Assembly: GCA_021779195.1 (NCBI GenBank)
Contig: JAJYBB010000009.1
Span: 1 to 64,000 of the forward strand
DNA from: Bacteroidota bacterium
GTDB taxonomy: Bacteria; Bacteroidota; Bacteroidia; Bacteroidales; Paludibacteraceae
Direction of reading: 5' to 3'
DNA: 64,000 nt
Positions within the stretch are counted from its first letter, which is position 1, and the number at the start of each line of letters is the position of its first letter. Shown piece after piece: positions 1-64,000 of the stretch. The position numbers were made by a program, and so were the translations under genes. The notes beneath the pieces were generated by a model. That model was not told the DNA's origin, made no database searches, and worked only from the letters and a program-made list of their open reading frames with translations.

Positions 1-336
1 TTTGCCATCTAAAATGTCGCTTTTTACCAAATCAATGGCTTGTTTTGATAATGAGGAGTTGATGAAATGTGCGACCCCATCGTCTTCACTGAAGTTGCGC
101 ATTGCATCCACCTGATTTTTCATTAATGCTATCAAGGGCGAAATGACAATAGCAGTACCTTCCATCAGAAGCGATGGAAGTTGATAACACAACGATTTTC
201 CACCACCGGTAGGCATCAATACGAATGTGTCTTTGCCAGCAAGAACGTTTTGAATAATTGCTTCCTGATTTCCTTTGAAATTGTCAAAACCAAAGTATTT
301 CTTTAATACTTCAGTCAAAACAGATTTTTTGGCCAT
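1..336 (-). CDS. recQ: ATP-dependent DNA helicase RecQ, N-terminal part
   Basis: The frame opens with ATG at 336 on the minus strand and runs off the left edge, so only the first 112 residues are present. They contain the RecQ N-terminus: an F-G-F-D-x-F-K-x-N-Q-E block (motif 0), Walker A PTGGGKS at about residues 42-48, and the motif Ia stretch VISPLIALMKNQVD. RecQ is a 3'-5' helicase that acts on recombination intermediates and stalled forks. It lies downstream of clpX in the same direction, as in other Bacteroidales, but a strong terminator separates the two, so it probably has its own promoter. Confidence 0.93.
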   Translation of the reverse strand, partial: MAKKSVLTEVLKKYFGFDNFKGNQEAIIQNVLAGKDTFVLMPTGGGKSLCYQLPSLLMEGTAIVISPLIALMKNQVDAMRNFSEDDGVAHFINSSLSKQAIDLVKSDILDGK

Positions 337-516
337 AATTCTGTTTAAAAAATGAATGCGAAAGTAGTATTTATTATCGAATTAAATGCATAATTGATCC
401 CGATTTTTTATTGTTTATTTTAAATAAACTATAAATTTCCTTTCGGTATTTCCATCGACATTTTCAAACAAAATTATAAACAGATTTCATATCTGCAATA
501 TCTTTTTTTAAAAAAA

Positions 517-553
517 TCAGGATATTAACTAATTAGTTTAGTAAATATCCTGA
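517..553 (-). terminator. Rho-independent terminator after clpX
   Basis: Ten-base perfect arms TCAGGATATT (517-526) and AATATCCTGA (544-553) enclose a 17-nt loop. Read on the minus strand the hairpin is followed by a run of seven T. It lies about 50 bp past the clpX stop and before recQ. Confidence 0.8.
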
Positions 554-600
554 AAAAATGATTCATATAGTTTATATTCAATTGCTTAAGTAAATTATTT

Positions 601-1833
601 TTATGCGATTTTTAATCGATGCATATTGGTTTTTTCAATTTTACTTTGGGCATAAAGTAACGATACGACTAATTTTTTGGTTTTTTTCGAAGGCATTTCA
701 TACATTTCGTCCATCATGATGGTTTCAGTAATTGAACGAAGACCCCGTGCACCTAACTTGAATTCAATAGCTTTGTCAACAATATATTCTAATACATTTT
801 CTTCAAATTTCAATTCAATACCATCCATATTAAATAATTTGGTGTATTGTTTAATAATTGAATTTTTAGGCTCTGTCAGAATTTGACGCAATGCATCCCT
901 GTCGAGGGGTTCTAAATAAGTAAGAATTGGCAATCGACCAATGATTTCAGGAATGAGTCCGAATGATTTAAGATCTTGAGGTGCAATGTACTGTAATAGG
1001 TTGTGTTTGTCGACCATTTCGGTTTCTTTTGCTGAATTATAGCCTACTACGCGGGTATTGAGGCGTGCGGCAATTTTTTTCTCAATTCCATCAAAAGCCC
1101 CACCGCAAATAAACAAAATGTTTTGAGTGTTTACGGCAATCATTTTCTGGTCGGGATGTTTACGTCCGCCCTGAGGTGGTACGTTAACAACTGCACCTTC
1201 CAATAATTTGAGCAATCCTTGCTGAACACCTTCGCCACTCACATCGCGAGTTATGCTGGGATTGTCACTTTTTCGGGCAATCTTGTCGATCTCGTCAATA
1301 AATACAATACCGCGTTCGGCTGCTTTTACGTCATAGTCAGCAACTTGTAATAATCGGGTTAAAATGCTTTCAATATCTTCGCCCACATATCCTGCTTCTG
1401 TTAATACAGTTGCATCGACAATGGTAAAAGGAACGTGCAGTTTGCGAGCAATGGTGCGGGCGAGCAAGGTTTTACCTGTACCGGTATAACCTACCATGAT
1501 GATATTTGATTTTTCAATTTCTACGTCGTCATTGGTGTTTTCTTGCATCAACCGTTTATAGTGATTGTAAACAGCCACTGAAAGGTATTTTTTTGCTTCA
1601 ACCTGTCCAATCACATATTGATCTAAAAATTCTTTTATTTCAACAGGTTTTGGAACCTGATCTTTGTCAATGGTTGTCAGATTTGATTTTTTACTTGAAT
1701 TTTCTTTTACAATTTCGGCAGCTTGCAAAGCACATTCGTTGCAAATATGAGCTCCATCTTGTCCCATGATAAAAAACTCTACCTGCGATTCGGCTCGTCC
1801 GCAAAAGCTGCAATGTTTGAATGTTTTAGCCAT
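601..1833 (-). CDS. clpX: ATP-dependent Clp protease ATP-binding subunit ClpX
   Basis: This 410-residue AAA+ unfoldase recognises tagged substrates and feeds them into ClpP. An N-terminal C4 zinc finger has Cys8, Cys11, Cys31 and Cys34. Walker A is GYTGTGKT (115-122), Walker B IVFIDEID (about 176-183), the pore loop GYVG (about 148-151), and sensor 2 carries G-A-R-G-L-R. The loop that usually carries the IGF tripeptide for docking to ClpP reads V-G-Y at about 263-265; I believe this is a lineage trait, not damage. clpP lies 46 bp upstream in the same direction, so the pair is probably co-transcribed and ended by the hairpin at 517-553. Confidence 0.97.
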
Positions 1834-1879
1834 AATATTAGTAATACCGGATGAACTGTATTGTAAAATGGGTTTTAAT

Positions 1880-2557
1880 TTATTTTTTCTTTTCGTTTAT
1901 AAGAATTTTATCTATCATGCCATAATCCAAGGCTTCTTGCGCAGTCATCCAGTAATCACGGTCAGAGTCTTTTTCAATGCGTTCAAACGGATTGTTAGAA
2001 TGGTCGGCAATAATGGTATAAAGTTCTTTTTTAAGTTTTTGAATTTCACGGGCAGTGATTTCAATATCCGAAGCCTGTCCCTGAGCTCCGCCCATTGGTT
2101 GGTGTATCATAATGCGCGAATGTTTTAATGCCGAACGTTTTCCTTGTGCTCCGGCTACCATCAACACGGCACCCATCGATGCTGCCATGCCGGTGCAGAT
2201 AGTGGCTACATCTGAACCGATGAATTGCATAGTGTCATAGATACCCAGTCCGGCATAAACTGATCCTCCGGGAGTATTGAGGTAAATCGAAATGTCTTTT
2301 CCGGGATCTGACGAATCTAAAAATAATAATTGAGCTTGTATTACATTGGCAGTGTAATCATCCACTTGTGTTCCTAAAAAAATAATGCGATCCATCATCA
2401 AGCGGGAAAAAACATCCATTTGAGTTACATTCAACTGACGTTCTTCCAAAATGGAAGGCGAAATGTAATTGCTGGAAATATCGGTATACCGATCTAATGC
2501 TAAACCATTCATTCTTAAATGTTTGGTTGCATATTTTCGAAATTCATTGTTGTCCAT
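1880..2557 (-). CDS. clpP: ATP-dependent Clp protease proteolytic subunit ClpP
   Basis: This 225-residue serine peptidase forms the degradation chamber of the ClpXP protease. The nucleophile is Ser127 in G-M-A-A-S-M-G-A, followed by His152 in M-I-H-Q-P-M-G-G and an Asp near 197 in the K-D-S-D-R-D-Y-W-M block, so the triad is intact. It is about 20 residues longer than E. coli ClpP, mostly at the N-terminus, where a propeptide could be removed. clpX follows 46 bp downstream and tig precedes it, separated by about 250 bp that contain a long inverted repeat. Confidence 0.97.
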
Positions 2558-2696
2558 AATGTTGTTTGTTTTACATTCATTTTACCATTTGGTAAAAATT
2601 AGAAAGTGAAGTTTAATATTTTTGTTAGTTAAAATGTATCGTTAAAAATATTTCTGCTTCCAAATGCCAGTCAGGTTAATGCTGCCATTTTAGCCT

Positions 2697-2780
2697 AAAA
2701 AGGTTTTTAACCGATATCAAATGATTATCAACAAAAATAGTGCAAATTTGTTTAATGATCTATCAGTTAAAAACCTTTTT
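2697..2780. repeat. 84-bp inverted-repeat element between tig and clpP
   Basis: Fifteen-base perfect arms AAAAAGGTTTTTAAC (2697-2711) and GTTAAAAACCTTTTT (2766-2780) flank a 54-bp centre. The similarity continues inward imperfectly (GATA against TATC). The element sits between the tig stop and the clpP start. It could be a large-loop terminator for tig, an mRNA structure in the clpP leader, or a miniature mobile element; its loop is long for a simple terminator. Confidence 0.55.
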
Positions 2781-2804
2781 GTCGAGGGCAATTATGCAGT
2801 AAAC

Positions 2805-4160
2805 TTAATTAGCTGCGAAAAATTTATTGAAATCTTCAATTGAAATATCTTTTGGTTGAAGTGTAACGAGTTCTTTTATTTTGGCAAAGACTTTTTCTTC
2901 TGAAACTCTTTCAGTCATTTCTTTCATTGTTTCTTCTTTCTTAAGCATGTCCTGCGCATAGTTTTCATACACTTGGTCTTCCAACCCTACCATACCATAT
3001 TGTGCAAACTGAGCTTTTGCTACATTTTTGGCATGTTGAAGTACATCGGGAAGTTCAACCTTAATTTCGAATTTTTTCATTAAATCATCCTTTAGGAGCA
3101 TCCATTTTAAACTTTCCAACATTTTAGGATAATCTTTTTCTATGGTTTCTTCCGACATGTCTTTGTTGTTATGTAATACCCAGCGTTTTAGAAATGCATC
3201 GGGAAAAGATAAGTCAGTGTATTTTTCGAGGAGCATGTTACGGGTATCTAAACCAAACTTATAATCACTGTCAGTTGTTAAAGATTCAGCAATATTTTCT
3301 TTTATTTTCGTGCGGAATTCTTCTTCGCTCTTCACGTTTCCATCTCCAAAAACTTTATCGAATAATTCCTGGTTGATTTCTCCCTCGTGAAAACGGGTAA
3401 TATTTTTAATACTGAATTGAAATTCGGCATCAATTTCTTTTGCCGCTTCTTTTGAAATTTTAAGTAAAGAGCTGATTTCTGTTTCGTTTTCGAATGCCGT
3501 GCTGGGATTAAACACAATGACATCATCTTTTTTTGCGCCAAGAAATGTGTTTTTTTGAATTTCGTCCTTCATATAAGATGGAGTTAGTACGGCATCCTGC
3601 ACGTTTATTCCTGCTTCGTTCACTTTTCCATCTTTCATTTCAAGCAAATCGCCTTTGAGCATGTCGCTTTCTTCGACTACTTCTTCTTGTTCGTATTTGC
3701 CAAAACGAGTGGTATATGATTTGATCTGATTGTCAATCATTTCATCGGAAACAGAAAGATTGTAAAAGGTAATTTTATCTTTTTTTGAAAGTTCTGTATC
3801 GATTGCAGGGGCAATTCCCAGATCAAAAACAAAATCAAATTCATCTTGTGTGTTGAAATCAATTTCAGGTTGTTCAGTTTCATTTGGGAGTGGCTCCCCT
3901 AATACATTCAATTGATTATCGCCAATAAATTTGTATAATTCATCAACCACTAATTTGTTGATTTCTTCTGTCATTACGGCTTTTCCGTACATTTTAGTTA
4001 ATAATCCAAGCGGAACCATGCCGGGACGGAATCCGGGAATGGATGCTTTTTTCCGATAATCGCGTAAATACTTATTTACTTTTTCGGCGTAATCCGCTTT
4101 TTCAACGTGTACCGTAACGACGGCATTGTTTTGATCGAGGTCTTTTTTAACGATATTCAT
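2805..4160 (-). CDS. tig: Trigger factor, ribosome-associated chaperone
   Basis: This 451-residue cytosolic chaperone binds nascent chains at the ribosome exit tunnel. The ribosome-docking signature G-F-R-P-G-x-V-P is at about residues 43-50, preceded by a conserved basic tail-binding helix. The central FKBP-like prolyl isomerase domain (about 150-250) is divergent, as is common in Bacteroidota, and the C-terminal part is the long helical arm-forming region. Length fits the family (430-450). It precedes clpP-clpX in the same direction and has a good TAnnTTTG promoter 50 bp upstream. Confidence 0.95.
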   Translation of the reverse strand: MNIVKKDLDQNNAVVTVHVEKADYAEKVNKYLRDYRKKASIPGFRPGMVPLGLLTKMYGKAVMTEEINKLVVDELYKFIGDNQLNVLGEPLPNETEQPEIDFNTQDEFDFVFDLGIAPAIDTELSKKDKITFYNLSVSDEMIDNQIKSYTTRFGKYEQEEVVEESDMLKGDLLEMKDGKVNEAGINVQDAVLTPSYMKDEIQKNTFLGAKKDDVIVFNPSTAFENETEISSLLKISKEAAKEIDAEFQFSIKNITRFHEGEINQELFDKVFGDGNVKSEEEFRTKIKENIAESLTTDSDYKFGLDTRNMLLEKYTDLSFPDAFLKRWVLHNNKDMSEETIEKDYPKMLESLKWMLLKDDLMKKFEIKVELPDVLQHAKNVAKAQFAQYGMVGLEDQVYENYAQDMLKKEETMKEMTERVSEEKVFAKIKELVTLQPKDISIEDFNKFFAAN

Positions 4161-4210
4161 AATTTAATAATAGAATAATTTTCTGATATTTATCCATCAG
4201 TAATGGGGTG

Positions 4211-4218
4211 CAAAGGTA
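4211..4218 (-). promoter_or_regulatory. Bacteroidota-type -7 promoter element for tig
   Basis: On the minus strand this reads TACCTTTG, matching TAnnTTTG. A TTTGG stretch lies about 17 bp further upstream as a possible -33 element. The start codon of tig at 4160 is 50 bp downstream. Confidence 0.6.
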
Positions 4219-4389
4219 CAAAAAAAACCGATACCAAACATTTATATAAAGCTAAATATTAATTCAAAAGTTAAGATCAGTATGCGATATAGAAATTTCA
4301 TGAACCCAAAGGAGAAAATCGGATACTTAATTTAGTGTAAAGTATTCATTTTAATAATCTTATCAAAAATACATCCCCGATTTTTGGCT

Positions 4390-7300
4390 TCAAGTATTAA
4401 TTTCAACTATTTTTCCTATATTTACGTAACAAACATAACCTTTTGTTTGATAGCCCATATCATTAACTAAATTCATGTAATTTTTTACTTGGTCGAAATA
4501 TAAACTATTTTCCTTTTCACCAAATTTATAGTCTATTATGATGGCTTCGTTTTGTTGAATTACGATACGGTCAGGTCTATACTGTTTACCGGAAGGAGTT
4601 AAAATGCTGGTTTCATTCAATATCCTGCAGTTGTTTGTAAACCAAGATTCAGTTCCTGGAATTCGCCAAAATTTTTCCATTTCAGCTTCAACAATTTTAC
4701 TTTCACTTTCGTTGATTCTGCCTTCTCGAAGCATAGCTTGAATTGCTTTTGATTGATCCGATTTTCGGGTTATTTTGCGTAAAATATCATGCATGATAAT
4801 CCCAAAATTAATTTTGCTATTGGTAAATGATTGATTTGTAATTAGAAAATCAATACTTTGATGACGTATATACAGTCGGTCTGAACTATTCACGGAAGGA
4901 TAAAAAACTATTTTTTGTTCTAAATCAGTTGTTTTTTTTTGGTCATTAATTTTTTGTGTAGGATTTCCAATTTTTAACACTCGATTGTTCTGGTCATAAA
5001 ATTGTGATAATGAAATTTTATCCGGTTGGGAATTATTTTCCATAAAACAATTTTTCAGTAAAGCCGACAAGGAGTTCATTTTATTGAATTCTTTCGTCTT
5101 TTTATTTTTGTTGTCGTAATCAGGGCAAATACAAATTAATTCATGTTTGGCACGAGTAAACGCCACGTAAGCCAAATTCAAATTATCAATGTAGCGGTGC
5201 ATTTGTTCGTCGAAGTATTGTTCAGAAAAAATGGTATCTTTCAATGATTTGTTATATTCAGCGGGTAACAGTGGTAATTGGTTGAAAGGAAATTCAGACG
5301 GCTGACACCACAAAAAGTTGGTGTTTCTGCCTTTAGCCTTGTCTAATTCCCAATCACAGAAAGGCATAATGACTACATCAAAATCAAGTCCTTTCGATTT
5401 ATGAATGGTCATAATCCGAAATGCCTCTTGTTGGTCGGGGGTAGAAACAAAGCGGTCGTTTGATTTTAAATTCCACCAGTTCAAAAAACTGTTTAGATCG
5501 GTATTTCTACCGGTCGTAAATTTGAAAACTGCATCCTGAAATGACTGAACGAATACGGCTTCGTTGTGCCAGGTGCCCACTTCAAAAACTGAAATGATTT
5601 GTTCCACCAAATCATATAACGACCGATATTTGAAATTAAGTATAGCACTATTTTCAGCTTTACTGAAGAGAGTCGAAAATGCTTGTTTATTATTCGGAGT
5701 TGCGAAACATAAATTAATAGCTTCACTTTCAGATTTATGGAGTTTGCCACGTGCGTATTCGTAATTAACAATAGTCAGTTGAATCGGATCAAAAGGATTC
5801 ATAAGCAATTGCATGATACCAAGAATAAACCGTACAGAAGCAGCTCCATTAATTAACAATCCTTGATTTCCCAGAATATCATAACAATATCCGGTTTTGG
5901 CTTCGTCTGAAGTTTTAAAGGAGAGCATATAATTTGTAATATCGGCCACTTCATGATTGTAACGTACCAATATACAACAATCTGAGGGTCGATATCCCTG
6001 ATTTTGTAAGTTTTCAAGCAATAAAGGCAATTGTTTCAAGCTATCAACTTTCCATTCATCGTCGTTTTCATTTTTCTTGTCGATGAAACTTAACCGGACG
6101 TATCCTGTGCCTGCATTGTGCGAAATATGTTGAGCAGCAAATGAATAAGCATGTTCAATTTTATGAGTAAGGGGCTCTAACGAAGGGAAAAGCGGTAATA
6201 CAGATTCTATGTCTCCATTAAGTTTGAGTTGTAATAATTGAGCGGCCTCATTGAAAATGGAGTTGTTGAATTCGACAATATTTTTGTCGCTTCGCCAGTT
6301 TGTATCAAGATATTCTTCCTGAATTTGCTCGGTTCGAAAATCATCGCGTATTTGTTCGTCTAATAATTTCCAATCGGAATTTCGCCAGCGGTAAATGCTT
6401 TGTTTCACATCGCCTACCACCAGATTGAATTTATTATAAGCTAAACTATTGGATATTAATGGTTGAAAGTTTTTCCATTGTAAGATGGATGTGTCCTGAA
6501 ATTCATCGATCATAAAGTTATCGATATAAGTTCCGGTTTTTTCGTAAATAAACGGCATTTCGCTATTATCTATAATTTTATTCAGCAAAAGGTTCGAGTC
6601 TGAAATAAGCATGCTGTTTTGTGCATCAGTCAACGACCTGATTTGTAAAGCTAAATCGGATAAAATACCTAACGTATGAATATTCTTTAAAATGATTTTA
6701 GCTGTGTTGAAGTACACAAAATCTGATTGAAGTAAAATGTTGATTTGAATTAAACATCGTTGTAGACCATTGTTGTATGCATTTTCGATGGATGTAACGG
6801 TTTCATTGGATGTATTTTTGGAATAGCAGTTTTTTACATCATCGGCAAATGAAAGAAAAGTAGCACTGACTTTATATTCGCCATTTAAGATTTTTTCCAG
6901 ATTTTTGATCGATGAGTTTGCACTTCCTTTAAAATCATCTAGAATCAAACCATGATATTGAATGATTTTCAATGCCTCGCTGGCACAAGTTTTAATATTC
7001 TCATCAAATTTAGTGGTAATTTCTTTTAATTTTTTGCGGTAATTGGTCAAAAATTCCCTTTCGTGCAGTTTTCGGTTGGTTTCTTCGGCTTTGTACTGAT
7101 AGCTTTCTTTAAAAATTTCTTTTCCAAGATCGCGGATGTTCTGGCGCATATCCCATGAAACTGATTGCTCCACGCGCTCTTCGGCATATTCAGTGAGCCA
7201 TTGAAGCAATTGTTTGTTTTCAACTTTCGACAAATCGAGAAAGAGATTATCTACCGATTGTTCGAGTATAGTTGAACTGTCCAATTCGAGATTGTACCCG

Positions 7301-7677
7301 CCATGTAAACCGATTTCACGTGTAAACGATCGAATAACTTGCTGAAAAAATCCGTCAATGGTACTGATTGAAAATGATGAAAAATCATGTAAAATGGAGG
7401 TAAGCACTTTTTTTGCACGCGCATTTATCGCCTCGTCATTCAAGTTGAATTTTTCAGTTAACCCATTTCGATAATTTGATTTCTCGCCTTGTGAAAGTGC
7501 AAAAAGTTCTTTCAATATACGCGATTTCATTTCTTCAGTGGCTTTATTGGTAAACGTAACCGCCAAAATATGTCGATGTGCCCTTTCGCTTTTTGGATCG
7601 AAAAGTAAATGGATATAATCCTGGGTAAGACGGTAAGTTTTACCAGAACCGGCTGAGGCACGGTAAATATTGAGCAT
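4390..7677 (-). CDS. UvrD/RecB-family helicase-nuclease (AddA-like)
   Basis: This large 1095-residue protein combines a superfamily 1 helicase with a C-terminal nuclease. Walker A is A-S-A-G-S-G-K-T at the extreme N-terminus (7-14). The DExx box is I-D-E-F-Q-D-T-S near residue 390, motif III follows as V-V-G-D-V-K-Q-S-I-Y-R-W-R, and later motifs include T-I-H-K-S-K-G-L-D-F-D and V-A-F-T-R-A-K. The C-terminus carries a PD-(D/E)xK nuclease core, A-I-I-I-D-Y-K-F-G. The architecture matches AddA/RecB of double-strand-break end resection. No AddB-like partner is adjacent, so the symbol is left open. It is last in the run proB-spoU-sui1-this gene, with 13 bp to its upstream neighbour. Confidence 0.9.
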   Translation of the reverse strand: MLNIYRASAGSGKTYRLTQDYIHLLFDPKSERAHRHILAVTFTNKATEEMKSRILKELFALSQGEKSNYRNGLTEKFNLNDEAINARAKKVLTSILHDFSSFSISTIDGFFQQVIRSFTREIGLHGGYNLELDSSTILEQSVDNLFLDLSKVENKQLLQWLTEYAEERVEQSVSWDMRQNIRDLGKEIFKESYQYKAEETNRKLHEREFLTNYRKKLKEITTKFDENIKTCASEALKIIQYHGLILDDFKGSANSSIKNLEKILNGEYKVSATFLSFADDVKNCYSKNTSNETVTSIENAYNNGLQRCLIQINILLQSDFVYFNTAKIILKNIHTLGILSDLALQIRSLTDAQNSMLISDSNLLLNKIIDNSEMPFIYEKTGTYIDNFMIDEFQDTSILQWKNFQPLISNSLAYNKFNLVVGDVKQSIYRWRNSDWKLLDEQIRDDFRTEQIQEEYLDTNWRSDKNIVEFNNSIFNEAAQLLQLKLNGDIESVLPLFPSLEPLTHKIEHAYSFAAQHISHNAGTGYVRLSFIDKKNENDDEWKVDSLKQLPLLLENLQNQGYRPSDCCILVRYNHEVADITNYMLSFKTSDEAKTGYCYDILGNQGLLINGAASVRFILGIMQLLMNPFDPIQLTIVNYEYARGKLHKSESEAINLCFATPNNKQAFSTLFSKAENSAILNFKYRSLYDLVEQIISVFEVGTWHNEAVFVQSFQDAVFKFTTGRNTDLNSFLNWWNLKSNDRFVSTPDQQEAFRIMTIHKSKGLDFDVVIMPFCDWELDKAKGRNTNFLWCQPSEFPFNQLPLLPAEYNKSLKDTIFSEQYFDEQMHRYIDNLNLAYVAFTRAKHELICICPDYDNKNKKTKEFNKMNSLSALLKNCFMENNSQPDKISLSQFYDQNNRVLKIGNPTQKINDQKKTTDLEQKIVFYPSVNSSDRLYIRHQSIDFLITNQSFTNSKINFGIIMHDILRKITRKSDQSKAIQAMLREGRINESESKIVEAEMEKFWRIPGTESWFTNNCRILNETSILTPSGKQYRPDRIVIQQNEAIIIDYKFGEKENSLYFDQVKNYMNLVNDMGYQTKGYVCYVNIGKIVEINT

Positions 7678-7690
7678 TAACGGTAAAAAG

Positions 7691-8032
7691 TTATTTGAAA
7701 TTTATTTTTTTCACTTTATATCCCATTTCAGTTAATATTTCGGCAATTTTCAACCTGAAATCTCCCTGTATAAGTATTTCACCATTGCGCGAGGAACCAC
7801 CGGCACCACATTTTATCTTGAGCGTTTTAGCTAGATCTTTCAATTCACTGTCTTTTCCCTGAAAATCGGTTATAAGCGTTGCCGGTTTACCGTTTCGTTT
7901 GTCAAGTTCCACTCGTAAGGGCTCTGTCTGACTTTTTTTTACGATTTTTATTTCATCTGAAACATGAATTTCTTTAACTTGTGGCAGTTCTTCTTTTAAA
8001 TCATTGAGTTGATCTCTCCAGTCGGTTTTCAT
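7691..8032 (-). CDS. SUI1/eIF1-like translation initiation factor (YciH family)
   Basis: The 113 residues end in a complete SUI1 domain with the typical block K-C-G-A-G-G-S-S-R-N-G-E-I-L-I-Q-G-D (about 76-93) followed by a conserved helix. Eukaryotic eIF1 and archaeal aIF1 monitor start-codon selection; the role of bacterial YciH-type proteins is poorly defined. It lies 9 bp downstream of the SpoU-type methyltransferase and 13 bp upstream of the AddA-like helicase, so it is very likely co-transcribed with both. Confidence 0.92.
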   Translation of the reverse strand: MKTDWRDQLNDLKEELPQVKEIHVSDEIKIVKKSQTEPLRVELDKRNGKPATLITDFQGKDSELKDLAKTLKIKCGAGGSSRNGEILIQGDFRLKIAEILTEMGYKVKKINFK

Positions 8033-8041
8033 ATTTTTTGA

Positions 8042-8575
8042 TTATAAATTATGCATTTTTTTAAACATCTCCCAAATAATTATGCCCCCCGTAATACTTA
8101 CGTTTAGTGAATGCTTAGTTCCAAATTGCGGAATTTCAATGCATCCATCGCTTTTATCAATTACCGATTGTTGCACTCCTTTTACTTCGTTACCTAACAC
8201 AATGGCATATTTTCTGTTTGTATCGATCGTAAAATCATTCAACATGATACTTCCCTGAGCTTGTTCAATGCAAAAAATAGTAAATCCTTGAGTTTTTAGT
8301 TGTTCAACGGCAGTGTGAGTGTCTTCAACATAATGCCATTCAACGGAATTTTCAGCGCCAAGTGCACTTTTGTGAATTTCGGGATGCGGTGGTGTGTTCG
8401 TGATACCGCATAGATAAACCGCTTGAATTAAGAATGCATCGGCAGTTCGAAATATAGACCCGACATTATGCATGCTTCGAACCTGATCGAGTATTACCAC
8501 CAACGGGGTTTTAGTCTGAGTTTTGAATTCCTCGACTGTCAATCGATTCAATTCTGTAATTTTAAGTTTTCTCAT
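8042..8575 (-). CDS. TrmH/SpoU-family RNA 2'-O-methyltransferase
   Basis: This 177-residue SPOUT-fold enzyme uses S-adenosylmethionine to methylate the 2'-hydroxyl of a tRNA or rRNA nucleotide. Motif 1 is N-V-G-S-I-F-R-T-A-D-A-F (about 37-48, with the key Asn and Arg), motif 2 is I-V-L-G-N-E-V-K-G-V, and motif 3 is the knot-forming S-L-N-V-S-I-T-G-G. It is compact, lacking any N-terminal substrate-binding domain, so the RNA target cannot be read from the sequence. Starts 20 bp after proB. Confidence 0.92.
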   Translation of the reverse strand: MRKLKITELNRLTVEEFKTQTKTPLVVILDQVRSMHNVGSIFRTADAFLIQAVYLCGITNTPPHPEIHKSALGAENSVEWHYVEDTHTAVEQLKTQGFTIFCIEQAQGSIMLNDFTIDTNRKYAIVLGNEVKGVQQSVIDKSDGCIEIPQFGTKHSLNVSITGGIIIWEMFKKMHNL

Positions 8576-8595
8576 AACTTATTATTGCAATTTTT

Positions 8596-9678
8596 TTATT
8601 CTAAATATAGATAATCGCAATGAATCAATGGCTTCTGATTTTTTTTGCCAATTATTTCACGAGCTTTTAAACTGTCATATTGCACTTTTCCTACACCGAT
8701 TTCATTTCCTTCGGGCGAAATAATTTTAACAATATCGTCTTTTTCAAAATCACCCTGAATTTTTGTTGCTCCAACTGCAAGAAGGCTTACCGCTTTTTCA
8801 CCGGTTAATGCTTTTACGGCATTTTCGTTTACGTGAATTTCACCTTTGGCAAATCCATGACTATGGGCAATCCATTTTTTCACGCTCGACACTTCATCTT
8901 TTGAAGCCACGAAATGGGTGCAGAGAATCGTGTCTTTTTTATCGAGCAATCGATTTAAAACATTTTCAGTTTTGCCATTTGCAATGTAGACTTCGATACC
9001 TTCGTCGGCAATTTTTCGGGCAATCGAAGTTTTCGTAGTCATTCCACCGCGACCAAATGTTGATTTGCCATTCTGAATGTAGTTTGAAATATCTTCTCCA
9101 TGATGAATTTCACGAATTACCACTGATTCAAGTGAAGAAGGCATCCCATTAAAAATGCCATCAATGTTACTTAAAATGATCAAAGCCTGCATGTCCATCA
9201 TCGAAGCAATCAAACCCGACAACTCGTCATTATCTGTAAACATAAGTTCTGAGACTGAAACGGTATCGTTTTCGTTTACAATCGGAATGACTCGATTATC
9301 AAGCATTACCTGCATGCAGTTACGTTGATTCAGGTAATGACGACGACTGCCGAAATTTTCTTTCGTGGTAAGTACCTGACCTACCGTAATCCCATGCTCG
9401 CGAAACAAATCCCAATAATGATTAATGAGTTTGGCTTGTCCTACTGCCGAATAAAGTTGGCGTTGATCGACCACATCTAATTTTTTTTGCAAGCCCAAAA
9501 TACTTCTTCCCGAAGCGACAGCACCGGATGATATTAATACGATTTCAACTCCCTTTTTATGTAATGTAGCTATTTGATCAACGATGGCTGACATGCGGGT
9601 GATATCTAATGTACCATCGATGCGTGTTAATACGTTACTTCCAATTTTGACGGCTATTTTATTGTATTTCAACGACAT
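8596..9678 (-). CDS. proB: Glutamate 5-kinase
   Basis: ProB phosphorylates L-glutamate with ATP, the first step of proline synthesis, in the cytosol. The 360-residue protein has an amino-acid-kinase domain (about 1-250: V-K-I-G-S-N-V-L near the start, I-V-N-E-N-D-T-V-S substrate loop, F-G-R-G-G-M-T-T-K nucleotide loop) followed by a PUA domain to the end. Length and domain order match the family. proA is not adjacent in this window. It heads the minus-strand run to spoU, sui1 and the AddA-like helicase. Confidence 0.95.
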   Translation of the reverse strand: MSLKYNKIAVKIGSNVLTRIDGTLDITRMSAIVDQIATLHKKGVEIVLISSGAVASGRSILGLQKKLDVVDQRQLYSAVGQAKLINHYWDLFREHGITVGQVLTTKENFGSRRHYLNQRNCMQVMLDNRVIPIVNENDTVSVSELMFTDNDELSGLIASMMDMQALIILSNIDGIFNGMPSSLESVVIREIHHGEDISNYIQNGKSTFGRGGMTTKTSIARKIADEGIEVYIANGKTENVLNRLLDKKDTILCTHFVASKDEVSSVKKWIAHSHGFAKGEIHVNENAVKALTGEKAVSLLAVGATKIQGDFEKDDIVKIISPEGNEIGVGKVQYDSLKAREIIGKKNQKPLIHCDYLYLE

Positions 9679-9887
9679 TTTTTGGCTTTAAATTTTATGA
9701 ATTCAGGAATACAAAACTATTATTCTTTAGGGACTTTATCATTGATCGAATAGCAATATACTCAATATGAGTAGATTATTAGCCTTTAGATTAATATTAT
9801 GGAATCAGGGACAAAGGTATACAATTTGCTTAATTTGTCCAACAATTAAAAATATTTAAATTGCAGACATTAGGAATACATAGCTTT

Positions 9888-10577
9888 TCAGGCAACAGCA
9901 AGTGTAAAAACACTGATTTTTATATCTTGAATTTCAAGTAATACGCGAATACATGCTTCCAATGTTGATCCGGTAGTTAATACATCATCAACAATCATTA
10001 CATGTTTACCAATCAATGATGCATGATCAGTACATTCGAAAATGCCCTGCGTGTTTTCGTAACGCTCAAATACTGATTTTTTTGTTTGAGTACTGTTTTC
10101 TTGGGTTCTTTGTAATATATTGGTGTTTTGTGGCTTATTTAAAATTAAGGCTAATCCTTTGCCAATCCATTCGCTTTGATTGTAGCCTCTTTTCCGGAAT
10201 TTTGAAGGATGAAGCGGCACAGGTATGATGACATCAACCGAGCGAAAATCATCGGATTCAATTAAATCAATTGCTGCATACTGGCCCATTCGTTCACCTA
10301 TTTCTTTGTTTCCCTTATATTTTAATGCGTGTAATAGTTTTTGAAAGGCTGACCCTTTTTGGAAATAGAAAAATGATGTGGCTCTGAAAATTGGTACTTT
10401 ACCCCAGAACCGCTTCTCAATAGGATTATCAGGAATCAGATGAAAATTAGTTTTTGGGATGGCATTTAAGCAGGCGAGGCAAATTTGATTTTCGTTTTTC
10501 ATCAAATTTTCCGAACATACGATGCATAAATCAGGATAGATTAAATTGAAAAAATCGCTGAGAATTTTTTTTTTCAT
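9888..10577 (-). CDS. ComF-family phosphoribosyltransferase-like protein
   Basis: This 229-residue protein has an N-terminal zinc-finger-like double CxxC (C-I-V-C near 18-21 and C-L-A-C near 33-36) and a C-terminal phosphoribosyltransferase fold with the PRPP loop V-D-D-V-L-T-T-G-S-T (about 196-205). ComF proteins support DNA uptake during natural transformation in Firmicutes and Proteobacteria; in Bacteroidota the family (often named amidophosphoribosyltransferase) is widespread but its role is little studied. It stands alone, with over 200 bp free on each side. Confidence 0.9.
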   Translation of the reverse strand: MKKKILSDFFNLIYPDLCIVCSENLMKNENQICLACLNAIPKTNFHLIPDNPIEKRFWGKVPIFRATSFFYFQKGSAFQKLLHALKYKGNKEIGERMGQYAAIDLIESDDFRSVDVIIPVPLHPSKFRKRGYNQSEWIGKGLALILNKPQNTNILQRTQENSTQTKKSVFERYENTQGIFECTDHASLIGKHVMIVDDVLTTGSTLEACIRVLLEIQDIKISVFTLAVA

Positions 10578-10804
10578 AGCGAAATGGAATTTATTTCGAT
10601 AATTGAATAGTGTTAAGTTAATTTGAAAATCCCGATAGATCTAGACAAGTTGAATCAAGTTGAATATTGAATAAATCAGTGATTTATGAATGAATTAATG
10701 CGGCATTATCATATAATTATTAGAATAAAATGTTTGTATTTAAATAACTATTAAAATTGATATTCAAATTTGGAAATTATTTCTTAAGCTATCAAACAGG
10801 TATT

Positions 10805-11176
10805 TTAATTTATCAATCGGCTCAACCATTCCCAAATTTTAGGAATAAAAATTATCAATCCAATGCTAGCCGAGAATAGTGCCGAAATCAATACTGCTCC
10901 GGCAGCTAAATCTTTGATTTTGCCTGCTGTGGGATGAATTTCGGGCGAAACAAAGTCAACAATATTTTCGAGTGAAGTATTAATCAATTCAAGCCCGAAA
11001 ACCAATCCGAAACAAAGCAAACAAAGGAGCCATTCGTTGATTGAAATTTGAAATAATATCCCGAAAATGACAACTAACAATGCAATAATACCATGTATTT
11101 TCATGTTTGGTTCTGTACTGAAGGCTGATATTATTCCTTTCAAGGCAAAACTGAAACTTTTAAGTCGTTTTTTCAT
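10805..11176 (-). CDS. Diacylglycerol kinase family protein (DgkA/UndK type)
   Basis: This 123-residue integral membrane kinase has an amphipathic N-terminus followed by three predicted transmembrane helices (about 33-50, 51-68 and 95-115). The family signature is visible as F-G-L-E-L-I-N-T-S-L-E-N-I-V-D, with the conserved Glu and Asn of the active site, and A-G-A-V-L-I-S-A. Such enzymes phosphorylate diacylglycerol or undecaprenol with ATP; the sequence alone does not decide which. It follows efp in the same direction behind a terminator. Confidence 0.9.
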   Translation of the reverse strand: MKKRLKSFSFALKGIISAFSTEPNMKIHGIIALLVVIFGILFQISINEWLLCLLCFGLVFGLELINTSLENIVDFVSPEIHPTAGKIKDLAAGAVLISALFSASIGLIIFIPKIWEWLSRLIN

Positions 11177-11258
11177 CGTGTGTTACAATTTTTCGTATCA
11201 AAAATTCATAATGCAAATAACGGAATTTTTTTGCTAAAAACAATTTGTTTTGCTAAAA

Positions 11259-11294
11259 AAAAGTCTGAAAAAACAATTGTTTCCTCAGACTTTT
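11259..11294 (-). terminator. Rho-independent terminator after efp
   Basis: Arms AAAAGTCTGA (11259-11268) and TCAGACTTTT (11285-11294) pair perfectly. Read on the minus strand the hairpin lies 20 bp past the efp stop and ends in a run of eight T. Confidence 0.85.
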
Positions 11295-11313
11295 ATTATG
11301 TGTATTGAATCAA

Positions 11314-11880
11314 TTATGCTTTTACTCTTTCCACATAAGAGCCGTCGCGTGTATCGATTTTTATAGTTTCACCTTCATTGATGAAAAGGGGCACGCGAAC
11401 TGTGGCACCGGTTTCAACCGTTGCAGGTTTGGTAGCATTGGTGGCAGTGTCGCCTTTTAAACCCGGCTCTGTGTAGGTAACCATTAAATTAACCGAGACA
11501 GGAAGGTCGGCATATAAAATGGTTTCTGATTGAGCGTGGATAACCACTTCGCACATCATGCCTTCTTTTAGGAAATCGACGCCATTGATAATTCCTTTGT
11601 CAACCGAAACTTGTTCATAGGTTTCATTGTTCATGAAATTATATCCCATATCATCTTGATAAAGAAACTGATATTCTCGACGTTCGATGCGAACTTCGTC
11701 GATGCGCACTCCTGAATTGAATGTTTTTTCGTAAGTTCTGCCGTTAATTACATTTTTCATTTTTGTACGAACGAATGCAGGGCCTTTGCCTGGTTTCACG
11801 TGCAGAAACTCCGTGATAAAAAAGTATTGACCATCTAATTCGATGCACATGCCGTTTTTAATATCTGCTGTTGTAGCCAT
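11314..11880 (-). CDS. efp: Translation elongation factor P
   Basis: EF-P binds ribosomes stalled on polyproline stretches and restores peptide-bond formation. The 188-residue length and three-domain layout (KOW-like N-domain, OB middle, OB C-terminal) match the family. The tip of domain I reads P-G-K-G-P-A, placing Lys32 at the position that is modified in E. coli (Lys34). I see no epmA/epmB or earP modification gene in the window. It has a complete Bacteroidota promoter upstream and its own terminator, so it is likely monocistronic. Confidence 0.97.
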
Positions 11881-11945
11881 TTATTGTGTAATATTTAAGA
11901 ATTTGTGATTAGTTGTTACCCTGAAAGGTCTGATTTTTAGAGCTG

Positions 11946-11977
11946 CAAAATTACGATTTTAATTCTTAATATCAAAA
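11946..11977 (-). promoter_or_regulatory. Promoter for efp (-7 and -33 elements)
   Basis: Minus strand -7 element TAATTTTG at 11946-11953, preceded 19 bp upstream by TTTTG (11973-11977). Both elements and the spacing fit the Bacteroidota housekeeping promoter consensus; it is the cleanest copy in this window. Confidence 0.7.
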
Positions 11978-12143
11978 TCGATTGAGATTCAATCCAATAT
12001 CTTTCTGTGATTCAAGGATAACATCTTTTGCATCTTCATTTAAATTAATTTTGATGCGTTTGAATTTTAGTAACAATTTAAGGATGAACCTTATTCTCGG
12101 TTAGTGTTGTTGAAATTTAAAGATGTGAACTTGATGAATGTCA

Positions 12144-12695
12144 TTAAGAAATTATTATTGCTAAGAACGTAACTTTTTTGCCATTTAAGGCTTTCATTCC
12201 ATGCGCTTTAGTCGCATCAAAATAAATGCTGTCACCTTGAGAAAGGGTGATGTTGTTTTCGCCAATGCGCATTTGCATATCTCCTTCAATTACAAAGTTA
12301 AATTCCTGTCCTTCATGGGTGTTGAGCTGAATGGATTTTTCATTGGGTTGTATAGTTACTTCAAACGGTTCAGCTTTGGCATGTTTAAATCCAGATGCAA
12401 GTGTCTGATATTTATATGATTTTCTTCGTTCAACGCGAATGCCTTTTCCTTTTCGGGTTACAAAATACGAAGCAGAATGGGGGTCTTCACCTGCGATAAG
12501 TGCCGTTATTTCTATTCCGAAATTTTGAGCAACCTGAAAAAGAAAACTCATTGGAATATCATCGTTTCCGGATTCGAAACGAATATAATTTTCTGCTGAA
12601 ATACCACATTTTTCAGCAGTCTGTTCTATCGTAAGATTTAAGGCATCGCGTAATCCTTGTAATCTTTCGGCTATTTGTTTTATTTGTGTGTTCAT
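12144..12695 (-). CDS. XRE-family regulator with C-terminal cupin domain
   Basis: The 183 residues combine an N-terminal Cro/C1-type helix-turn-helix (about 8-62; L-T-I-E-Q-T-A-E-K-C-G-I-S is the recognition segment) and a C-terminal cupin barrel (about 105-180; H-x-G-x-E-F-x-x-V-x-E-G-D). Proteins of this build are small-molecule-sensing repressors. In Bacteroides relatives they often sit next to an acyl-CoA ligase gene, but none is adjacent here, so the target is unknown. A TAnnTTTG element lies 33 bp upstream; over 500 bp without a gene separate it from the M23 peptidase gene. Confidence 0.88.
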   Translation of the reverse strand: MNTQIKQIAERLQGLRDALNLTIEQTAEKCGISAENYIRFESGNDDIPMSFLFQVAQNFGIEITALIAGEDPHSASYFVTRKGKGIRVERRKSYKYQTLASGFKHAKAEPFEVTIQPNEKSIQLNTHEGQEFNFVIEGDMQMRIGENNITLSQGDSIYFDATKAHGMKALNGKKVTFLAIIIS

Positions 12696-12727
12696 TGTTG
12701 TGTGTATTTATGGAACTATTCTGGTTG

Positions 12728-12735
12728 CAAATTTA
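12728..12735 (-). promoter_or_regulatory. -7 promoter element for the XRE-cupin gene
   Basis: Minus strand TAAATTTG, matching TAnnTTTG, 33 bp before the ATG at 12695. No clear -33 element seen. Confidence 0.5.
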
Positions 12736-12857
12736 GTTTAAACATTTTGAACTGTAAAGAAATAAGCATCAAATTAATACGGGTCATCCCAATTTTGAAT
12801 AAATTTATATTCTGTAAATTTACGATTTAATTAACTGATTATAAAATTAATATAATT

Positions 12858-13136
12858 GAATTCATTATCGTTTAATATTGCTGATGCACTAAATTTTTAA
12901 AATACTTGATATATTGTTGATAAACAGCAATATAAAAGTGCTCTTTGATTTGACGATTTGAATTGAAAAATTTTAATTTTGGGCTTATAGGTCAAATTGG
13001 TTGTTAAAAATACATGCAAGCCTTTTTATGATTAGCTTTGCAGCAAATCAAAGGTTATGAATAAAAAAATGCTTTTGTTGTTTTAGTTAAATCCATTAAC
13101 GTTTTAGTGCATCAGCAGTCATCGTTTAAATTGAAT
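12858..13136. repeat. Inverted-repeat element in the gene-free stretch 12696-13237
   Basis: TGCTGATGCACTAAA at 12879-12893 recurs exactly inverted at 13103-13117, about 210 bp away. Outside both copies the order of T-T-G-A-A-T-T-C-A is also shared, so the repeat may extend to roughly 40 imperfect bases on each side. The interior has no credible ORF but contains TAGCTTTG at 13033-13040, which could be a -7 element. A miniature mobile element or a small transcript are both possible. The rest of 12696-13237 shows nothing else. Confidence 0.5.
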
Positions 13137-13237
13137 TCAAAATTGCTTTTTGATTTTGATTGATTCAAAATAACTTCTAAAATGAAGAATTGAGATTTGC
13201 TTGGGTGTAAGAGAGTGCTGAAAGCCGATCAATCAAA

Positions 13238-14101
13238 TTATCTCACTCTTAATTTTCGCCCTGGTTTTAACTTCGTCCGTGCTTTAATTCCATTCAGCCG
13301 ACATAAGGCTTTAATGTTTGTGCCATTTCGAGCCGCAATTTTTTTCAGGTTGTCATGTCGTCGAACCGTATAATATTTTCCGGCACCAAGCATTTTAACT
13401 TCCCGTTGATAATAAAATGAACCTTTTTTTGTGAGTAAATAGGAAGATGCAATTACATGACCAGTTAAAAAATTGATAATATGAGCCGGATTGATCGCAT
13501 TGCCAATATATCTGGTTTCGAAATGAAGGTGCGGTCCTGTCGAATGACCTGTGTTTCCTCCATAAGCAATCAGTTCACCTGCTTTAACATTTTGATTTAA
13601 TTTTATGAGCACTTCGTTAAGATGGGCATACACAGTTTCTAACCCATTATCATGCCGAATAACGATATAATGACCATAACCTCTTGGTTCGTAGTCGATA
13701 ATACGAACTTTGCCTTTGAATGCACATAAAACAGAATCACCGACTTTCAATCGTAAATCGATGCCATAATGAAACCGGTAGCGACGAGGTCCGAATTCGG
13801 AAGTAATTATACCCGGAACTGGAACAACAAAGTGAGAACAATCAATTCGTACCGAATCAGGCATACTGTCGATAGGAATTTTATACGGATTTACATGATC
13901 ACATGACCAAAGGTTGTTATAGATGTCGTCTGCAGGATGATTTTCCATCAAGTCATCCGAGTTATCATTCAACATTTGGTGATAAACATTTGTGCTATCT
14001 TTTTTGGGTATGAAAGAATAATTATTTTGTTGTGCAAATCCCCCAAAAGCAAAGAGGAAAAAACTGGAAAAAATAAAAAAAATTTTGGGAGATAAAATCA
14101 T
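13238..14101 (-). CDS. M23 peptidoglycan endopeptidase with LysM domain
   Basis: The 287-residue protein begins with a hydrophobic signal peptide ending near G-G-F-A-Q (about residue 24). The M23 (LytM-type) domain spans about 95-215, with metal ligands in H-Y-G-I-D and H-L-H-F, plus the usual V-Y-A-H-L and G-x-T-G-H-S-T-G-P-H-L-H-F-E. A single C-terminal LysM-like motif (about 240-287) could bind peptidoglycan. The zinc ligands look intact, so it should be an active periplasmic cell-wall hydrolase. It lies 83 bp downstream of ndk, same strand. Confidence 0.93.
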   Translation of the reverse strand: MILSPKIFFIFSSFFLFAFGGFAQQNNYSFIPKKDSTNVYHQMLNDNSDDLMENHPADDIYNNLWSCDHVNPYKIPIDSMPDSVRIDCSHFVVPVPGIITSEFGPRRYRFHYGIDLRLKVGDSVLCAFKGKVRIIDYEPRGYGHYIVIRHDNGLETVYAHLNEVLIKLNQNVKAGELIAYGGNTGHSTGPHLHFETRYIGNAINPAHIINFLTGHVIASSYLLTKKGSFYYQREVKMLGAGKYYTVRRHDNLKKIAARNGTNIKALCRLNGIKARTKLKPGRKLRVR

Positions 14102-14184
14102 AAAAAATGGATTTTCAATAAATCCCGATTCAAAACATCGGGAGAAAAAAAGGTAATCAAAAAATGGTGATTTGGTAGTGGTTT

Positions 14185-14646
14185 TTAAATTTCGTCGTTT
14201 GCATATAGAAAACTTAATATTGAGAGTTTGTAGTCAAATATTTCACTGTCAATAAAAAACCGTGCCAACTCGGTTTTTGCATTTTCGACGGTGTCGGAAG
14301 TGTGAATGATATTTTCCTGCACACTCATGCTAAAATCGCCTCGGATCGTGCCTACGGAGGCTTCACGTCCATTGGTTTTTCCTGCCAATTCATGTACAAT
14401 TTTCACAGCATCAATGCCTTTTAAGCAACAAACAATTACGGGTGTAACCATCATTGAATCTTTAATACGTTTGAAGAAACTTTTTTCGGCTAAATGGGCA
14501 TAGTGTTCATTTAAAATTTCGTCGGTGAGTTGCATCATTTTAATACCGCATAATTGTAATCCTTTTTGTTCGAAACGATGCAAAACTTCACCCACCAATC
14601 CACGTTGAAGGGAACCGGGTTTAATTATTACCAATGTTTTTTCCAT
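14185..14646 (-). CDS. ndk: Nucleoside diphosphate kinase
   Basis: Ndk transfers the gamma-phosphate from ATP to nucleoside diphosphates through a phospho-histidine. The 153-residue protein starts M-E-K-T-L-V-I-I-K-P-G-S (family: K-P-D-x-V) and carries the active-site block N-I-I-H-T-S-D-T. The usual Asp after K-P is Gly here. Ala-Arg-Phe-Phe after the active site also matches. It follows recG by 174 bp and has its own TAnnTTTG element, so it is probably transcribed separately. Confidence 0.95.
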   Translation of the reverse strand: MEKTLVIIKPGSLQRGLVGEVLHRFEQKGLQLCGIKMMQLTDEILNEHYAHLAEKSFFKRIKDSMMVTPVIVCCLKGIDAVKIVHELAGKTNGREASVGTIRGDFSMSVQENIIHTSDTVENAKTELARFFIDSEIFDYKLSILSFLYANDEI

Positions 14647-14665
14647 TTTATTTTATAGTAATTTT

Positions 14666-14673
14666 CAAATTTA
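14666..14673 (-). promoter_or_regulatory. -7 promoter element for ndk
   Basis: Minus strand TAAATTTG, 20 bp before the ndk ATG at 14646. Confidence 0.5.
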
Positions 14674-14820
14674 TTGCATTAGAAAAGTCGACTAAATTAT
14701 TGTTATATAAGTATTTGTATATTTTTATTGAAATATTAAATTACAACATAGCAAATGAATTATATTTTGTACTTCAAAAATAAATAATCGCACGAAGCAA
14801 GCAAAACAAATTCAATTTTC

Positions 14821-16917
14821 TTAACTAATTACGCTCCAATTTAAGGTATTAGTTTTCATTCTGCTTAATTGAACGGACATAACTTTATTTTCCAATTTTT
14901 CCAATTGCGGGTCATCGTCAAGGATTTCGGCTGCAGCTCGTCGGGCAATTTCGAGCATTTTACCATCTTGTGCTAAGTTTGCAATTTTTAAATCGAAAGG
15001 CAAACCACTTTGTTGCGTACCATCCATATCGCCGGGTCCACGTAATTTTAAATCAGCTTCTGAAATCTCGAATCCATCATTTGTTCTTACCATGATTTCC
15101 ATACGTTTTCGAGATTCTGTTCCTAACTTAAAGTCAGTGAGCAAAATACAATATGACTGTTCAGCTCCACGTCCCACTCGTCCACGTAACTGATGTAATT
15201 GTGACAGCCCGAATCGCTGGGCGCTTTCAATTATCATAACCGAAGCATTTGGAACGTTTACTCCTACTTCTATAACAGTGGTAGCTACCATAATTTGAGT
15301 TTCTCCTGCAATGAATTTTTGCATCTGAAAATCTTTGTCGGCAGCTTTCATTTTGCCGTGCACCATACTTACTTTGTAATGTGGAAAGGCATCTCTGATA
15401 TATTCGAATCCGGTTTCTAAATTTTGTAAATCTATTTTTTCAGATTCCTGAATCAAAGGATATACGATGTAGACCTGTCTTCCTGAATCAACCTGTTTCG
15501 TGATAAACTGATTCAATCCCTGACGCTTATTCTGGTAATAATGAAAAGTCTGAATTGGTTTTCGTCCGGGCGGCAGTTCATCAATAACTGAAATGCTGAG
15601 ATCTCCATAAAGTGTCATGGCTAAAGTTCGAGGAATAGGGGTGGCTGTCATGACCAAAATATGTGGCGGATTTTGATTTTTTTTCCAAAGTTTTGATCGT
15701 TGTTCCACGCCAAATCTATGTTGCTCATCAATAACAACAAGACCAAGATTTTTAAATTGAACCGTATCTTCAATTAACGCATGGGTTCCGATAAGTAAGT
15801 CCATTTTTCCGTTTCGCAGTTGTTCGTGGATTTCTTCGCGTGCTTTTCGTTTTGTCGATCCGGTTAGTAAGCCGACTTTTAATTCTAAATTTACTAAAAG
15901 TTGTGTGATAGAAGCGTAGTGTTGTGTGGCTAAAATTTCGGTTGGAGCCATGATGCAAGCCTGAAATCCGTTATCAACAGCCATTAACATTGACATAAGT
16001 GCCACGAGAGTCTTACCGCTACCTACATCGCCCTGAAGCAATCTGTTCATTTGCCTGCCCGAACCTACATCTATTCTTATTTCACGAATCACCCGTTTTT
16101 GGGCATTGGTAAGCTCAAAGGTCAAATTTTGATTGAAAAAAGTATTGAAAAAATATCCTATTTTGTTGAAAATAAATCCTTTGAAATGCTGATCACGCCA
16201 TTTTGTCTGTTGCAAAATGCTGAGTTGGATATAAAAAAGCTCTTCAAATTTTAGCCGTTGCCGTGCTTTATTTAATAAATCGGCATTTTTGGGGAAATGT
16301 ACATTTGATAATGATTCGGTGAGGTTGAGTAAAGCAAATTTTTTCAGCATATAGGCAGGCAATGTTTCGGGTATCCCCGATTTTATTGTTTTTACCAAAG
16401 GATATATAATTTTCTGAATAGCTTTTGAATTCAGAAAATTAGTTTTCATTTTTTCTGTCGTATTGTAGTAAGGTTGTAATCCCATTTGTTCAGGTGGAGG
16501 CAGTTGCGATTCCAGTTCAATTTCGGGATGAACCAGATTGAAATGCCCATTAAATGGCGATGGTTTACCAAAAACCACGTAGGTTATGCCGGTTTTATAC
16601 TTTTCAAGTACCCATTTAACGCCTTTAAACCAAACCAATTCTATTGTTTCTTGTCCATCTGTGAATATTGCTGACAATCGTTGTTTGTGTCCTTCGCCAA
16701 CTTTTTCGAAACGAATAATTTGACCTTTTACCTGAATGAAAGGCATTTCTTCCGAAATTTCATGAAGATAATAAAACCGGCTTCTGTCGACATATTTGTA
16801 AGGATAATGATGCAACAAATCCTCTGTCGAATGAATATTGAGTTCTTTCGCCAGTAAATCTGCCTTCTTTGGTCCTACACCCGGCAAAAATTTTATATCC
16901 TGATGTGATAAATCCAT
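14821..16917 (-). CDS. recG: ATP-dependent DNA helicase RecG
   Basis: RecG remodels stalled forks and Holliday junctions. The protein has an N-terminal wedge/OB region, then a superfamily 2 core: Walker A G-D-V-G-S-G-K-T, DExx box V-I-D-E-Q-H-R-F-G, T-A-T-P-I-P-R-T, and C-terminal G-R-V-G-R-G. I place the start at ATG 16917 (M-D-L-S-H-Q-D-I), 7 bp after the stop of the acyltransferase gene; this gives 698 residues, a usual length for Bacteroidota RecG. An upstream in-frame ATG at 16968 would add 17 residues and overlap the previous gene by 44 bp. Confidence 0.95.
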   Translation of the reverse strand: MDLSHQDIKFLPGVGPKKADLLAKELNIHSTEDLLHHYPYKYVDRSRFYYLHEISEEMPFIQVKGQIIRFEKVGEGHKQRLSAIFTDGQETIELVWFKGVKWVLEKYKTGITYVVFGKPSPFNGHFNLVHPEIELESQLPPPEQMGLQPYYNTTEKMKTNFLNSKAIQKIIYPLVKTIKSGIPETLPAYMLKKFALLNLTESLSNVHFPKNADLLNKARQRLKFEELFYIQLSILQQTKWRDQHFKGFIFNKIGYFFNTFFNQNLTFELTNAQKRVIREIRIDVGSGRQMNRLLQGDVGSGKTLVALMSMLMAVDNGFQACIMAPTEILATQHYASITQLLVNLELKVGLLTGSTKRKAREEIHEQLRNGKMDLLIGTHALIEDTVQFKNLGLVVIDEQHRFGVEQRSKLWKKNQNPPHILVMTATPIPRTLAMTLYGDLSISVIDELPPGRKPIQTFHYYQNKRQGLNQFITKQVDSGRQVYIVYPLIQESEKIDLQNLETGFEYIRDAFPHYKVSMVHGKMKAADKDFQMQKFIAGETQIMVATTVIEVGVNVPNASVMIIESAQRFGLSQLHQLRGRVGRGAEQSYCILLTDFKLGTESRKRMEIMVRTNDGFEISEADLKLRGPGDMDGTQQSGLPFDLKIANLAQDGKMLEIARRAAAEILDDDPQLEKLENKVMSVQLSRMKTNTLNWSVIS

Positions 16918-16924
16918 TTTTAAA

Positions 16925-17980
16925 TTATCCGGAAATATATTTTCCCATTGGAATTTTTCTAAGTACAAATATAATCATATACGAACAAATTAAGGTCAAT
17001 ATTATGATCGCTGGTAAAGAAACGATTGGGTAAGCCATCGTCCAGAAAACGCCATGATTATATAAGATACTTATAATCAGTATATGTACCAAATAAATGC
17101 CGTAACTATAATCACTGATGGTGTGTGTTACCCAACGCAAGATCCGATTGTTTATCGTAGAATCTTTTACTAAAATATAAAGTGCAACTGATTGAATAAT
17201 TGTGTTTATTGTCAGGCTTCCATAGAAACTCATATCGAGTTTGTGAACATTTTTGCTCGAAAAATAGGTGGCAAAAGCTGAAAATATGACTGTCAGCAGA
17301 AAAATAGAAACATTGAAAAGCCTGTATTTTTTTGTCTGGAATGAAATATTTTTTAAATAATAACCCACTACCAAAAAACCGGAATAAAGAAAATAATCTT
17401 TTGTTTTCAGTAAAACATAAGTCCAGTTTGAAGTATGGATCATTTGATTTGTAAATAAAATATTCAGTAATACCCAGCCCAACAAAACAATCAGAATAGT
17501 TGAATTGCGTAATTTTCGAATTAATCTACTTAAAAACGGTACAAATAGATAAAGAACCAGTATCATATAAATGTACCAGAAATGTTTTGAAACGCCTTCA
17601 TTTACAAATAGAGTAATTGCCCATTGAAAAATGGAATGAAATTCTTTCGGTTGATTTTTGGGTGTCAAAATATACCAGCGATACACCCAGTAAACCACGA
17701 GCCAAAACAAGAAAGGCAACAGCACACGCATCATTCGTTTTTTATAAAACTCGCTCAGCTTATATTCTTTTCCTACCATAGTTGAACCGCTAAGCATCAA
17801 AAATATGGCTATAACGAACCGAACAGAGCTGTCAATGATGTTACCGATCCACCAATATTCCATATTCACGCCATACATCATTTTTAAAACCGGTGTTGTA
17901 ACATGAATAGTGATAACACCAAGTAAAGCCAATGCACGAAGAGTATCTAAATATTGAATGTTCGCTGTATTGACTTTCAT
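16925..17980 (-). CDS. Acyltransferase family 3 membrane protein
   Basis: The 351 residues are strongly hydrophobic, with about ten predicted transmembrane helices. The N-terminal block [18 protein letters not shown] (about 10-27) contains the Arg and His typical of the OafA/WecH/YrhL family, followed by F-W-Y-I-Y-M-I-L-x-L-Y-L-x-x-P in mid-protein. Family members O-acetylate surface sugars or lipid-linked substrates; the substrate here is unknown. The start overlaps the ispD stop by 4 bp (ATGA), and recG begins 7 bp after its stop, so it is embedded in a tight operon with two unrelated housekeeping genes. Confidence 0.88.
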
Positions 17981-18660
17981 GAAATTTTAGAATTTTCAAA
18001 ACTGATTGTAATTTCCGCCATTTTCAAATCAAATTCGGTGGTAATTTTGATGTTTTCACGGTTACCTTCAACCAAATGAATCTTATTACCAAGTGATTCT
18101 ACTACTGAAGCATCGTCGGTAAAAAAAGGTTCAAATTTTTGCTTGTAGGCTTTTTTTAATAAATTGACATTAAAAACCTGGGGTGTTTGAACTAATTTAT
18201 ATTTTTGTCTGTCGACTGATTTACTTCCAGAATCGGTAAGTTCTCTAATGCTGTCGATTGGATCGATAACCGGTATGGCAGCTTCGTGTTTTTGAGCAGC
18301 ATCAAAACAGCGTGCAATTGTTTCCATGCTTACAAATGGTCGAACGCCATCATGAATGGCTACCAATGCTGAATTCTGAACGACTTCCAGACCGTTTTTT
18401 ACCGATTGAAATCGAGTATTACCCCCTGCGACAACCTGATGCGGAATATCAAAGGCATATTTATTGCACAGTTCTTTCCAATAATCGATTTGAACCGTTG
18501 GAATTACCAGGATTAAAGGCATATTTTCATCAAACCGGTGAAAAACTTCAAGTGTATGCATCAAAATTATTTTACCACCGAGCAGGAGAAATTGTTTGGG
18601 TATAGCTTTATGCATCCTTTCTCCCTTTCCGCCCGCAACTACAATTGTTGTTTTATTCAT
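17977..18660 (-). CDS. ispD: 2-C-methyl-D-erythritol 4-phosphate cytidylyltransferase
   Basis: IspD couples CTP to methylerythritol phosphate in the MEP isoprenoid pathway. The CTP-binding loop A-G-G-K-G-E-R-M lies at the N-terminus, followed by [16 protein letters not shown] and T-P-Q-V-F. I choose ATG 18660 (M-N-K-T-T-I-V-V), giving 227 residues. Upstream ATGs exist at 18675 and 18699, but the likely -7 element TATCTTTG overlaps the 18699 site, so that start would precede the transcript; 18675 remains possible. The last 4 bp overlap the acyltransferase start. Confidence 0.94.
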
Positions 18661-18688
18661 ACTTTTTTTCGACATTAAAAAACTAAAG

Positions 18689-18696
18689 CAAAGATA
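18689..18696 (-). promoter_or_regulatory. -7 promoter element for the ispD operon
   Basis: Minus strand TATCTTTG. It lies 29 bp before ATG 18660 and inside the longest possible ispD frame, which argues for the shorter protein. Confidence 0.55.
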
Positions 18697-18830
18697 CATA
18701 ATTGAGAAGAAATAAAAAATTTGAAGGAATAATTTTAAAAATTATCATGTAAATATTTGTATTACTGTATTATATAAATAAATATATAAATAAACTGTCA
18801 AAATAAGATATAGAAACCCCAACTAATGTT

Positions 18831-18838
18831 TAACTTTG
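18831..18838 (+). promoter_or_regulatory. -7 promoter element for the SPOR-folE pair
   Basis: TAACTTTG, 28 bp before the ATG at 18867. Together with the ispD element it makes the 18700-18866 interval a divergent promoter region. Confidence 0.6.
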
Positions 18839-18866
18839 CATCTCCGTAAAATTTGAATAAATTAAA

Positions 18867-19343
18867 ATGAAAAACTTTGCTATAGTATTGATTTTTTTAT
18901 CTTTGTCTTCAATTACCAGTGCACAACACCCTCTTCAAACCGGAAGCTTAAACATATTTGAGTCTTTGGCACAACCTGATTCAGTAACACAATCAACGGT
19001 AATTGTTCATCAAGATAATCGCTTAGAACTTGCTATGTTAGGACGGAGCACCAACGCCACTCATCCTACTACAAGAGGATTTAGGGTTCAGGTTTTTTCG
19101 AGTAATTCTTCTCGAACTGCAAAAAACGATGCCTTCAGAATTGAAAAAATGATTGTAAACGAATTCCCTGAAACTGCAGTTTATGTAAATTATTATTCTC
19201 CTTTCTGGAAAGTAAGGGTTGGCGATTTTCGAACCATAAGTGAGGCTCAAACATTTAGAAACCAGATTATTGAAACTTTCCCAAATCTTCGAAGCGAAAC
19301 CTATATTGTGAAAGAAGAGATCAATTTACCCGATAAAAATTAA
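18867..19343 (+). CDS. SPOR-domain protein with signal peptide
   Basis: The 158-residue protein has a signal peptide (M-K-N-F-A-I-V-L-I-F-L..., cleavage probably after T-S-A) and a C-terminal SPOR domain (about 70-145; F-R-V-Q-V-F-S-S...W-K-V-R-V-G-D-F-R-T). SPOR domains bind denuded glycan strands of septal peptidoglycan, so a periplasmic or outer-membrane-facing role at the division site is plausible. No lipobox is seen. folE starts 9 bp downstream, so the two are co-transcribed. Confidence 0.88.
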   Translation: MKNFAIVLIFLSLSSITSAQHPLQTGSLNIFESLAQPDSVTQSTVIVHQDNRLELAMLGRSTNATHPTTRGFRVQVFSSNSSRTAKNDAFRIEKMIVNEFPETAVYVNYYSPFWKVRVGDFRTISEAQTFRNQIIETFPNLRSETYIVKEEINLPDKN

Positions 19344-19352
19344 TTAGTTCCT

Positions 19353-19949
19353 ATGGATTTCAATATGAATGAACCGGTGCCATTTGATGCAGAAAAGACA
19401 GCTCAAATTGCAATGCACTATCGCGAAATCATTCGTCTTTTAGGTGAAGATACCGAACGAGAAGGATTACTTAAAAGTCCAGAACGCGTTTCGCGCGCTA
19501 TGCAATTTTTAATGCAAGGCTACGAGCAAGATCCACATGAAATTATCCGTTCAGCTATGTTTACAGAAAATTATCGCCAAATGGTGATTGTTAAAGATAT
19601 AGATTTTTACTCCATGTGCGAACATCACATGTTGCCATTTTTCGGAAAAGCACATGTGGCATATATCCCCAATAAAAAAATTACAGGGTTGAGTAAAATA
19701 GCCCGTATTGTCGAAGTTTATGCCCGTCGTTTGCAGGTTCAGGAACGAATGACTACGCAAATCAAAGAATGTATTCAAAATACGCTTAATCCAATGGGAG
19801 TAATGGTAATCATTGAAGCTCAACATCTTTGCATGCAAATGCGTGGCATTCAAAAACAACATTCCATTACTACCACATCTGATTTTACTGGTATTTTTGA
19901 GCAAGCAAAAACTCGTGAAGAATTTATAAGCCTGATAGGTAAGAAGTAA
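19353..19949 (+). CDS. folE: GTP cyclohydrolase I
   Basis: FolE converts GTP to dihydroneopterin triphosphate, the entry to folate and queuosine-type pterins. The 198-residue protein has the zinc and active-site block [19 protein letters not shown], then [21 protein letters not shown], and the second zinc Cys in H-L-C-M-Q-M-R-G. All catalytic positions appear intact. It follows the SPOR protein by 9 bp and converges with the GT2 gene. Confidence 0.96.
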
Positions 19950-20005
19950 AATGTTGGTGTCGTAATATTTAAATCGAGTGCATCAAAAAGTAAAAGTCTG
20001 TTTTT

Positions 20006-20974
20006 CTACTGAACATCCTCTTTTTGGTTATTAAAGTTTTGCTTTTCCTGGATAATATATTCAGGACGATTTTTTATCTCATCAAATAAGTTTCCAACAT
20101 AAGCGCCTACTATACCGATAGTTAGTAGCTGAACTCCTCCAAAGAAAATAATCAGTACAAAAAGCGATGTCCATCCCGGATCGGCATGGGTGAATCCTAA
20201 AATTTTTCCAAGAATTGACCAAACCGCTAATCCCAGTGAGAAAATTACCGCAATGAAACCAAGTGTAGTAGCTAATCGTAAAGGCTTGGTTGAGAAATAA
20301 AGCAACGAAGTAGTGGCTAATTTCAACATTTTAGAGAACGGATATTTTGTTTTGCCAGCAAAGCGAGGTTCACGTTCGTAATAATAGGGCACTTGCTTGA
20401 AACCGACCCACGAAACCAACCCACGAATATACTTCCCTTTTTCGTGCATTTTATTAAATTCGTGTATGATATTTTTATCGATCAACCGAAAATCCCCTGT
20501 GTCGAGTGGAAGTTTTACTTCTGAGAAGAAGTTCAGCATTCGATAAAAAATTTTTGAAGATAATTTTTTGAAAAATCCTTCCCCTTTTCTGGCTTTTCGA
20601 ACACAATAAACTACTTGAGCTTCAGATTTTTCCATTGTTCGAATCATATCAGGTATTAGCTCGGGAGGATCTTGTAAATCGGCATCGATAATCACAGCCA
20701 TTTCCGACGTACAATGATTGATGCCTGCAGTAACTGCTTTTTGATGTCCAAAATTACGCGAAAATGAGATCAGTTTTACTTGTTGATCTTTCGCCGCTAT
20801 ACCTCGTAATAAATCGTATGTGTCATCAGTGCTTCCATCGTTTATAAAAATCAATTCTGTTGGACGTTGAAGGCTGTCCATTACTGCTTTCATGCGCCGA
20901 TATGATGCTTCAACTACCGAATCTTCATTGAAACACGGTACTATGATGCTCAGTGACTTGTTCATATAGGTCAT
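20006..20974 (-). CDS. GtrB/DPM1-like family 2 glycosyltransferase with C-terminal membrane helices
   Basis: The 322 residues begin with a GT2 domain (S-I-I-V-P-C-F-N-E; D-G-S-T-D-D-T; D-A-D-L-Q-D-P-P-E as the DxD site; Q-x-x-R-W-like region replaced by G-L-V-S-W-V-G-F) and end in two transmembrane helices (about 232-257 and 270-293). Such enzymes load a sugar onto polyprenyl phosphate at the inner membrane. Its ATG overlaps the gtrA stop by 4 bp (ATGA), the standard pairing of a GtrB-type transferase with a GtrA-type flippase. It ends the six-gene run that starts at porZ. Confidence 0.92.
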   Translation of the reverse strand: MTYMNKSLSIIVPCFNEDSVVEASYRRMKAVMDSLQRPTELIFINDGSTDDTYDLLRGIAAKDQQVKLISFSRNFGHQKAVTAGINHCTSEMAVIIDADLQDPPELIPDMIRTMEKSEAQVVYCVRKARKGEGFFKKLSSKIFYRMLNFFSEVKLPLDTGDFRLIDKNIIHEFNKMHEKGKYIRGLVSWVGFKQVPYYYEREPRFAGKTKYPFSKMLKLATTSLLYFSTKPLRLATTLGFIAVIFSLGLAVWSILGKILGFTHADPGWTSLFVLIIFFGGVQLLTIGIVGAYVGNLFDEIKNRPEYIIQEKQNFNNQKEDVQ

Positions 20975-21357
20975 TTTTTAAAAGTATAAAATTTATTCAA
21001 CGTAAAATTAATAATTGTATAAACCACAATCGACAATAATTGAGAAAAATAGGGGTCGATGAGTGTGAAATGAAGTAGCAGGTACAAATTACCCAATTGT
21101 ACTAAATACGATATAGCAAAAGTAATGATAAATTTAAAAATTGTGTTACGTAAAGATGAATTACTTTCGAATGTCCATTTTCGGTTCCATACAAAACTAT
21201 TGATTAACCCCACAATGTACCCAATGATATTTGAAGCATAAGCCGATAAATGCATCCATTTCATTAAAATCCAGATGGTTGCAGCAGTTAACACTGTATT
21301 CGAAATGCCAACTATGCCAAATTTAATAAATTGTTTCAGTGAAGTTGGAATACTCAT
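20971..21357 (-). CDS. GtrA-family membrane protein
   Basis: I place the start at ATG 21357 (M-S-I-P-T-S-L-K-Q-F-I-K-F), which overlaps the previous stop as ATGA and gives 128 residues with four predicted helices: the usual GtrA size. A longer frame to 21444 adds 29 polar residues unlike the family. The F-x-K-F-G-I-V-G and F-x-W-N-R-K-W-T-F motifs fit. GtrA proteins are thought to flip polyprenyl-phosphate-linked sugars across the inner membrane. Confidence 0.9.
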   Translation of the reverse strand: MSIPTSLKQFIKFGIVGISNTVLTAATIWILMKWMHLSAYASNIIGYIVGLINSFVWNRKWTFESNSSLRNTIFKFIITFAISYLVQLGNLYLLLHFTLIDPYFSQLLSIVVYTIINFTLNKFYTFKK

Positions 21358-22829
21358 TGTTTTTTTAGGGTTGATTTCATTTCTCTGTTTTCGTAAAGGC
21401 AAATTTCTACAAATCCTTTTTTGAATCGTTTCACAGGAATCCATTTTTTACGATTTGAAAGGCTGTTGAGTAACGAATCAGGTACATTTGAAATATCCGA
21501 ATAAATGTAATATTTTCTGTCAGGTTTATCGCCTACAATTTTACCAGCATTGGACAATTCCACAAATTTACGGTCGCCGTATATGCAAAATCCTCCTGAA
21601 ATATCGTTATAATTTAATTTTTGTTTGTCGATGTAATTGAAACAATCTTCTCTCAGCTTATAAAAGGAAATATGTGCTAATGTTCCGTCCCACGATTTTG
21701 CAATTTTATTCGGGTATATCCAGAAATTACCGGTGATTTCAAAAATTAGAATGAGAATAAAAACTGCCTTTGTCTTTTTGATCTCCCAATGTGAAACCAA
21801 TTTAAACAATGTCAAAACGGTCAGAAGGAAAAATTGAGGTATAAAATATCGACCTGAAAAAGGCATTTGGGTAATAAAAATAAATATAAAATATAATACA
21901 TTAAGCATTAATAAATTGATTAGTAGTATTTTGTCAGAAGGCATTAATTTCGATTTATTTCTTATCATATAAAATGCTACGTAAAATCCAACTGCCCATA
22001 CCACAATTCGCCCGTTTTCGATGGTACGAAGTCCAAATTCAGCCAAATGTTTGACTAAACCCAACACACTCGTTGGTAATGCATAATGACCAGAAGTTGT
22101 CTCGTTATTAAAAAACCAACCGCGATTGGAAATATAATATATGTAATACCCGCTCAATAAAACAAAAATCGGCAAATAAGGCCATAAAATCTTGCTTACA
22201 GATTGCAATGTGAGTTTTCTATCTTGTTGTAAATAAATATAATATCCATTTGAAATCAATAAAATAAAGGCTGCAAAAACGCCTCTCATATTAACCCCGC
22301 ATAGAAAAAATAATCCAATGGATAATAGTATTGGTTTACGTTCCAAAATTGAACGGAGCGAAATTACAAACGCCACGAATAGAATGAAATCAGGCGAAGC
22401 AATTGCATACTGAGTTAAAACAGTAGGCTCGAGCAACACGATTGCAAATACCCAACCCACAGTTTTTTGATTAAAAAAAACAGAAAGAAATTTCCATAAT
22501 TGAAAAATGAGAATTATTGCCCAGAATAAGCTAAATGCATGCGAAACCCATAATTTATAACCAAAAATATTCCATAAAATGGCTGTCATAATTCCCATTA
22601 AAGGTGGATGATAACCGGTTGCCACAATTTCTGAACCTGAATTTTGTGCCGGCATAAGAAGCGATTGAAAATGATTCAGATAAAACCAATGCGCTTCTTT
22701 TGAAGTTTGTTGAATATTATCCCAGAAATAGCCATTTTGCATTGAAATTACAAAAAGCAATCCATATGCAAGCACCATCAAAATGGGAGAAAGGTTATTT
22801 TTTATAAATGATTTCAGATTCATTTTCAA
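21354..22829 (-). CDS. GT-C-like membrane glycosyltransferase
   Basis: This 491-residue protein has about ten to twelve predicted transmembrane helices. The first periplasmic loop contains an acidic site, F-W-D-N-I-Q-Q-T (near residue 34), and a conserved-looking H-P-P-L-M-G, both typical of the ArnT/PMT (GT39/GT83) superfamily, which uses polyprenyl-phosphate sugars. The C-terminal 120 residues form a soluble domain. The start overlaps the upstream gene by 35 bp. Acceptor and sugar cannot be told from sequence; neighbouring gtrA/gtrB-like genes suggest where the donor comes from. Confidence 0.8.
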   Translation of the reverse strand: MKMNLKSFIKNNLSPILMVLAYGLLFVISMQNGYFWDNIQQTSKEAHWFYLNHFQSLLMPAQNSGSEIVATGYHPPLMGIMTAILWNIFGYKLWVSHAFSLFWAIILIFQLWKFLSVFFNQKTVGWVFAIVLLEPTVLTQYAIASPDFILFVAFVISLRSILERKPILLSIGLFFLCGVNMRGVFAAFILLISNGYYIYLQQDRKLTLQSVSKILWPYLPIFVLLSGYYIYYISNRGWFFNNETTSGHYALPTSVLGLVKHLAEFGLRTIENGRIVVWAVGFYVAFYMIRNKSKLMPSDKILLINLLMLNVLYFIFIFITQMPFSGRYFIPQFFLLTVLTLFKLVSHWEIKKTKAVFILILIFEITGNFWIYPNKIAKSWDGTLAHISFYKLREDCFNYIDKQKLNYNDISGGFCIYGDRKFVELSNAGKIVGDKPDRKYYIYSDISNVPDSLLNSLSNRKKWIPVKRFKKGFVEICLYENREMKSTLKKQ

Positions 22830-23949
22830 AATGTTGAATAAAATCGATGACAGTGAAAAAGATTACAGCGAAATAAAGAACAAATGCTGGTTTCATGGGT
22901 AATACATCGTTGAAACGAGAACAACGAATGTAGGAATAAAGTGAAATTAACCAAATCCCAAGCGGTATCAATGGCTTTTTTCTTAAAATAAGCCAATATA
23001 AAACTCCCGAAATATCCCCCAGATACATGTATCGTTCGTGCATTCCGGGCAATAAAAACGGTATAACGATTGCGCTTAGAAAAACCAATCTCACCCATTG
23101 ATCAAACGAAAATTTAAATTTCTTAAGGCTTAAGACTATGCCAAAAACAAAAGTAAAAACAAAAGTAATGATCATGCCGATAATTTTTATCGGTTGATAG
23201 AATGCATTATCGAAAAAGATATAAATATTGGGGAAATTCAGCGTGAGAAATGGATAATGATCGGCTTGAGATAAATATATATTTAATAAACCGGTTAGCG
23301 ATCTGCCCATGACAAAAGCCGGTAGTAAACTTACAATAAAAACCGCAGGCACCAAAAGAAAATAATGCCAGCGGATATTTCCGCGAAGTAACATTACAAA
23401 GTAAAATGGCAATAACATGACGAATTGCATTTTAAACGAAAATGCAATGCCCAACATCAATACAGAAAGCAACTGTTTTTGAATGAATAAGAAATAAATA
23501 CTCCCAAACACAAAAGCAGCATAAATTGAGTCGCATTGTGATAAATACGAACTATTGAGCAAAACGGAAGGCAAAAGAGGAACAATTGCCATTGCAATCC
23601 AAACCATTGGAAGGGTTTTAAATTTTAAACCAGCAATTTTACCTACAAAAAATGCAGCGATATATTCAAAAAAAATGGAGGTAATTTTTATGCAAATTAA
23701 TGGATTCAATCCAATCTTTGCGATCAGGATCAGGATATAAATATAAGCAGGAGTATAATCGTAAAAATTGTATTTCAAGGAAGAAAAATACCCGTGTGAT
23801 TGAATGAAATTGAGCCAAGGCTGAAGAAACCCCACGAAATCGCCGGTACGCACAGGAAGCAACAGTATTTTTGCTATCAATCCCAATGTAATAAGTAGAA
23901 AATATACTTTTTTTTGAGCGAGAAAAGTCGGTATATCGTGTTGTTTCAT
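22795..23949 (-). CDS. GT-C-like membrane glycosyltransferase (GT87/ALG-like)
   Basis: The 384 residues contain about ten predicted transmembrane helices. The first outer loop has V-R-T-G-D-F-V-G-F-L-Q-P-W-L and later Y-D-Y-T-P-A-Y-I-Y, resembling mannosyltransferase-type GT-C enzymes with the catalytic Asp in loop 1. It would act on the periplasmic side with a polyprenyl-phosphate sugar. It starts 33 bp after the preceding membrane protein and overlaps the next by 35 bp, so it is in the same operon. Subfamily assignment is tentative. Confidence 0.75.
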   Translation of the reverse strand: MKQHDIPTFLAQKKVYFLLITLGLIAKILLLPVRTGDFVGFLQPWLNFIQSHGYFSSLKYNFYDYTPAYIYILILIAKIGLNPLICIKITSIFFEYIAAFFVGKIAGLKFKTLPMVWIAMAIVPLLPSVLLNSSYLSQCDSIYAAFVFGSIYFLFIQKQLLSVLMLGIAFSFKMQFVMLLPFYFVMLLRGNIRWHYFLLVPAVFIVSLLPAFVMGRSLTGLLNIYLSQADHYPFLTLNFPNIYIFFDNAFYQPIKIIGMIITFVFTFVFGIVLSLKKFKFSFDQWVRLVFLSAIVIPFLLPGMHERYMYLGDISGVLYWLILRKKPLIPLGIWLISLYSYIRCSRFNDVLPMKPAFVLYFAVIFFTVIDFIQHFENESEIIYKK

Positions 23950-23981
23950 ACAAAATAAAAAAATAAGGCTGAATTTATATT

Positions 23982-25133
23982 CTAGACATTCGTTTTTAGT
24001 CTTGATGCTATTGATGCCAAGGTATAAGGAAGCATTAAGTTAAAATACGATATATCACATAAGTTGTGGGTAATAAAATTTTGATCCATATTGCTACGAA
24101 GGTATAAACCAAACTGCGAAATAAGAATAAATGTGAAAACGAACAAGGATGTAATCCCGAAATAAGCCGAAATATTTTTCCAACTTAATGATAGTAGAAT
24201 GCCTAATATAATCATTATTAGTAAAATAGATAAATACCCTTTATCCGCTTGAGACATGAACGGATTGCGCGAGAAGAAAATCCAAGTATGAATATCCCAA
24301 AAAATAAAGGGCAAAAATGTGAGCAAAGCCGTTGAAAAAATAAGAATTGGAAAAATAATTTTTTGTTTCAGACTTAAATTCAGATAGGGAGCAAAGAAAT
24401 AAAGTGCAACAGGCAATAATGCACTTAGACGCGTTGAGGCGATCAACCCAATGATAGCAGCAATGAATACCATATGCCGATTAATACCATACTGTTTTTT
24501 TTCAATCCAAAGCAAAACTACAAAAACGAAAAGGGCATTATTGAGCGAATCGCTTCGCACCAACACCTCCCACCAATAACCCGTTGAAGCTAAAAGTAAC
24601 AACAGATAGAACACCGATTGACGATAAGAATTAAAGAACAGTTTGATCGCTATGGCAGTAAGCAATAAAAAGAAAATCAGTCCAAATCCAACATCACCGA
24701 GCAAATAAAAAGCTAAATTCAGTAGATGCCAAAACGGAAAAGGAGATGGAAAATTAGTATTACTAACATGTGTATGAGCTGCATAAGGATATTTTCCTTG
24801 AAAAAAATAATCCCAAAAAAACGAAAGTGCCGACCAACGATCTACGTGAATTGTATAAGGATTAACTGAATGTAATAGAAAGATTATAAGAGAGATAGCA
24901 ATAAATAGAACGATAAAAAAACTTGCTTTGAATATTTTTTCGGTTAACTTGTGCGAAAATTTAATATATAGAAAAGAAAATCCCAGTATCAGGATAACAT
25001 ACGAAATAATATAAACGAGCGGATTGATATCCGCTCGAGCAATATATTTGTAAATAAAAAGTCCGTTAACCAATAAATAGAGTGTGAGTTGCAGGTAAAC
25101 CGATTGTGCAAATTTTGAAATAGTATCTTTCAT
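23982..25133 (-). CDS. Polytopic membrane protein, probable GT-C glycosyltransferase
   Basis: I do not recognise the exact family. The 383 residues have about eleven predicted helices, and the first large periplasmic loop carries I-H-V-D-R-W-S-A-L-S-F-F-W-D and later N-F-P-S-P-F-P-F, a layout like GT-C transferases whose catalytic acid is in this loop. It begins 11 bp after porZ and is followed 33 bp later by another GT-C-like gene, so a role in the same glycan pathway is likely. Confidence 0.65.
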   Translation of the reverse strand: MKDTISKFAQSVYLQLTLYLLVNGLFIYKYIARADINPLVYIISYVILILGFSFLYIKFSHKLTEKIFKASFFIVLFIAISLIIFLLHSVNPYTIHVDRWSALSFFWDYFFQGKYPYAAHTHVSNTNFPSPFPFWHLLNLAFYLLGDVGFGLIFFLLLTAIAIKLFFNSYRQSVFYLLLLLASTGYWWEVLVRSDSLNNALFVFVVLLWIEKKQYGINRHMVFIAAIIGLIASTRLSALLPVALYFFAPYLNLSLKQKIIFPILIFSTALLTFLPFIFWDIHTWIFFSRNPFMSQADKGYLSILLIMIILGILLSLSWKNISAYFGITSLFVFTFILISQFGLYLRSNMDQNFITHNLCDISYFNLMLPYTLASIASRLKTNV

Positions 25134-25144
25134 GATTTATAAAT

Positions 25145-27598
25145 TTAGTTGATAACCATGATTTTAGTGATGGCATTTTGTGTTCCATCTGAATTCACAC
25201 AGATTGCTAAATAAATACCTGTATTCACTTTTCGTCCATGTACATCTTTCCCATCCCAAGTGGCAATGCTTCCGTTTGACACTGTCTGACAAACTAAGTT
25301 TCCGTTTAAATCCGTGATTTTCACCTGAGTATTGGCAACCAAACCAGTTATGGTTATTATCCCATTGTAGTTTTGACGAACAGGATTGGGGTATGCATAC
25401 ACATCGCCAAATGAATCGCCGGCTTCACTTGCATCGCTCTGATAGGATACAATGCCCTGACCGGTGCCGAAAAATACTTCTCCAGTAACCGGATTGATGG
25501 CAATTGACAAAATATCATTCGATAGTAATGGACTATTGGATACGGTAAAATGCTGAATAGTCTGCTGTCCGTTATCTGACATTAAATAGACTCCTGAACT
25601 TTCGGTTCCGATCCATTTTCGATTGGCTCCATCGATGGCAATAGATTTTATGTTTTCGCTTGAGAGCAAATAATCAGCCTGTCCGGTGCTGTCGTTTCGT
25701 GGTATTTTAACACGTGAGCAGGTGTAATCCGAATTAAAAACATTTGATAAATTGCTAAATAAAAATGGTCCTTGATCGGTTCCTACCCAAATTACACCAT
25801 TTTTGTCTTGTGCAATGCAGCGTACAGAAGATGGTGTAAATGCATTTAAAATTGTATGGTTGTTGTTATCTGTTTCGGGGTATATAAATTGTTTGAGATA
25901 AATAGATTTGTCATCGGACATATTGTCCGGCGTTCCATTATCGTCGAATACAATCAAACCTGTTTGCGAACGAACGGCAATGACCCATTTTTGATTAGGA
26001 TTTTGATTCGAAATAAGGATACTGCCCAAAGTTGGCATTTGCGAAGCCACACTGTAACTCATTTTCTTCCACGTTCCATTCGCCATTCGGAGCTGAATAC
26101 CATCAGCAACTCCTGAATTCGCTACAAATAAATTCCCTTGCTTATCCACAACAGCCCCATCTACACGAATATAGTTGTATGGATCGGCTGGAATAATTGT
26201 TTCGAGTGTGCTATTCAGATGATTGTACCAGTTGATTAATCTGCTGCCTTTAAATTCGTATACACCGGATCCATAAGAAGTTACAAAATAATGTACGCTG
26301 TCAGTAGGATTTGTTGTCGGGTCGACAGCCACGTTCATTAAATCTAAAAAGGGATGACCGGTCTGACTTTGAATATCGGGTGCATTTATATTTGTCCAGC
26401 TTCCGCTGATATTGTCAAAGTTCATAACGCTTCCTGGTTGTTTGTTTTGCGCTCCCCATCGACCTCCAGGCACAACGAATAATTTTTGACCGGAAAAAGT
26501 CATACTCCAAGGCAAATTTACTGCAGGTCCATCTGGTTTGTAATAGCTTATCGTCGGAGAATTGGCGTTATTTTGCTGATATGAAATTACGCCAAAACTA
26601 TTGGCAGCAAACCAGTAAGTGTTATTCGAAATGTCGTATTCGGCATCTGAAATAGTTCCTAAATCAGCAATGCTTTTTACATTCAGTTGATCATCAATTA
26701 AATTAACAGAATTTGCTGAAAAAATATTCATACGTCCATTATTCGTATTGAAATTAGTAACTGTGAGGTTGGGTAAATACGCAGTCCAAGTATTGTCGTT
26801 TAATTGTTGGTACATTTTGCCTCCTCGAAGTAAAAATAATGAACCTGCAAATGAATTGATCATCTGAAAATTGCCAAATCCCGGTAAATTTGAAACTACT
26901 TTCCAAGTGGCATAGTTAATTAAACTTGGATCGGATATAGATGCACTGAAAATCGTTGTTGAGGTCAATGCATAAATCTGTCCGTTATGAATGGTGGTGC
27001 TTAGCACCTTAACTTCTGATGCATTTGGACCGATATAATAAGTTTCAGCAATTTCTTTCTTTTGAATATTCAGTACGATAATTCCAAAATCACAGGATAG
27101 ATATGCTTTATCTTGGTAAAATGTGATTTGATTTACATTTTTACTGGCACTCATTTGCTTGTTAAACAAATCAGGGATGTTATAAATTCCTCCGGAACTC
27201 ATGATATCAATATTCCCATTCGAGTAGATAATAAGTAACTGTTTAGAATTTTTATCGTACTTCATTATCGAAATGTCAGCCCCGTTTAAGCCGCTCAGTT
27301 TACTATAAAACTCGACCCCTCCATCCAATTTATCCACTGAAAATAACGCTCCTTCACTAACTGCAAAAATTTTATTATCAGACTGTGCAATTTGTGATAC
27401 ACTATTGTAAGCAAAATGTGTTCGCCATTTTCCCATGGCTAATTGTGCCGAAGCAAAGCCTGAAATGCAAATAATGCAAATAATAAAAGTAAATTTTAGT
27501 GGAAAAAATTTCCTTATATTGTTAAAATATGCCAATTCGATCTTGAAATGTAATGTATGAGCGATGTTGAAACGAGTAGGTTTTTCTGAGTATTTCAT
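25145..27598 (-). CDS. porZ: PorZ-like type IX secretion protein, two beta-propellers and T9SS sorting domain
   Basis: The 817-residue protein has a hydrophobic export signal near 34-52 (the first 33 residues precede it, so the true start may be internal). It then has a PorZ N-terminal propeller beginning M-G-K-W-R-T-H-F-A-Y-N, two-component-regulator-propeller repeats (W-V-G-T-D-Q-G-P, W-I-G-T-E-S-S-G-V-Y, V-F-F-G-T-G-Q-G-I), and a C-terminal domain starting Y-P-N-P-V that ends like a type A T9SS sorting signal. In Porphyromonas gingivalis PorZ is a surface component of the attachment complex that presents A-LPS for sortase PorU. Its position at the head of a glycosyltransferase operon is suggestive. 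Confidence 0.85.
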   Translation of the reverse strand: MKYSEKPTRFNIAHTLHFKIELAYFNNIRKFFPLKFTFIICIICISGFASAQLAMGKWRTHFAYNSVSQIAQSDNKIFAVSEGALFSVDKLDGGVEFYSKLSGLNGADISIMKYDKNSKQLLIIYSNGNIDIMSSGGIYNIPDLFNKQMSASKNVNQITFYQDKAYLSCDFGIIVLNIQKKEIAETYYIGPNASEVKVLSTTIHNGQIYALTSTTIFSASISDPSLINYATWKVVSNLPGFGNFQMINSFAGSLFLLRGGKMYQQLNDNTWTAYLPNLTVTNFNTNNGRMNIFSANSVNLIDDQLNVKSIADLGTISDAEYDISNNTYWFAANSFGVISYQQNNANSPTISYYKPDGPAVNLPWSMTFSGQKLFVVPGGRWGAQNKQPGSVMNFDNISGSWTNINAPDIQSQTGHPFLDLMNVAVDPTTNPTDSVHYFVTSYGSGVYEFKGSRLINWYNHLNSTLETIIPADPYNYIRVDGAVVDKQGNLFVANSGVADGIQLRMANGTWKKMSYSVASQMPTLGSILISNQNPNQKWVIAVRSQTGLIVFDDNGTPDNMSDDKSIYLKQFIYPETDNNNHTILNAFTPSSVRCIAQDKNGVIWVGTDQGPFLFSNLSNVFNSDYTCSRVKIPRNDSTGQADYLLSSENIKSIAIDGANRKWIGTESSGVYLMSDNGQQTIQHFTVSNSPLLSNDILSIAINPVTGEVFFGTGQGIVSYQSDASEAGDSFGDVYAYPNPVRQNYNGIITITGLVANTQVKITDLNGNLVCQTVSNGSIATWDGKDVHGRKVNTGIYLAICVNSDGTQNAITKIMVIN

Positions 27599-27692
27599 TA
27601 TAAAAATGGTTGCGGTAGTTACAACTTATAGAAACGAATTATTGATCCTTTTATTTTTTAATTCAATACTAAAAAGTGATCAATACGGATCC

Positions 27693-28274
27693 TTAATGTA
27701 TGTGTTTTAAATGTTGAACTAATTTTTGGACTGCAATTGCTCGATGACTAATCTTATTTTTTTCGTCGGAACTTAATTGAGCAAAACTGACTAAATAATT
27801 TTCGGGAACAAAAATCGGATCGTAACCAAAACCATTGTTTCCTCTTGGAAAACGGGCGATATTTCCTTTAATATTCCCTTCAAAAAATGAAGTTTTTTCT
27901 CCTTCGATTAAAGCAATTACAGTTCTGAATTGGGCAGTCCGATGGATATTATCTCCTAATTTTTCAAGTACTTTGCACATATTGTCCGCTGAATTTTGGT
28001 TTGCCCCGGCATACCTTGCCGAATAGACTCCGGGCTCACCATTTAAGGCATCAATTTCTAATCCGGTATCGTCGGCAAAGCAATCAAATCCATATTTCTG
28101 ATGAATGTAAGTTGCTTTTAATAAAGCATTCCCATTTAAAGTGTCGGCTGTTTCAGGAATTTCATCTGTACAACTCAAATCGGATAAACTCAAAATTTGA
28201 AATTCAGATTGCAATATTGACCGAACTTCGTCTAGTTTATGTTCATTATTAGTAGCAAAAACCAACTTCTTCAT
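27693..28274 (-). CDS. rdgB: Non-canonical purine NTP pyrophosphatase (RdgB/HAM1)
   Basis: This 193-residue house-cleaning enzyme hydrolyses XTP, ITP and dITP to monophosphates. It starts with F-A-T-N-N-E-H-K-L-D-E-V, carries the substrate block F-A-D-D-T-G-L-E-I-D-A-L-N-G-E-P-G-V-Y-S-A-R, and ends with F-G-Y-D-P-I-F and S-H-R-A. Length is normal. It lies 94 bp upstream of porZ on the same strand and has its own -7 element. Confidence 0.95.
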   Translation of the reverse strand: MKKLVFATNNEHKLDEVRSILQSEFQILSLSDLSCTDEIPETADTLNGNALLKATYIHQKYGFDCFADDTGLEIDALNGEPGVYSARYAGANQNSADNMCKVLEKLGDNIHRTAQFRTVIALIEGEKTSFFEGNIKGNIARFPRGNNGFGYDPIFVPENYLVSFAQLSSDEKNKISHRAIAVQKLVQHLKHIH

Positions 28275-28301
28275 ACTTAATTAAAATTAATTCTTGGTTT
28301 G

Positions 28302-28309
28302 CAAAGATA
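28302..28309 (-). promoter_or_regulatory. -7 promoter element for rdgB
   Basis: Minus strand TATCTTTG, 27 bp before the rdgB ATG at 28274; no convincing -33 element. Confidence 0.5.
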
Positions 28310-28346
28310 ATTATTTTTGTCAATTTATTACCCAATGCCGAACTAT

Positions 28347-30284
28347 TTAGTTTTGTTCTTGTTTTCCGATTTTTATTCGCAGTGTAATATTGAATTCTGT
28401 TCCGGGTTGAATTAATCCTCCAAAATCAGCATATTTTTCATTGAATAGGTTATTCAGGTCGATAAATACCTCCATTTGTTTTTGTTCCCATTTAATGCGT
28501 CCGTTGAATAAAAAATAAGGCTGATAATTAACCAATTGATTTGTTTTAAAATCAGCATATTGACCTGCGCGGTCGGCATAAATACCCGACCATGCTGCTG
28601 ACAAATGCGCAGCAATTTTGTGCTCAAGTGTTATTGAAATTTTATGTTTTAAATAATCTAATGCATATTTTGAATCGAATCCTTGTGCGGTTTTATCTAA
28701 ATAAAGGAAAGCATAATTTGCTGATAGTTTTGTGATTATACTTTTTTTAAACGTGTACTCAAAGGCAAAATCAGTTCCTATGGCATTGACTGAAGTTAAA
28801 TTTTTGCTTTGCCATTTAGTTGAATCTGGTTCTTTTACCCAATCGATAACCTGTTGCCCGAACCGTTTAAAAATATCGGTGTTCAATTTCCATGTGGGGA
28901 AAGCCATTTTGAGTCCAATTTCGAAGGTTTGCGAGTGCTCTGGTTTTAAAGTTGGATTGGCAAGTTGGGTAGCGCTTTTGTAGTACAAGTCCGTAAATGT
29001 TGGTAAGCGAACTGCCGAATTTTCATTTGCAATAAATCGTATATTTTCGTTTAAAGCATACCCTGCATCAATACCGCCATAGCTGTAAAGTCCAAATGAA
29101 GAGCTATTGCTGGCTGCTATTCCTGCCGAAAAATACCATTTGTCGAGATTTACCTCTTGGTCGAAAAAAACAGTTTCAAGAAGCCGGTTTGCTTCCCTGC
29201 TGAAAAACTGTTTGTTTTCAAAAGGTACCGGTATGGATTTGAACATTGGATTTCCGAGTACATTGCTGAATATATGTTCGTTACGTATTTCAATACCTGC
29301 GGTGGATTTTCCAAAGTTTTCGCTATACTGTATTGAGGCTTTTGCACCTGTTACATCTGTGAGATGGTAATTGTGTCCGGTATACCAATTGGGTGCTCCC
29401 GTCATGTCGCGAAACAGTTCGAACCGATCGTGATGTTCTCGCCAATATGCTTGGCTGTTGATTGTGAAATGATTTTTTGTTAATGACCAATTGAGTGCTG
29501 CCATGAAGATTTTTGAACTTTCAAACTGATTTGGAAATGCAAGTGAATAAAAACCATTGGCACCAAAATCTTTCCATTGTGCAGCACCCTGAATATCTAA
29601 TTTTCCAGTCAATAGATTCCCAAGGACAGATTGTACAAACACATTACTTTGATCAAAATCAGTGTTCTCCTGATAGCCACTACTGCTTTTATGTGATACC
29701 GATGCGAGCATCAATGCGTTACCAATTTTTGTATTTGCCGTTGCAGATTGATTGAAATAATGAAAACTACCTGCTGAAAGCTCGGCTTGAAGACTTTTTT
29801 CTCCCGTAGGATGTGTAACTATATTTATTGCTCCGCTAAATGCGCTTGGTCCCAACACACGAGCGGAAGATCCTTCTAGAATTTCAACCTTGCTAATATC
29901 TGACCAATTGATCGGTATATCTAAATTAAAATGACCTGTTTGCGGATCGGTGATATTTACTCCATTGAGCAGTACTAATACCTGATCAAATGACCCACCA
30001 CGAATGGAAATGTCGGCTTGTGTTCCATTTGTTCCTCGTTGTCGAATATCTATGCCCGCCACATAATCTAATAACTGATCGATGCTATGAACTGCCAGCC
30101 GATTGATTTCTTTTCGATCAATTACTGCCACAACTCGACCCATTTGAGAGTATAGTTTGTGGGATGCAGCATTGACTTCAATTTCTGAAAGGGACAATGC
30201 AATAGAATCCGTTTTAACTTGTGCGAGAACTGAAGTTGAAAAAAATGATAGCATTAAAATTAGTTCAAAATATTGTTTTTTCAT
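28347..30284 (-). CDS. TonB-dependent outer-membrane receptor (BtuB/CirA-like)
   Basis: The 645 residues comprise a signal peptide (to about S-V-L-A), a plug domain (about 45-150: V-A-V-I-D-R-K-E-I, D-Y-V-A-G-I-D-I-R-Q-R-G, G-G-S-F-D-Q-V-L-V-L-L-N-G) and a 22-strand-type barrel ending F-N-I-T-L-R-I-K-I-G-K. There is no CarboxypepD-like N-terminal extension and no SusD partner, which points to small ligands (cobalamin, metal chelates, haem) over polysaccharides. A terminator-like hairpin sits 18 bp before the ATG behind an upstream ORF, suggesting attenuation control. Confidence 0.9.
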   Translation of the reverse strand: MKKQYFELILMLSFFSTSVLAQVKTDSIALSLSEIEVNAASHKLYSQMGRVVAVIDRKEINRLAVHSIDQLLDYVAGIDIRQRGTNGTQADISIRGGSFDQVLVLLNGVNITDPQTGHFNLDIPINWSDISKVEILEGSSARVLGPSAFSGAINIVTHPTGEKSLQAELSAGSFHYFNQSATANTKIGNALMLASVSHKSSSGYQENTDFDQSNVFVQSVLGNLLTGKLDIQGAAQWKDFGANGFYSLAFPNQFESSKIFMAALNWSLTKNHFTINSQAYWREHHDRFELFRDMTGAPNWYTGHNYHLTDVTGAKASIQYSENFGKSTAGIEIRNEHIFSNVLGNPMFKSIPVPFENKQFFSREANRLLETVFFDQEVNLDKWYFSAGIAASNSSSFGLYSYGGIDAGYALNENIRFIANENSAVRLPTFTDLYYKSATQLANPTLKPEHSQTFEIGLKMAFPTWKLNTDIFKRFGQQVIDWVKEPDSTKWQSKNLTSVNAIGTDFAFEYTFKKSIITKLSANYAFLYLDKTAQGFDSKYALDYLKHKISITLEHKIAAHLSAAWSGIYADRAGQYADFKTNQLVNYQPYFLFNGRIKWEQKQMEVFIDLNNLFNEKYADFGGLIQPGTEFNITLRIKIGKQEQN

Positions 30285-30661
30285 AAATTATAAAAATAAA
30301 AAAACGGTTGATAGAATATCTGTTTCCTATCAACCGTTATAGTTAAATAATTGTAAATTAAATTTTGTGCGTGCGCATCACTTGTATAAATTTGAATACA
30401 GATTGTCTGAATAACAGATTGTTCCAAAAATTCGACCTGCCCCGAATCTTTGGTATCATCAGTATTATAAAGCATTTTTTCAAGCAATCCTATATTCTTT
30501 TCACTTAATATATTTAGTTTGTCGAGTGCTTTATCGGAAATCGATTTTGTTAACTGCCCAATAGTAACTTGAATTTGCAGGCTTCTGAAAATGGCATACC
30601 CATTCCGACTCCAGCGACGAAACCGTACCGTTCTATTTTGAAGGATGGGAAGTAAGAGCAT
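30281..30661 (-). CDS. Leader-type ORF upstream of the TonB-dependent receptor
   Basis: I do not know its function. The 126-residue frame opens 24 bp or so after a -7 element and overlaps the receptor start by 4 bp. Residues 9-45 look constrained (R-T-V-R-F-R-R-W-S-R-N-G-Y-A-I-F, then V-T-I-G), and from memory short Bacteroidota proteins with this R-R-W-S-R block recur before TonB receptors; I could not verify this. The C-terminal 20 residues are encoded by the hairpin at 30303-30338, so the real product may be shorter in relatives. It may act in cis as a leader peptide. Confidence 0.5.
   Translation of the reverse strand: MLLLPILQNRTVRFRRWSRNGYAIFRSLQIQVTIGQLTKSISDKALDKLNILSEKNIGLLEKMLYNTDDTKDSGQVEFLEQSVIQTICIQIYTSDAHAQNLIYNYLTITVDRKQIFYQPFFYFYNL
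30303..30338 (-). terminator. Terminator or attenuator hairpin before the TonB receptor
   Basis: AACGGTTGATAG (30303-30314) and CTATCAACCGTT (30327-30338) are perfect 12-base arms with a 12-nt loop. On the minus strand the hairpin is followed by seven T, then the receptor ATG 18 bp after the stem. It lies inside the end of the upstream ORF, so translation through that ORF could block its folding. Confidence 0.75.
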
Positions 30662-30690
30662 TTTTGTTGGAATGGGTTTGAATTTGCTTG

Positions 30691-30698
30691 CAAATGTA
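30691..30698 (-). promoter_or_regulatory. -7 promoter element for the leader ORF and receptor
   Basis: Minus strand TACATTTG, matching TAnnTTTG, 30 bp before the ORF start at 30661. It would give a leader of nearly 400 nt before the receptor. Confidence 0.5.
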
Positions 30699-30730
30699 AA
30701 TAAAAATCTTTTACTTTCGATTAAATTTAA

Positions 30731-30765
30731 AAAAAGATGCTTCTTAAATGAGGAAGCATCTTTTT
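30731..30765 (-). terminator. Terminator after the DUF6242-like lipoprotein gene
   Basis: AAAAAGATGCTTC (30731-30743) pairs with GAAGCATCTTTTT (30753-30765); two further pairs including one wobble narrow the loop to five bases. T-runs flank both sides, so it can act in either direction; it lies 20 bp past the lipoprotein stop. Confidence 0.8.
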
Positions 30766-30784
30766 AATATTCTTGAAATTCAGA

Positions 30785-32134
30785 TTATTGAAGTAAAAAA
30801 CTTTTACGGTTTAATTTGCCAGTCCAAACATCGGATAGAACGACAGAAGAAGTTTGACCTCCGATAATGAAGATACGACTCGAAGCATCAACCAGTACAG
30901 ATGTATTATACCTTGGTTGAAAACCGACTGGAAGATAGTTTTTTGTACTATCTGGAATTGACCAGGAAAGACCTTCGTCAATCGATTGTTTTATTGGAGT
31001 TGCAATCGGAGAATTATCGACACTTTTACCACCGAAAACGAATAATTTGTTATCATAAGCAATAACCGCTGCGTTTGCTAATGCAGGCAAAGAATTGTTC
31101 TGAGTGTTGAAATCTAACCAATTAATGCCATCAATCGTCGACCAACGGGTAGCGAGTAAAGTTCCATCGGCACTGTAACCCCCTAATAAAATAACTTTTG
31201 TCTTGCCTGTACGCGAAGAAAAACTTAAAGCTGCACTTTCAGTTACTGGAAAATTGGACGGAATAATACCACGAATTACCCAAGTTGTCCCATCGTCGGA
31301 AGTAGCAAAATGGTAAGTTTGATCCGATTTTGATTGAGTAATTGCCCAAAGTTGTTGATTGAAAACGAACAATAATGAAATGAAATTATAATTTTGTGTT
31401 GAATAATCGGAAGAATTCCAATCTAAACCATTGGTGGAGTTTAATATCTGAGTTGTTGAATAACAAGTGTATAACTTGTCATTAAACGAAATAAACGGAT
31501 TCATTGGGCAATTTGCCGGCATTCCTGTAGTGGTAGCTGAGCTCCAATTATATCCATTGATGGAACTAAATGTGTTAATATTATTTCCGTTAGAGGTATA
31601 AAAATAAAATTTAGAATTAAATAATGTGGCTTGTTGGTTGGTAATCGTGCCTGATTCAAGCTGATCGTTAATTTTTGACCAAATATATAACTCAGGATTA
31701 ACTTGATGAACATTCACTTTAATATTATAATCGCGGTGAGTTTTTCCATCTGCAGCAAAATTTCGAACCTGAACAAGTTGTCTGAAATCGATGGTGTCTT
31801 TTCCGGTAATGACAGCTGAATCTTTTTTATATTTATAATTTAGAGGATCAAAAAACAAAGTTGCACGGGAAGTACTTATAAAACTAAAGGTGGGATTTAC
31901 ACTGTCGATTCGCGTTTTGTAAGGTAATGAATCTTCATTTATAATGGTAATGCTATCAGCACTTAAAGCAAATTTAGCCGAATCCAAGTATGCTATTGTA
32001 TTATTTTTAGCAAAAGTTAAAGACACGAAGCGCGGATTACTTGACGTAGTGGTAACCGTGGTAGTTCCTAAACAAGAACTAAACAATACAACGATCGTGA
32101 GCGAAAAAAATAAATGGGACAATTTGAAATGCAT
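30785..32134 (-). CDS. DUF6242-like lipoprotein with kelch-type repeats
   Basis: The 449-residue protein has a lipoprotein signal with lipobox L-F-S-S-C (Cys at about 21). The N-terminal part (about 30-150: D-S-L-P-Y-K-T-R, D-T-I-D-F-R, Y-N-I-K-V-N-V-H-Q-V-N-P) matches my memory of the Bacteroidota DUF6242 N-terminal domain. The remainder is a beta-propeller with kelch-like blades (L-F-V-F-G-G-K; I-F-I-I-G-G-Q; V-I-L-L-G-G). It is probably anchored at the outer membrane; function is unknown. It has its own -7 element and a strong terminator, so it is monocistronic. Confidence 0.8.
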   Translation of the reverse strand: MHFKLSHLFFSLTIVVLFSSCLGTTTVTTTSSNPRFVSLTFAKNNTIAYLDSAKFALSADSITIINEDSLPYKTRIDSVNPTFSFISTSRATLFFDPLNYKYKKDSAVITGKDTIDFRQLVQVRNFAADGKTHRDYNIKVNVHQVNPELYIWSKINDQLESGTITNQQATLFNSKFYFYTSNGNNINTFSSINGYNWSSATTTGMPANCPMNPFISFNDKLYTCYSTTQILNSTNGLDWNSSDYSTQNYNFISLLFVFNQQLWAITQSKSDQTYHFATSDDGTTWVIRGIIPSNFPVTESAALSFSSRTGKTKVILLGGYSADGTLLATRWSTIDGINWLDFNTQNNSLPALANAAVIAYDNKLFVFGGKSVDNSPIATPIKQSIDEGLSWSIPDSTKNYLPVGFQPRYNTSVLVDASSRIFIIGGQTSSVVLSDVWTGKLNRKSFLLQ

Positions 32135-32160
32135 GACAATTTGCTAATGAGTTGAATGGA

Positions 32161-32168
32161 CAAAGTTA
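32161..32168 (-). promoter_or_regulatory. -7 promoter element for the DUF6242-like gene
   Basis: Minus strand TAACTTTG, 27 bp before the ATG at 32134. Confidence 0.5.
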
Positions 32169-32296
32169 AAAACAATTTCAATCATTCCGTCGGTTGGTTC
32201 TAAGATTTATTATTTTTTATGTTTAACGGACTGAATATTACGAAAGCCGAATAATAATCTGTACGAAAAATTTCAAGATATTGGAATCTTTAAAAT

Positions 32297-33061
32297 TCAG
32301 GAATCAATTTCGACCATTACCGGACAATGATCAGAATGAACGGCATCTGAGAGAATAGCTGCTCTTTTTAATTTTTCACGTAATGGGTTGCTAATCCAAT
32401 GGTAATCTATTCTCCATCCTGCATTTCTAAAGCGGGCACCACCTCGGTAGCTCCACCAGCTATATTGATCAGGTCGCTGATTGAATACCCGAAATGAATC
32501 AATCATTCCCGATGTTTCATAGCGATCCATCCACGCACGTTCTTCGGGGAGGAAACCCGAAACGCCTATCTGACGTTCGGGATGGTTTATATCGATTGGT
32601 TTATGACAGATATTATAATCACCGCAAACCACTAAATTTGGACGTTCTTTTTTTACGGTCTCAATAAAAGGTAAAAATGTTTCAAGAAACTCCATTTTGA
32701 AAGTTTGCCGTTCGTCTCCCGAAGATCCGGAAGGGACATATACGCTCATTATTGAAAGATCTCCGAAATCAGCACGAATTACGCGCCCTTCGGCATCATA
32801 CCGTGTATCGTTCATTCCTATCACCACGTTATCGGGAACTATTTTTGTTAAAATTGCTACTCCGCTATACCCTTTCTTTTGTGCCGAATGCAAGTAAGTT
32901 GTGTAACCCATTTCAGCAAAAAAAAGTGTATCTACCTGTTCGGGTTGAGCCTTGGTTTCCTGTAAACAAAGCACATCAGGATTTTCAAATTGTAGCCATT
33001 CTTTAAAATTTTTGGTTAGTGCCGCGCGAATTCCATTTACATTATAAGAAATTATTTTCAT
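32297..33061 (-). CDS. xth: Exodeoxyribonuclease III (AP endonuclease)
   Basis: This 254-residue endonuclease/exonuclease/phosphatase-fold enzyme cleaves abasic sites in base-excision repair. Motifs in order: [19 protein letters not shown] (catalytic Glu), V-V-C-G-D-Y-N-I (catalytic Asp), W-R-I-D-Y and a final S-D-H-C-P-V (catalytic His). All are intact and length is normal. Upstream 33062-33435 holds no gene. Confidence 0.96.
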
Positions 33062-33263
33062 ACCAATTCTAATGTTTCTGATTTCAATTCATATTTAGAA
33101 ACTATTCTTCTATTTGAAAAAATATGACGTTTTATATTTACTAAGTATCCGTTTTGACATCTCAATTATTTTTCTCAACACGTGCATACACTTTTTTCCG
33201 CTGTTCCCTTACCATTTGGAGAGGGGGACAGATGGTCGGATGAGGTATTTTGAACTTTTTTGC

Positions 33264-33293
33264 TTCATTTTTTGGTTCAAACCAAAAAATGAA
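33264..33293. repeat. Near-uninterrupted palindrome in the 33062-33435 gap
   Basis: TTCATTTTTTGGTT (33264-33277) and AACCAAAAAATGAA (33280-33293) are perfect 14-base arms separated by CA. There is no T-run after it on the plus strand. The flanking sequence (for example GGAGAGGGGGACAGATGG near 33218) looks like a decayed dispersed intergenic repeat. Nothing coding is seen in 33062-33435. Confidence 0.55.
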
Positions 33294-33435
33294 GTGGGGT
33301 TTTAGTGTCGAAGCCCCTTCTATTCAATTTTATATTGACATGGTAAAAGAACAGATCATCGTGTTATATTTAATTTTAATCATGATTCATTAGAATGGTA
33401 CAATTAGCCCATTTTCAAATGAACAGAAAGCAATT

Positions 33436-34200
33436 TTATGATTGCTGATTGGACTCTCTAACTTTCTTATATAAGTTGGATGCAAACACAAAATCGTTAA
33501 GTTTTTGATTGTTAACATGAAAGATTTCGTTTTTATTGCCTTGCCAAGCTTTTTGACCATTATTTATAAATATAATATTTTCGCCAATTTCCATCACCGA
33601 GTTCATATCGTGTGAATTGATGATTGTGGTAATATTAAATTCATGGGTAATTTCGTATATCAACCGGTCGATAATTAATGAGGTTTTGGGGTCAAGTCCT
33701 GAGTTCGGCTCATCACAAAACAGATATTTTGGCTGCAGTGCAATGGCACGTGCAATTGCTACTCGCTTTTGCATACCGCCACTGATTTCAGAAGGAGCTA
33801 AATGAAAGGCTTTTTCTTCGAGATTTACGTGGCTGAGACAAAATCGGGCTCTTTCAGTCATTTCTTCTTTGGTTGATGACGAGAACATTTCGAGTGGATA
33901 CATCACATTTTCTAAAACGCTCAACGAATCAAAAAGAGCAGAACCTTGAAAAAGCATGCCCACTTCTTTCCGTAAAATACGAATTTCGCTCATGTGCATA
34001 TCCGGCAGATTTCGCCCATCATATTTAATTTCGCCATGATCAATACGATGCAGCCCGATAATACTTTTCATTAATACAGTTTTACCCGATCCACTTTGCC
34101 CTATAATCATGTTGGTTATTCCGGTTTCGAAGGTTGCCGATACATCTTTCAGCACATGGTTTCCATCGAACGACTTATCTACGTTTTTAACTTCTATCAT
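33436..34200 (-). CDS. mlaF: ABC transporter ATPase, MlaF-like
   Basis: The 254-residue ATPase has Walker A G-Q-S-G-S-G-K-T (about 35-42), Q-loop L-F-Q-G-S-A-L-F, signature S-G-G-M-Q-K-R (the methionine variant typical of MlaF-type ATPases), Walker B Y-L-F-C-D-E-P, D-loop S-G-L-D-P and switch His in I-N-S-H-D. It pairs with the MlaE permease gene 63 bp upstream. The system moves phospholipids between inner and outer membranes; an MCE-domain substrate protein (MlaD) is not in the window. Confidence 0.92.
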   Translation of the reverse strand: MIEVKNVDKSFDGNHVLKDVSATFETGITNMIIGQSGSGKTVLMKSIIGLHRIDHGEIKYDGRNLPDMHMSEIRILRKEVGMLFQGSALFDSLSVLENVMYPLEMFSSSTKEEMTERARFCLSHVNLEEKAFHLAPSEISGGMQKRVAIARAIALQPKYLFCDEPNSGLDPKTSLIIDRLIYEITHEFNITTIINSHDMNSVMEIGENIIFINNGQKAWQGNKNEIFHVNNQKLNDFVFASNLYKKVRESNQQS

Positions 34201-34263
34201 TCTTAAATTGAAATTTTGATCAGTTGGAAATAATTTCGATATGTTGACCTGAAAAACAGTATT

Positions 34264-35004
34264 TTAATTTAGCATGAGTTTGGTAATCAAGATATTGAAA
34301 AACAAAATCAAAATACTTCCATTTACAACTGCATTTGTACTGGCTTTACCCACGTCCAATGCCCCACCATAGGCATAATAGCCATAATAGGCAGCAATAG
34401 AAGATATTAAAAATGCAAAAATCATCGATTTAAGCAAAGAATAAAAAATGTAATAGGGAACGAAAGCATACTGAATACCAATAAGATAATTTCCGGTTGT
34501 CAAAATACTGGTTAAAATTCCTACAAAATAACCGCCAACCAGTCCCAGTCCCATGCTGAAAATTACCAAAAAAGGCATCATAACCACAAAAGCCACAATT
34601 TTTGGAAGGATAAGATAATTTGCTGAGTTAACTCCCATGATTTCGAGTGCATCAATTTGTTCGGTGATGCGCATGGTGCCAATTTCGGATGCAATATTCG
34701 ATCCAACTTTTCCGGCTAAAATCAAGCACAAGATTGTTGATGAAAATTCTAATAAAAGCGTGTCGCGGGTTACTAAACCGGTGGTGTAAACGGGTAGAAG
34801 CGGATTAGATGTATTCAGTTTTGTCTGCATCGTCATGATGAAACCAATGAAAATGGAGATGATAGCTACAATGGGGAGTGATTGTAACCCCAACTTCTCT
34901 AACTCTTTAGGAAATTGGCGAAAAAACATTTTCCAACGATCGGGAAGCACGAAAACGCGTTCCATCAATAAAAAATACTTACCGGTAGTGCTGATTAAAC
35001 TCAT
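34264..35004 (-). CDS. mlaE: MlaE-family ABC permease
   Basis: The 246-residue permease has five or six predicted helices and the family hallmarks G-F-I-M-T-M-Q-T, A-G-K-V-G-S-N-I-A-S-E-I-G-T-M-R-I-T-E-Q-I-D-A-L-E-I-M-G-V (the conserved coupling segment) in the middle. It forms the membrane part of a retrograde or anterograde phospholipid transporter with MlaF. A TAnnTTTG element lies 87 bp upstream, so mlaE-mlaF is likely a two-gene operon. Confidence 0.93.
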   Translation of the reverse strand: MSLISTTGKYFLLMERVFVLPDRWKMFFRQFPKELEKLGLQSLPIVAIISIFIGFIMTMQTKLNTSNPLLPVYTTGLVTRDTLLLEFSSTILCLILAGKVGSNIASEIGTMRITEQIDALEIMGVNSANYLILPKIVAFVVMMPFLVIFSMGLGLVGGYFVGILTSILTTGNYLIGIQYAFVPYYIFYSLLKSMIFAFLISSIAAYYGYYAYGGALDVGKASTNAVVNGSILILFFNILITKLMLN

Positions 35005-35090
35005 ATTTTAGTTTGATGATATGATGTTGATCTTTGAATGTCTGAAACAAAAAATTAAGCGGGTTTGTTTGCCAAGTACGAATTTTGATG

Positions 35091-35098
35091 CAAAAATA
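35091..35098 (-). promoter_or_regulatory. -7 promoter element for mlaE-mlaF
   Basis: Minus strand TATTTTTG; CTTG 18 bp further upstream could be a weak -33 element. The leader would be about 80 nt. Confidence 0.5.
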
Positions 35099-35277
35099 CG
35101 TTTTTTTTTCGAGAATCAAGAGTCTGGCAGCCTTTATTAATTGAAGTAATTATTGTAGTTGATTGTATGTTAGGTAATTATATGCGTTTACATGATTTTT
35201 AAATACATTGACGATTTATAGGTTTCGAATGCATTGTAAATTGGGGATTCAACGTTCAAACAATTTTTAAATTAATA

Positions 35278-35428
35278 CTACAAGACGCTCCTCTTCTATT
35301 TAAGTAAATACCTTTCGGTATTGGCGCTTTGAACGCCCAATGATTTTTTGGCTGTAAGCCAAAGCTAATCCAACCAAATGGCAAAGTCTTGGGTTAGATT
35401 TGATACATGCGAAAGTTGCGTCTTGTAG
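35278..35428 (+). ncRNA. Candidate structured RNA or multi-hairpin repeat, 151 bp
   Basis: An 11-base closing stem CTACAAGACGC / GCGTCTTGTAG (35278-35288, 35418-35428) encloses four local hairpins in order: AATACC-tttc-GGTATT (35307-35322), GGCG/CGCC (35323-35337), TTTGGCT-gta-AGCCAAA (35347-35363), and a 9-bp stem CTAATCCAA/TTGGGTTAG (35365-35397). The last stem has one T-G position that is a G-U pair only if the plus strand is the RNA. No ORF is present. It may be a regulatory RNA or a repeat element; no known family recognised. Elsewhere in the gap 35005-35912 there are further small palindromes (35449-35460, GCCACATTGTGGC at 35521-35533) but no gene. Confidence 0.5.
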
Positions 35429-35912
35429 GGCAAAATAATAATAATATTACCCTAACAGGGCGCATGTCGATTTCAATTAGTAGAGTGTCTAGTTTTTTTG
35501 CCATTGGGTTAGGATATTTTGCCACATTGTGGCGAATATTGAGATAAGTATATACCAGTATATTTTTTATTATTTGGTGTATTTTGAGATTTCATTTTCC
35601 TGATACTATTTTTTGCTCAGTATTAAATTCCAAGGGTTCGTTATAAAAACTTATGTTGAAAGCAAAGTTGCTAAGTCGCCAGGAAAAACTGTTGAGTTTT
35701 TCTGTTTACGTCTTTTGCAAATTTTTATTGATGATCGATCCAATAGCTTTTTTAGTGCTGCGTCTTTGCGTTGTATTTTTTTAAAATTTATTTCATTGAT
35801 TATCAATAGATAGCACTTTTATAGTGGCGAACTATTACAATGTATTTCACAATATAAATAAAATTACTATTTTTACAAATTGTTTTAAGATATCTAGAAC
35901 CTGAATTAGTTC

Positions 35913-37046
35913 ATGGAAATAAATTATTTCAATTTATCAACCAGTCTGTTGTTTTTGCTATTGGCTTTGATTCTATTTATAAAACGCGCGCCTAATAAAA
36001 AAGCGAATAGTTTTCTTGGTGTGCTTTTTGTGTTAATTGCCTTTTACAGCGAGCTTGTTTACCTTCATTTTGATTTTGTTCAAACGAACAATATATCCTA
36101 TCTTTCCTATTATTTTCCCCTTGATGCATTATTAATGATGTTGATGGGTCCTTGTTTATATTTCTATGTTTTATCGTTGCTGAACCGACCGGTGAAACTT
36201 ATTCATTGGAGTACACTCTTGCATTTAATACCCTTACTTCCTTGTTTGATATTTAATTTGATTTTTTCTCTTAGACCTGTTGCTGACAGAGTTAACTGGT
36301 TGATACATGATTTTTATTCCAGCAGTATAGAAATGACCATCATTAATGCTGTATTGTATCTGCAAATTATTTTTTATTTGATTATCAGCTATCTATCCGT
36401 AAGAAATCAAAAAAGAGTATCTGTTTATATTGAGAAGAATGGATTTAGAACAAATATCACATGGGTCAGACTATTCTTATTAGTCAATATCATAGTTATA
36501 CTCATATCATTACCAGTTTGTTTTTTGATTAACAATGAGCGAACCAACATATTTATAGGGCAGACAGCAATGAATATTGATTTTATTTTTCTTTTTTTTA
36601 TGATAGCGCCGAGAATTGGCTCTATGGATACTGAAAAAATGGAAGAAAAGAAAATTTCGTATCAGATGAATGAAACTCAGGCGGCAAGTTACTGGAAAAC
36701 TCTTACAGTATGTATGGATACTTGTAAACCTTACAGGGATGAAAGCTGTTCGATACGCTCGTTGGCTGAGCAAACCAACATACCTGAGCATCAGCTATCC
36801 AAATTACTCAATGCACACGGCGGAATATCTTTTGCCGATTTTATAAGCGATTACAGACTCAAAGAAGCAGTTATTTATTTGGAAGATAGCAGCAAGCAAC
36901 GAAAAAACATTGATACAATAGCCTTAGAATGTGGTTTTGGTTCTCGTAGTTCATTTTACAGGGCTTTCGACAAAGTTAATTCTATTTCTCCTGCTGCATA
37001 TCGAAAGCAATACATTTCTAATCAAAACGCATTAGAAGTTCAATAA
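35913..37046 (+). CDS. Membrane-anchored AraC-family transcriptional regulator
   Basis: The 377 residues start with six or seven predicted transmembrane helices (about 7-225) and end in an AraC DNA-binding domain (about 275-370): S-I-R-S-L-A-E-Q-T-N-I-P-E-H-Q-L-S-K-L-L-N, then I-A-L-E-C-G-F-G-S-R-S-S-F-Y-R-A-F. Such one-component membrane regulators are common in Bacteroidota; the signal is unknown. It is the first gene of the plus-strand accessory island. Downstream palindromes at 37056-37095 and 37262-37305 share a 15-base motif and may be its terminator and binding sites. Confidence 0.85.
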   Translation: MEINYFNLSTSLLFLLLALILFIKRAPNKKANSFLGVLFVLIAFYSELVYLHFDFVQTNNISYLSYYFPLDALLMMLMGPCLYFYVLSLLNRPVKLIHWSTLLHLIPLLPCLIFNLIFSLRPVADRVNWLIHDFYSSSIEMTIINAVLYLQIIFYLIISYLSVRNQKRVSVYIEKNGFRTNITWVRLFLLVNIIVILISLPVCFLINNERTNIFIGQTAMNIDFIFLFFMIAPRIGSMDTEKMEEKKISYQMNETQAASYWKTLTVCMDTCKPYRDESCSIRSLAEQTNIPEHQLSKLLNAHGGISFADFISDYRLKEAVIYLEDSSKQRKNIDTIALECGFGSRSSFYRAFDKVNSISPAAYRKQYISNQNALEVQ

Positions 37047-37055
37047 TTCTGCCAG

Positions 37056-37095
37056 TTTTGTTTCATTTTGTCTAATTTCGTAAAATGGAACAAAA
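37056..37095 (+). terminator. Hairpin after the AraC-type gene
   Basis: TTTTGTTTCATTTT (37056-37069) pairs with AAAATGGAACAAAA (37082-37095) with a single U-G wobble on the plus strand, 10 bp past the stop codon and followed by A-tract and TTTT. Its right half includes AATTTCGTAAAATGG (37074-37088), repeated in the palindrome at 37262-37305. Confidence 0.55.
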
Positions 37096-37261
37096 ATTTT
37101 CTCAAACAATTTCTCCAAATTTAGAAATATTAACGTTGTATTTAAAATTTCTGGTAGCATTGTGCGAATAATGTGTAAACTGCAAATATACAGCATAATA
37201 AGTGAGTGTTCAGATTACATATAAATCATTATTACCTAAATAATACTTGTATCAATTCAAC

Positions 37262-37305
37262 AAAAATGTCCCATTTTACGAAATTTCGTAAAATGGGACA
37301 TTTTT
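37262..37305. repeat. Perfect 44-bp palindrome
   Basis: Two 22-base arms meet without any loop at 37283/37284; the core is TACGAAATTTCGTA. It lies about 215 bp past the AraC-type gene and ends in TTTTT on both strands. A loopless perfect palindrome of this length can form a cruciform, be a two-way terminator, or be an operator for a dimeric regulator. Confidence 0.8.
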
Positions 37306-37344
37306 GTTAATGTAAATATATAAGTTTGCGCAGGAAATTTAGAT

Positions 37345-37645
37345 TCTGAAATATTATTGCCGACTAATCTTGCTTTGCGAATATATTAATTTAGAAAATA
37401 AATAGATTCTGAACGTTTCCGAATATATTCATTGGTCTTGAGAATATATTCCCGACACAAAGTTATACACACGGAAACATTCCGAATAACGTCATAAGGT
37501 CTCAGAATATATAATCTGACAAAAAAGACATATACGGGAAGTAAGAAAACATATTCTCAGCATAAGATTATATATTCTGAAAGTTTGAGAATATATTCTC
37601 CGCATTTAAAAATATGTTTTCGGAACTTATAATATTATTACGGTT
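37345..37645. repeat. Degenerate array of GAATATATTC-like palindromic units
   Basis: About eleven imperfect copies of GAATATATTC occur at 20-30 bp intervals, for example at 37420-37429, 37441-37450, 37504-37513 and 37588-37597. Several are flanked by CC/GG or TCTGA/TCAGA. The array ends about 65 bp before the Fn3-like gene at 37711. It is not a CRISPR: units are short, palindromic and unequal, and spacers are not constant. A binding array for a DNA-bending or repressor protein is possible. Confidence 0.6.
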
Positions 37646-37710
37646 TGGAGGATAAACAAATTGAAATAAGCGATTTATAAACATAATATTTACCATTAAA
37701 ATTAAAAACT

Positions 37711-38376
37711 ATGTCTGATTACATTCCAAAAACAGATGCCGAATTTAATATTTGGCAAATTAATCTGATTGACATTTTATCCGAAAATGCTACTGCATGG
37801 GGCATTCCTGCCGAAGTGATTACCTCATTAAATGCTGCTCAAGCTCGCTGGACTGCTGCCTATGATAAGGCAAGTAACAAACAAAACCGTACCGCAGCCG
37901 ATGTGATTACTAAAAACGAAGCAGGTGATGATTTTACCAAAGTAATTCGTGATTCGGTGCAACAATGGCTGGTACGTAACCCGAAAGTATCCGATGCAGA
38001 CCGTGTACGAATGGATATAACCGTACGCTCCAATAGCCACGCGCCAGTTCCGGCACCCGAATCTTTTCCGGTAGGATCTGTTGATTTCTCTGTACGTTTG
38101 CAGCATACCATTTCTTTTTACGACCAAGCCTCAGCTCACAGCAATGCCAAGCCTGAAGGCGTAACCGGATGCGAAATCTACCTCAAAGCAGACGGCGAAG
38201 CTCCCAAAAGTGCAGACGAAATGCATTTTCAGGGAACATGCTCAGCATCTCCCTTTGTAGTAAAGTTTGATGCTACTAAAACTGGAAAAATAGCATGGTA
38301 CTGGCTTCGCTGGGTAAACAGAAAAGGTGAAACCGGACCATGGAGTACGGTGGTGAGTGCTATGATAGTGGGTTGA
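37711..38376 (+). CDS. Hypothetical protein with Fn3-like C-terminus
   Basis: I do not recognise a named function. The 221-residue protein has no signal peptide or membrane helix. Residues 1-110 look helical (D-A-E-F-N-I-W-Q-I-N-L, A-A-Q-A-R-W-T-A-A-Y-D-K-A), and about 125-221 resemble a fibronectin type III fold (W-Y-W-L-R-W-V-N-R-K-G-E-T-G-P-W-S). Its codons are visibly richer in G and C than all neighbours in the island, and the AT-rich palindrome array lies just upstream, both hinting at separate acquisition. Similar proteins exist in several Bacteroidota as far as I remember. Confidence 0.75.
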   Translation: MSDYIPKTDAEFNIWQINLIDILSENATAWGIPAEVITSLNAAQARWTAAYDKASNKQNRTAADVITKNEAGDDFTKVIRDSVQQWLVRNPKVSDADRVRMDITVRSNSHAPVPAPESFPVGSVDFSVRLQHTISFYDQASAHSNAKPEGVTGCEIYLKADGEAPKSADEMHFQGTCSASPFVVKFDATKTGKIAWYWLRWVNRKGETGPWSTVVSAMIVG

Positions 38377-38427
38377 AACATTAATCTGATAAATCTTTAT
38401 TATTTAGAATACTAAATCTGTTTTATT

Positions 38428-38640
38428 GTGAATCTAATTCAAGACATTAACAAATTAAAGAAACTTCATCAGTTGATAAATGGTGGAAAAACGGGTTCTT
38501 CAAAACAGTTGGCTAGGCAACTTCAAATCGACCGAACTACATTGTATATTCTGATGGATGAACTAGCTACTTTAAATCTGAAAATTTCGTATTCACGTAA
38601 ACATGAAACTTTCTATTATGAAAAAGATGAAAAAATATGA
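38428..38640 (+). CDS. Small winged-helix/HTH protein
   Basis: The frame starts at GTG 38428 and encodes 70 residues, nearly all of it one HTH fold: K-Q-L-A-R-Q-L-Q-I-D-R-T-T-L-Y-I-L-M-D-E-L is a clear recognition helix, followed by a beta-wing (I-S-Y-S-R-K-H-E-T-F-Y-Y). Such short HTH proteins commonly precede double-glycine peptide genes in Bacteroidota and may regulate them. It lies 160 bp upstream of the first peptide gene. Confidence 0.72.
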   Translation: MNLIQDINKLKKLHQLINGGKTGSSKQLARQLQIDRTTLYILMDELATLNLKISYSRKHETFYYEKDEKI

Positions 38641-38800
38641 TTTAGATTCACAGAAAAGGAAATACGATTAAACTAAATTGAAACATGGTGCGCAACATGG
38701 TACTGTTTGATTTAATCAGACGTTTGCAGAAATAACGTAAAAATTCTGCCGAGGAACTGAAAAGCGTTATGAGTAGGGAAAATATAAAAAATAATTTTAT

Positions 38801-39004
38801 ATGGAATCAATAAAAAAAATGAATCTATTAGATAATAGATTGAGTGTTTGTGAAATGCAAAGCATTCAAGGAGGTTCTACAGCTAGTAGTTATATTGCTG
38901 GTGTTTGTTGTTCACTAACTCTTGTATGTTGTTTAAGTATTGCTGCTGCTCCCTTTGCAGTACCATTTGGATATGGTTGCGCTATGGCAGCTCTTGGAAG
39001 TTAA
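38801..39004 (+). CDS. Double-glycine-leader peptide 1 (bacteriocin/RiPP-like precursor)
   Basis: The 67-residue peptide has a leader M-E-S-I-K-K-M-N-L-L-D-N-R-L-S-V-C-E-M-Q with a cleavage-type S-I-Q-G-G at 21-25; the L-S-x-x-E-M-Q-x-I-x-G-G pattern is the Bacteroidota form of the GG leader recognised by C39 peptidase exporters. The 42-residue core is hydrophobic and contains five Cys (36, 37, 43, 44, 60) in two C-C pairs plus one, so disulfides are possible. No modification enzyme or exporter is adjacent. Confidence 0.8.
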   Translation: MESIKKMNLLDNRLSVCEMQSIQGGSTASSYIAGVCCSLTLVCCLSIAAAPFAVPFGYGCAMAALGS

Positions 39005-39037
39005 ATCAAATCAAACAAATTAATAAATTTATAACAT

Positions 39038-39262
39038 ATGGAATCAACCATTAAAATGGATTTATTTTCAGTTGAAAATAAATTAAGCATTTATGAAATG
39101 CAAGAAATAGAAGCTGGTAAATTAAGTGTCACAGCTTTTTGTGCAGGCTGGGGTACAGTATCAGCTGTAGGAAGTATCTTTGGAATTATAACTGGAGTTG
39201 GAGCAGTTGTTTTAGGTGTTGGTGATCTTGCCTGTATAGCTTATTGGGCTGCTACAGCATAG
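39038..39262 (+). CDS. Double-glycine-type leader peptide 2 (bacteriocin-like)
   Basis: The 74-residue peptide starts like peptide 1 (M-E-S-x-I-K-M) and has the same leader logic, L-S-I-Y-E-M-Q-E-I-E-A-G, with Ala-Gly at 26-27 in place of Gly-Gly. The 47-residue core is glycine-rich and hydrophobic and contains a G-x-x-x-G-x-x-x-G run (Gly45, Gly49, Gly53), the helix-helix contact typical of two-peptide bacteriocins. Cys35 and Cys66 could pair. It begins 34 bp after peptide 1. Confidence 0.78.
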   Translation: MESTIKMDLFSVENKLSIYEMQEIEAGKLSVTAFCAGWGTVSAVGSIFGIITGVGAVVLGVGDLACIAYWAATA

Positions 39263-39306
39263 AAGTTCAATGCTTGGAAGTTAATATTTAACACTATATA
39301 ATAATT

Positions 39307-39498
39307 ATGTCATTTATAAAAACTGTGATTAAAATAGCTTGTTTAGGAAGTCTAATAATTATCTTATTGAATTTATTCGGAATAACTGAAAATAAATTTC
39401 TTCTAATAATAGCTTATGCAATTATTGGAATATCATCAATTTATATAGGCATATCCTCAATAATTTCTAAAAGAAAATTATCTAAGTCAAAGAATTAA
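39307..39498 (+). CDS. Small two-helix membrane protein, possible immunity protein
   Basis: The 63-residue protein has two predicted transmembrane helices (about 7-24 and 31-50) and a basic C-terminal tail (S-K-R-K-L-S-K-S-K-N). It has no GG-type leader. Its place directly behind two bacteriocin-like peptides, 44 bp from the second, and before the terminator suggests an immunity role; this is inference from context only. Confidence 0.62.
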   Translation: MSFIKTVIKIACLGSLIIILLNLFGITENKFLLIIAYAIIGISSIYIGISSIISKRKLSKSKN

Positions 39499-39579
39499 TC
39501 AAAAATATTATTGGTACAAGCATATAATCAGCAAAGAGAATTATTACATTACGGCACTAATAATGCACTATTCAATTGA

Positions 39580-39606
39580 CAAGGTTGGCTAAAAATGCCA
39601 ACCTTG
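39580..39606 (+). terminator. Hairpin after the peptide genes
   Basis: CAAGGTTGGC (39580-39589) and GCCAACCTTG (39597-39606) pair perfectly around a 7-nt loop. The following T-run is interrupted (TTATTGG), so termination may be partial, which would give more peptide transcript than downstream transcript. Confidence 0.65.
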
Positions 39607-39659
39607 TTATTGGAAGTATTATTTTATTAAGTTGTTAAATAAAATAGAAAATTAAATCA

Positions 39660-40316
39660 GTGATTTTAAAAAATAATTTATTAAATTTCACCATATTAGT
39701 TTTATTGACATTATTGTTTACTTTCGAATTTAATAATTTCATCCAAACTGACAGTTTAATAACTCAAAACCTTTCTGATAAATATACTCAAGAAGTTATA
39801 ACCCATTCTCTTAACTTACGCCATCAATGGGCATGGGCAAGTTATATTTTTGTACCTATATTTTTGTATATAACTACATTGCTGATAGCTCTTATTATTC
39901 TGTTGGTTATTGAATTGTATTATATCAATGAAAGCAGACAAAAAGTAAAGTTTAAAGATACTTGGAGAATTGTATTAATGGCTCAATGGAGTGCTTTAGC
40001 ATCTATTTTTGTAAAAGTGTTTTGGTTTGGTTTTTATCATACTCAATATTCTTTAGAAGAATTACAATCATTTTCACCTCTATCATTAATTAATTTATTT
40101 GATCGAAAAACCTTAGATGTCTGGTTAGTGTATCCTATCCAGTTAGTCAATCCTTTTGAACTTGTATACTGGATTATATTGGTAATAGGAATAAAACAGT
40201 TGCTAAAAAGGAGTTGGTTAAAGTCTTTTGAAATGGTTTTTCTTTCGTATGGACTTACTCTTATAGTGTGGGTAGTTGTCATTATGTTTATTTCACTTAA
40301 CTTTAGTCAGTCATGA
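39660..40316 (+). CDS. Polytopic membrane protein of unknown function
   Basis: The start appears to be GTG 39660; no nearby in-frame ATG exists. The 218 residues contain five predicted transmembrane helices (about 9-26, 62-88, 107-127, 160-185, 190-213). I recognise no catalytic motif; the overall look is of a Yip1-like or accessory membrane protein. The last 4 bp overlap the thioredoxin-like gene (ATGA), so the two products are likely made together and may act as a pair. Confidence 0.68.
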   Translation: MILKNNLLNFTILVLLTLLFTFEFNNFIQTDSLITQNLSDKYTQEVITHSLNLRHQWAWASYIFVPIFLYITTLLIALIILLVIELYYINESRQKVKFKDTWRIVLMAQWSALASIFVKVFWFGFYHTQYSLEELQSFSPLSLINLFDRKTLDVWLVYPIQLVNPFELVYWIILVIGIKQLLKRSWLKSFEMVFLSYGLTLIVWVVVIMFISLNFSQS

Positions 40317-40828
40317 AGAAAAACATTAGAATAGTTATACCAATAATCGTAATTGTTGCTTTGTGTTTTACTGGTTACAAAATGCTTGAACTATCAAGGC
40401 AGAAAAAGAATTTGGCAGAAAAGATAGTTCACATACCTTCATTTGAATTAAAATCAACATTAAATGAAAACTTTACCAATAAAAATTTAAAAGGAAGTGT
40501 ACCTGTGGTGTTCTTCTATTTCAATAGTGAGTGTGAGTTTTGTCAAGCTGAGATACAAGATATTGTACGAAATATCAAAAAATTTGAAGGCATTCAATTG
40601 ATATTTGTATCATTCGAACCCGTACAGAAAATAATCATGTTTCAGGCAACTTACAAACTTGACATTTACGATAATATAGTCTTTTTAAGCGATTACAAAA
40701 ACACTTTTTCTGAAACTTTTGGAGTTAAGACGTTACCTAGTTCGTTGGTTTACGATAAGACCAGCAAATTAGTGAGCCGAAATAATGGTGCTGTAAAAGT
40801 GGATTATCGAACCAATATCTTTATTTAA
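40313..40828 (+). CDS. Membrane-anchored thioredoxin-like protein (TlpA/redoxin type)
   Basis: The 171-residue protein has an N-terminal signal anchor (about 7-22) and a periplasmic thioredoxin fold: V-P-V-V-F-F-Y-F-N-S-E-C-E-F-C (redox pair Cys74/Cys77, motif C-E-F-C), then a cis-Pro region T-L-P-S-S-L-V-Y. Such proteins reduce, oxidise or isomerise disulfides outside the cytoplasm. Next to a peptide with five core cysteines, a role in its disulfide maturation or in reducing leader-peptide exporters is plausible but unproven. The frame ends soon after the fold, so it is near minimal length. Confidence 0.82.
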   Translation: MKKNIRIVIPIIVIVALCFTGYKMLELSRQKKNLAEKIVHIPSFELKSTLNENFTNKNLKGSVPVVFFYFNSECEFCQAEIQDIVRNIKKFEGIQLIFVSFEPVQKIIMFQATYKLDIYDNIVFLSDYKNTFSETFGVKTLPSSLVYDKTSKLVSRNNGAVKVDYRTNIFI

Positions 40829-40906
40829 TGTTTTGTCTAAAATAAAGAAGTATAAAAATGATATTGAGATTTAATATTAATTTAGCCACAATAATAGAAA
40901 AAATAG

Positions 40907-42532
40907 ATGTTTAGAAACAGAAAGAAGAGAATTAAAGAGATGTTGCTTAGTGAGTTTGGGAATTTAAAAACTGACTCTTTTGATTTTGTAGATATAGAAA
41001 GTTATTTCCGAAAGAAAGACCATTCTGCGGCTTTTCAAACCCTGTCTGACAAAACCTGTAACGATTTAGATTTTCAAGAATTATTCATGTTTATCGACCG
41101 AACAAACTCAAAAGTAGGACAACAATATTTTTATAATAAGTTAAGGAATATTCCTGCTGACTCAACAGAGAATATCAGGAATGAAAGACTTTTGGATGAG
41201 TTTACGAATAATCCCGACTTTAGAGTATCTGTTCAAAGCCAATTGAGCAAATTGAATGATCGGGAAGTATATCATATTGCTTCGCTGTTTCAGGATGAAA
41301 TCTTAAAATCACCCAAGTGGTATTTTATTGTTCCGTTGTTATCTTTTACAAGTTTGTTGTCCTTTATAATGGCATTTTTTAATCCAGTATTCTTTCTTGT
41401 AATTTTAGGTTTATCCATTATCAACATTGTTATTCATTTCTGGAATAAGAAAAACCTATTCAATTATTTTAGTTCTATTCCACAACTATCAAATCTAAAT
41501 GGCGTTGCTCAAGAATTATTTAAAAATGACAATTTAAAGGAAATAAATCCGAATTTGATGAAATCGGCGAGTGTCATTAATAAGGTCAGCAATCGAATGT
41601 CATTCTTCAATCTCGAAGTAGAAATACAAACCGACCAGCGAATGTTTTTTTGGTTAGTGTTTGAGCTTGTGAAAATCGTATTTCTGATTGAACCTTTGTT
41701 TTTGTTTGGAACTTTAAAGCGTATTGACACAAAAAGAAAAGAGATTGAAGATGTATTTCTGTTTGTTGGAGAAATAGATGCTATTATATCAATTGCTTCA
41801 CTACGAAAGGGACTTAACCACTTCTGTACACCGAAAATTATTGACGGACAGAAAAGACTTTTTGCTCAGGAAGTATATCACCCATTAATTGAGAATTGTG
41901 TAAAAAACAACTTAAAAGTAAACGATAAATCAGTTTTACTGACAGGCTCAAATATGTCAGGGAAAACTTCATTTATTCGTACTATTGCCATAAATGTAAT
42001 AACAGGTTTGACTATAAACACCTGTTTTGCAGAACATTTTTCTATGCCGAGAGTGCGTGTATTTTCTGCCATAAGAATTAGTGATGATTTAATGAACGAC
42101 AGAAGTTATTATTTTGAGGAAGTCATGACAATCAAAGAAATGATAGATAAAAGCAAAGGCGGAAACTTAAACTTGTTTTTACTCGACGAGATATTTAAAG
42201 GAACTAACACTGTCGAACGAATTTCGGCTGGCAAAGCCGTTTTATCATCACTAAACGAAGGAAATAATATCGTTTTTGTATCGACACATGACATTGAATT
42301 GGCTGATTTGTTGAAGAATGAATATGATTTATATCACTTCAGCGAAATTGTAGACCACAAAACAGTTGATTTTGACTACACGCTAAAAGAAGGAAAATTA
42401 AAGAACAGAAACGCAATCAGAATACTTCAAATCAACGATTATCCCGAAAGTATTATAAAGGAAGCAATCGAAATATCTGAAGAACTTGACAAAATTACTG
42501 TGGCTAACACACAGTCATTATTGGTAAATTAG
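40907..42532 (+). CDS. Membrane-associated MutS-family ATPase
   Basis: The 541-residue protein lacks the mismatch-recognition domain I of MutS. It has a MutS-like lever/core region (about 55-130), two strongly hydrophobic helices (about 138-178), another hydrophobic stretch near 245-270, and a C-terminal MutS ATPase domain with Walker A T-G-S-N-M-S-G-K-T, Walker B L-F-L-L-D-E-I-F-K-G-T and S-T-H-D. This class is widespread in Bacteroidota and is annotated as 'MutS-related'; no role in mismatch repair is shown. It follows the thioredoxin-like gene by 78 bp in the same direction. Confidence 0.83.
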   Translation: MFRNRKKRIKEMLLSEFGNLKTDSFDFVDIESYFRKKDHSAAFQTLSDKTCNDLDFQELFMFIDRTNSKVGQQYFYNKLRNIPADSTENIRNERLLDEFTNNPDFRVSVQSQLSKLNDREVYHIASLFQDEILKSPKWYFIVPLLSFTSLLSFIMAFFNPVFFLVILGLSIINIVIHFWNKKNLFNYFSSIPQLSNLNGVAQELFKNDNLKEINPNLMKSASVINKVSNRMSFFNLEVEIQTDQRMFFWLVFELVKIVFLIEPLFLFGTLKRIDTKRKEIEDVFLFVGEIDAIISIASLRKGLNHFCTPKIIDGQKRLFAQEVYHPLIENCVKNNLKVNDKSVLLTGSNMSGKTSFIRTIAINVITGLTINTCFAEHFSMPRVRVFSAIRISDDLMNDRSYYFEEVMTIKEMIDKSKGGNLNLFLLDEIFKGTNTVERISAGKAVLSSLNEGNNIVFVSTHDIELADLLKNEYDLYHFSEIVDHKTVDFDYTLKEGKLKNRNAIRILQINDYPESIIKEAIEISEELDKITVANTQSLLVN

Positions 42533-42585
42533 CAATAGTCGACTAATTTCTTATATCAAAACAATTTTATTCTGACTCTAAATTT

Positions 42586-42804
42586 ATGTTGAAAACTATT
42601 CCAGAAAAGCATATTATAAAGCTAAAGGATATAACTCACATTCAAAATGAATCAAATTTTATAGTTATTTATACTAGCCAAGACAAAAATTATTCATCAG
42701 AAGAAGCATTTAATAAGGTCGAAATAGGGCTTAAATAAAAAGGGTTTATAAAAGTCAATCATAATACTTTGTCTTTTATTTTTATACCCATTACATTATA
42801 CCTA
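42586..42804 (+). pseudogene. Remnant of a LytTR-type DNA-binding domain
   Basis: ATG 42586 opens a 50-codon frame: I-I-K-L-K-D-I-T-H-I-Q-N-E-S-N-F-I-V-I-Y-T looks like LytTR strands 1-3 (family: D-I-x-Y-I-E-A-x-x-N-Y). A TAA at 42736-42738 interrupts it, but the same frame continues with K-G-F-I-K-V-N-H-N-T-L, which resembles the L-x-x-x-x-F-x-R-v-H-R-S-y segment that should follow. The stop and the lack of receiver or upstream portion suggest a decayed response regulator; a short 50-residue product cannot be excluded. Confidence 0.5.
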
Positions 42805-42829
42805 TCCACCACATTAATTGCTCTTATTA

Positions 42830-43130
42830 CTTTACTTGTTATTACATTACATCAACTAAATGAGCAGAAGATGGCGCTGGTTGGTGGGATTTTCTGGTAG
42901 TTTTTTGTCTTTTCATCCTGTTTGAAGCCTGTTTGCTGGTACAAACGGAGAGGAAAAAATGGGTTCGAATGGTACACGTTCCGTTTGAAACTGAAAAAAT
43001 TCTTTTCAAAAGTAAGTGGGTAAGCTCCACAACTAAAAACTTCCCATGGAATGGCAACCGCCAATGAAGCACCACGTAAAGCGGCGGATACTCCTTGCCT
43101 CAATTGTTTCAGTAAATCAGTGAAATAGAA
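42830..43130. other. GC-richer block without a convincing gene
   Basis: This stretch between the LytTR remnant and the Ehr operon has noticeably more G and C than its flanks. Two overlapping minus-strand frames (77 and 83 codons) and short plus-strand pieces exist, but none has a plausible start, domain or neighbour logic. From memory, similar translated pieces recur in Bacteroidota intergenic regions, so it may be a dispersed repeat or the remains of a mobile element; I cannot verify this. Confidence 0.35.
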
Positions 43131-43193
43131 TTTAATTGTTATTATTTATGCTTATTATCAGGCGTGCCAACGGATAGTTCATCTATTTTTTTG

Positions 43194-43201
43194 TAATTTT
43201 G
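43194..43201 (+). promoter_or_regulatory. -7 promoter element for the Ehr operon
   Basis: TAATTTTG, matching TAnnTTTG, 25 bp before the ATG at 43227. It would drive all seven following genes. Confidence 0.55.
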
Positions 43202-43226
43202 CAAGCGCTGTAACTTTGATTAAAAA

Positions 43227-45224
43227 ATGGCTAATTTATTAAATTTAACTTGGGTCATCGTCTTTACAGGACTTTTGATCTTATTTTTTGTTCCCAGCAA
43301 GCTGAAATGGTTTACGGCTATGCTTACGGTAGTCCTAACTGCGTTTATAACCAGTACGTTGGCTTTCAGGGCAATAATGGGTAATCCTTTTAGTGTTGTA
43401 TTCGATGGCGGTGTCGTGGCTGGTAATGTTTTGATCCGAATCGATCAACTTTCAGCCTGGTTTATTCTGATTATCAACTTTACTTCGATTACCGGTCTAT
43501 TTTATGGAGAAGGTTATCTGAAAGCATATACCAGTGAACCTCGAAAACTTTCGCTGCATTGGATTTTTTATGTCATTTTTCAGCTTTCAATGATTTGGGT
43601 CTGTATGATTCAAAATGGGTTGGTTTTCCTGATTGCATGGGAAATTATGTCTATTTCGTCGATGATGTTGGTTGTTTTCGAAGGACATAAACCTTCGACG
43701 ATAAAAGCAGGTTTGAATTATTTAGTGCAAATGCATATTAGTGTCGTGTTACTCACCATTGGCTTTATCTGGCTGTATTTTAAGACAGGATCATTTAGTT
43801 TCGACGCATTCAGTCAGTATTTTGCCGCATTTAACAATGTTGGGCTTTTTATGATTTTCTTTGTTGGATTTGGATTAAAAGCCGGATTTATTCCCCTTCA
43901 CACTTGGCTGCCTCATGCCCATCCCGCAGCTCCTTCACATATTTCGGGAGTAATGTCGGGAGTAATCGTAAAACTGGGTATATATGGCATTTTGCGAGTT
44001 GCATTTAATTTGAAAAGTGAGTTTTTTGTTTTAGGCGAAATATTGGTTGTGGTTTCAGTTCTTACCAGTCTTTTTGGCATCATTAATGCGGCTGTTCATC
44101 GCGATATTAAAAAGATGCTGGCTTATTGCACCATTGAAAATATTGGAATTATCGGTATCGGTATTGGTATTGGACTTATCGGAGTGGGGGCAAATAATCC
44201 AATCTTATATTTTTTGGGCTTTGGCGGGGCTTTGCTTCACGTGCTTAATCATTCATTGTTCAAGTCGTTGTTGTTTTTTTCTGCTGGCTCGATATACCAG
44301 CAAACTCACACCCGTAATATGGATAAATTAGGCGGATTGATGAAATCTATGCCCCGTACGGCTCTTCTTTTTTTGATGGGATCGGTCGCCATCGGAGGAC
44401 TTCCCCCTTTTAATGGATTTATTTCTGAATTTCTGATTTACAGTGGATTAATCGAAGGACTTAAATTGCAAAGCAGTGTTCAAATTTTGATTATGCTTTT
44501 GTCGCTGGCTGGCTTGAGTATAGTAGGTGGACTTTCAATTTTGACTTTTACTAAAACTTTTGGTACCGTTTTTCTTGGCACTGAGCGTCAAAAATCGGTT
44601 CATAAACCTCATGAGGTTTCGATTTTAATGCTGATTCCGCAATATTTTATAGTGGCTGCCATGCTGACCATTGCTTTTTTTCCTGGTTTTTATATTGATT
44701 TTATTGGTCGGATATTGACCTCCCTCAGTTTTCGTCCGTTGATATCGGGTGTTCAACCTTTTGGGAATTACCCTGACATTCTTGGTAATATTAGCTTTTA
44801 TTCTTTTGTACTGATTATACTGATTGTTGTTTTTGCTCTGATTCGGAAATTGGTTACGGCAAGAGTTACACGCACCATTTCACCTACCTGGGGTTGCGGA
44901 TATACGGTGCCAAGTAGTAGTCTGCAATATACAGGAAAATCCTTTTCGAAATCATTGAGTAAAATGTTCAATTTTGTTGTTATTGAACGGAAACAGTATG
45001 ATGAATTAAACCGTACTGAAATTTTTCCTGAAGTTCGTGAATACAAATCGCATTATTTTGATTTTTTCGAGTACCGATTCATTAAATTTATGGTTAATCG
45101 ATTGATATATAGTGCAAATTATTTTAATTTTGTTCAGAATGGACGGGTACAATCTTATATTTTATATGGGCTTGTTTTCATGTTGATTGTTTTTCTGTTA
45201 ACCATATTTCGTATTGTCCGATGA
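43227..45224 (+). CDS. HyfB/NuoL-type ion-translocating membrane subunit, copy 1
   Basis: The 665-residue protein has about 15 predicted helices and the proton_antipo_M core of complex I antiporter-like subunits. The conserved Glu of TM5 is in L-I-A-W-E-I-M-S, the TM7 Lys in G-L-K-A-G-F-I-P-L-H-T-W-L-P-H-A-H-P-A-A-P with a further Lys in G-V-I-V-K-L-G-I-Y-G, so the channel looks intact. A C-terminal extension carries T-W-G-C-G-Y-T-V-P and Q-Y-T-G-K-S-F, also found in copy 2. It is the first gene of the operon and overlaps copy 2 by 4 bp (ATGA). Confidence 0.92.
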   Translation: MANLLNLTWVIVFTGLLILFFVPSKLKWFTAMLTVVLTAFITSTLAFRAIMGNPFSVVFDGGVVAGNVLIRIDQLSAWFILIINFTSITGLFYGEGYLKAYTSEPRKLSLHWIFYVIFQLSMIWVCMIQNGLVFLIAWEIMSISSMMLVVFEGHKPSTIKAGLNYLVQMHISVVLLTIGFIWLYFKTGSFSFDAFSQYFAAFNNVGLFMIFFVGFGLKAGFIPLHTWLPHAHPAAPSHISGVMSGVIVKLGIYGILRVAFNLKSEFFVLGEILVVVSVLTSLFGIINAAVHRDIKKMLAYCTIENIGIIGIGIGIGLIGVGANNPILYFLGFGGALLHVLNHSLFKSLLFFSAGSIYQQTHTRNMDKLGGLMKSMPRTALLFLMGSVAIGGLPPFNGFISEFLIYSGLIEGLKLQSSVQILIMLLSLAGLSIVGGLSILTFTKTFGTVFLGTERQKSVHKPHEVSILMLIPQYFIVAAMLTIAFFPGFYIDFIGRILTSLSFRPLISGVQPFGNYPDILGNISFYSFVLIILIVVFALIRKLVTARVTRTISPTWGCGYTVPSSSLQYTGKSFSKSLSKMFNFVVIERKQYDELNRTEIFPEVREYKSHYFDFFEYRFIKFMVNRLIYSANYFNFVQNGRVQSYILYGLVFMLIVFLLTIFRIVR

Positions 45225-47248
45225 TTTTACTCAACTTATTCCTTTTGATTCCGGTATTTACCGCAGTGCTCATTCCGTTTTTAAGTGCGAAGGGGAAAGC
45301 AATTGCGGTATATGCAGCTGTAATTTTAATGGCTGTTATTTCGGGTTATCAGGCTGTTGAGGTTTTGATGGGGCATGAATTTAATTTGATGCTTTCGGGT
45401 AATTTTGTGAGTGGGGACATTCGGTTGAGAATAGATGCTCTCTCGGCATGGTTTATCTTAATTATTAACTTTAGTTTTCTGACGGGAGGATTTTACGGAA
45501 TATTTTACATGAGCTCTTACCGTCTGCAAACGAAGAACTTATCATTACAAGCGATCTTATTTATTTTGCTTAACGCTTCGTTGACCGGACTTTGCGTCAT
45601 ACAAAATGGGTTTATTTTCCTGATAGTTTGGGAGATAATGGCTTTGTCCGCATTTCTGAGTATTTTGTTCGAACATGAAAATGCTGCCGTTGTGAAAGCG
45701 GGTATCAATTTCCTGATTCAATCGCATATTTCCATTCTTTTCTTGATGATTGGCTTTATTTTGGTAAGTAGTAAAACAGGAAGTTACGACTTCGACTCAA
45801 TTTATCTTTATTCTTTTCATCATCAGGGAGCCTTTTCGCTTTTACTGTTCGGGTTCTTTTTTATTGGTTTTGCCATCAAAGCGGGTTTTGTTCCGTTTCA
45901 CACCTGGTTGCCTTATGCTCATCCGGCAGCACCGGCTCATATCTCGGGAATTATGTCGGGGGTGTTAATCAAAATCGGTATTTTCGGCATATTACGTATG
46001 CTTTTGCTTATTCATGTAGATTATAAGATGGTGGGAAGTGCAATTTTACTCTTGTCGATAATTTCCGGACTATATGGTGTAATGCTGGCTATTCTCCAAC
46101 ATAACTTGAAAAAACTGTTAGCTTATCACAGCATTGAAAATATAGGCATTATCGGTATAGGCATTGGGTTGGGATGTATTGGACTCGGTTTTCACAACCC
46201 GGTGTTGAGTTCGCTTGGTTTTGCAGGGGCATTGTTACATGTGCTCAATCATTCCTTATTTAAATCACTGTTATTTTTTACGGCTGGTAACGTTTACCAG
46301 GCTACACATACGCTTGATATCGAAAAATTAGGGGGTTTAGCTCGTAAAATGCCTCAAACCGCACTTTTGTTTTTATTGGCAGCTTTGGCTATTTGCGGGT
46401 TGCCACCGTTTAATGGATTTATTTCTGAATTTCTGTTGTACAGCGGCTTGTTTGGCTGGTTGCATCAAGCTGACGTTGCCTGGGTGATTGGTATAGGATT
46501 GAGTTTTTCGGCATTGGTGTTGATTGGAGGATTGGCAATGATTTGTTTTACCAAAGCTTTTGGTATTGTTTTTCTGGGTTCAGAACGACATGAATTTTCT
46601 CACGAAATTAAGGAAGTTTCTGTTCTTCAGCTTGTTCCGTTGTACTTTATTGGCGCATTCATTATCGCAATAGGGCTTTTTCCCAATACTTTTTTAAATA
46701 TTCTGGTTCAACCGGTTCAACTTTTCACCCGTTTACAGGCACTGCCTTTTACTTCGTTTCAGGGACAAGGTACTGAAGTCTTGCAATCGGTTGGTCGGTC
46801 ATCGTGGCTGTTAATTGCTTTAGTTATGGTGGTTTGGGGAATCAGAAAGTTTATTCAACAAAAAAAGTTGAGAGCTCAATCGCCTACCTGGGGTTGCGGT
46901 TACACGGCACCTACTCCTCAACTTCAATACACGGCAAGTTCTTTTGTGAAAAGCTACACTAAACTTTTCGGATTGATTTTTATGATTCAAAAAAATGAAA
47001 AAGAGTTGACCGGCGTTTTTCCTTCAGAAGCCCACTATGAAACCAATCCTTACGACAAAATCGAAAAATGGTTGATCGATTATCCGCTCACCTATTTAAA
47101 ATTGTTTCTAAATGGGTTTCGGTTTGTTCAAAATGGGAAATTGCAGTTTTATATCTTGTACGGTATTTTGTTTATTCTTTCCGTTTTGAGTATTCCACTT
47201 ATATATGAGCAAATTAACGGGTTTATCGAATTTTTAAAACAGCTGTAA
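45221..47248 (+). CDS. HyfB/NuoL-type ion-translocating membrane subunit, copy 2
   Basis: The 675 residues are a full-length paralogue of the preceding protein: same helix layout, L-I-V-W-E-I-M-A, A-I-K-A-G-F-V-P-F-H-T-W-L-P-Y-A-H-P-A-A-P, L-A-Y-H-S-I-E-N-I-G-I-I-G-I-G-I-G, and the C-terminal T-W-G-C-G-Y-T-A-P. Both copies keep the charged channel residues, so both probably move ions. The pair looks like an old tandem duplication because the sequences have diverged widely outside the channel. The HyfC-like gene follows after 2 bp. Confidence 0.92.
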   Translation: MILLNLFLLIPVFTAVLIPFLSAKGKAIAVYAAVILMAVISGYQAVEVLMGHEFNLMLSGNFVSGDIRLRIDALSAWFILIINFSFLTGGFYGIFYMSSYRLQTKNLSLQAILFILLNASLTGLCVIQNGFIFLIVWEIMALSAFLSILFEHENAAVVKAGINFLIQSHISILFLMIGFILVSSKTGSYDFDSIYLYSFHHQGAFSLLLFGFFFIGFAIKAGFVPFHTWLPYAHPAAPAHISGIMSGVLIKIGIFGILRMLLLIHVDYKMVGSAILLLSIISGLYGVMLAILQHNLKKLLAYHSIENIGIIGIGIGLGCIGLGFHNPVLSSLGFAGALLHVLNHSLFKSLLFFTAGNVYQATHTLDIEKLGGLARKMPQTALLFLLAALAICGLPPFNGFISEFLLYSGLFGWLHQADVAWVIGIGLSFSALVLIGGLAMICFTKAFGIVFLGSERHEFSHEIKEVSVLQLVPLYFIGAFIIAIGLFPNTFLNILVQPVQLFTRLQALPFTSFQGQGTEVLQSVGRSSWLLIALVMVVWGIRKFIQQKKLRAQSPTWGCGYTAPTPQLQYTASSFVKSYTKLFGLIFMIQKNEKELTGVFPSEAHYETNPYDKIEKWLIDYPLTYLKLFLNGFRFVQNGKLQFYILYGILFILSVLSIPLIYEQINGFIEFLKQL

Positions 47249-47250
47249 AT

Positions 47251-48156
47251 ATGTTGAGTTTAATATTAATCAGTATTGCCGCACTTTTTTTTACCGGCAT
47301 CATTATCCGAACCAAAAGTATCGCTTCGGGTCGAAAAGGTCCGGGGATATTGCAACCTGTTTTTGACGTGCTGAAACTGTTCAGAAAGGGATCGGTGTAT
47401 AGTGAAACCTCCGGATTTGTTTTCAGGATAGCCCCGATCATTTATTTTTCATCGGTGGTGCTTGCCATGCTGACAGTGCCATTTGGAGCGTCCAAAGGAT
47501 TCATCAGCTTTAACGGCGATTTTATATTCTTTGCTTATGTGCTTGCATTGGGTAAATTTTTCAGTATCATTGGTGCGTTGGATACAGGCAGTAGTTTTGA
47601 AGGTATGGGTGCAAGCCGTGAAGCCCTTTACTCCATGTTTGCCGAACCTGCATTTTTTATTCTGATGGGGTCGTTGGCTTTAATTACCGGACATACTTCT
47701 TTTCAGGAAATTTTTTCGACCCTCCATTTAGGATCCTCCATAACCTATGCTATTGCTATTTTAGCAAGTTTTGTTCTGTTGCTCATTGCCATGATCGAAA
47801 ATAGTCGTATGCCTATCGACGATCCGAAAACCCATCTGGAATTGACTATGATTCACGAAGTTATGATTCTTGACAATAGCGGATTTGATTTGGGATTGAT
47901 TCTTTCGACCGGTTATATAAAGTTTGCCATGTATGGAGCTTTGATTTTTAATCTTTTTGTCGGCCTGATACCTTACGGCTATGCCATTTTGATCTTTTTT
48001 GCCTTGCAAGCATTTTTGGCTATCTTAATTGGCATAATCGAATCATTTATCGCTCGTTCACGCATGAATCATAACGCACAGTTTATTGTGGTCCTGTCAT
48101 CGGTTTCCTTGTTGATTTTCTTTGGGGTTTTGCTCGTGTTGGGTAAATTTATTTAA
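47251..48156 (+). CDS. HyfC/NuoH-type membrane subunit
   Basis: This 301-residue protein has eight predicted helices and belongs to the NuoH/HyfC/EchB family that anchors the peripheral arm in the membrane. Recognisable features are G-R-K-G-P-G-I-L-Q-P near the start (the quinone-side loop region in NuoH), N-S-R-M-P-I-D-D-P-K-T-H-L-E-L-T (acidic loop after TM5) and M-I-H-E. The D-P-x-T-H-x-E-L motif is intact. It follows the second HyfB-like gene by 2 bp and is separated from the HyfE-like gene by 63 bp. Confidence 0.92.
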   Translation: MLSLILISIAALFFTGIIIRTKSIASGRKGPGILQPVFDVLKLFRKGSVYSETSGFVFRIAPIIYFSSVVLAMLTVPFGASKGFISFNGDFIFFAYVLALGKFFSIIGALDTGSSFEGMGASREALYSMFAEPAFFILMGSLALITGHTSFQEIFSTLHLGSSITYAIAILASFVLLLIAMIENSRMPIDDPKTHLELTMIHEVMILDNSGFDLGLILSTGYIKFAMYGALIFNLFVGLIPYGYAILIFFALQAFLAILIGIIESFIARSRMNHNAQFIVVLSSVSLLIFFGVLLVLGKFI

Positions 48157-48219
48157 TAATTTTTTTATCCGATTAATTTATAAATTCTTATCAATCAAAT
48201 TACTGTAAATAAATATATT

Positions 48220-48852
48220 ATGTTACATGTACTGTTAATAATTTTTCTCATTACGCTGTTTTACTTAGCTATTGCCAACCGTATGACCACCTACATTAAT
48301 TTGTTGGCATTGCAGGGGGTTTTACTTTTTTTGGTGGCGTTTATGCAGCTGAGTCATATCAACACGGTCAATTTGGTTTTAATTTTACTTGAAACCATAG
48401 TTTTTAAATCTATTGCAGTTCCGGTATTTTTAAGGCGGGTACTGAAACGAAATCATATTACACGGGAAGCCGAACCTTTTGTTCCTAACTTTGTATCATT
48501 GATTATCACTACTTTAATAGTAATTATTACAATTATTCTTTCGAATTCGATGCAGGAAAATAATTTAGATAAGATTTTCTTCGTGGTTGCACTATCCACT
48601 TTGTTTACAGGACTTTATTTTATCGCTTCTCGCCGAAAAATTATCACGCACGTGATGGGTTATCTCATTATCGAAAATGGAGTATTTGCACTTTCGTTGG
48701 CTGTGGGAAATGAAATGCCCATGCTTGTCAATTTGGGAATCATGCTCGATATTTTTGCCAGTGTGCTTATTTTAGGTATTTTCCTGAATAAAATTGGCGA
48801 TGTGTTTAAAGACATCGATGTCAATCAACTTACTAATTTGAAAGACTTTTAA
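48220..48852 (+). CDS. HyfE-type (NuoK-like) membrane subunit
   Basis: The 210-residue protein has six predicted helices. It resembles HyfE of hydrogenase 4, a NuoK-like unit with extra helices: L-A-L-Q-G-V-L-L-F near the start, an acidic residue in L-L-E-T-I-V-F-K-S-I, and Y-L-I-I-E-N-G-V-F-A-L-S in the second half, which is the conserved Glu-containing NuoK helix. It lies within the operon and is followed after 55 bp by the HyfF-like gene. Confidence 0.85.
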   Translation: MLHVLLIIFLITLFYLAIANRMTTYINLLALQGVLLFLVAFMQLSHINTVNLVLILLETIVFKSIAVPVFLRRVLKRNHITREAEPFVPNFVSLIITTLIVIITIILSNSMQENNLDKIFFVVALSTLFTGLYFIASRRKIITHVMGYLIIENGVFALSLAVGNEMPMLVNLGIMLDIFASVLILGIFLNKIGDVFKDIDVNQLTNLKDF

Positions 48853-48907
48853 GAAATGGATTGCTGGAGATTTTAAGTTATAAATGAAAAAATTGAAAAT
48901 TTGAATT

Positions 48908-50338
48908 ATGATAATACCCTATTTAATTGGTTCAGTGGGCATCTCGCTCGGTTTATTCCTTAATCGGAATAAAACTGTCAATTATATTTTAATTTGGCTG
49001 TTCGTGTTTTTGCAGTCAGCTTTTTCGGTTTATGTCGGCTTTCATTATAATGACACTGAAGCGACTTATTTCACCTTCGATGCACTGGGACTCATTATGT
49101 TATTCACTGCAACGTTGATTATTATTCCCGCGGCCATTCACAGTTATATTTACATTGAAGAAAGCGAAGAGAAAACCCCGAAAACACGAGCTACCTATTT
49201 TGGAGCGTTCGCGTTGTTGGTCATGGCGGTAAGTGCCGCTTTTTTAGCAAATCATATTGCTGTGGTGTGGATTTTTACCGAAATAACCACGCTAAGCGCT
49301 TCGGCTTTAATTTATCATCATCGCAACAAATTGGCATTGGAAGGAACCTGGAAATATGTTTTTATTTGTGCCGTGAGCATTACTTTTGTTTTTATCGGCA
49401 TCTTGTTTTTAAGTCTGTCTCTGCCAAAAGCCGCTGCCGACGATTTATCGTATAAAAGTCTGATTCAACATCATTTACTATTGAATACTTCATGGCTTCA
49501 ATTGGCTTTTCTATTTATTTTTACCGGATTTACGGCCAAAATCGGACTTTTTCCCATGTTTACAGCCGGGATCGATGCCAAAGATAAAGCCCCCGGACCG
49601 GCTGCTGCTTTGCTTTCAAGTATAATCATGTGTATGGGATTTGTCGGTATTTTTCGGTTTTACACGGTGATAGCCAACACGCCTTTGATGCGTTGGGCAA
49701 GTTTGGTGGTGGGCATTGCCGCGTTCCTGTCTATTTTCATTGCCGCAGTTTATATGATTAAAGTGAAGAATATCAAGCGAATGATGGCATATTCGAGTGT
49801 AGAACACATGGGACTGGTTATGCTTGGACTTGCCGCCGGAGGAATTGGTTATTATGCGGCAATTCTTCATTTGGTACTGCATTCGCTGGTTAAATCGAGT
49901 CTGTTTTTTCAGTACAATCAACTTTATCGTGTTTACAAAAACAAAAGCATTTATCAATTGGGTAATTATTTTAAATACAATACGACCGGTGCCATTGTGT
50001 TGCTGTTGGCGTTTATCAGTGTAACCGCTATGCCTCCCTCGGGAATGTTTGTGAGCGAGTTTATGATCTTCAGATCATTGTTTCAGTCCAATCAACTTGC
50101 TTTGCTGATTGTGGTTTTATTGCTGCTTACCATTATTATCTGGGCATTTGCAAAAAATATTTTTAAAATTCTATTTATTCCGGTTGTTGATTTCGACGAA
50201 TCAAATGTTCCTAAAATAAGTCCATGGCGTTCGGTTTCACAGTTTCTGCTCATTGGCGGGGCAGCTTATCTGGGCTTGAATCCGCCAATGATTTTTGTTG
50301 ATTTAATTCAAAACAGCATCCGACTTTTACCACATTGA
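48908..50338 (+). CDS. HyfF/NuoN-type ion-translocating membrane subunit
   Basis: The 476-residue protein is the third antiporter-like subunit of the operon, with about 13-14 helices. The TM5 Glu lies in W-I-F-T-E-I-T-T-L-S-A-S-A, the TM7 Lys in T-A-K-I-G-L-F-P-M, with D-A-K-D-K-A-P-G-P-A-A-A-L following, and the TM12-like segment includes V-S-E-F-M. It is shorter than the two HyfB-like proteins. The order B-B-C-E-F matches hydrogenase-4 and Ehr operons. The large subunit follows 13 bp downstream. Confidence 0.9.
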   Translation: MIIPYLIGSVGISLGLFLNRNKTVNYILIWLFVFLQSAFSVYVGFHYNDTEATYFTFDALGLIMLFTATLIIIPAAIHSYIYIEESEEKTPKTRATYFGAFALLVMAVSAAFLANHIAVVWIFTEITTLSASALIYHHRNKLALEGTWKYVFICAVSITFVFIGILFLSLSLPKAAADDLSYKSLIQHHLLLNTSWLQLAFLFIFTGFTAKIGLFPMFTAGIDAKDKAPGPAAALLSSIIMCMGFVGIFRFYTVIANTPLMRWASLVVGIAAFLSIFIAAVYMIKVKNIKRMMAYSSVEHMGLVMLGLAAGGIGYYAAILHLVLHSLVKSSLFFQYNQLYRVYKNKSIYQLGNYFKYNTTGAIVLLLAFISVTAMPPSGMFVSEFMIFRSLFQSNQLALLIVVLLLLTIIIWAFAKNIFKILFIPVVDFDESNVPKISPWRSVSQFLLIGGAAYLGLNPPMIFVDLIQNSIRLLPH

Positions 50339-50351
50339 TAATGCGTGAACT

Positions 50352-51851
50352 ATGAATTACATAAATATTAAAAACAACCAAACAATTGCGCTTTCGGCAA
50401 TTCCGGAAAGTAATTATGAATCATTTTTCGATCAAAATCTCGATTTGATGCGAGGGCATACCGAACGGCATTGTGTGAATTATTTCGGATATAAAGTTGG
50501 AAATAATGTGAAATTAATCTGTTGTATCGCCGATGATCTTACCCACGAAATTTTCATTTCTACTTGTCTGGTGAATAAAGCCCATTCGTTGGAATCAATG
50601 AGTAGGGAAATGCTTTGTTTCGAAAAGTTCGAACGCGAAATTCATGAAAATTTTGGTATACCTTATGTTGATCATCCCTGGCTGAAACCGGTTCGCTATC
50701 CTGAAAATCGGGATGATCTTTCACAAACAATTGAAAACTACCCGTTTTATTCGATTGAGAGCGAGGAATTGCACGAAGTTGGTGTTGGTCCCATTCATGC
50801 AGGGATTATTGAACCCGGACATTTTAGGTTTATTTGCAACGGCGAACAAATTCTTCATCTCGAGATTCAACTCGGATACCAGCATCGGGGCATCGAACAA
50901 CTTTTTATCGACAAAAAACAATTGCTTCAACGTGCAACATTGGCCGAAAATATTGCCGGTGATACAGTGGTGGGTCATAGTACGGCTTTTGCCCAGGTAT
51001 GGGAAAGTTTATGCCACTTTGAACCAACCCAAGCAATGCAGTTCTCGCGTACACTGGCATTGGAATTAGAACGAATTGCCATTCATACAGGCGATTTAAG
51101 CGCAGCTTGCACCGATGTGGCGTATCAACTGGGAAGTGCAGTGTTTGGTCGACTGAGAACTCCTATCGTTAATTTCATGCAGGAATGGGGTGGCAATCGG
51201 TTATCCAAAGGATTAATACGTCCAGGGTACAGCCCATTCCCATTTACTCCTTCATTAGCAAAAAGACTGATAGAGATTCTGGATATTTTTGAGCCTGAAT
51301 TTGATGAAATGGCGAATAAAACATTTTCATTATCAAGTGTTTTGTCTCGATTTGAACGTACAGGGGTGGTTTCAAACACCGATGCCTTAAATATCGGTAC
51401 GGTTGGAATGGCTGCCCGAATGACCAATTTGAATCGGGATATACGGGCTTCACACCCTACTGATTATTATCTTCAACTTCATCATCAACCGATTTTAAAA
51501 CGCCATGGTGATGTGTATTCGCGCATTCAAATCCGACGGTTGGAAGTGAAACAATCTATTCAGTATATCCGAACCTTACTTGCCGGTATGCCCAATTTGG
51601 ATGTTCAACCGAAGGAATTCAAAATTCCACAGTCCAATGCTTTCAGTATTTCATTGGTCGAAGGATGGCGGGGCGAAATTTGCCACTGCGCCATTACTGA
51701 TCCCACCGGAGATCTTCTTCATTACAAAATTAAAGATCCTTCGTTTCACAATTGGTTAGCATTAGCCCTTTCAGTTCGAAATAACGAAATTTCCGATTTC
51801 CCGATTTGCAACAAAAGTTTTAATCTTTCGTATGCGGGACACGATTTATAA
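50352..51851 (+). CDS. HyfG-like large subunit (NuoC-NuoD fusion) lacking NiFe ligands
   Basis: The 499 residues fuse a NuoC-like domain (about 1-120) to a NuoD/hydrogenase-large-subunit domain (about 140-499: G-V-G-P-I-H-A-G-I-I-E-P-G-H-F, L-G-Y-Q-H-R-G-I-E). In active group 4 hydrogenases the first motif is E-R-V-C-G-I-C-G-x-x-H-S; here the aligned block is E-N-I-A-G-D-T-V-V-G-H-S, so the two Cys are Ala202 and Thr205. The C-terminal D-P-C-x-x-C motif is replaced by D-F-P-I-C-N-K-S-F-N, leaving no CxxC. It therefore cannot bind NiFe in the usual way; this is the mark of Ehr complexes. The HyfI-like gene starts 4 bp later. Confidence 0.92.
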   Translation: MNYINIKNNQTIALSAIPESNYESFFDQNLDLMRGHTERHCVNYFGYKVGNNVKLICCIADDLTHEIFISTCLVNKAHSLESMSREMLCFEKFEREIHENFGIPYVDHPWLKPVRYPENRDDLSQTIENYPFYSIESEELHEVGVGPIHAGIIEPGHFRFICNGEQILHLEIQLGYQHRGIEQLFIDKKQLLQRATLAENIAGDTVVGHSTAFAQVWESLCHFEPTQAMQFSRTLALELERIAIHTGDLSAACTDVAYQLGSAVFGRLRTPIVNFMQEWGGNRLSKGLIRPGYSPFPFTPSLAKRLIEILDIFEPEFDEMANKTFSLSSVLSRFERTGVVSNTDALNIGTVGMAARMTNLNRDIRASHPTDYYLQLHHQPILKRHGDVYSRIQIRRLEVKQSIQYIRTLLAGMPNLDVQPKEFKIPQSNAFSISLVEGWRGEICHCAITDPTGDLLHYKIKDPSFHNWLALALSVRNNEISDFPICNKSFNLSYAGHDL

Positions 51852-51855
51852 ATAA

Positions 51856-52623
51856 ATGGTTGATATGATCTTGGATAATCTCAAAATAATGTATCATCAG
51901 GGAAAACAATTTATTCCCGATGTTACCACAGCGCAGGTTCCCGGCATTTTCAGAGGCCGACCGCTCATCACTGTCGCAAAAGTTGACGAGATGGCACTGC
52001 AATCTGTTTGTCCCACCAATGCCATCGGAGTTGCTCCGGTGAGCGTTGATCTAGGCAAATGTACTTTTTGCGGGGAATGTGCTGCCCGTTTTCCTGAAAA
52101 AATAAGTTTTACAAAAGACTATAAATTAGCAACAAACGAGCGGAATCGTATGATTATTTCCGAAAACGATAACCATCCTATCGAGCTGAATTATGACATT
52201 ATCAGGCAGGAAATTCGCGGAATTTTTGGTCGATCGTTAAAATTGAGGCAAATCTCTGCCGGAGGAGATAATAGCTGCGAATGGGAGCTGGGTGCAGCCA
52301 ATAATGTGCAATTTGACATGAGCCGCTTTGGAATTGAATTTGTTGCTTCACCCCGTCATGCCGATGGAATTGTAATTACAGGTCCGATTACCAAAAATAT
52401 GGCAGCAGCCATTCAGCTTTGCTATGATGCTACCCCTGACCCAAAAATCATTGTTTTAGTGGGCACAGATGCCATTAGTGGAGGTATTTTTGCAGGGAGT
52501 TCGGCTCTTGATCGCAGTTTTTTAGATCGTTATCCCGTTGATTTATATATTCCCGGTAATCCAGCTCATCCATTAGATATCATCAATGGATTGTTGGATC
52601 TGACAAGAAGAAAGAAATTCTAA
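51856..52623 (+). CDS. HyfI-like small subunit fused to a one-cluster ferredoxin domain
   Basis: The 255 residues join a HyfH-like ferredoxin domain (about 20-90) to a NuoB/HyfI domain (about 110-250: S-R-F-G-I-E-F-V-A-S-P-R-H-A-D, D-L-Y-I-P-G). Of a two-cluster ferredoxin only Cys52 (V-C-P-T-N-A-I) and Cys69/72/75 (C-T-F-C-G-E-C) remain; these are exactly the four ligands of one [4Fe-4S] cluster, while every ligand of the other is gone (Phe79 replaces its last Cys). In the NuoB-like part the proximal-cluster Cys are Asp138, Cys141, Asp205 and Asn235, so that cluster cannot form normally. Last gene of the operon. Confidence 0.9.
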   Translation: MVDMILDNLKIMYHQGKQFIPDVTTAQVPGIFRGRPLITVAKVDEMALQSVCPTNAIGVAPVSVDLGKCTFCGECAARFPEKISFTKDYKLATNERNRMIISENDNHPIELNYDIIRQEIRGIFGRSLKLRQISAGGDNSCEWELGAANNVQFDMSRFGIEFVASPRHADGIVITGPITKNMAAAIQLCYDATPDPKIIVLVGTDAISGGIFAGSSALDRSFLDRYPVDLYIPGNPAHPLDIINGLLDLTRRKKF

Positions 52624-52671
52624 TTCGATTCGGCTCATTTAAGATGAAAGAATCGGAGAATGTGCTGGATC

Positions 52672-52713
52672 AAAAAAAGAGAAAAATTCAACTACTGAAT
52701 TTTTCTCTTTTTT
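52672..52713. terminator. Two-way terminator between the Ehr operon and rplS
   Basis: AGAGAAAAATTCA (52678-52690) and TGAATTTTTCTCT (52696-52708) pair perfectly with a 5-nt loop, and an A-run and T-run flank the stem. It serves both converging transcripts. Confidence 0.88.
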
Positions 52714-52733
52714 AATTTTTTACGATAACAAAT

Positions 52734-53081
52734 TTACATGCGTCTTTCTTTAATTCTAGCTTTCTTGCCGGTAAGTTTACGTAAATAGTATAATTTAGCC
52801 CGACGTACTTTGCCGTGTTTGTTTACGGTGATACTTTCGATAAAGGGTGAATCTAATGGGAAAATACGTTCCACTCCAACATTTCCCGACATTTTGCGTA
52901 CGGTAAAACGTTTTTTGTCCTGGTGTCCCGAAATTTTGATTACATCACCTCTAAATTCCTGAATACGTTCCTTGTTACCTTCTTTAATGCGATAAGCTAC
53001 TGTAATGGTATCGCCGGCTTTAAACTCAGGATGCGTCTTTTCGACTAAAAATGCTTGTTCTGCAACTTTAATTAAGTCCAT
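52734..53081 (-). CDS. rplS: 50S ribosomal protein L19
   Basis: The 115-residue protein matches L19: [26 protein letters not shown]-like N-terminus, [18 protein letters not shown] and a basic end [10 protein letters not shown]19 sits at the subunit interface near the 30S head. It is monocistronic here, with its own -7 element and terminator. Confidence 0.97.
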
Positions 53082-53167
53082 TGTCTTTCTTTGTTTTGTT
53101 TAATAACTACGTGCAATATTCACAGACCTCGCTAATTCTGTCAGAGATTACACCTAAATTTGGTCTG

Positions 53168-53175
53168 CAAAAGTA
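53168..53175 (-). promoter_or_regulatory. -7 promoter element for rplS
   Basis: Minus strand TACTTTTG, matching TAnnTTTG, 87 bp before the rplS ATG at 53081. The gap 53082-53411 otherwise holds only the typA promoter. Confidence 0.5.
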
Positions 53176-53376
53176 CTGTTTTTTTTCTATTTGACAATAT
53201 TTTATTGTGTTTTTTATCTGAAAGTTTGATTTCTATGTGTTGAATCAAGGTTGTCAATTTCCATTTTCAACCTGAAATAATGCATTTTTAATGGGTGGTT
53301 AACCTATGAAAAACCTTAATTATTACAGTTATAACAGTTACTGGTTAATAAAAACTGTAAATTCAATAAATTTTGC

Positions 53377-53384
53377 TACCTTTG
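53377..53384 (+). promoter_or_regulatory. -7 promoter element for typA
   Basis: TACCTTTG, matching TAnnTTTG. It lies 28 bp before ATG 53412 and downstream of the alternative upstream start at 53373, which supports the shorter protein. Confidence 0.6.
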
Positions 53385-53411
53385 CACCCCATAAAAAAAG
53401 GATTGTGTTAC

Positions 53412-55211
53412 ATGCAGAAAATTAGAAATATTGCAATTATCGCCCATGTTGATCATGGCAAAACTACGCTGGTCGACAAGATGTTATTAGCAGGTCACCT
53501 GTTTCGCGACAACGAAAACACAGGTGAGTTGATCATGGATAATAACGACCTTGAACGTGAAAGAGGAATTACCATTCTCGCTAAAAATGTATCAATTGAA
53601 TATGCTGGTTACAAAATAAACATTATTGATACTCCAGGACATGCCGATTTTGGGGGGGAAGTAGAACGGGTATTAAACATGGCTGACGGAGTTTTGTTGC
53701 TGGTTGATGCTTTCGAAGGACCCATGCCACAAACCCGTTTTGTACTTCAAAAAGCCTTACAAATGGGGCTTTTGCCTATTGCGGTGATTAATAAAGTGGA
53801 TAAACCCAATTGTCGTCCTGACGAAGTGCACGAAGCTGTTTTCGACTTGATGTACAATTTAGATGCTACCGAAGAACAACTCAATTTTCATACGATTTAC
53901 GGCTCTGCAAAGCAAAATTGGATGTCAGAAGATTGGAAAAACCCTTCTGATAATATACTACCTTTACTTGATGCTATCATCAAATATATTCCTGAACCAT
54001 TGTATCTGGAGGGGACACCTCAAATGCTGATAACTTCACTTGATTATTCGTCTTATGTTGGTCGAATTGCTGTTGGTCGTGTTCATCGGGGTACTTTACG
54101 CGAAGGAATGGATGTGAGTTTGGTTAAAAGGGAAGGACAAATTGTGAAGTCGCGCATAAAAGAATTGCATACTTTTACCGGTTTAGGGCGTACGCGTGCA
54201 TCAGAAGTGAAATCGGGCGACATTTGCGCTTTAGTGGGTATTGAAGGTTTTGAGATTGGAGATACCATAGCCGATGCACAGCAACCCGAAGCATTGACAC
54301 CAATTTCTATTGACGAACCCACAATGAGTATGGTTTTTACGATCAATAATTCTCCATTCTACGGAAAAGAAGGAAAATTTGTTACTTCGCGCCACATTCA
54401 TGAACGATTGATGAAAGAGTTGGATAAAAACTTAGCTTTGCGCGTTGAAAAAAATATTGATTCAGATATTTGGCATGTTTACGGAAGAGGTGTACTTCAT
54501 TTATCTGTTCTTATCGAGACCATGCGTCGCGAAGGTTACGAAATGCAAGTTGGTCAACCACAGGTTATATTCAAAGAAATAGACGGTAAACGATGCGAAC
54601 CGATCGAACAACTTACCATTAACTTGCCCGAAGAGTGTTCAGGTAAGATTATTGAGATCGTTGCAATGCGAAAGGGCGAAATGTTGAGCATGGAAGTTAT
54701 GAATGACAGGATTCAGCTTGAATTCCTGATTCCTTCACGCGGAATAATTGGACTTCGAAATAATGTGTTGACTTCCTCTGCCGGTGAAGCAATCATGTCT
54801 CACCGTTTCTTAGAATATCAACCTTACAAAGGTGAAATTGAAAAAAGAAATAATGGTTCAATTATCGCTATGGAAAGTGGTACAGCTTTTGCATACGCCA
54901 TTGATAAATTGCAGGATAGAGGTCGGTTTTTTATCTTTCCACAGGAGGAAATTTACTCGGGACAAGTTGTCGGTGAAAGTTCTAAAGAAGGAGATTTAGT
55001 GGTAAATGTTACAAAGTCTAAAAAACTTACCAATATGCGTGCTTCAGGTGCGGATGATAAAGCTAAACTAATACCGCCAATTGTTTTTAGTCTCGAAGAG
55101 GCTTTGGAATATATAAAAGAAGATGAATATGTGGAAATTACGCCCAAAAGTATTCGACTTCGTAAAATTTATTTGGACGAAAATGAACGAAAACGTATGA
55201 CGAGAAAATAA
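53412..55211 (+). CDS. typA: Ribosome-binding GTPase TypA/BipA
   Basis: TypA is an EF-G-like GTPase needed for 50S assembly and stress adaptation. I choose ATG 53412 ([10 protein letters not shown]), giving 599 residues, the usual length; an ATG at 53373 would add 13 residues and lies before the likely promoter. G1 is [10 protein letters not shown]2 R-G-I-T-I, G3 D-T-P-G-H, G4 N-K-V-D, followed by domains II, III, V and the TypA-specific C-terminal domain. No neighbours are co-transcribed; the barrel protein gene 52 bp downstream may share read-through. Confidence 0.97.
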
Positions 55212-55263
55212 TTTTTTTAAGTCATTTAATTTTTAAAAAATACAAATCATCAATTATTCTTGC

Positions 55264-55890
55264 ATGAAAAGTAAAATAATTGTTTTGTTGTTGGTGTTTA
55301 CAAGCAGTGTGTATGCCCAACTTGGAATTAAAGCAGGCGTTAATATGGCAAACGAAATTAAATCTTTCAGTCAGTCCAATATCGCTACTGCTTTTACTTC
55401 TAAAAATCTTACCGGCTATCAAATCGGACTTATTTATCAGGCAATGCCGAAAAAATCGGGACTTGGTGTCGAATTTGGCATTTTATTTTCTCAGAAAGGT
55501 AGCTCTTTTTCAGATAGTACTGTTAATTCAATTCAACAAGGTTACAAAGAATTAAATTATGCCGAGGTTCCACTAAATCTTCGTTATCGATTTAATTTTG
55601 GATTTATTGGAATTTACGGTATTGCAGGGATTTATGGCGGTTATGCCTTGAATGGCAAAACCGTCAACGATATTACCAATACCATTCACAATGAAACTTT
55701 CCAAACTTTCATGGATCATCTCGATTATGGATATAATTTAGGTGCAGGTATGGAATTTTTCAAGAAAATTCAACTGGGGGCTACCTGGACTCAGGGTATT
55801 CGAAACACGGCGTACACCAATACGGTTATTCCAACACCCGATACCAGTACGAATCGGGTATTTACGGTCAATTTAGTGTATTTGTTTTAA
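55264..55890 (+). CDS. Outer-membrane beta-barrel protein (PF13568-like)
   Basis: The 208 residues start with a signal peptide (M-K-S-K-I-I-V-L-L-L-V-F..., cleavage near V-Y-A) and continue as alternating-strand sequence typical of the Bacteroidota eight-stranded porin-family barrels: L-G-I-K-A-G-V-N-M-A-N at the start, G-V-E-F-G-I-L-F-S, N-Y-A-E-V-P-L-N-L-R-Y-R-F, G-A-G-M-E-F, and a terminal V-F-T-V-N-L-V-Y-L-F ending in aromatic Phe. Substrate and function are unknown. Confidence 0.88.
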   Translation: MKSKIIVLLLVFTSSVYAQLGIKAGVNMANEIKSFSQSNIATAFTSKNLTGYQIGLIYQAMPKKSGLGVEFGILFSQKGSSFSDSTVNSIQQGYKELNYAEVPLNLRYRFNFGFIGIYGIAGIYGGYALNGKTVNDITNTIHNETFQTFMDHLDYGYNLGAGMEFFKKIQLGATWTQGIRNTAYTNTVIPTPDTSTNRVFTVNLVYLF

Positions 55891-56030
55891 GAGATTTTTT
55901 CTTGTTTTACTCCATTGCAACTCATAAAATTGCGTTAATCACTTTTTTTGCAAACATTTTTAATGAGTAAGCAGCAGATTGTTACTGAAATTATCAGTCC
56001 TCTGCATAATTTTTTTTGAATACTAAAATT

Positions 56031-56909
56031 ATGAACGAAAATCAAATGACACGAATGGAAATGATCAAGAATAAAATAAATTCTTTACCTATTGGAAGTA
56101 CTTCTGATTCAAATCATTATTGGTGTGTTACCTGTAAAAAATTTTTTGTGTTAGATAAACCTGAATGTCCATATATGACTGGAATGTGTATTAATACACC
56201 GATTGCAGTCGAGAATTTAGCTCCAGAAAGCACTGAAGCTCTTGAAAAATTTGGTTTGTTCTACCCGAAAATTCCCCAAAAACTATTGAGTGGACTTCTA
56301 AAAAATAATTTATTTGAAAGTGGTAAGAGATTAGCCGAAATTTATATTGATTTTTTAAATGAATGGAAGTTTCAACTATCTAAAGAACAACCATTACAAA
56401 CTTTAAAAAGTTTTATAATAATTCTTTCAGGGTGCGAAACAGCTCAACGTGTTAATGAAAATTCTGTAACTTTCGTGTTAATGGATGCCGAAAAAATTTG
56501 GAAGAAAGACCAGATTAAATTGATCTTATTAGGAGCAATCGATTATTTAAAAGATATTGTGGGAATTCATCATGAATTGAAAATCGATTTTATTGATATA
56601 ATTGGTGAGAGGGAAATTGGGAAATATTATTGTGCTAAATGTGGAATGTTTTTCGAGTTTGGTTTAAAGAGAAGTACTGTAACTTGTCCTTTAATGGCTC
56701 AAAAATGTATGTTTGACCCGCAAAGTATTGATAATGTCGATTATTCATCTGATAAATTGTTGAAACAATTTGAAATAACTCCCGACATCTACAAACGAAT
56801 GATTCAAAGCATAAATGGTACTGAAGTAGTAGAAAGCACCCTGAAAATCTTACTTGAGGAATGGAAAATTAACAATAACTTTGATCAAATATTGAATACC
56901 TTGATTTAA
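56031..56909 (+). CDS. Unrecognised protein with two Cys-rich repeats
   Basis: I do not recognise the family. Starting at ATG 56031 (a TTG at 56016 is less likely) it has 292 residues, no signal peptide and no membrane helix. A module is present twice: C-V-T-C-K-K-F-F...E-C-P-Y-M-T-G-M-C (about 31-53) and C-A-K-C-G-M-F-F...T-C-P-L-M-A-Q-K-C (about 203-228), each followed by a helical stretch ending L-x-E-W-K. The C-x-x-C...C-P...C pattern could hold zinc or an iron-sulfur cluster. The middle (about 120-200) is a separate alpha-rich segment. It stands alone between the barrel and ansA. Confidence 0.75.
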   Translation: MNENQMTRMEMIKNKINSLPIGSTSDSNHYWCVTCKKFFVLDKPECPYMTGMCINTPIAVENLAPESTEALEKFGLFYPKIPQKLLSGLLKNNLFESGKRLAEIYIDFLNEWKFQLSKEQPLQTLKSFIIILSGCETAQRVNENSVTFVLMDAEKIWKKDQIKLILLGAIDYLKDIVGIHHELKIDFIDIIGEREIGKYYCAKCGMFFEFGLKRSTVTCPLMAQKCMFDPQSIDNVDYSSDKLLKQFEITPDIYKRMIQSINGTEVVESTLKILLEEWKINNNFDQILNTLI

Positions 56910-57156
56910 TTATACTCAATAATATTTTTATATTCAGTTGCTTAACTTTTTGAATCGAGTTTTTGATACTTTCAGATTATCCGAATGTTTCAAAAAGGTT
57001 TTGGAAAAATATCGTATTTTTTTTTATAATCTATGATTTAACTCAAATTTCAACCATTTCAGTAGTGGTCGATTATCATTTTCTCTTCTTAATTCCTCGC
57101 CTAAACCTAAAAATAAACCAGATACATTGCATGTGATTAGCGAAGCAAACATAGGC

Positions 57157-58194
57157 TTAATTCACAGTCATTTCGCCACAAATGCTAATACTCAACCGTT
57201 GTTTGATGTCATCAATCGAACTATACTCACCGAGCAAAAACATTAACTTTGTTACCAAAGCTTCAGTAGTACAATCATAACCACTTAATACGCCCGCGTT
57301 TACTAAATTCAAACTGGTTTCGTATCGACCCATTTCAACAGAGCCGGTGCTGCATTGGGTTTTGTTTACAATTAATATTCCCCGATTAGTAGCATCTTTC
57401 AGCTCGTTGTAAAACCAAGTGCGACGTGGAGCATTCCCCGAACCAAAACTTTCGAGAACGACAGCTTTCAGTTCGGGTATGTTGAGCAATGCATGTATCG
57501 TTTGTTGTGAAATTCCTGGAAAAAGTTTAATAATTACAATGTTTTGATCAATTTGTTTGCGAACCCTCAATTGATTGGATGGATCGGGATAATGAATATA
57601 GGAACGAAAGTATTTAATATGTACACCCGCTTTGGCTAAAGCCGGATAATTGTAAGAGTTAAATGCACTAAAATGTTCGGCATTTTTCTTGGTCGTTCGA
57701 TTTCCTCTGAAAAGAGTATCTTCAAAAAAAATGCATACCTCGGGCACAATAGCCTGTCCGTTTTCTTGGGCTGTCGCAATTTCTATGGCAGTCAACAGGT
57801 TTTCTTTGGCATCCGATCGCATCATTCCGATTGGCAGCTGTGCGCCGGTAAAAATAACAGGTTTTGATAGATTCTCGAGCATAAAACTTAATGCTGATGC
57901 AGAAAATGCCATTGTATCAGTGCCGTGAAGAACAACAAATCCATCAAATTCATCGTAATTTTCCTGAATCAGTTCAGCCATACGCTGCCATACTGCTGGT
58001 TGCACATCCGACGAATCGATTAAAGGTAAAAATGGGATACTTTTGATACGAATGCCTGTTTGTTTCAATTCAGGCAGATATTCTTGCAACCGATTAAAGT
58101 CGATGGGACGTAAAGCTCCATTACTCGGGTCTTCAGACATGCTAATGGTTCCACCGGTAAATATCAATAATACAGCATTTTTGTTTTCTGACAT
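57157..58194 (-). CDS. ansA: L-asparaginase, type I (cytoplasmic)
   Basis: The 345-residue enzyme hydrolyses asparagine to aspartate and ammonia. The first catalytic Thr is in L-I-F-T-G-G-T-I-S-M (about 11-20) and the second in V-V-L-H-G-T-D-T-M-A-F-S-A (about 87-99); a conserved F-T-G-A-Q-L-P follows. There is no signal peptide, fitting the type I cytosolic form. It is divergently arranged with aroK across 239 bp and has its own -7 element. Confidence 0.95.
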   Translation of the reverse strand: MSENKNAVLLIFTGGTISMSEDPSNGALRPIDFNRLQEYLPELKQTGIRIKSIPFLPLIDSSDVQPAVWQRMAELIQENYDEFDGFVVLHGTDTMAFSASALSFMLENLSKPVIFTGAQLPIGMMRSDAKENLLTAIEIATAQENGQAIVPEVCIFFEDTLFRGNRTTKKNAEHFSAFNSYNYPALAKAGVHIKYFRSYIHYPDPSNQLRVRKQIDQNIVIIKLFPGISQQTIHALLNIPELKAVVLESFGSGNAPRRTWFYNELKDATNRGILIVNKTQCSTGSVEMGRYETSLNLVNAGVLSGYDCTTEALVTKLMFLLGEYSSIDDIKQRLSISICGEMTVN

Positions 58195-58216
58195 TTGAAT
58201 CTAAATATTTTTAGTG

Positions 58217-58224
58217 CAAAGATA
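58217..58224 (-). promoter_or_regulatory. -7 promoter element for ansA
   Basis: Minus strand TATCTTTG, 22 bp before the ATG at 58194. Confidence 0.55.
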
Positions 58225-58433
58225 ATGTAAAATGAAATTAAAATAATGTCATAATGATATCCAAAAATTAATTATTCATGATTTGTTTATCAGTTTTTTT
58301 CTGAATCGATGAATTATCCTTATTTTTGTATTGAAATATATATTTTTTCGATTTTAAAATTTGTTTGTAACGAATTGTTTTTAAAGTTGTTCCCGTAAAT
58401 TAATAGTATTTATTTTCTTCTTTAATTTTAAAT

Positions 58434-58952
58434 ATGGTGCGAATCTTTTTAGTTGGTTATATGGGTTCCGGAAAATCTACAGTTGGAAAATTAGTTGCTT
58501 CGAAATTGGGCTTAAATTTTGTCGATATGGATAGTTACATCGAAAGCAAGCATTTTAAAACTGTACAGCAAATATTTGCCGATCAGGGCGAAGCTGTTTT
58601 TCGTCAAATAGAACACCAATGTCTTCACGAAATTGCACAATTTGAAAATATAATTATCGCTACTGGAGGAGGTGTTCCTTGTTTCTTCGATAATATGGAT
58701 TTTATGAATACCCAGGGTATTACGGTATATCTTCAGTTTACGGTCGATGAACTTGTTGTCCGCTTAGAATCAACTCATTTGCCAAAGCGACCGTTATTGG
58801 CTCAACGTAAGGAACCTGAGCTTAGTAACTACATCGCCAATGCACTTGCCCTTAGAGAGCCATTTTATGAAAGAGCTGCTTTCCGTGTTTCCGATGAAAT
58901 TGAACCTACTGTCGATAAAATTTGTGAGATTGCAAGCAAAACTAAAAATTAA
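58434..58952 (+). CDS. aroK: Shikimate kinase
   Basis: AroK phosphorylates shikimate at the 3-hydroxyl in aromatic amino acid synthesis. The 172 residues have Walker A G-Y-M-G-S-G-K-S-T (8-16), the shikimate-binding Asp in D-M-D-S (about 31-34), Arg57 in V-F-R-Q-I-E, and A-T-G-G-G-V-P. Length is normal. No other aro gene is close. It is transcribed away from ansA and ends before a strong two-way terminator. Confidence 0.96.
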   Translation: MVRIFLVGYMGSGKSTVGKLVASKLGLNFVDMDSYIESKHFKTVQQIFADQGEAVFRQIEHQCLHEIAQFENIIIATGGGVPCFFDNMDFMNTQGITVYLQFTVDELVVRLESTHLPKRPLLAQRKEPELSNYIANALALREPFYERAAFRVSDEIEPTVDKICEIASKTKN

Positions 58953-59012
58953 TTCAAATGAAATATATCTTTCATAAATTACGTCATTGTATTAGCCAAG
59001 GTTTATAAAAGC

Positions 59013-59053
59013 AAACATCGCCTCAACAAATTGAAAGTGTTGAGGCGATGTTT
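59013..59053. terminator. Two-way terminator between aroK and serA
   Basis: AAACATCGCCTCAACA (59013-59028) and TGTTGAGGCGATGTTT (59038-59053) are perfect 16-base arms with a 9-nt loop, between two converging genes. Confidence 0.9.
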
Positions 59054-59077
59054 TATTAAGAATTCAATTTTATCGAC

Positions 59078-59995
59078 TCAATTCACCCTAAATATTTGCT
59101 GCCCATTTTTAAGAAAATTGACAATCTGTTTTGCAGCTGCAATTCCGGCATTGATATTTGCTTCGGCTGTTTGAGCTCCCATTTTTTTGGGAGTAGCGAA
59201 ATAGCGTCCACCAAATTTTTCAGTCATGGTAGCATGATTATCGGGCAAAATGTCCGTAACGTATTTAAATGTGGGATTTGCTTCCATAAACTGCACTAAC
59301 TCTTCTTCATTAATCACCTCTTTGCGAGCTGTATTTGCTACAATGGCACCTTTTGGCATTTTGGCAAGTAGATCGGCATTGATTGATTTTTTTGTTTCAG
59401 CAGTAGCTGGAATATGAATTGACACCACATCGCAGGTTTGATAAAGTGCTGAAACCGATTTGACAGGGATAACTCCTTCGGCTTTAATATCTTCATCCTT
59501 ACAATACGCATCAAAAGCATAAAGTTCCATTCCAAAACCTTTAGCAATTCGCGCTACATTACGTCCAACATTGCCAAACGCATGAATGCCAAGTTTTTTC
59601 CCCTTGAGTTCAGTTCCTGAAGTTCCGTTGTAGAAATTTCGTGCTGCGTACACCAATAATCCGAAGACTAATTCGGCTACTGCATTTGAATTTTGCCCGG
59701 GTGTATTCATTACGCAAACTTCGGCTTTTGTAGCAGCATCTAAATCTACATTATCGTAACCTGCACCGGCACGAACAATAATCTTTAAATCTTTTGCTGC
59801 AGCAATTACTTCAGCATCAATTATATCACTGCGGATAATAATGGCATTAGCATCTGAAACGGCATCGAGTAATTGCTGTTTTTCAGTATATTTTTCAAGT
59901 AATGCCAATGTGAAACCTGCGGCTTCAATTTCGGTACGTATACCATCAACCGCTATTTTGGCAAAGGGCTTGTCGGTTGCAATTAGTACTTTCAT
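59078..59995 (-). CDS. serA: D-3-phosphoglycerate dehydrogenase-like oxidoreductase
   Basis: The 305-residue enzyme has the short (no ACT domain) architecture. Substrate-side V-R-A-G-A-G-Y-D-N-V-D is near 74-84, the NAD loop is G-I-H-A-F-G-N-V-G-R (the first Gly of GxGxxG is His-Ala), and catalytic Arg224 is in N-T-A-R-K-E-V. The usual T-P-H-x-G catalytic His is replaced: T-P-K-K-M-G at 268-273. I believe this Lys form is frequent in Bacteroidota SerA. Its place 107 bp after serC supports the serine pathway. Confidence 0.88.
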   Translation of the reverse strand: MKVLIATDKPFAKIAVDGIRTEIEAAGFTLALLEKYTEKQQLLDAVSDANAIIIRSDIIDAEVIAAAKDLKIIVRAGAGYDNVDLDAATKAEVCVMNTPGQNSNAVAELVFGLLVYAARNFYNGTSGTELKGKKLGIHAFGNVGRNVARIAKGFGMELYAFDAYCKDEDIKAEGVIPVKSVSALYQTCDVVSIHIPATAETKKSINADLLAKMPKGAIVANTARKEVINEEELVQFMEANPTFKYVTDILPDNHATMTEKFGGRYFATPKKMGAQTAEANINAGIAAAKQIVNFLKNGQQIFRVN

Positions 59996-60102
59996 AAAAA
60001 TATTTTTTTTAGAAGGTCAAATAAAACAAGCTTTCTTACGTCAGCATTTGCTTTAATGAAATGGTGTATTTGAAAACTCTGAACTTGCAGAATTTGGTCG
60101 GA

Positions 60103-61170
60103 TTAATGCAATTTTTCAAATTCTTGCATGCAATCAACCAGAGCCTGAACACTTTCGATTGGAAGTGCATTGTAGGTAGATGCACGGAAACCGCCTACCG
60201 AGCGATGCCCTTTAATTCCCACCATACCGCGTTCGGTTGCGAATTTCTGAAAATCGGCTTCCAATTCAGCATATTCAGGGTTCATAACAAAGCAGATATT
60301 CATACGTGAGCGATCTTCAAGAGCTGCAGTTCCGACGAATAGTTTATTGCGATCGATTTCATCGTAAAGTAATTTTGCTTTGGCAATATTTTGCTTTTCC
60401 ATTTCCACAATACCGCCATTTGATTTTAACCAACGAAGGGTTTCGAGTGCCGAGTAAATTGGTAATACAGGAGGCGTGTTAAACATGGATCCGTTTTCAA
60501 TATGAATTTTATAATCCAGCATCGATGGGATATGACGACTGACTTTTCCAAGAATGTCGTTTTTTACAATTACAAAAGTTAATCCGGCAGGAGCTAAGTT
60601 TTTTTGAGCTCCTCCATAAATAAGCGCATATTTCGATACATCAACCGGACGTGAGAAAATATCGGAAGACATGTCGGCAACCAATGGAACTGGAGAATCA
60701 AGGTCTTTTAAAAGCTCTGTTCCGAAAATTGTATTGTTAGTCGTAATGTGAAAATAATCAACATCGGCAGGAATCACATAGTTTTTAGGAATATAGTTGA
60801 AATTTGAATCTTTTGAAGATGCAACTTCAATCGCTTCTCCAAAACCTTTTGCTTCTTTGAGTGCTTTGCTTGCCCAGGTACCAGTATTTACATAAGCGGC
60901 TTTTTTTTCTAATAAATTGAATGGAACCATGCAAAATTGCAGGCTTGCTCCACCGCCCAAAAATAGTACAGAATAACCTTCGGGGATATTTAATAATTCT
61001 TTAAACAAAGCAACAGCTTCGTCTACAACGGGTTGAAAATCTTTTGCGCGATGGCTGATTTCTAAAATAGATAATCCGGAATTATTAAAATCTAAAACGG
61101 CTTGCGCTGTTTTCTCAATCACTTCGCGAGGTAAAATTGACGGTCCCGCATTAAAATTATGCTTCTTCAT
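60103..61170 (-). CDS. serC: Phosphoserine aminotransferase
   Basis: SerC converts 3-phosphohydroxypyruvate to phosphoserine using glutamate and pyridoxal phosphate. The 355 residues start [11 protein letters not shown] and carry [10 protein letters not shown] (PLP phosphate contact), D-M-S-S-D-I-F-S-R, and the Schiff-base lysine in [12 protein letters not shown] (about residue 195). It ends [14 protein letters not shown]. It is upstream of serA on the same strand, so the first two serine-pathway steps are linked. Confidence 0.97.
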
Positions 61171-61220
61171 ATAAAAAAAATGTTTGTTTTGTTAGTTCTA
61201 TCCTTTCGAAAAAGAAAGTG

Positions 61221-61228
61221 CAAAAATA
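61221..61228 (-). promoter_or_regulatory. -7 promoter element for serC-serA
   Basis: Minus strand TATTTTTG, matching TAnnTTTG, 50 bp before the serC ATG at 61170. Confidence 0.55.
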
Positions 61229-61439
61229 CGGAAAAATTTAATTATATACCCAAGATAATTTGAAATTATAAGTTGATCAGGCAAATATTTAAGCATTGAT
61301 TGGACTGAACTTGAAATTCGTATTTTTATACGGACTGAATTGCACAGATTGTGTATAAATGTGTTATCAATATTGATATGTATTTATATCGAAAAGTGGA
61401 AACGCTCATTGATTTCCCAATTCACACAGGGTGTTTTTG

Positions 61440-62777
61440 TTATTCAATCAGTTTTGTGACTGCATTTTTTATTTTTTCGAAATTAAAATCAGAAAGAATT
61501 TTGTTCTTGTAAGATGTAATTTCGTCGTTATAAAGGTTGCCGATGCTGCCTTCGTGCGTGTGTTTGATTGTTTTGTCGGGATTAAAGTTCCCTGCTTCAA
61601 TTTCAATTCCAACCTGTTTGTAGGCATCTCTGAATGGAATGCCTTTTAAAACGCGTCGATTCACTTCTTCAACACTAAACATTAAATTATATCGTTGATC
61701 ATCAATTATTTGAGTGTTAACATTTATTTGAGATATAATTAACGAAGTCATTTCCAAACAGTCTATCAATTCAGTAAAAGCGGGGACAAAGATTTCTTTA
61801 ATAATTTGCATATCACGAAAATATCCAGAAGGTAAGTTGTTGGATATTAATGTTATTTGTTGAGGTAAAGCTTGTAATTTATTACATTTAGCACGGATAA
61901 GCTCAAATACATCCGGATTTTTTTTGTGGGGCATAATGCTCGAACCGGTTGTAAATTCATCGGGGAGCTTTATGAAACCGAAATTTTGTGAATTATACAG
62001 GCAGGCATCATAAGCTAATTTAGAAAGTGTAGCTGCCACGGAAGCTAAGGCGATGGAAATGGTTCGTTCCATTTTACCACGCCCCATTTGGGCGTAAACT
62101 ACATTGTAATTCATTGATTCAAAGCCTAATAAATCGGTTGTCAGTTGTCGGTTGATCGGAAATGAAGAGCCATAACCGGCAGCCGAGCCGAGCGGATTAC
62201 GGTTGGTGATTTTCCAGGCTGACAATAAAAGCTGTAAATCGTCGGCAAGTGCTTCGGCATAAGCTCCGAACCAAAGTCCGAATGAAGAAGGCATGGCAAC
62301 CTGTAAATGCGTATAACCGGGTAGTAGAACATCTTTATTTCGCTGACTCTGGTCAATTAACATTTTAAATAATGCATCCACTTTCTCGACAGTTTTTTGA
62401 AGTTCAGCCCGTGCAAATAGCTTCAGATCAACCAAAATCTGATCATTGCGAGAGCGTCCGCTATGAATTTTTTTTCCTACGTCGCCTAATTTGCGCGTAA
62501 GCATTAATTCAACCTGAGAATGAACATCTTCAACGCCTTCTTCGATAACAAAACCACCTTTTTCTGCAATTAGATAAATGATTTTTAGTTCATTGAGCAA
62601 TTGTTTTAATTCAACAGGTAAAAGTAATCCAATTGAAGTTAACATTCGGATATGTGCCATTGAACCGAGAACATCGTATTTTGCTAAAAATAAGTCGATT
62701 TCACGATCGTGTCCAACAGTGAATGCTTCAATTTTTGCATCAACTTGCGTATTTTTTTCCCAAAGTTTTGTTGCCAT
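61440..62777 (-). CDS. argH: Argininosuccinate lyase
   Basis: ArgH splits argininosuccinate into arginine and fumarate, the last step of arginine synthesis. The 445 residues carry D-V-H-S-Q-V-E, S-G-R-S-R-N-D-Q, P-G-Y-T-H-L-Q-V-A-M-P and the fumarase/aspartase-superfamily signature G-S-S-I-M-P-H-K-K-N-P-D. The catalytic Ser and His blocks are present. Length is at the short end of the family. It lies 53 bp after the SRPBCC gene, same strand. Confidence 0.96.
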   Translation of the reverse strand: MATKLWEKNTQVDAKIEAFTVGHDREIDLFLAKYDVLGSMAHIRMLTSIGLLLPVELKQLLNELKIIYLIAEKGGFVIEEGVEDVHSQVELMLTRKLGDVGKKIHSGRSRNDQILVDLKLFARAELQKTVEKVDALFKMLIDQSQRNKDVLLPGYTHLQVAMPSSFGLWFGAYAEALADDLQLLLSAWKITNRNPLGSAAGYGSSFPINRQLTTDLLGFESMNYNVVYAQMGRGKMERTISIALASVAATLSKLAYDACLYNSQNFGFIKLPDEFTTGSSIMPHKKNPDVFELIRAKCNKLQALPQQITLISNNLPSGYFRDMQIIKEIFVPAFTELIDCLEMTSLIISQINVNTQIIDDQRYNLMFSVEEVNRRVLKGIPFRDAYKQVGIEIEAGNFNPDKTIKHTHEGSIGNLYNDEITSYKNKILSDFNFEKIKNAVTKLIE

Positions 62778-62830
62778 AACGATTGCTCTTTTTATTTGAA
62801 AGTCAATTTGAAAGTTTTTAATTTATTTTT

Positions 62831-63256
62831 TCAGAGAAGGGCTGCATTTAATGCTTGTGAAATCCCATCTGCAACAAGATTGATGCCTTCCTTTAGTTTT
62901 TTATCGACCATCATTTTAATCATGGGGGGTAATTCGGTTTCGAGTATCAAGTACAAGTGAGTTTCCTTTTCTTTAACCTGTTCAAGTTGAATTAGTACGG
63001 TCATTGTTACGGGAGCACGCTCTGATTGAAATTTTATGGTTTTAAACGGTTCTCGCATAATTACGCGGAATCCGATATTACCAATCATGTCGACTTCTAT
63101 GGTGAAACTATCCGTATCAAATTGTAGATTTTTAACTTTATCACCTAAAGCTGGTAACTGTTTTATTTTCTGTAGATTATTTAAATCACTAAGTATATTA
63201 AAAACCATTTCCTCGTTGGAGAAAATGGTTTTTATATCACTTTGGTAGGTTGTCAT
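62831..63256 (-). CDS. SRPBCC-family protein
   Basis: The 141-residue protein has the START-like fold pattern: an N-terminal strand and helix (F-S-N-E-E-M-V-F-N-I-L-S-D), central antiparallel strands (F-T-I-E-V-D-M-I-G-N-I-G-F-R-V), and a long C-terminal helix (M-I-K-M-M-V-D-K-K-L-K-E-G-I-N). Family members bind hydrophobic ligands; no specific ligand can be predicted. In related genomes this gene lies directly behind pyrE, as it does here at 211 bp. Confidence 0.83.
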   Translation of the reverse strand: MTTYQSDIKTIFSNEEMVFNILSDLNNLQKIKQLPALGDKVKNLQFDTDSFTIEVDMIGNIGFRVIMREPFKTIKFQSERAPVTMTVLIQLEQVKEKETHLYLILETELPPMIKMMVDKKLKEGINLVADGISQALNAALL

Positions 63257-63466
63257 CGTATTTTATTTGGTGGTTTCGTATAAAACTGAACGTATAAAAA
63301 GTATTTTCTTTTCTGATTAATAATGAAAGTTCCGAGATATTTTATATCAATCTCGTTCAGATTTAGAAAAGTATTTGAAGCATCAATCCTGGTGACAAGA
63401 AAACTGGTTTTCTTTGTTTTTAAACGAAATCTGACACGATAAGTTCATAATCGTTTAAAATAATCA

Positions 63467-64000
63467 TTAATCAACTTTCCATGAAGCCGGATCTTTACGC
63501 CATTCCTGCAGGGTTTTTACGTCCTCGATGTCAATATAATTTGTTGCAAGTGCTTCGGAAAGCACTGCATCGTAATTGCATAAGGTATTTAGTTTTACCT
63601 TGGCAGCTTTGAATTTTTGCTCAGCGACGTCAAATCCATAAGAAAAAATGGCCAGCATACCCAGTACTTCGGAGCCATCGTTCCGAATGGCTTCCACAGC
63701 CTTCAAACTGCTACCTCCGGTCGAAATTAAATCTTCAATGACTACAACTTTTTGTTTAGGACGCAAATCTCCTTCAATCAAGTTCTCTAATCCATGATCT
63801 TTTGGTGATGAGCGAATATAAACGAAAGGTAATCCAAGTGCATCTGCAACTAAAGCTCCCTGAGCGATGGCTCCGGTGGCAACGCCTGCAATTACTTCCA
63901 CTTCGGGATACATTTCCATAATTAATCGGGTTAATTCCACTTTGATGTAATTTCGGATGGCTGGATATGAAAGCGTCTTGCGATTGTCGCAATATATGGG
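63467..64000 (-). CDS. pyrE: Orotate phosphoribosyltransferase, C-terminal part
   Basis: PyrE couples orotate to PRPP in pyrimidine synthesis. The frame is open through the right edge, so the N-terminus is missing; the 177 codons present begin P-I-Y-C-D-N-R-K. The PRPP-binding loop is V-V-V-I-E-D-L-I-S-T-G-G-S-S (about 90 codons in), preceded by A-G-V-A-T-G-A-I-A-Q-G-A. An internal ATG at 63940 is not the true start because family sequence continues before it. Confidence 0.95.
   Translation of the reverse strand, partial: PIYCDNRKTLSYPAIRNYIKVELTRLIMEMYPEVEVIAGVATGAIAQGALVADALGLPFVYIRSSPKDHGLENLIEGDLRPKQKVVVIEDLISTGGSSLKAVEAIRNDGSEVLGMLAIFSYGFDVAEQKFKAAKVKLNTLCNYDAVLSEALATNYIDIEDVKTLQEWRKDPASWKVD

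Follow-up and report, generated by a model that had tools for sequence, protein, structure and literature searches.

A seven-subunit Ehr complex of Bacteroidota that keeps its predicted ion-translocating arm and has lost the ligands of N2 and ferredoxin cluster I

The window, a stretch of 64,000 nucleotides from a Bacteroidota bacterium of the Paludibacteraceae, contains a plus-strand operon of seven genes at positions 43227-52623 (Table 1). The seven tightly spaced Hyf-like genes of the preliminary description were all found in place as intact ORFs, and neighbouring genes range from overlapping by 4 bases to standing 63 bases apart. Pfam searches with the seven proteins gave Proton_antipo_M three times, NADHdh, Complex1_49kDa, and Oxidored_q6 together with Fer4. 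Oxidored_q2 (22.9 bits, cut-off 26.1) and, beside Complex1_49kDa in HyfG, Complex1_30kDa (21.8 bits, cut-off 22.5) stayed below their thresholds. Of 80 related loci, 44 show the uninterrupted order B1-B2-C-E-F-G-I; among the remaining 36, the contig ended early, an extra called ORF intervened, one HyfB was missing or HyfI lay apart. In the portions of the literature available to us, Ehr are energy-converting hydrogenase-related complexes with HyfBCEFGI-like subunits and no [NiFe] ligands (PMC6349859, PMC10284858, PMC10432482). The HyfB-, C-, E-, F-, G- and I-like subunits by which Ehr is recognised lie here in a single operon. On its gene content, the operon is confirmed to encode an Ehr complex, which has seven subunits and belongs to the complex I / group 4 hydrogenase superfamily. 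It differs from the Mrp antiporter (MrpA-G), which lacks NuoB-, NuoCD- and NuoH-like subunits, in having homologues of all three.

Table 1. Genes, motifs and sites of the Ehr operon with their positions in the window
Feature	Position	Strand	Description	Evidence
hyfB1	43227..45224	+	antiporter-like subunit, 665 aa	Proton_antipo_M 1.6e-52; E139, K218, K249, E401
hyfB2	45221..47248	+	antiporter-like subunit, 675 aa	Proton_antipo_M 5.9e-54; E138, K220, K251, E403
hyfC	47251..48156	+	NuoH/HycD-like subunit	NADHdh 3.8e-35
hyfE	48220..48852	+	NuoK-like subunit	NCBIfam hydrogenase 4 membrane subunit 1.5e-19, below its cut-off
hyfF	48908..50338	+	third antiporter-like subunit	Proton_antipo_M 1.7e-39; E125, K211, E384, C242
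hyfG	50352..51851	+	NuoCD/HycE-like large subunit	Complex1_49kDa 5.2e-29
HyfG A202-T205	50955..50966	+	place of first [NiFe] CxxC, without cysteines	alignment
HyfG S493-G496	51828..51839	+	place of second [NiFe] CxxC, without cysteines	alignment
hyfI	51856..52623	+	ferredoxin domain fused to NuoB/HycG-like small subunit	Oxidored_q6 7.9e-21, Fer4
HyfI C52, C69, C72, C75	52009..52080	+	cluster II, sole complete [4Fe-4S] motif left	
HyfI D138-N-S-C141	52267..52278	+	place of N2 cysteines 1 and 2	
HyfI D205	52468..52470	+	place of N2 cysteine 3	
HyfI N235	52558..52560	+	place of N2 cysteine 4	
Terminator-like stem-loop with T tail	52673..52713	+		scan of sequence

A terminator had been described as closing the operon. 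The stem-loop with its T tail is present, but such sites are no commoner in the scanned stretch than in shuffled sequence (11 versus 10.6), so a terminator at the operon end is only plausible. Directly downstream, the 97-aa and 506-aa neighbours were first taken as possible P-II and transporter genes for carbon uptake. This assignment was rejected; we take them to be a coiled-coil/ZapA-like pair and an RNase Y-like protein. Three features had been overlooked in the preliminary description: HyfI carries a ferredoxin domain, the ligands of the proximal cluster are lost, and HyfB1 and HyfB2 share 46% identity.

The membrane arm was analysed by alignment. The TM5 Glu, TM7 Lys and TM12 Glu are kept in all three antiporter-like subunits (E139/K218/E401 in HyfB1, E138/K220/E403 in HyfB2 and E125/K211/E384 in HyfF), as had been claimed for the channel Glu and Lys. 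The TM8 Lys is present as K249 in HyfB1 and K251 in HyfB2; the exception is HyfF, where C242 takes this position and E. coli HyfF has N263. HyfC has a TM5-6 loop that is 3 residues longer, a feature common to Variovorax Ehr-A, and E58 and E152 of HyfE are conserved over 97%. Judged by these residues, the membrane arm is built for moving ions.

The large subunit HyfG has A, T, S and G at the four [NiFe] cysteine positions, in agreement with the earlier assignment to an Ehr without NiFe ligands. A CxxC pair at either place was kept in 0/80 Bacteroidota HyfG and 0/26 other Ehr HyfG, whereas both pairs are present in E. coli HycE and HyfG in the same alignment. HyfG ends three residues past S493-G496, and neither the two CxxC pairs nor the cleaved C-terminal tail of group 4 [NiFe] hydrogenases, as in HycE, is found. 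Instead, the window shares the C-terminus NKSF(N/D)LSYxGxDL with Variovorax, Rhizobium, Paraburkholderia and other Ehr. In the predicted structure, residues 127-176 and 480-499 have a pLDDT below 50. The absence of hyp maturation genes and of a formate dehydrogenase, noted before for the vicinity, extends to the whole genome (96% complete) as far as HypD, with a control that matched in 4 of 14 genomes, and PF00384 molybdopterin oxidoreductases are concerned. For PF00374, nothing above the cut-off was detected in the genome and one match below it fell on NuoD. A functional [NiFe] hydrogenase was ruled out by the lost CxxC pairs, the lack of HypD and the lack of PF00374 above cut-off.

In HyfI, a ferredoxin-HyfI fusion, the N2 cysteines are replaced by Asp138, Cys141, Asp205 and Asn235, so that three of the four ligands are exchanged and the tandem-Cys N2 site of complex I NuoB is absent. 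Among 78 distinct Bacteroidota HyfI, D138 was found in 78, C141 in 75, D205 in 76 (Glu in the other 2) and N235 in 77. A sequencing error behind the missing cysteines was ruled out, since these 78 distinct relatives agree at the lost positions. The ligands of ferredoxin cluster I are also absent, so one of the two ferredoxin clusters, whose arrangement is taken from homologues, is gone. The cysteines of cluster II were kept in every Bacteroidota HyfI row covering these positions. As far as these ligands tell, the known electron route into the old active-site cavity is broken; a redox role may persist because one [4Fe-4S] motif is still present. A structure model was considered for the geometry of the Asp/Cys/Asp/Asn site and dropped, because the loop is predicted with a pLDDT under 50 (residues 138-140 and 146-151).

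Fold searches returned only known relatives, and we attach no weight to other folds being missing from their results. The closest solved chains are those of E. coli formate hydrogenlyase (7z0s) and P. furiosus Mbh (6cfw): 7z0s_E for HyfG (1.6e-37 by profile, 1.6e-19 by fold), and 6cfw_J (1.2e-24) and 7z0s_G (5.8e-22) for HyfI. Unlike HyfI, both keep the proximal-cluster cysteines. Compared with the Ehr described in the available portions of PMC6349859, PMC10284858 and PMC10432482, the window lacks the ligands of N2 and ferredoxin cluster I, has the ferredoxin-HyfI fusion and has two HyfB genes. Close parallels are two N2-lost Ehr-like plasmid loci, on Mycobacterium branderi pJCM12687 and Allomeiothermus silvanus pMESIL01. 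Both have the fusion, one cluster motif, and replaced N2 cysteines with Asp or Glu in third place, but they form separate branches and read N-D-D-A and T-D-E-S, as opposed to D-C-D-N in the window. In phage records the NuoB-like matches were all partial and fell short of 80% coverage of HyfI.

A tree was built from Ehr rows, E. coli HycE/HyfG and two Nuo rows, with Mbh, Ech and Mbx left out. The 35 Ehr rows form one clade (support 100/99) that excludes HycE and HyfG, the two active enzymes included, and also the two Nuo rows. The refuting outcome named beforehand, HyfG and HyfI falling inside the active group 4 hydrogenases, was therefore not obtained against these two E. coli enzymes. Proximal N2-type ligands are intact in 21 of the 35 rows and lost in 14, including the window. 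Since the loss falls inside the Ehr clade, we treat it as an Ehr variant and not as an exclusion. Parsimony on a tree built without the N2 and cluster I ligand columns counted three losses of N2 and five of cluster I, and a single clade of N2-lost rows was rejected (p-AU 4e-37). When Caballeronia was omitted, M. branderi still fell outside the Bacteroidota clade, with a weakly supported placement. In each N2-lost lineage the third N2 position is Asp or Glu. Across the alignment columns of HyfG, HyfI and HyfC, N2-lost and N2-intact Ehr can be told apart only at the three replaced ligand positions and at two neighbours in HyfI, S140 and A237, which shows a specific change and not a general decay.

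The [NiFe] site and two Fe-S clusters are lost, yet conservation is strong; the complex therefore probably moves ions by a route different from the electron-driven one of the textbooks. The reading that we favour, tentatively and at somewhat below even chances, is an ion-translocating complex for which electrons passing through N2 are no longer the driving force. Electrons would no longer reach the HyfI/HyfG/HyfC cavity, and the ion-translocating arm would then not be driven by electron transfer through N2. In place of the former cubane the cavity would carry an invariant Asp and an invariant Asp/Glu, and might serve as a site for a proton, a metal or a small ligand that gates ion movement or is driven by it. 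The remaining cluster may be structural, redox-sensing or the entry for another partner; its invariant [4Fe-4S] motif speaks for a residual redox or Fe-S role, which counts against this reading. A fuller version, which we hold to be possible but rather doubtful, is a complex-I-class machine without redox chemistry at the coupling site. Here a two-carboxylate site (Asp/Cys/Asp/Asn in Bacteroidota) would have taken the place of the N2 cubane at least three times, in independent lineages, and the chemistry of an ion or a small ligand, perhaps an inorganic anion, in the former hydrogenase/quinone cavity would drive or gate the three antiporter-like subunits.

A redox-driven ion pump had been proposed before, probably fed by a ferredoxin-like donor; in that form the proposed drive finds no support here. 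In such a pump, a reduced ferredoxin or flavoprotein would feed the remaining [4Fe-4S] cluster, with an acceptor nearby or with reduction alone triggering conformational pumping. The ion part of the proposal agrees with the kept channel residues and the intact membrane arm, and the conserved cluster II cysteines are consistent with the redox part. Unlike the window, N2-intact relatives (Variovorax Ehr-A is one) have the full set of three cluster motifs, which makes a redox enzyme plausible as the ancestor. However, with N2 and cluster I both lost, the relay is broken twice; in E. coli formate hydrogenlyase its steps are under 14 Å, according to the available part of PMC9474812. Also, a check for co-conserved genes across the 80 loci yielded a Crp-like regulator in 13 loci, in 9 of them at the adjacent place, and otherwise only single-lineage synteny, but no donor or acceptor gene conserved adjoining the operon. 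We consider this pump unlikely, though still a serious competitor of the complex not driven through N2.

The genomic company of Ehr was then surveyed in 60 Ehr-bearing genomes, which include all 16 phylum-survey Ehr genomes and 7 of the 12 family genomes other than the window's own, and 36 of the 80 loci, two of them (L071 and L076) known beforehand to carry SulP. Strong genes for SulP anion transporters, 18 in total, were found in 17 genomes and were absent from 43. Nine of the 18 lie within 12 kb of the Ehr operon, and in 9 of the 17 SulP-bearing genomes SulP stands beside or inside it, in a genome set that was author-chosen and in which the link was largely both noticed and tested. As a control, SulP was near 0 of 28 other NuoB-like places among the matches listed. 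Weak SulP matches (G521, G604, G210, G215 and a second one in G592) were left uncounted. After collapsing five f18 genomes to one and G602 with G605 to one, 4 of 13 SulP lineages have it adjacent to Ehr, a post hoc binomial probability of 9e-7 (p 0.006, 4-Mb genomes assumed). Genome G213 encodes a SulP-STAS-EIIA protein inside the operon, with hyfG on one side and hyfI on the other. An HTH-EIIA gene was observed at the operon head or fused within in 13 of 15 N2-intact phylum loci, touching hyfB in 12 and fused to the SulP of G213 in 1. In the DNA around the 80 Bacteroidota loci, SulP was found at only 2 and the EIIA gene at none; the window's genome has neither SulP nor PTS_EIIA_2. The SulP and EIIA-type regulators of the relatives point to ion, pH or inorganic-anion homeostasis as the likely setting. 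In the literature searched, we found neither N2 loss in Ehr nor a SulP-Ehr link; Marreiros et al. 2013, reportedly the paper defining Ehr, might contain an earlier report.

The SulP family includes bicarbonate carriers, and SulP beside or inside Ehr operons would fit an inorganic-carbon machine. In this case a metal at the Asp/Cys/Asp site would couple CO2 hydration or bicarbonate movement to proton flow. The available part of PMC13144422 describes DAB2 (DabA2-DabB2), a complex thought to be PMF-run with no redox reaction, where a NuoL-like subunit can serve PMF-coupled CO2 hydration. However, the zinc ligands of DAB2 are two Cys and one His, accompanied by an Asp-Arg pair, unlike the HyfI site (PMC13144422, same part), and no match to DabA/PF10070 was found in the seven proteins. 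C141 is variable (75/78), sulfate is also carried by SulP, and SulP is missing from the window's own genome. Such a machine is improbable.

Complex I has homologues in the window of NuoB, CD, H, K and LMN with conserved channel residues; it differs in that the Ehr operon has no NuoEFG or NuoG-like gene and no N2 cluster and stands apart in the tree. No NuoEFG input module was found among the ORFs at 40000-56000, as noted before. Elsewhere the genome has a complex-I operon whose genes, identified from their order, length and similarity, are nuoA, B, CD, H, I, J, K, L, M and N without E, F and G. Ehr could be an accessory of this complex I, and in two genomes of one genus (G114 and G060, g33) hyfI is immediately followed by nuoA-N on the same strand. 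This linkage was seen only in that genus, whereas the window and its genus have the Ehr operon away from nuo, and we regard an accessory role as very improbable. A decaying relic without function, suggested by the disappearance, one after another, of the [NiFe], cluster I and N2 ligands and by the patchy presence in 13 of 200 family genomes, is negligibly likely given the purifying selection on six of the seven genes (median dN/dS 0.035 to 0.113, hyfE left out), the many invariant columns and the seven genes kept together.

The coupling between electron transfer and ion pumping in complex I has long been a matter of debate. The Ehr complex of the window makes this question directly testable, since it is a relative that keeps the ion arm, has lost N2 and the neighbouring cluster and has close N2-intact versions: are ions moved by the membrane arm without electrons arriving at the cavity? 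If the complex works without redox chemistry, it would be a natural experiment, within the complex I superfamily, in which the pumping of ions is separated from the transfer of electrons. If the remaining cluster suffices for redox work, it would set a bound on the minimal length of the electron wire. The recurrence of SulP and EIIA-type regulators beside Ehr would give these widespread orphan complexes a first functional setting.

In the preliminary description the seven genes were read as an Ehr (energy-converting hydrogenase-related) operon. The coordinates of all seven open reading frames proved exact and the Pfam families agreed with the labels, with two matches slightly below the cut-off. 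The nearest solved chain to HyfG was E. coli HycE (1.6e-37), followed by MbhL (1.2e-34), and a Foldseek search of HyfG returned 7z0s_E (1.6e-19). For HyfI, MbhJ and HycG were nearest, also in a Foldseek search, and VIA-align gave 7z0t_G with Z 11.6, many complex I chains being tied within 1. The claim that [NiFe] ligands and hyp maturation are lacking was borne out. The four positions of the [NiFe]-binding cysteines of HycE are A, T, S and G in the window HyfG, and HypD was absent across the whole window genome (the control gave matches in 4 of 14 genomes). Both [NiFe] places lacked a CxxC pair in every large subunit compared, 80 from Bacteroidota and 26 from other Ehr. A tree was calculated from HyfG, HyfI and HyfC after removal of the ferredoxin part and the N2 columns of HyfI. 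In this tree, which held no Mbh, Ech or Mbx sequences, 35 Ehr rows clustered at 100/99 and E. coli HycE/HyfG and Nuo fell outside, so the operon also stood apart from these active hydrogenases. Ehr complexes without NiFe ligands and without an agreed function are already described in PMC6349859, PMC10284858 and PMC10432482.

Related loci were searched in 84,980 species genomes. Relatives were encoded by 354 of the 427 matched stretches, and the best 80 loci were analysed. The order B1-B2-C-E-F-G-I was uninterrupted in 44 of these 80; the remaining loci were cut, interrupted by called ORFs, had a single HyfB or carried HyfI apart. A full-length ferredoxin-HyfI fusion was present in 13 of 200 genomes of the window's family (9 of its own genus, 4 of genus g33). 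Across the phylum, a fusion match stronger than 1e-40 was obtained in 17 of the 395 genomes surveyed, the window's included.

Coordinates of the window operon and of features at other loci (L, locus; G, surveyed genome)
Locus	Coordinates	Strand	Feature
Window	43227-52623	+	hyfB1 to hyfI
L042 (G114, genus g33)	5770-19901		Ehr operon with one HyfB, then nuoA-N on the same strand
L046 (G060, genus g33)	4222-19899		Ehr operon with one HyfB, then nuoA-N on the same strand
L050 (contig C28 of G000, the window genome)	6927-17516		nuo operon: A, B, CD, H, I, J, K, L, M, N
L035 (contig shared with L060)	2381-3136 and 11071-19711		HyfI on the other strand, some 8 kb away from hyfB1-hyfG; Asp/Cys/Asp/Asn pattern still present
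L116	20552-21220		additional HyfI-like ORF, incomplete, after a HyfG-like fragment; apparently a broken duplicate
L167 (Variovorax plasmid)	6845-14129 and 17541-24725		Ehr operons of two kinds, separated by a few kilobases with genes for universal stress protein and spermidine synthase; the fusion in one, a short HyfI in the other
L184 (Mycobacterium branderi plasmid pJCM12687)	4221-11660		Ehr-like operon that has lost the ligands of N2 and of cluster I; a universal stress protein gene is close by
L187 (G300)	10040-11692		kdpA, divergently upstream of the Ehr operon; SulP after hyfI

The N-terminus of HyfI is a ferredoxin domain, which the preliminary description had overlooked. In relatives with an intact proximal cluster N2 this domain has eight cysteines, for two clusters; C52, C69, C72 and C75 are left in the window HyfI, for one. 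From the published complex I ligand pattern we take the remaining motif to correspond to N6a and the lost one to N6b, the cluster adjoining N2. The four N2 cysteine positions are D138, C141, D205 and N235. They were counted in 84 HyfI rows (78 distinct), with 9 of the 80 loci left out for having no HyfI row above 150 aa. Among the distinct rows the first position was Asp in all 78, the second Cys in 75 (Gly, Tyr and Val once each), the third Asp in 76 and Glu in 2, and the fourth Asn in 77 and Tyr in 1.

All three cluster motifs were present in Variovorax Ehr-A, Caballeronia, G213, G300 and G281-type genomes. Cluster I of the ferredoxin domain was lost and N2 kept in G466, G277, G576 and G296, and both were lost in the Bacteroidota clade with G208, in Allomeiothermus and in M. 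branderi. Parsimony gave three changes for N2 and five for cluster I, and one single N2-lost clade was rejected (p-AU 4e-37; first tree 1e-43). The tree contains long branches; without Caballeronia, M. branderi was still outside the Bacteroidota clade, its exact place being weakly supported. Across HyfG, HyfI and HyfC, only D138, D205, N235, S140 and A237 of HyfI separated N2-lost from N2-intact rows, S140 and A237 being neighbours of the replaced ligand positions. At the level of sequence, the N2 site changed and the remainder of the complex stayed as it was.

In formate hydrogenlyase the active-site relay steps are below 14 A, according to PMC9474812. An electron on the remaining cluster would have no known way into the cavity once N2 and the cluster beside it are gone. 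Since this loss would break the relay, a complex not driven through N2 is favoured, and we tentatively propose that electron transfer through N2 does not drive the ion-translocating arm and that the cavity may offer a site for a proton, a metal or a ligand. A redox pump working with the single remaining cluster is a more doubtful reading. An inorganic-carbon machine comparable to DAB2, whose NuoL-like subunit serves PMF-coupled CO2 hydration according to PMC13144422, would be unlikely.

That Ehr is an accessory of complex I is very improbable, even with the Ehr operon directly preceding nuoA-N in genus g33 and with a nuo operon in the window genome that shows no nuoE, nuoF or nuoG. A relic is scarcely credible: the median dN/dS among near relatives (8 to 13 pairs per gene, six genes) was 0.094 for B1, 0.113 for B2, 0.035 for C, 0.041 for F, 0.073 for G and 0.067 for I. 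The channel residues, for which the preliminary description had given Glu and Lys, are kept in all three antiporter-like subunits: Glu in TM5 and TM12 and Lys in TM7. To judge from these residues and rates, the operon probably still encodes a working complex.

The window operon is flanked by housekeeping genes, a MutS-domain-V protein upstream and ribosomal protein L19 and a TypA-like gene downstream. A Crp-like regulator gene was seen in 13 of 80 Bacteroidota loci (adjacent in 9), divergently upstream of hyfB1 in L071, L076, L072, L086, L110, L113, L123 and others. In 12 of 15 N2-intact relatives from the phylum survey, an HTH-EIIA_2 gene lay at most 7 bases from hyfB or overlapped it. Strong SulP genes numbered 18, in 17 of 60 Ehr-bearing genomes, and were missing from the other 43. 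Nine of the 18 were no more than 12 kb away from the Ehr operon, and they showed four layouts. In five genomes of one family SulP lay upstream together with EIIA, and in G602 and G605 it stood divergently, behind a Crp-like regulator. In G300 it followed hyfI directly, and in G213 it was part of the operon itself, an EIIA_2 domain being fused to the SulP-STAS protein between hyfG and hyfI. Among the other NuoB-like places listed, none of 28 had SulP nearby. SulP was visible in only 2 of the 80 best loci within the locus DNA examined, and a search of the window genome found neither SulP nor EIIA_2. A literature search, with the defining Ehr paper outside its coverage, returned no paper on N2 loss in Ehr or on a SulP-Ehr link. 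Since SulP and EIIA are near Ehr in some relatives and missing in many, the association suggests a setting in which Ehr acts and not a fixed partner.
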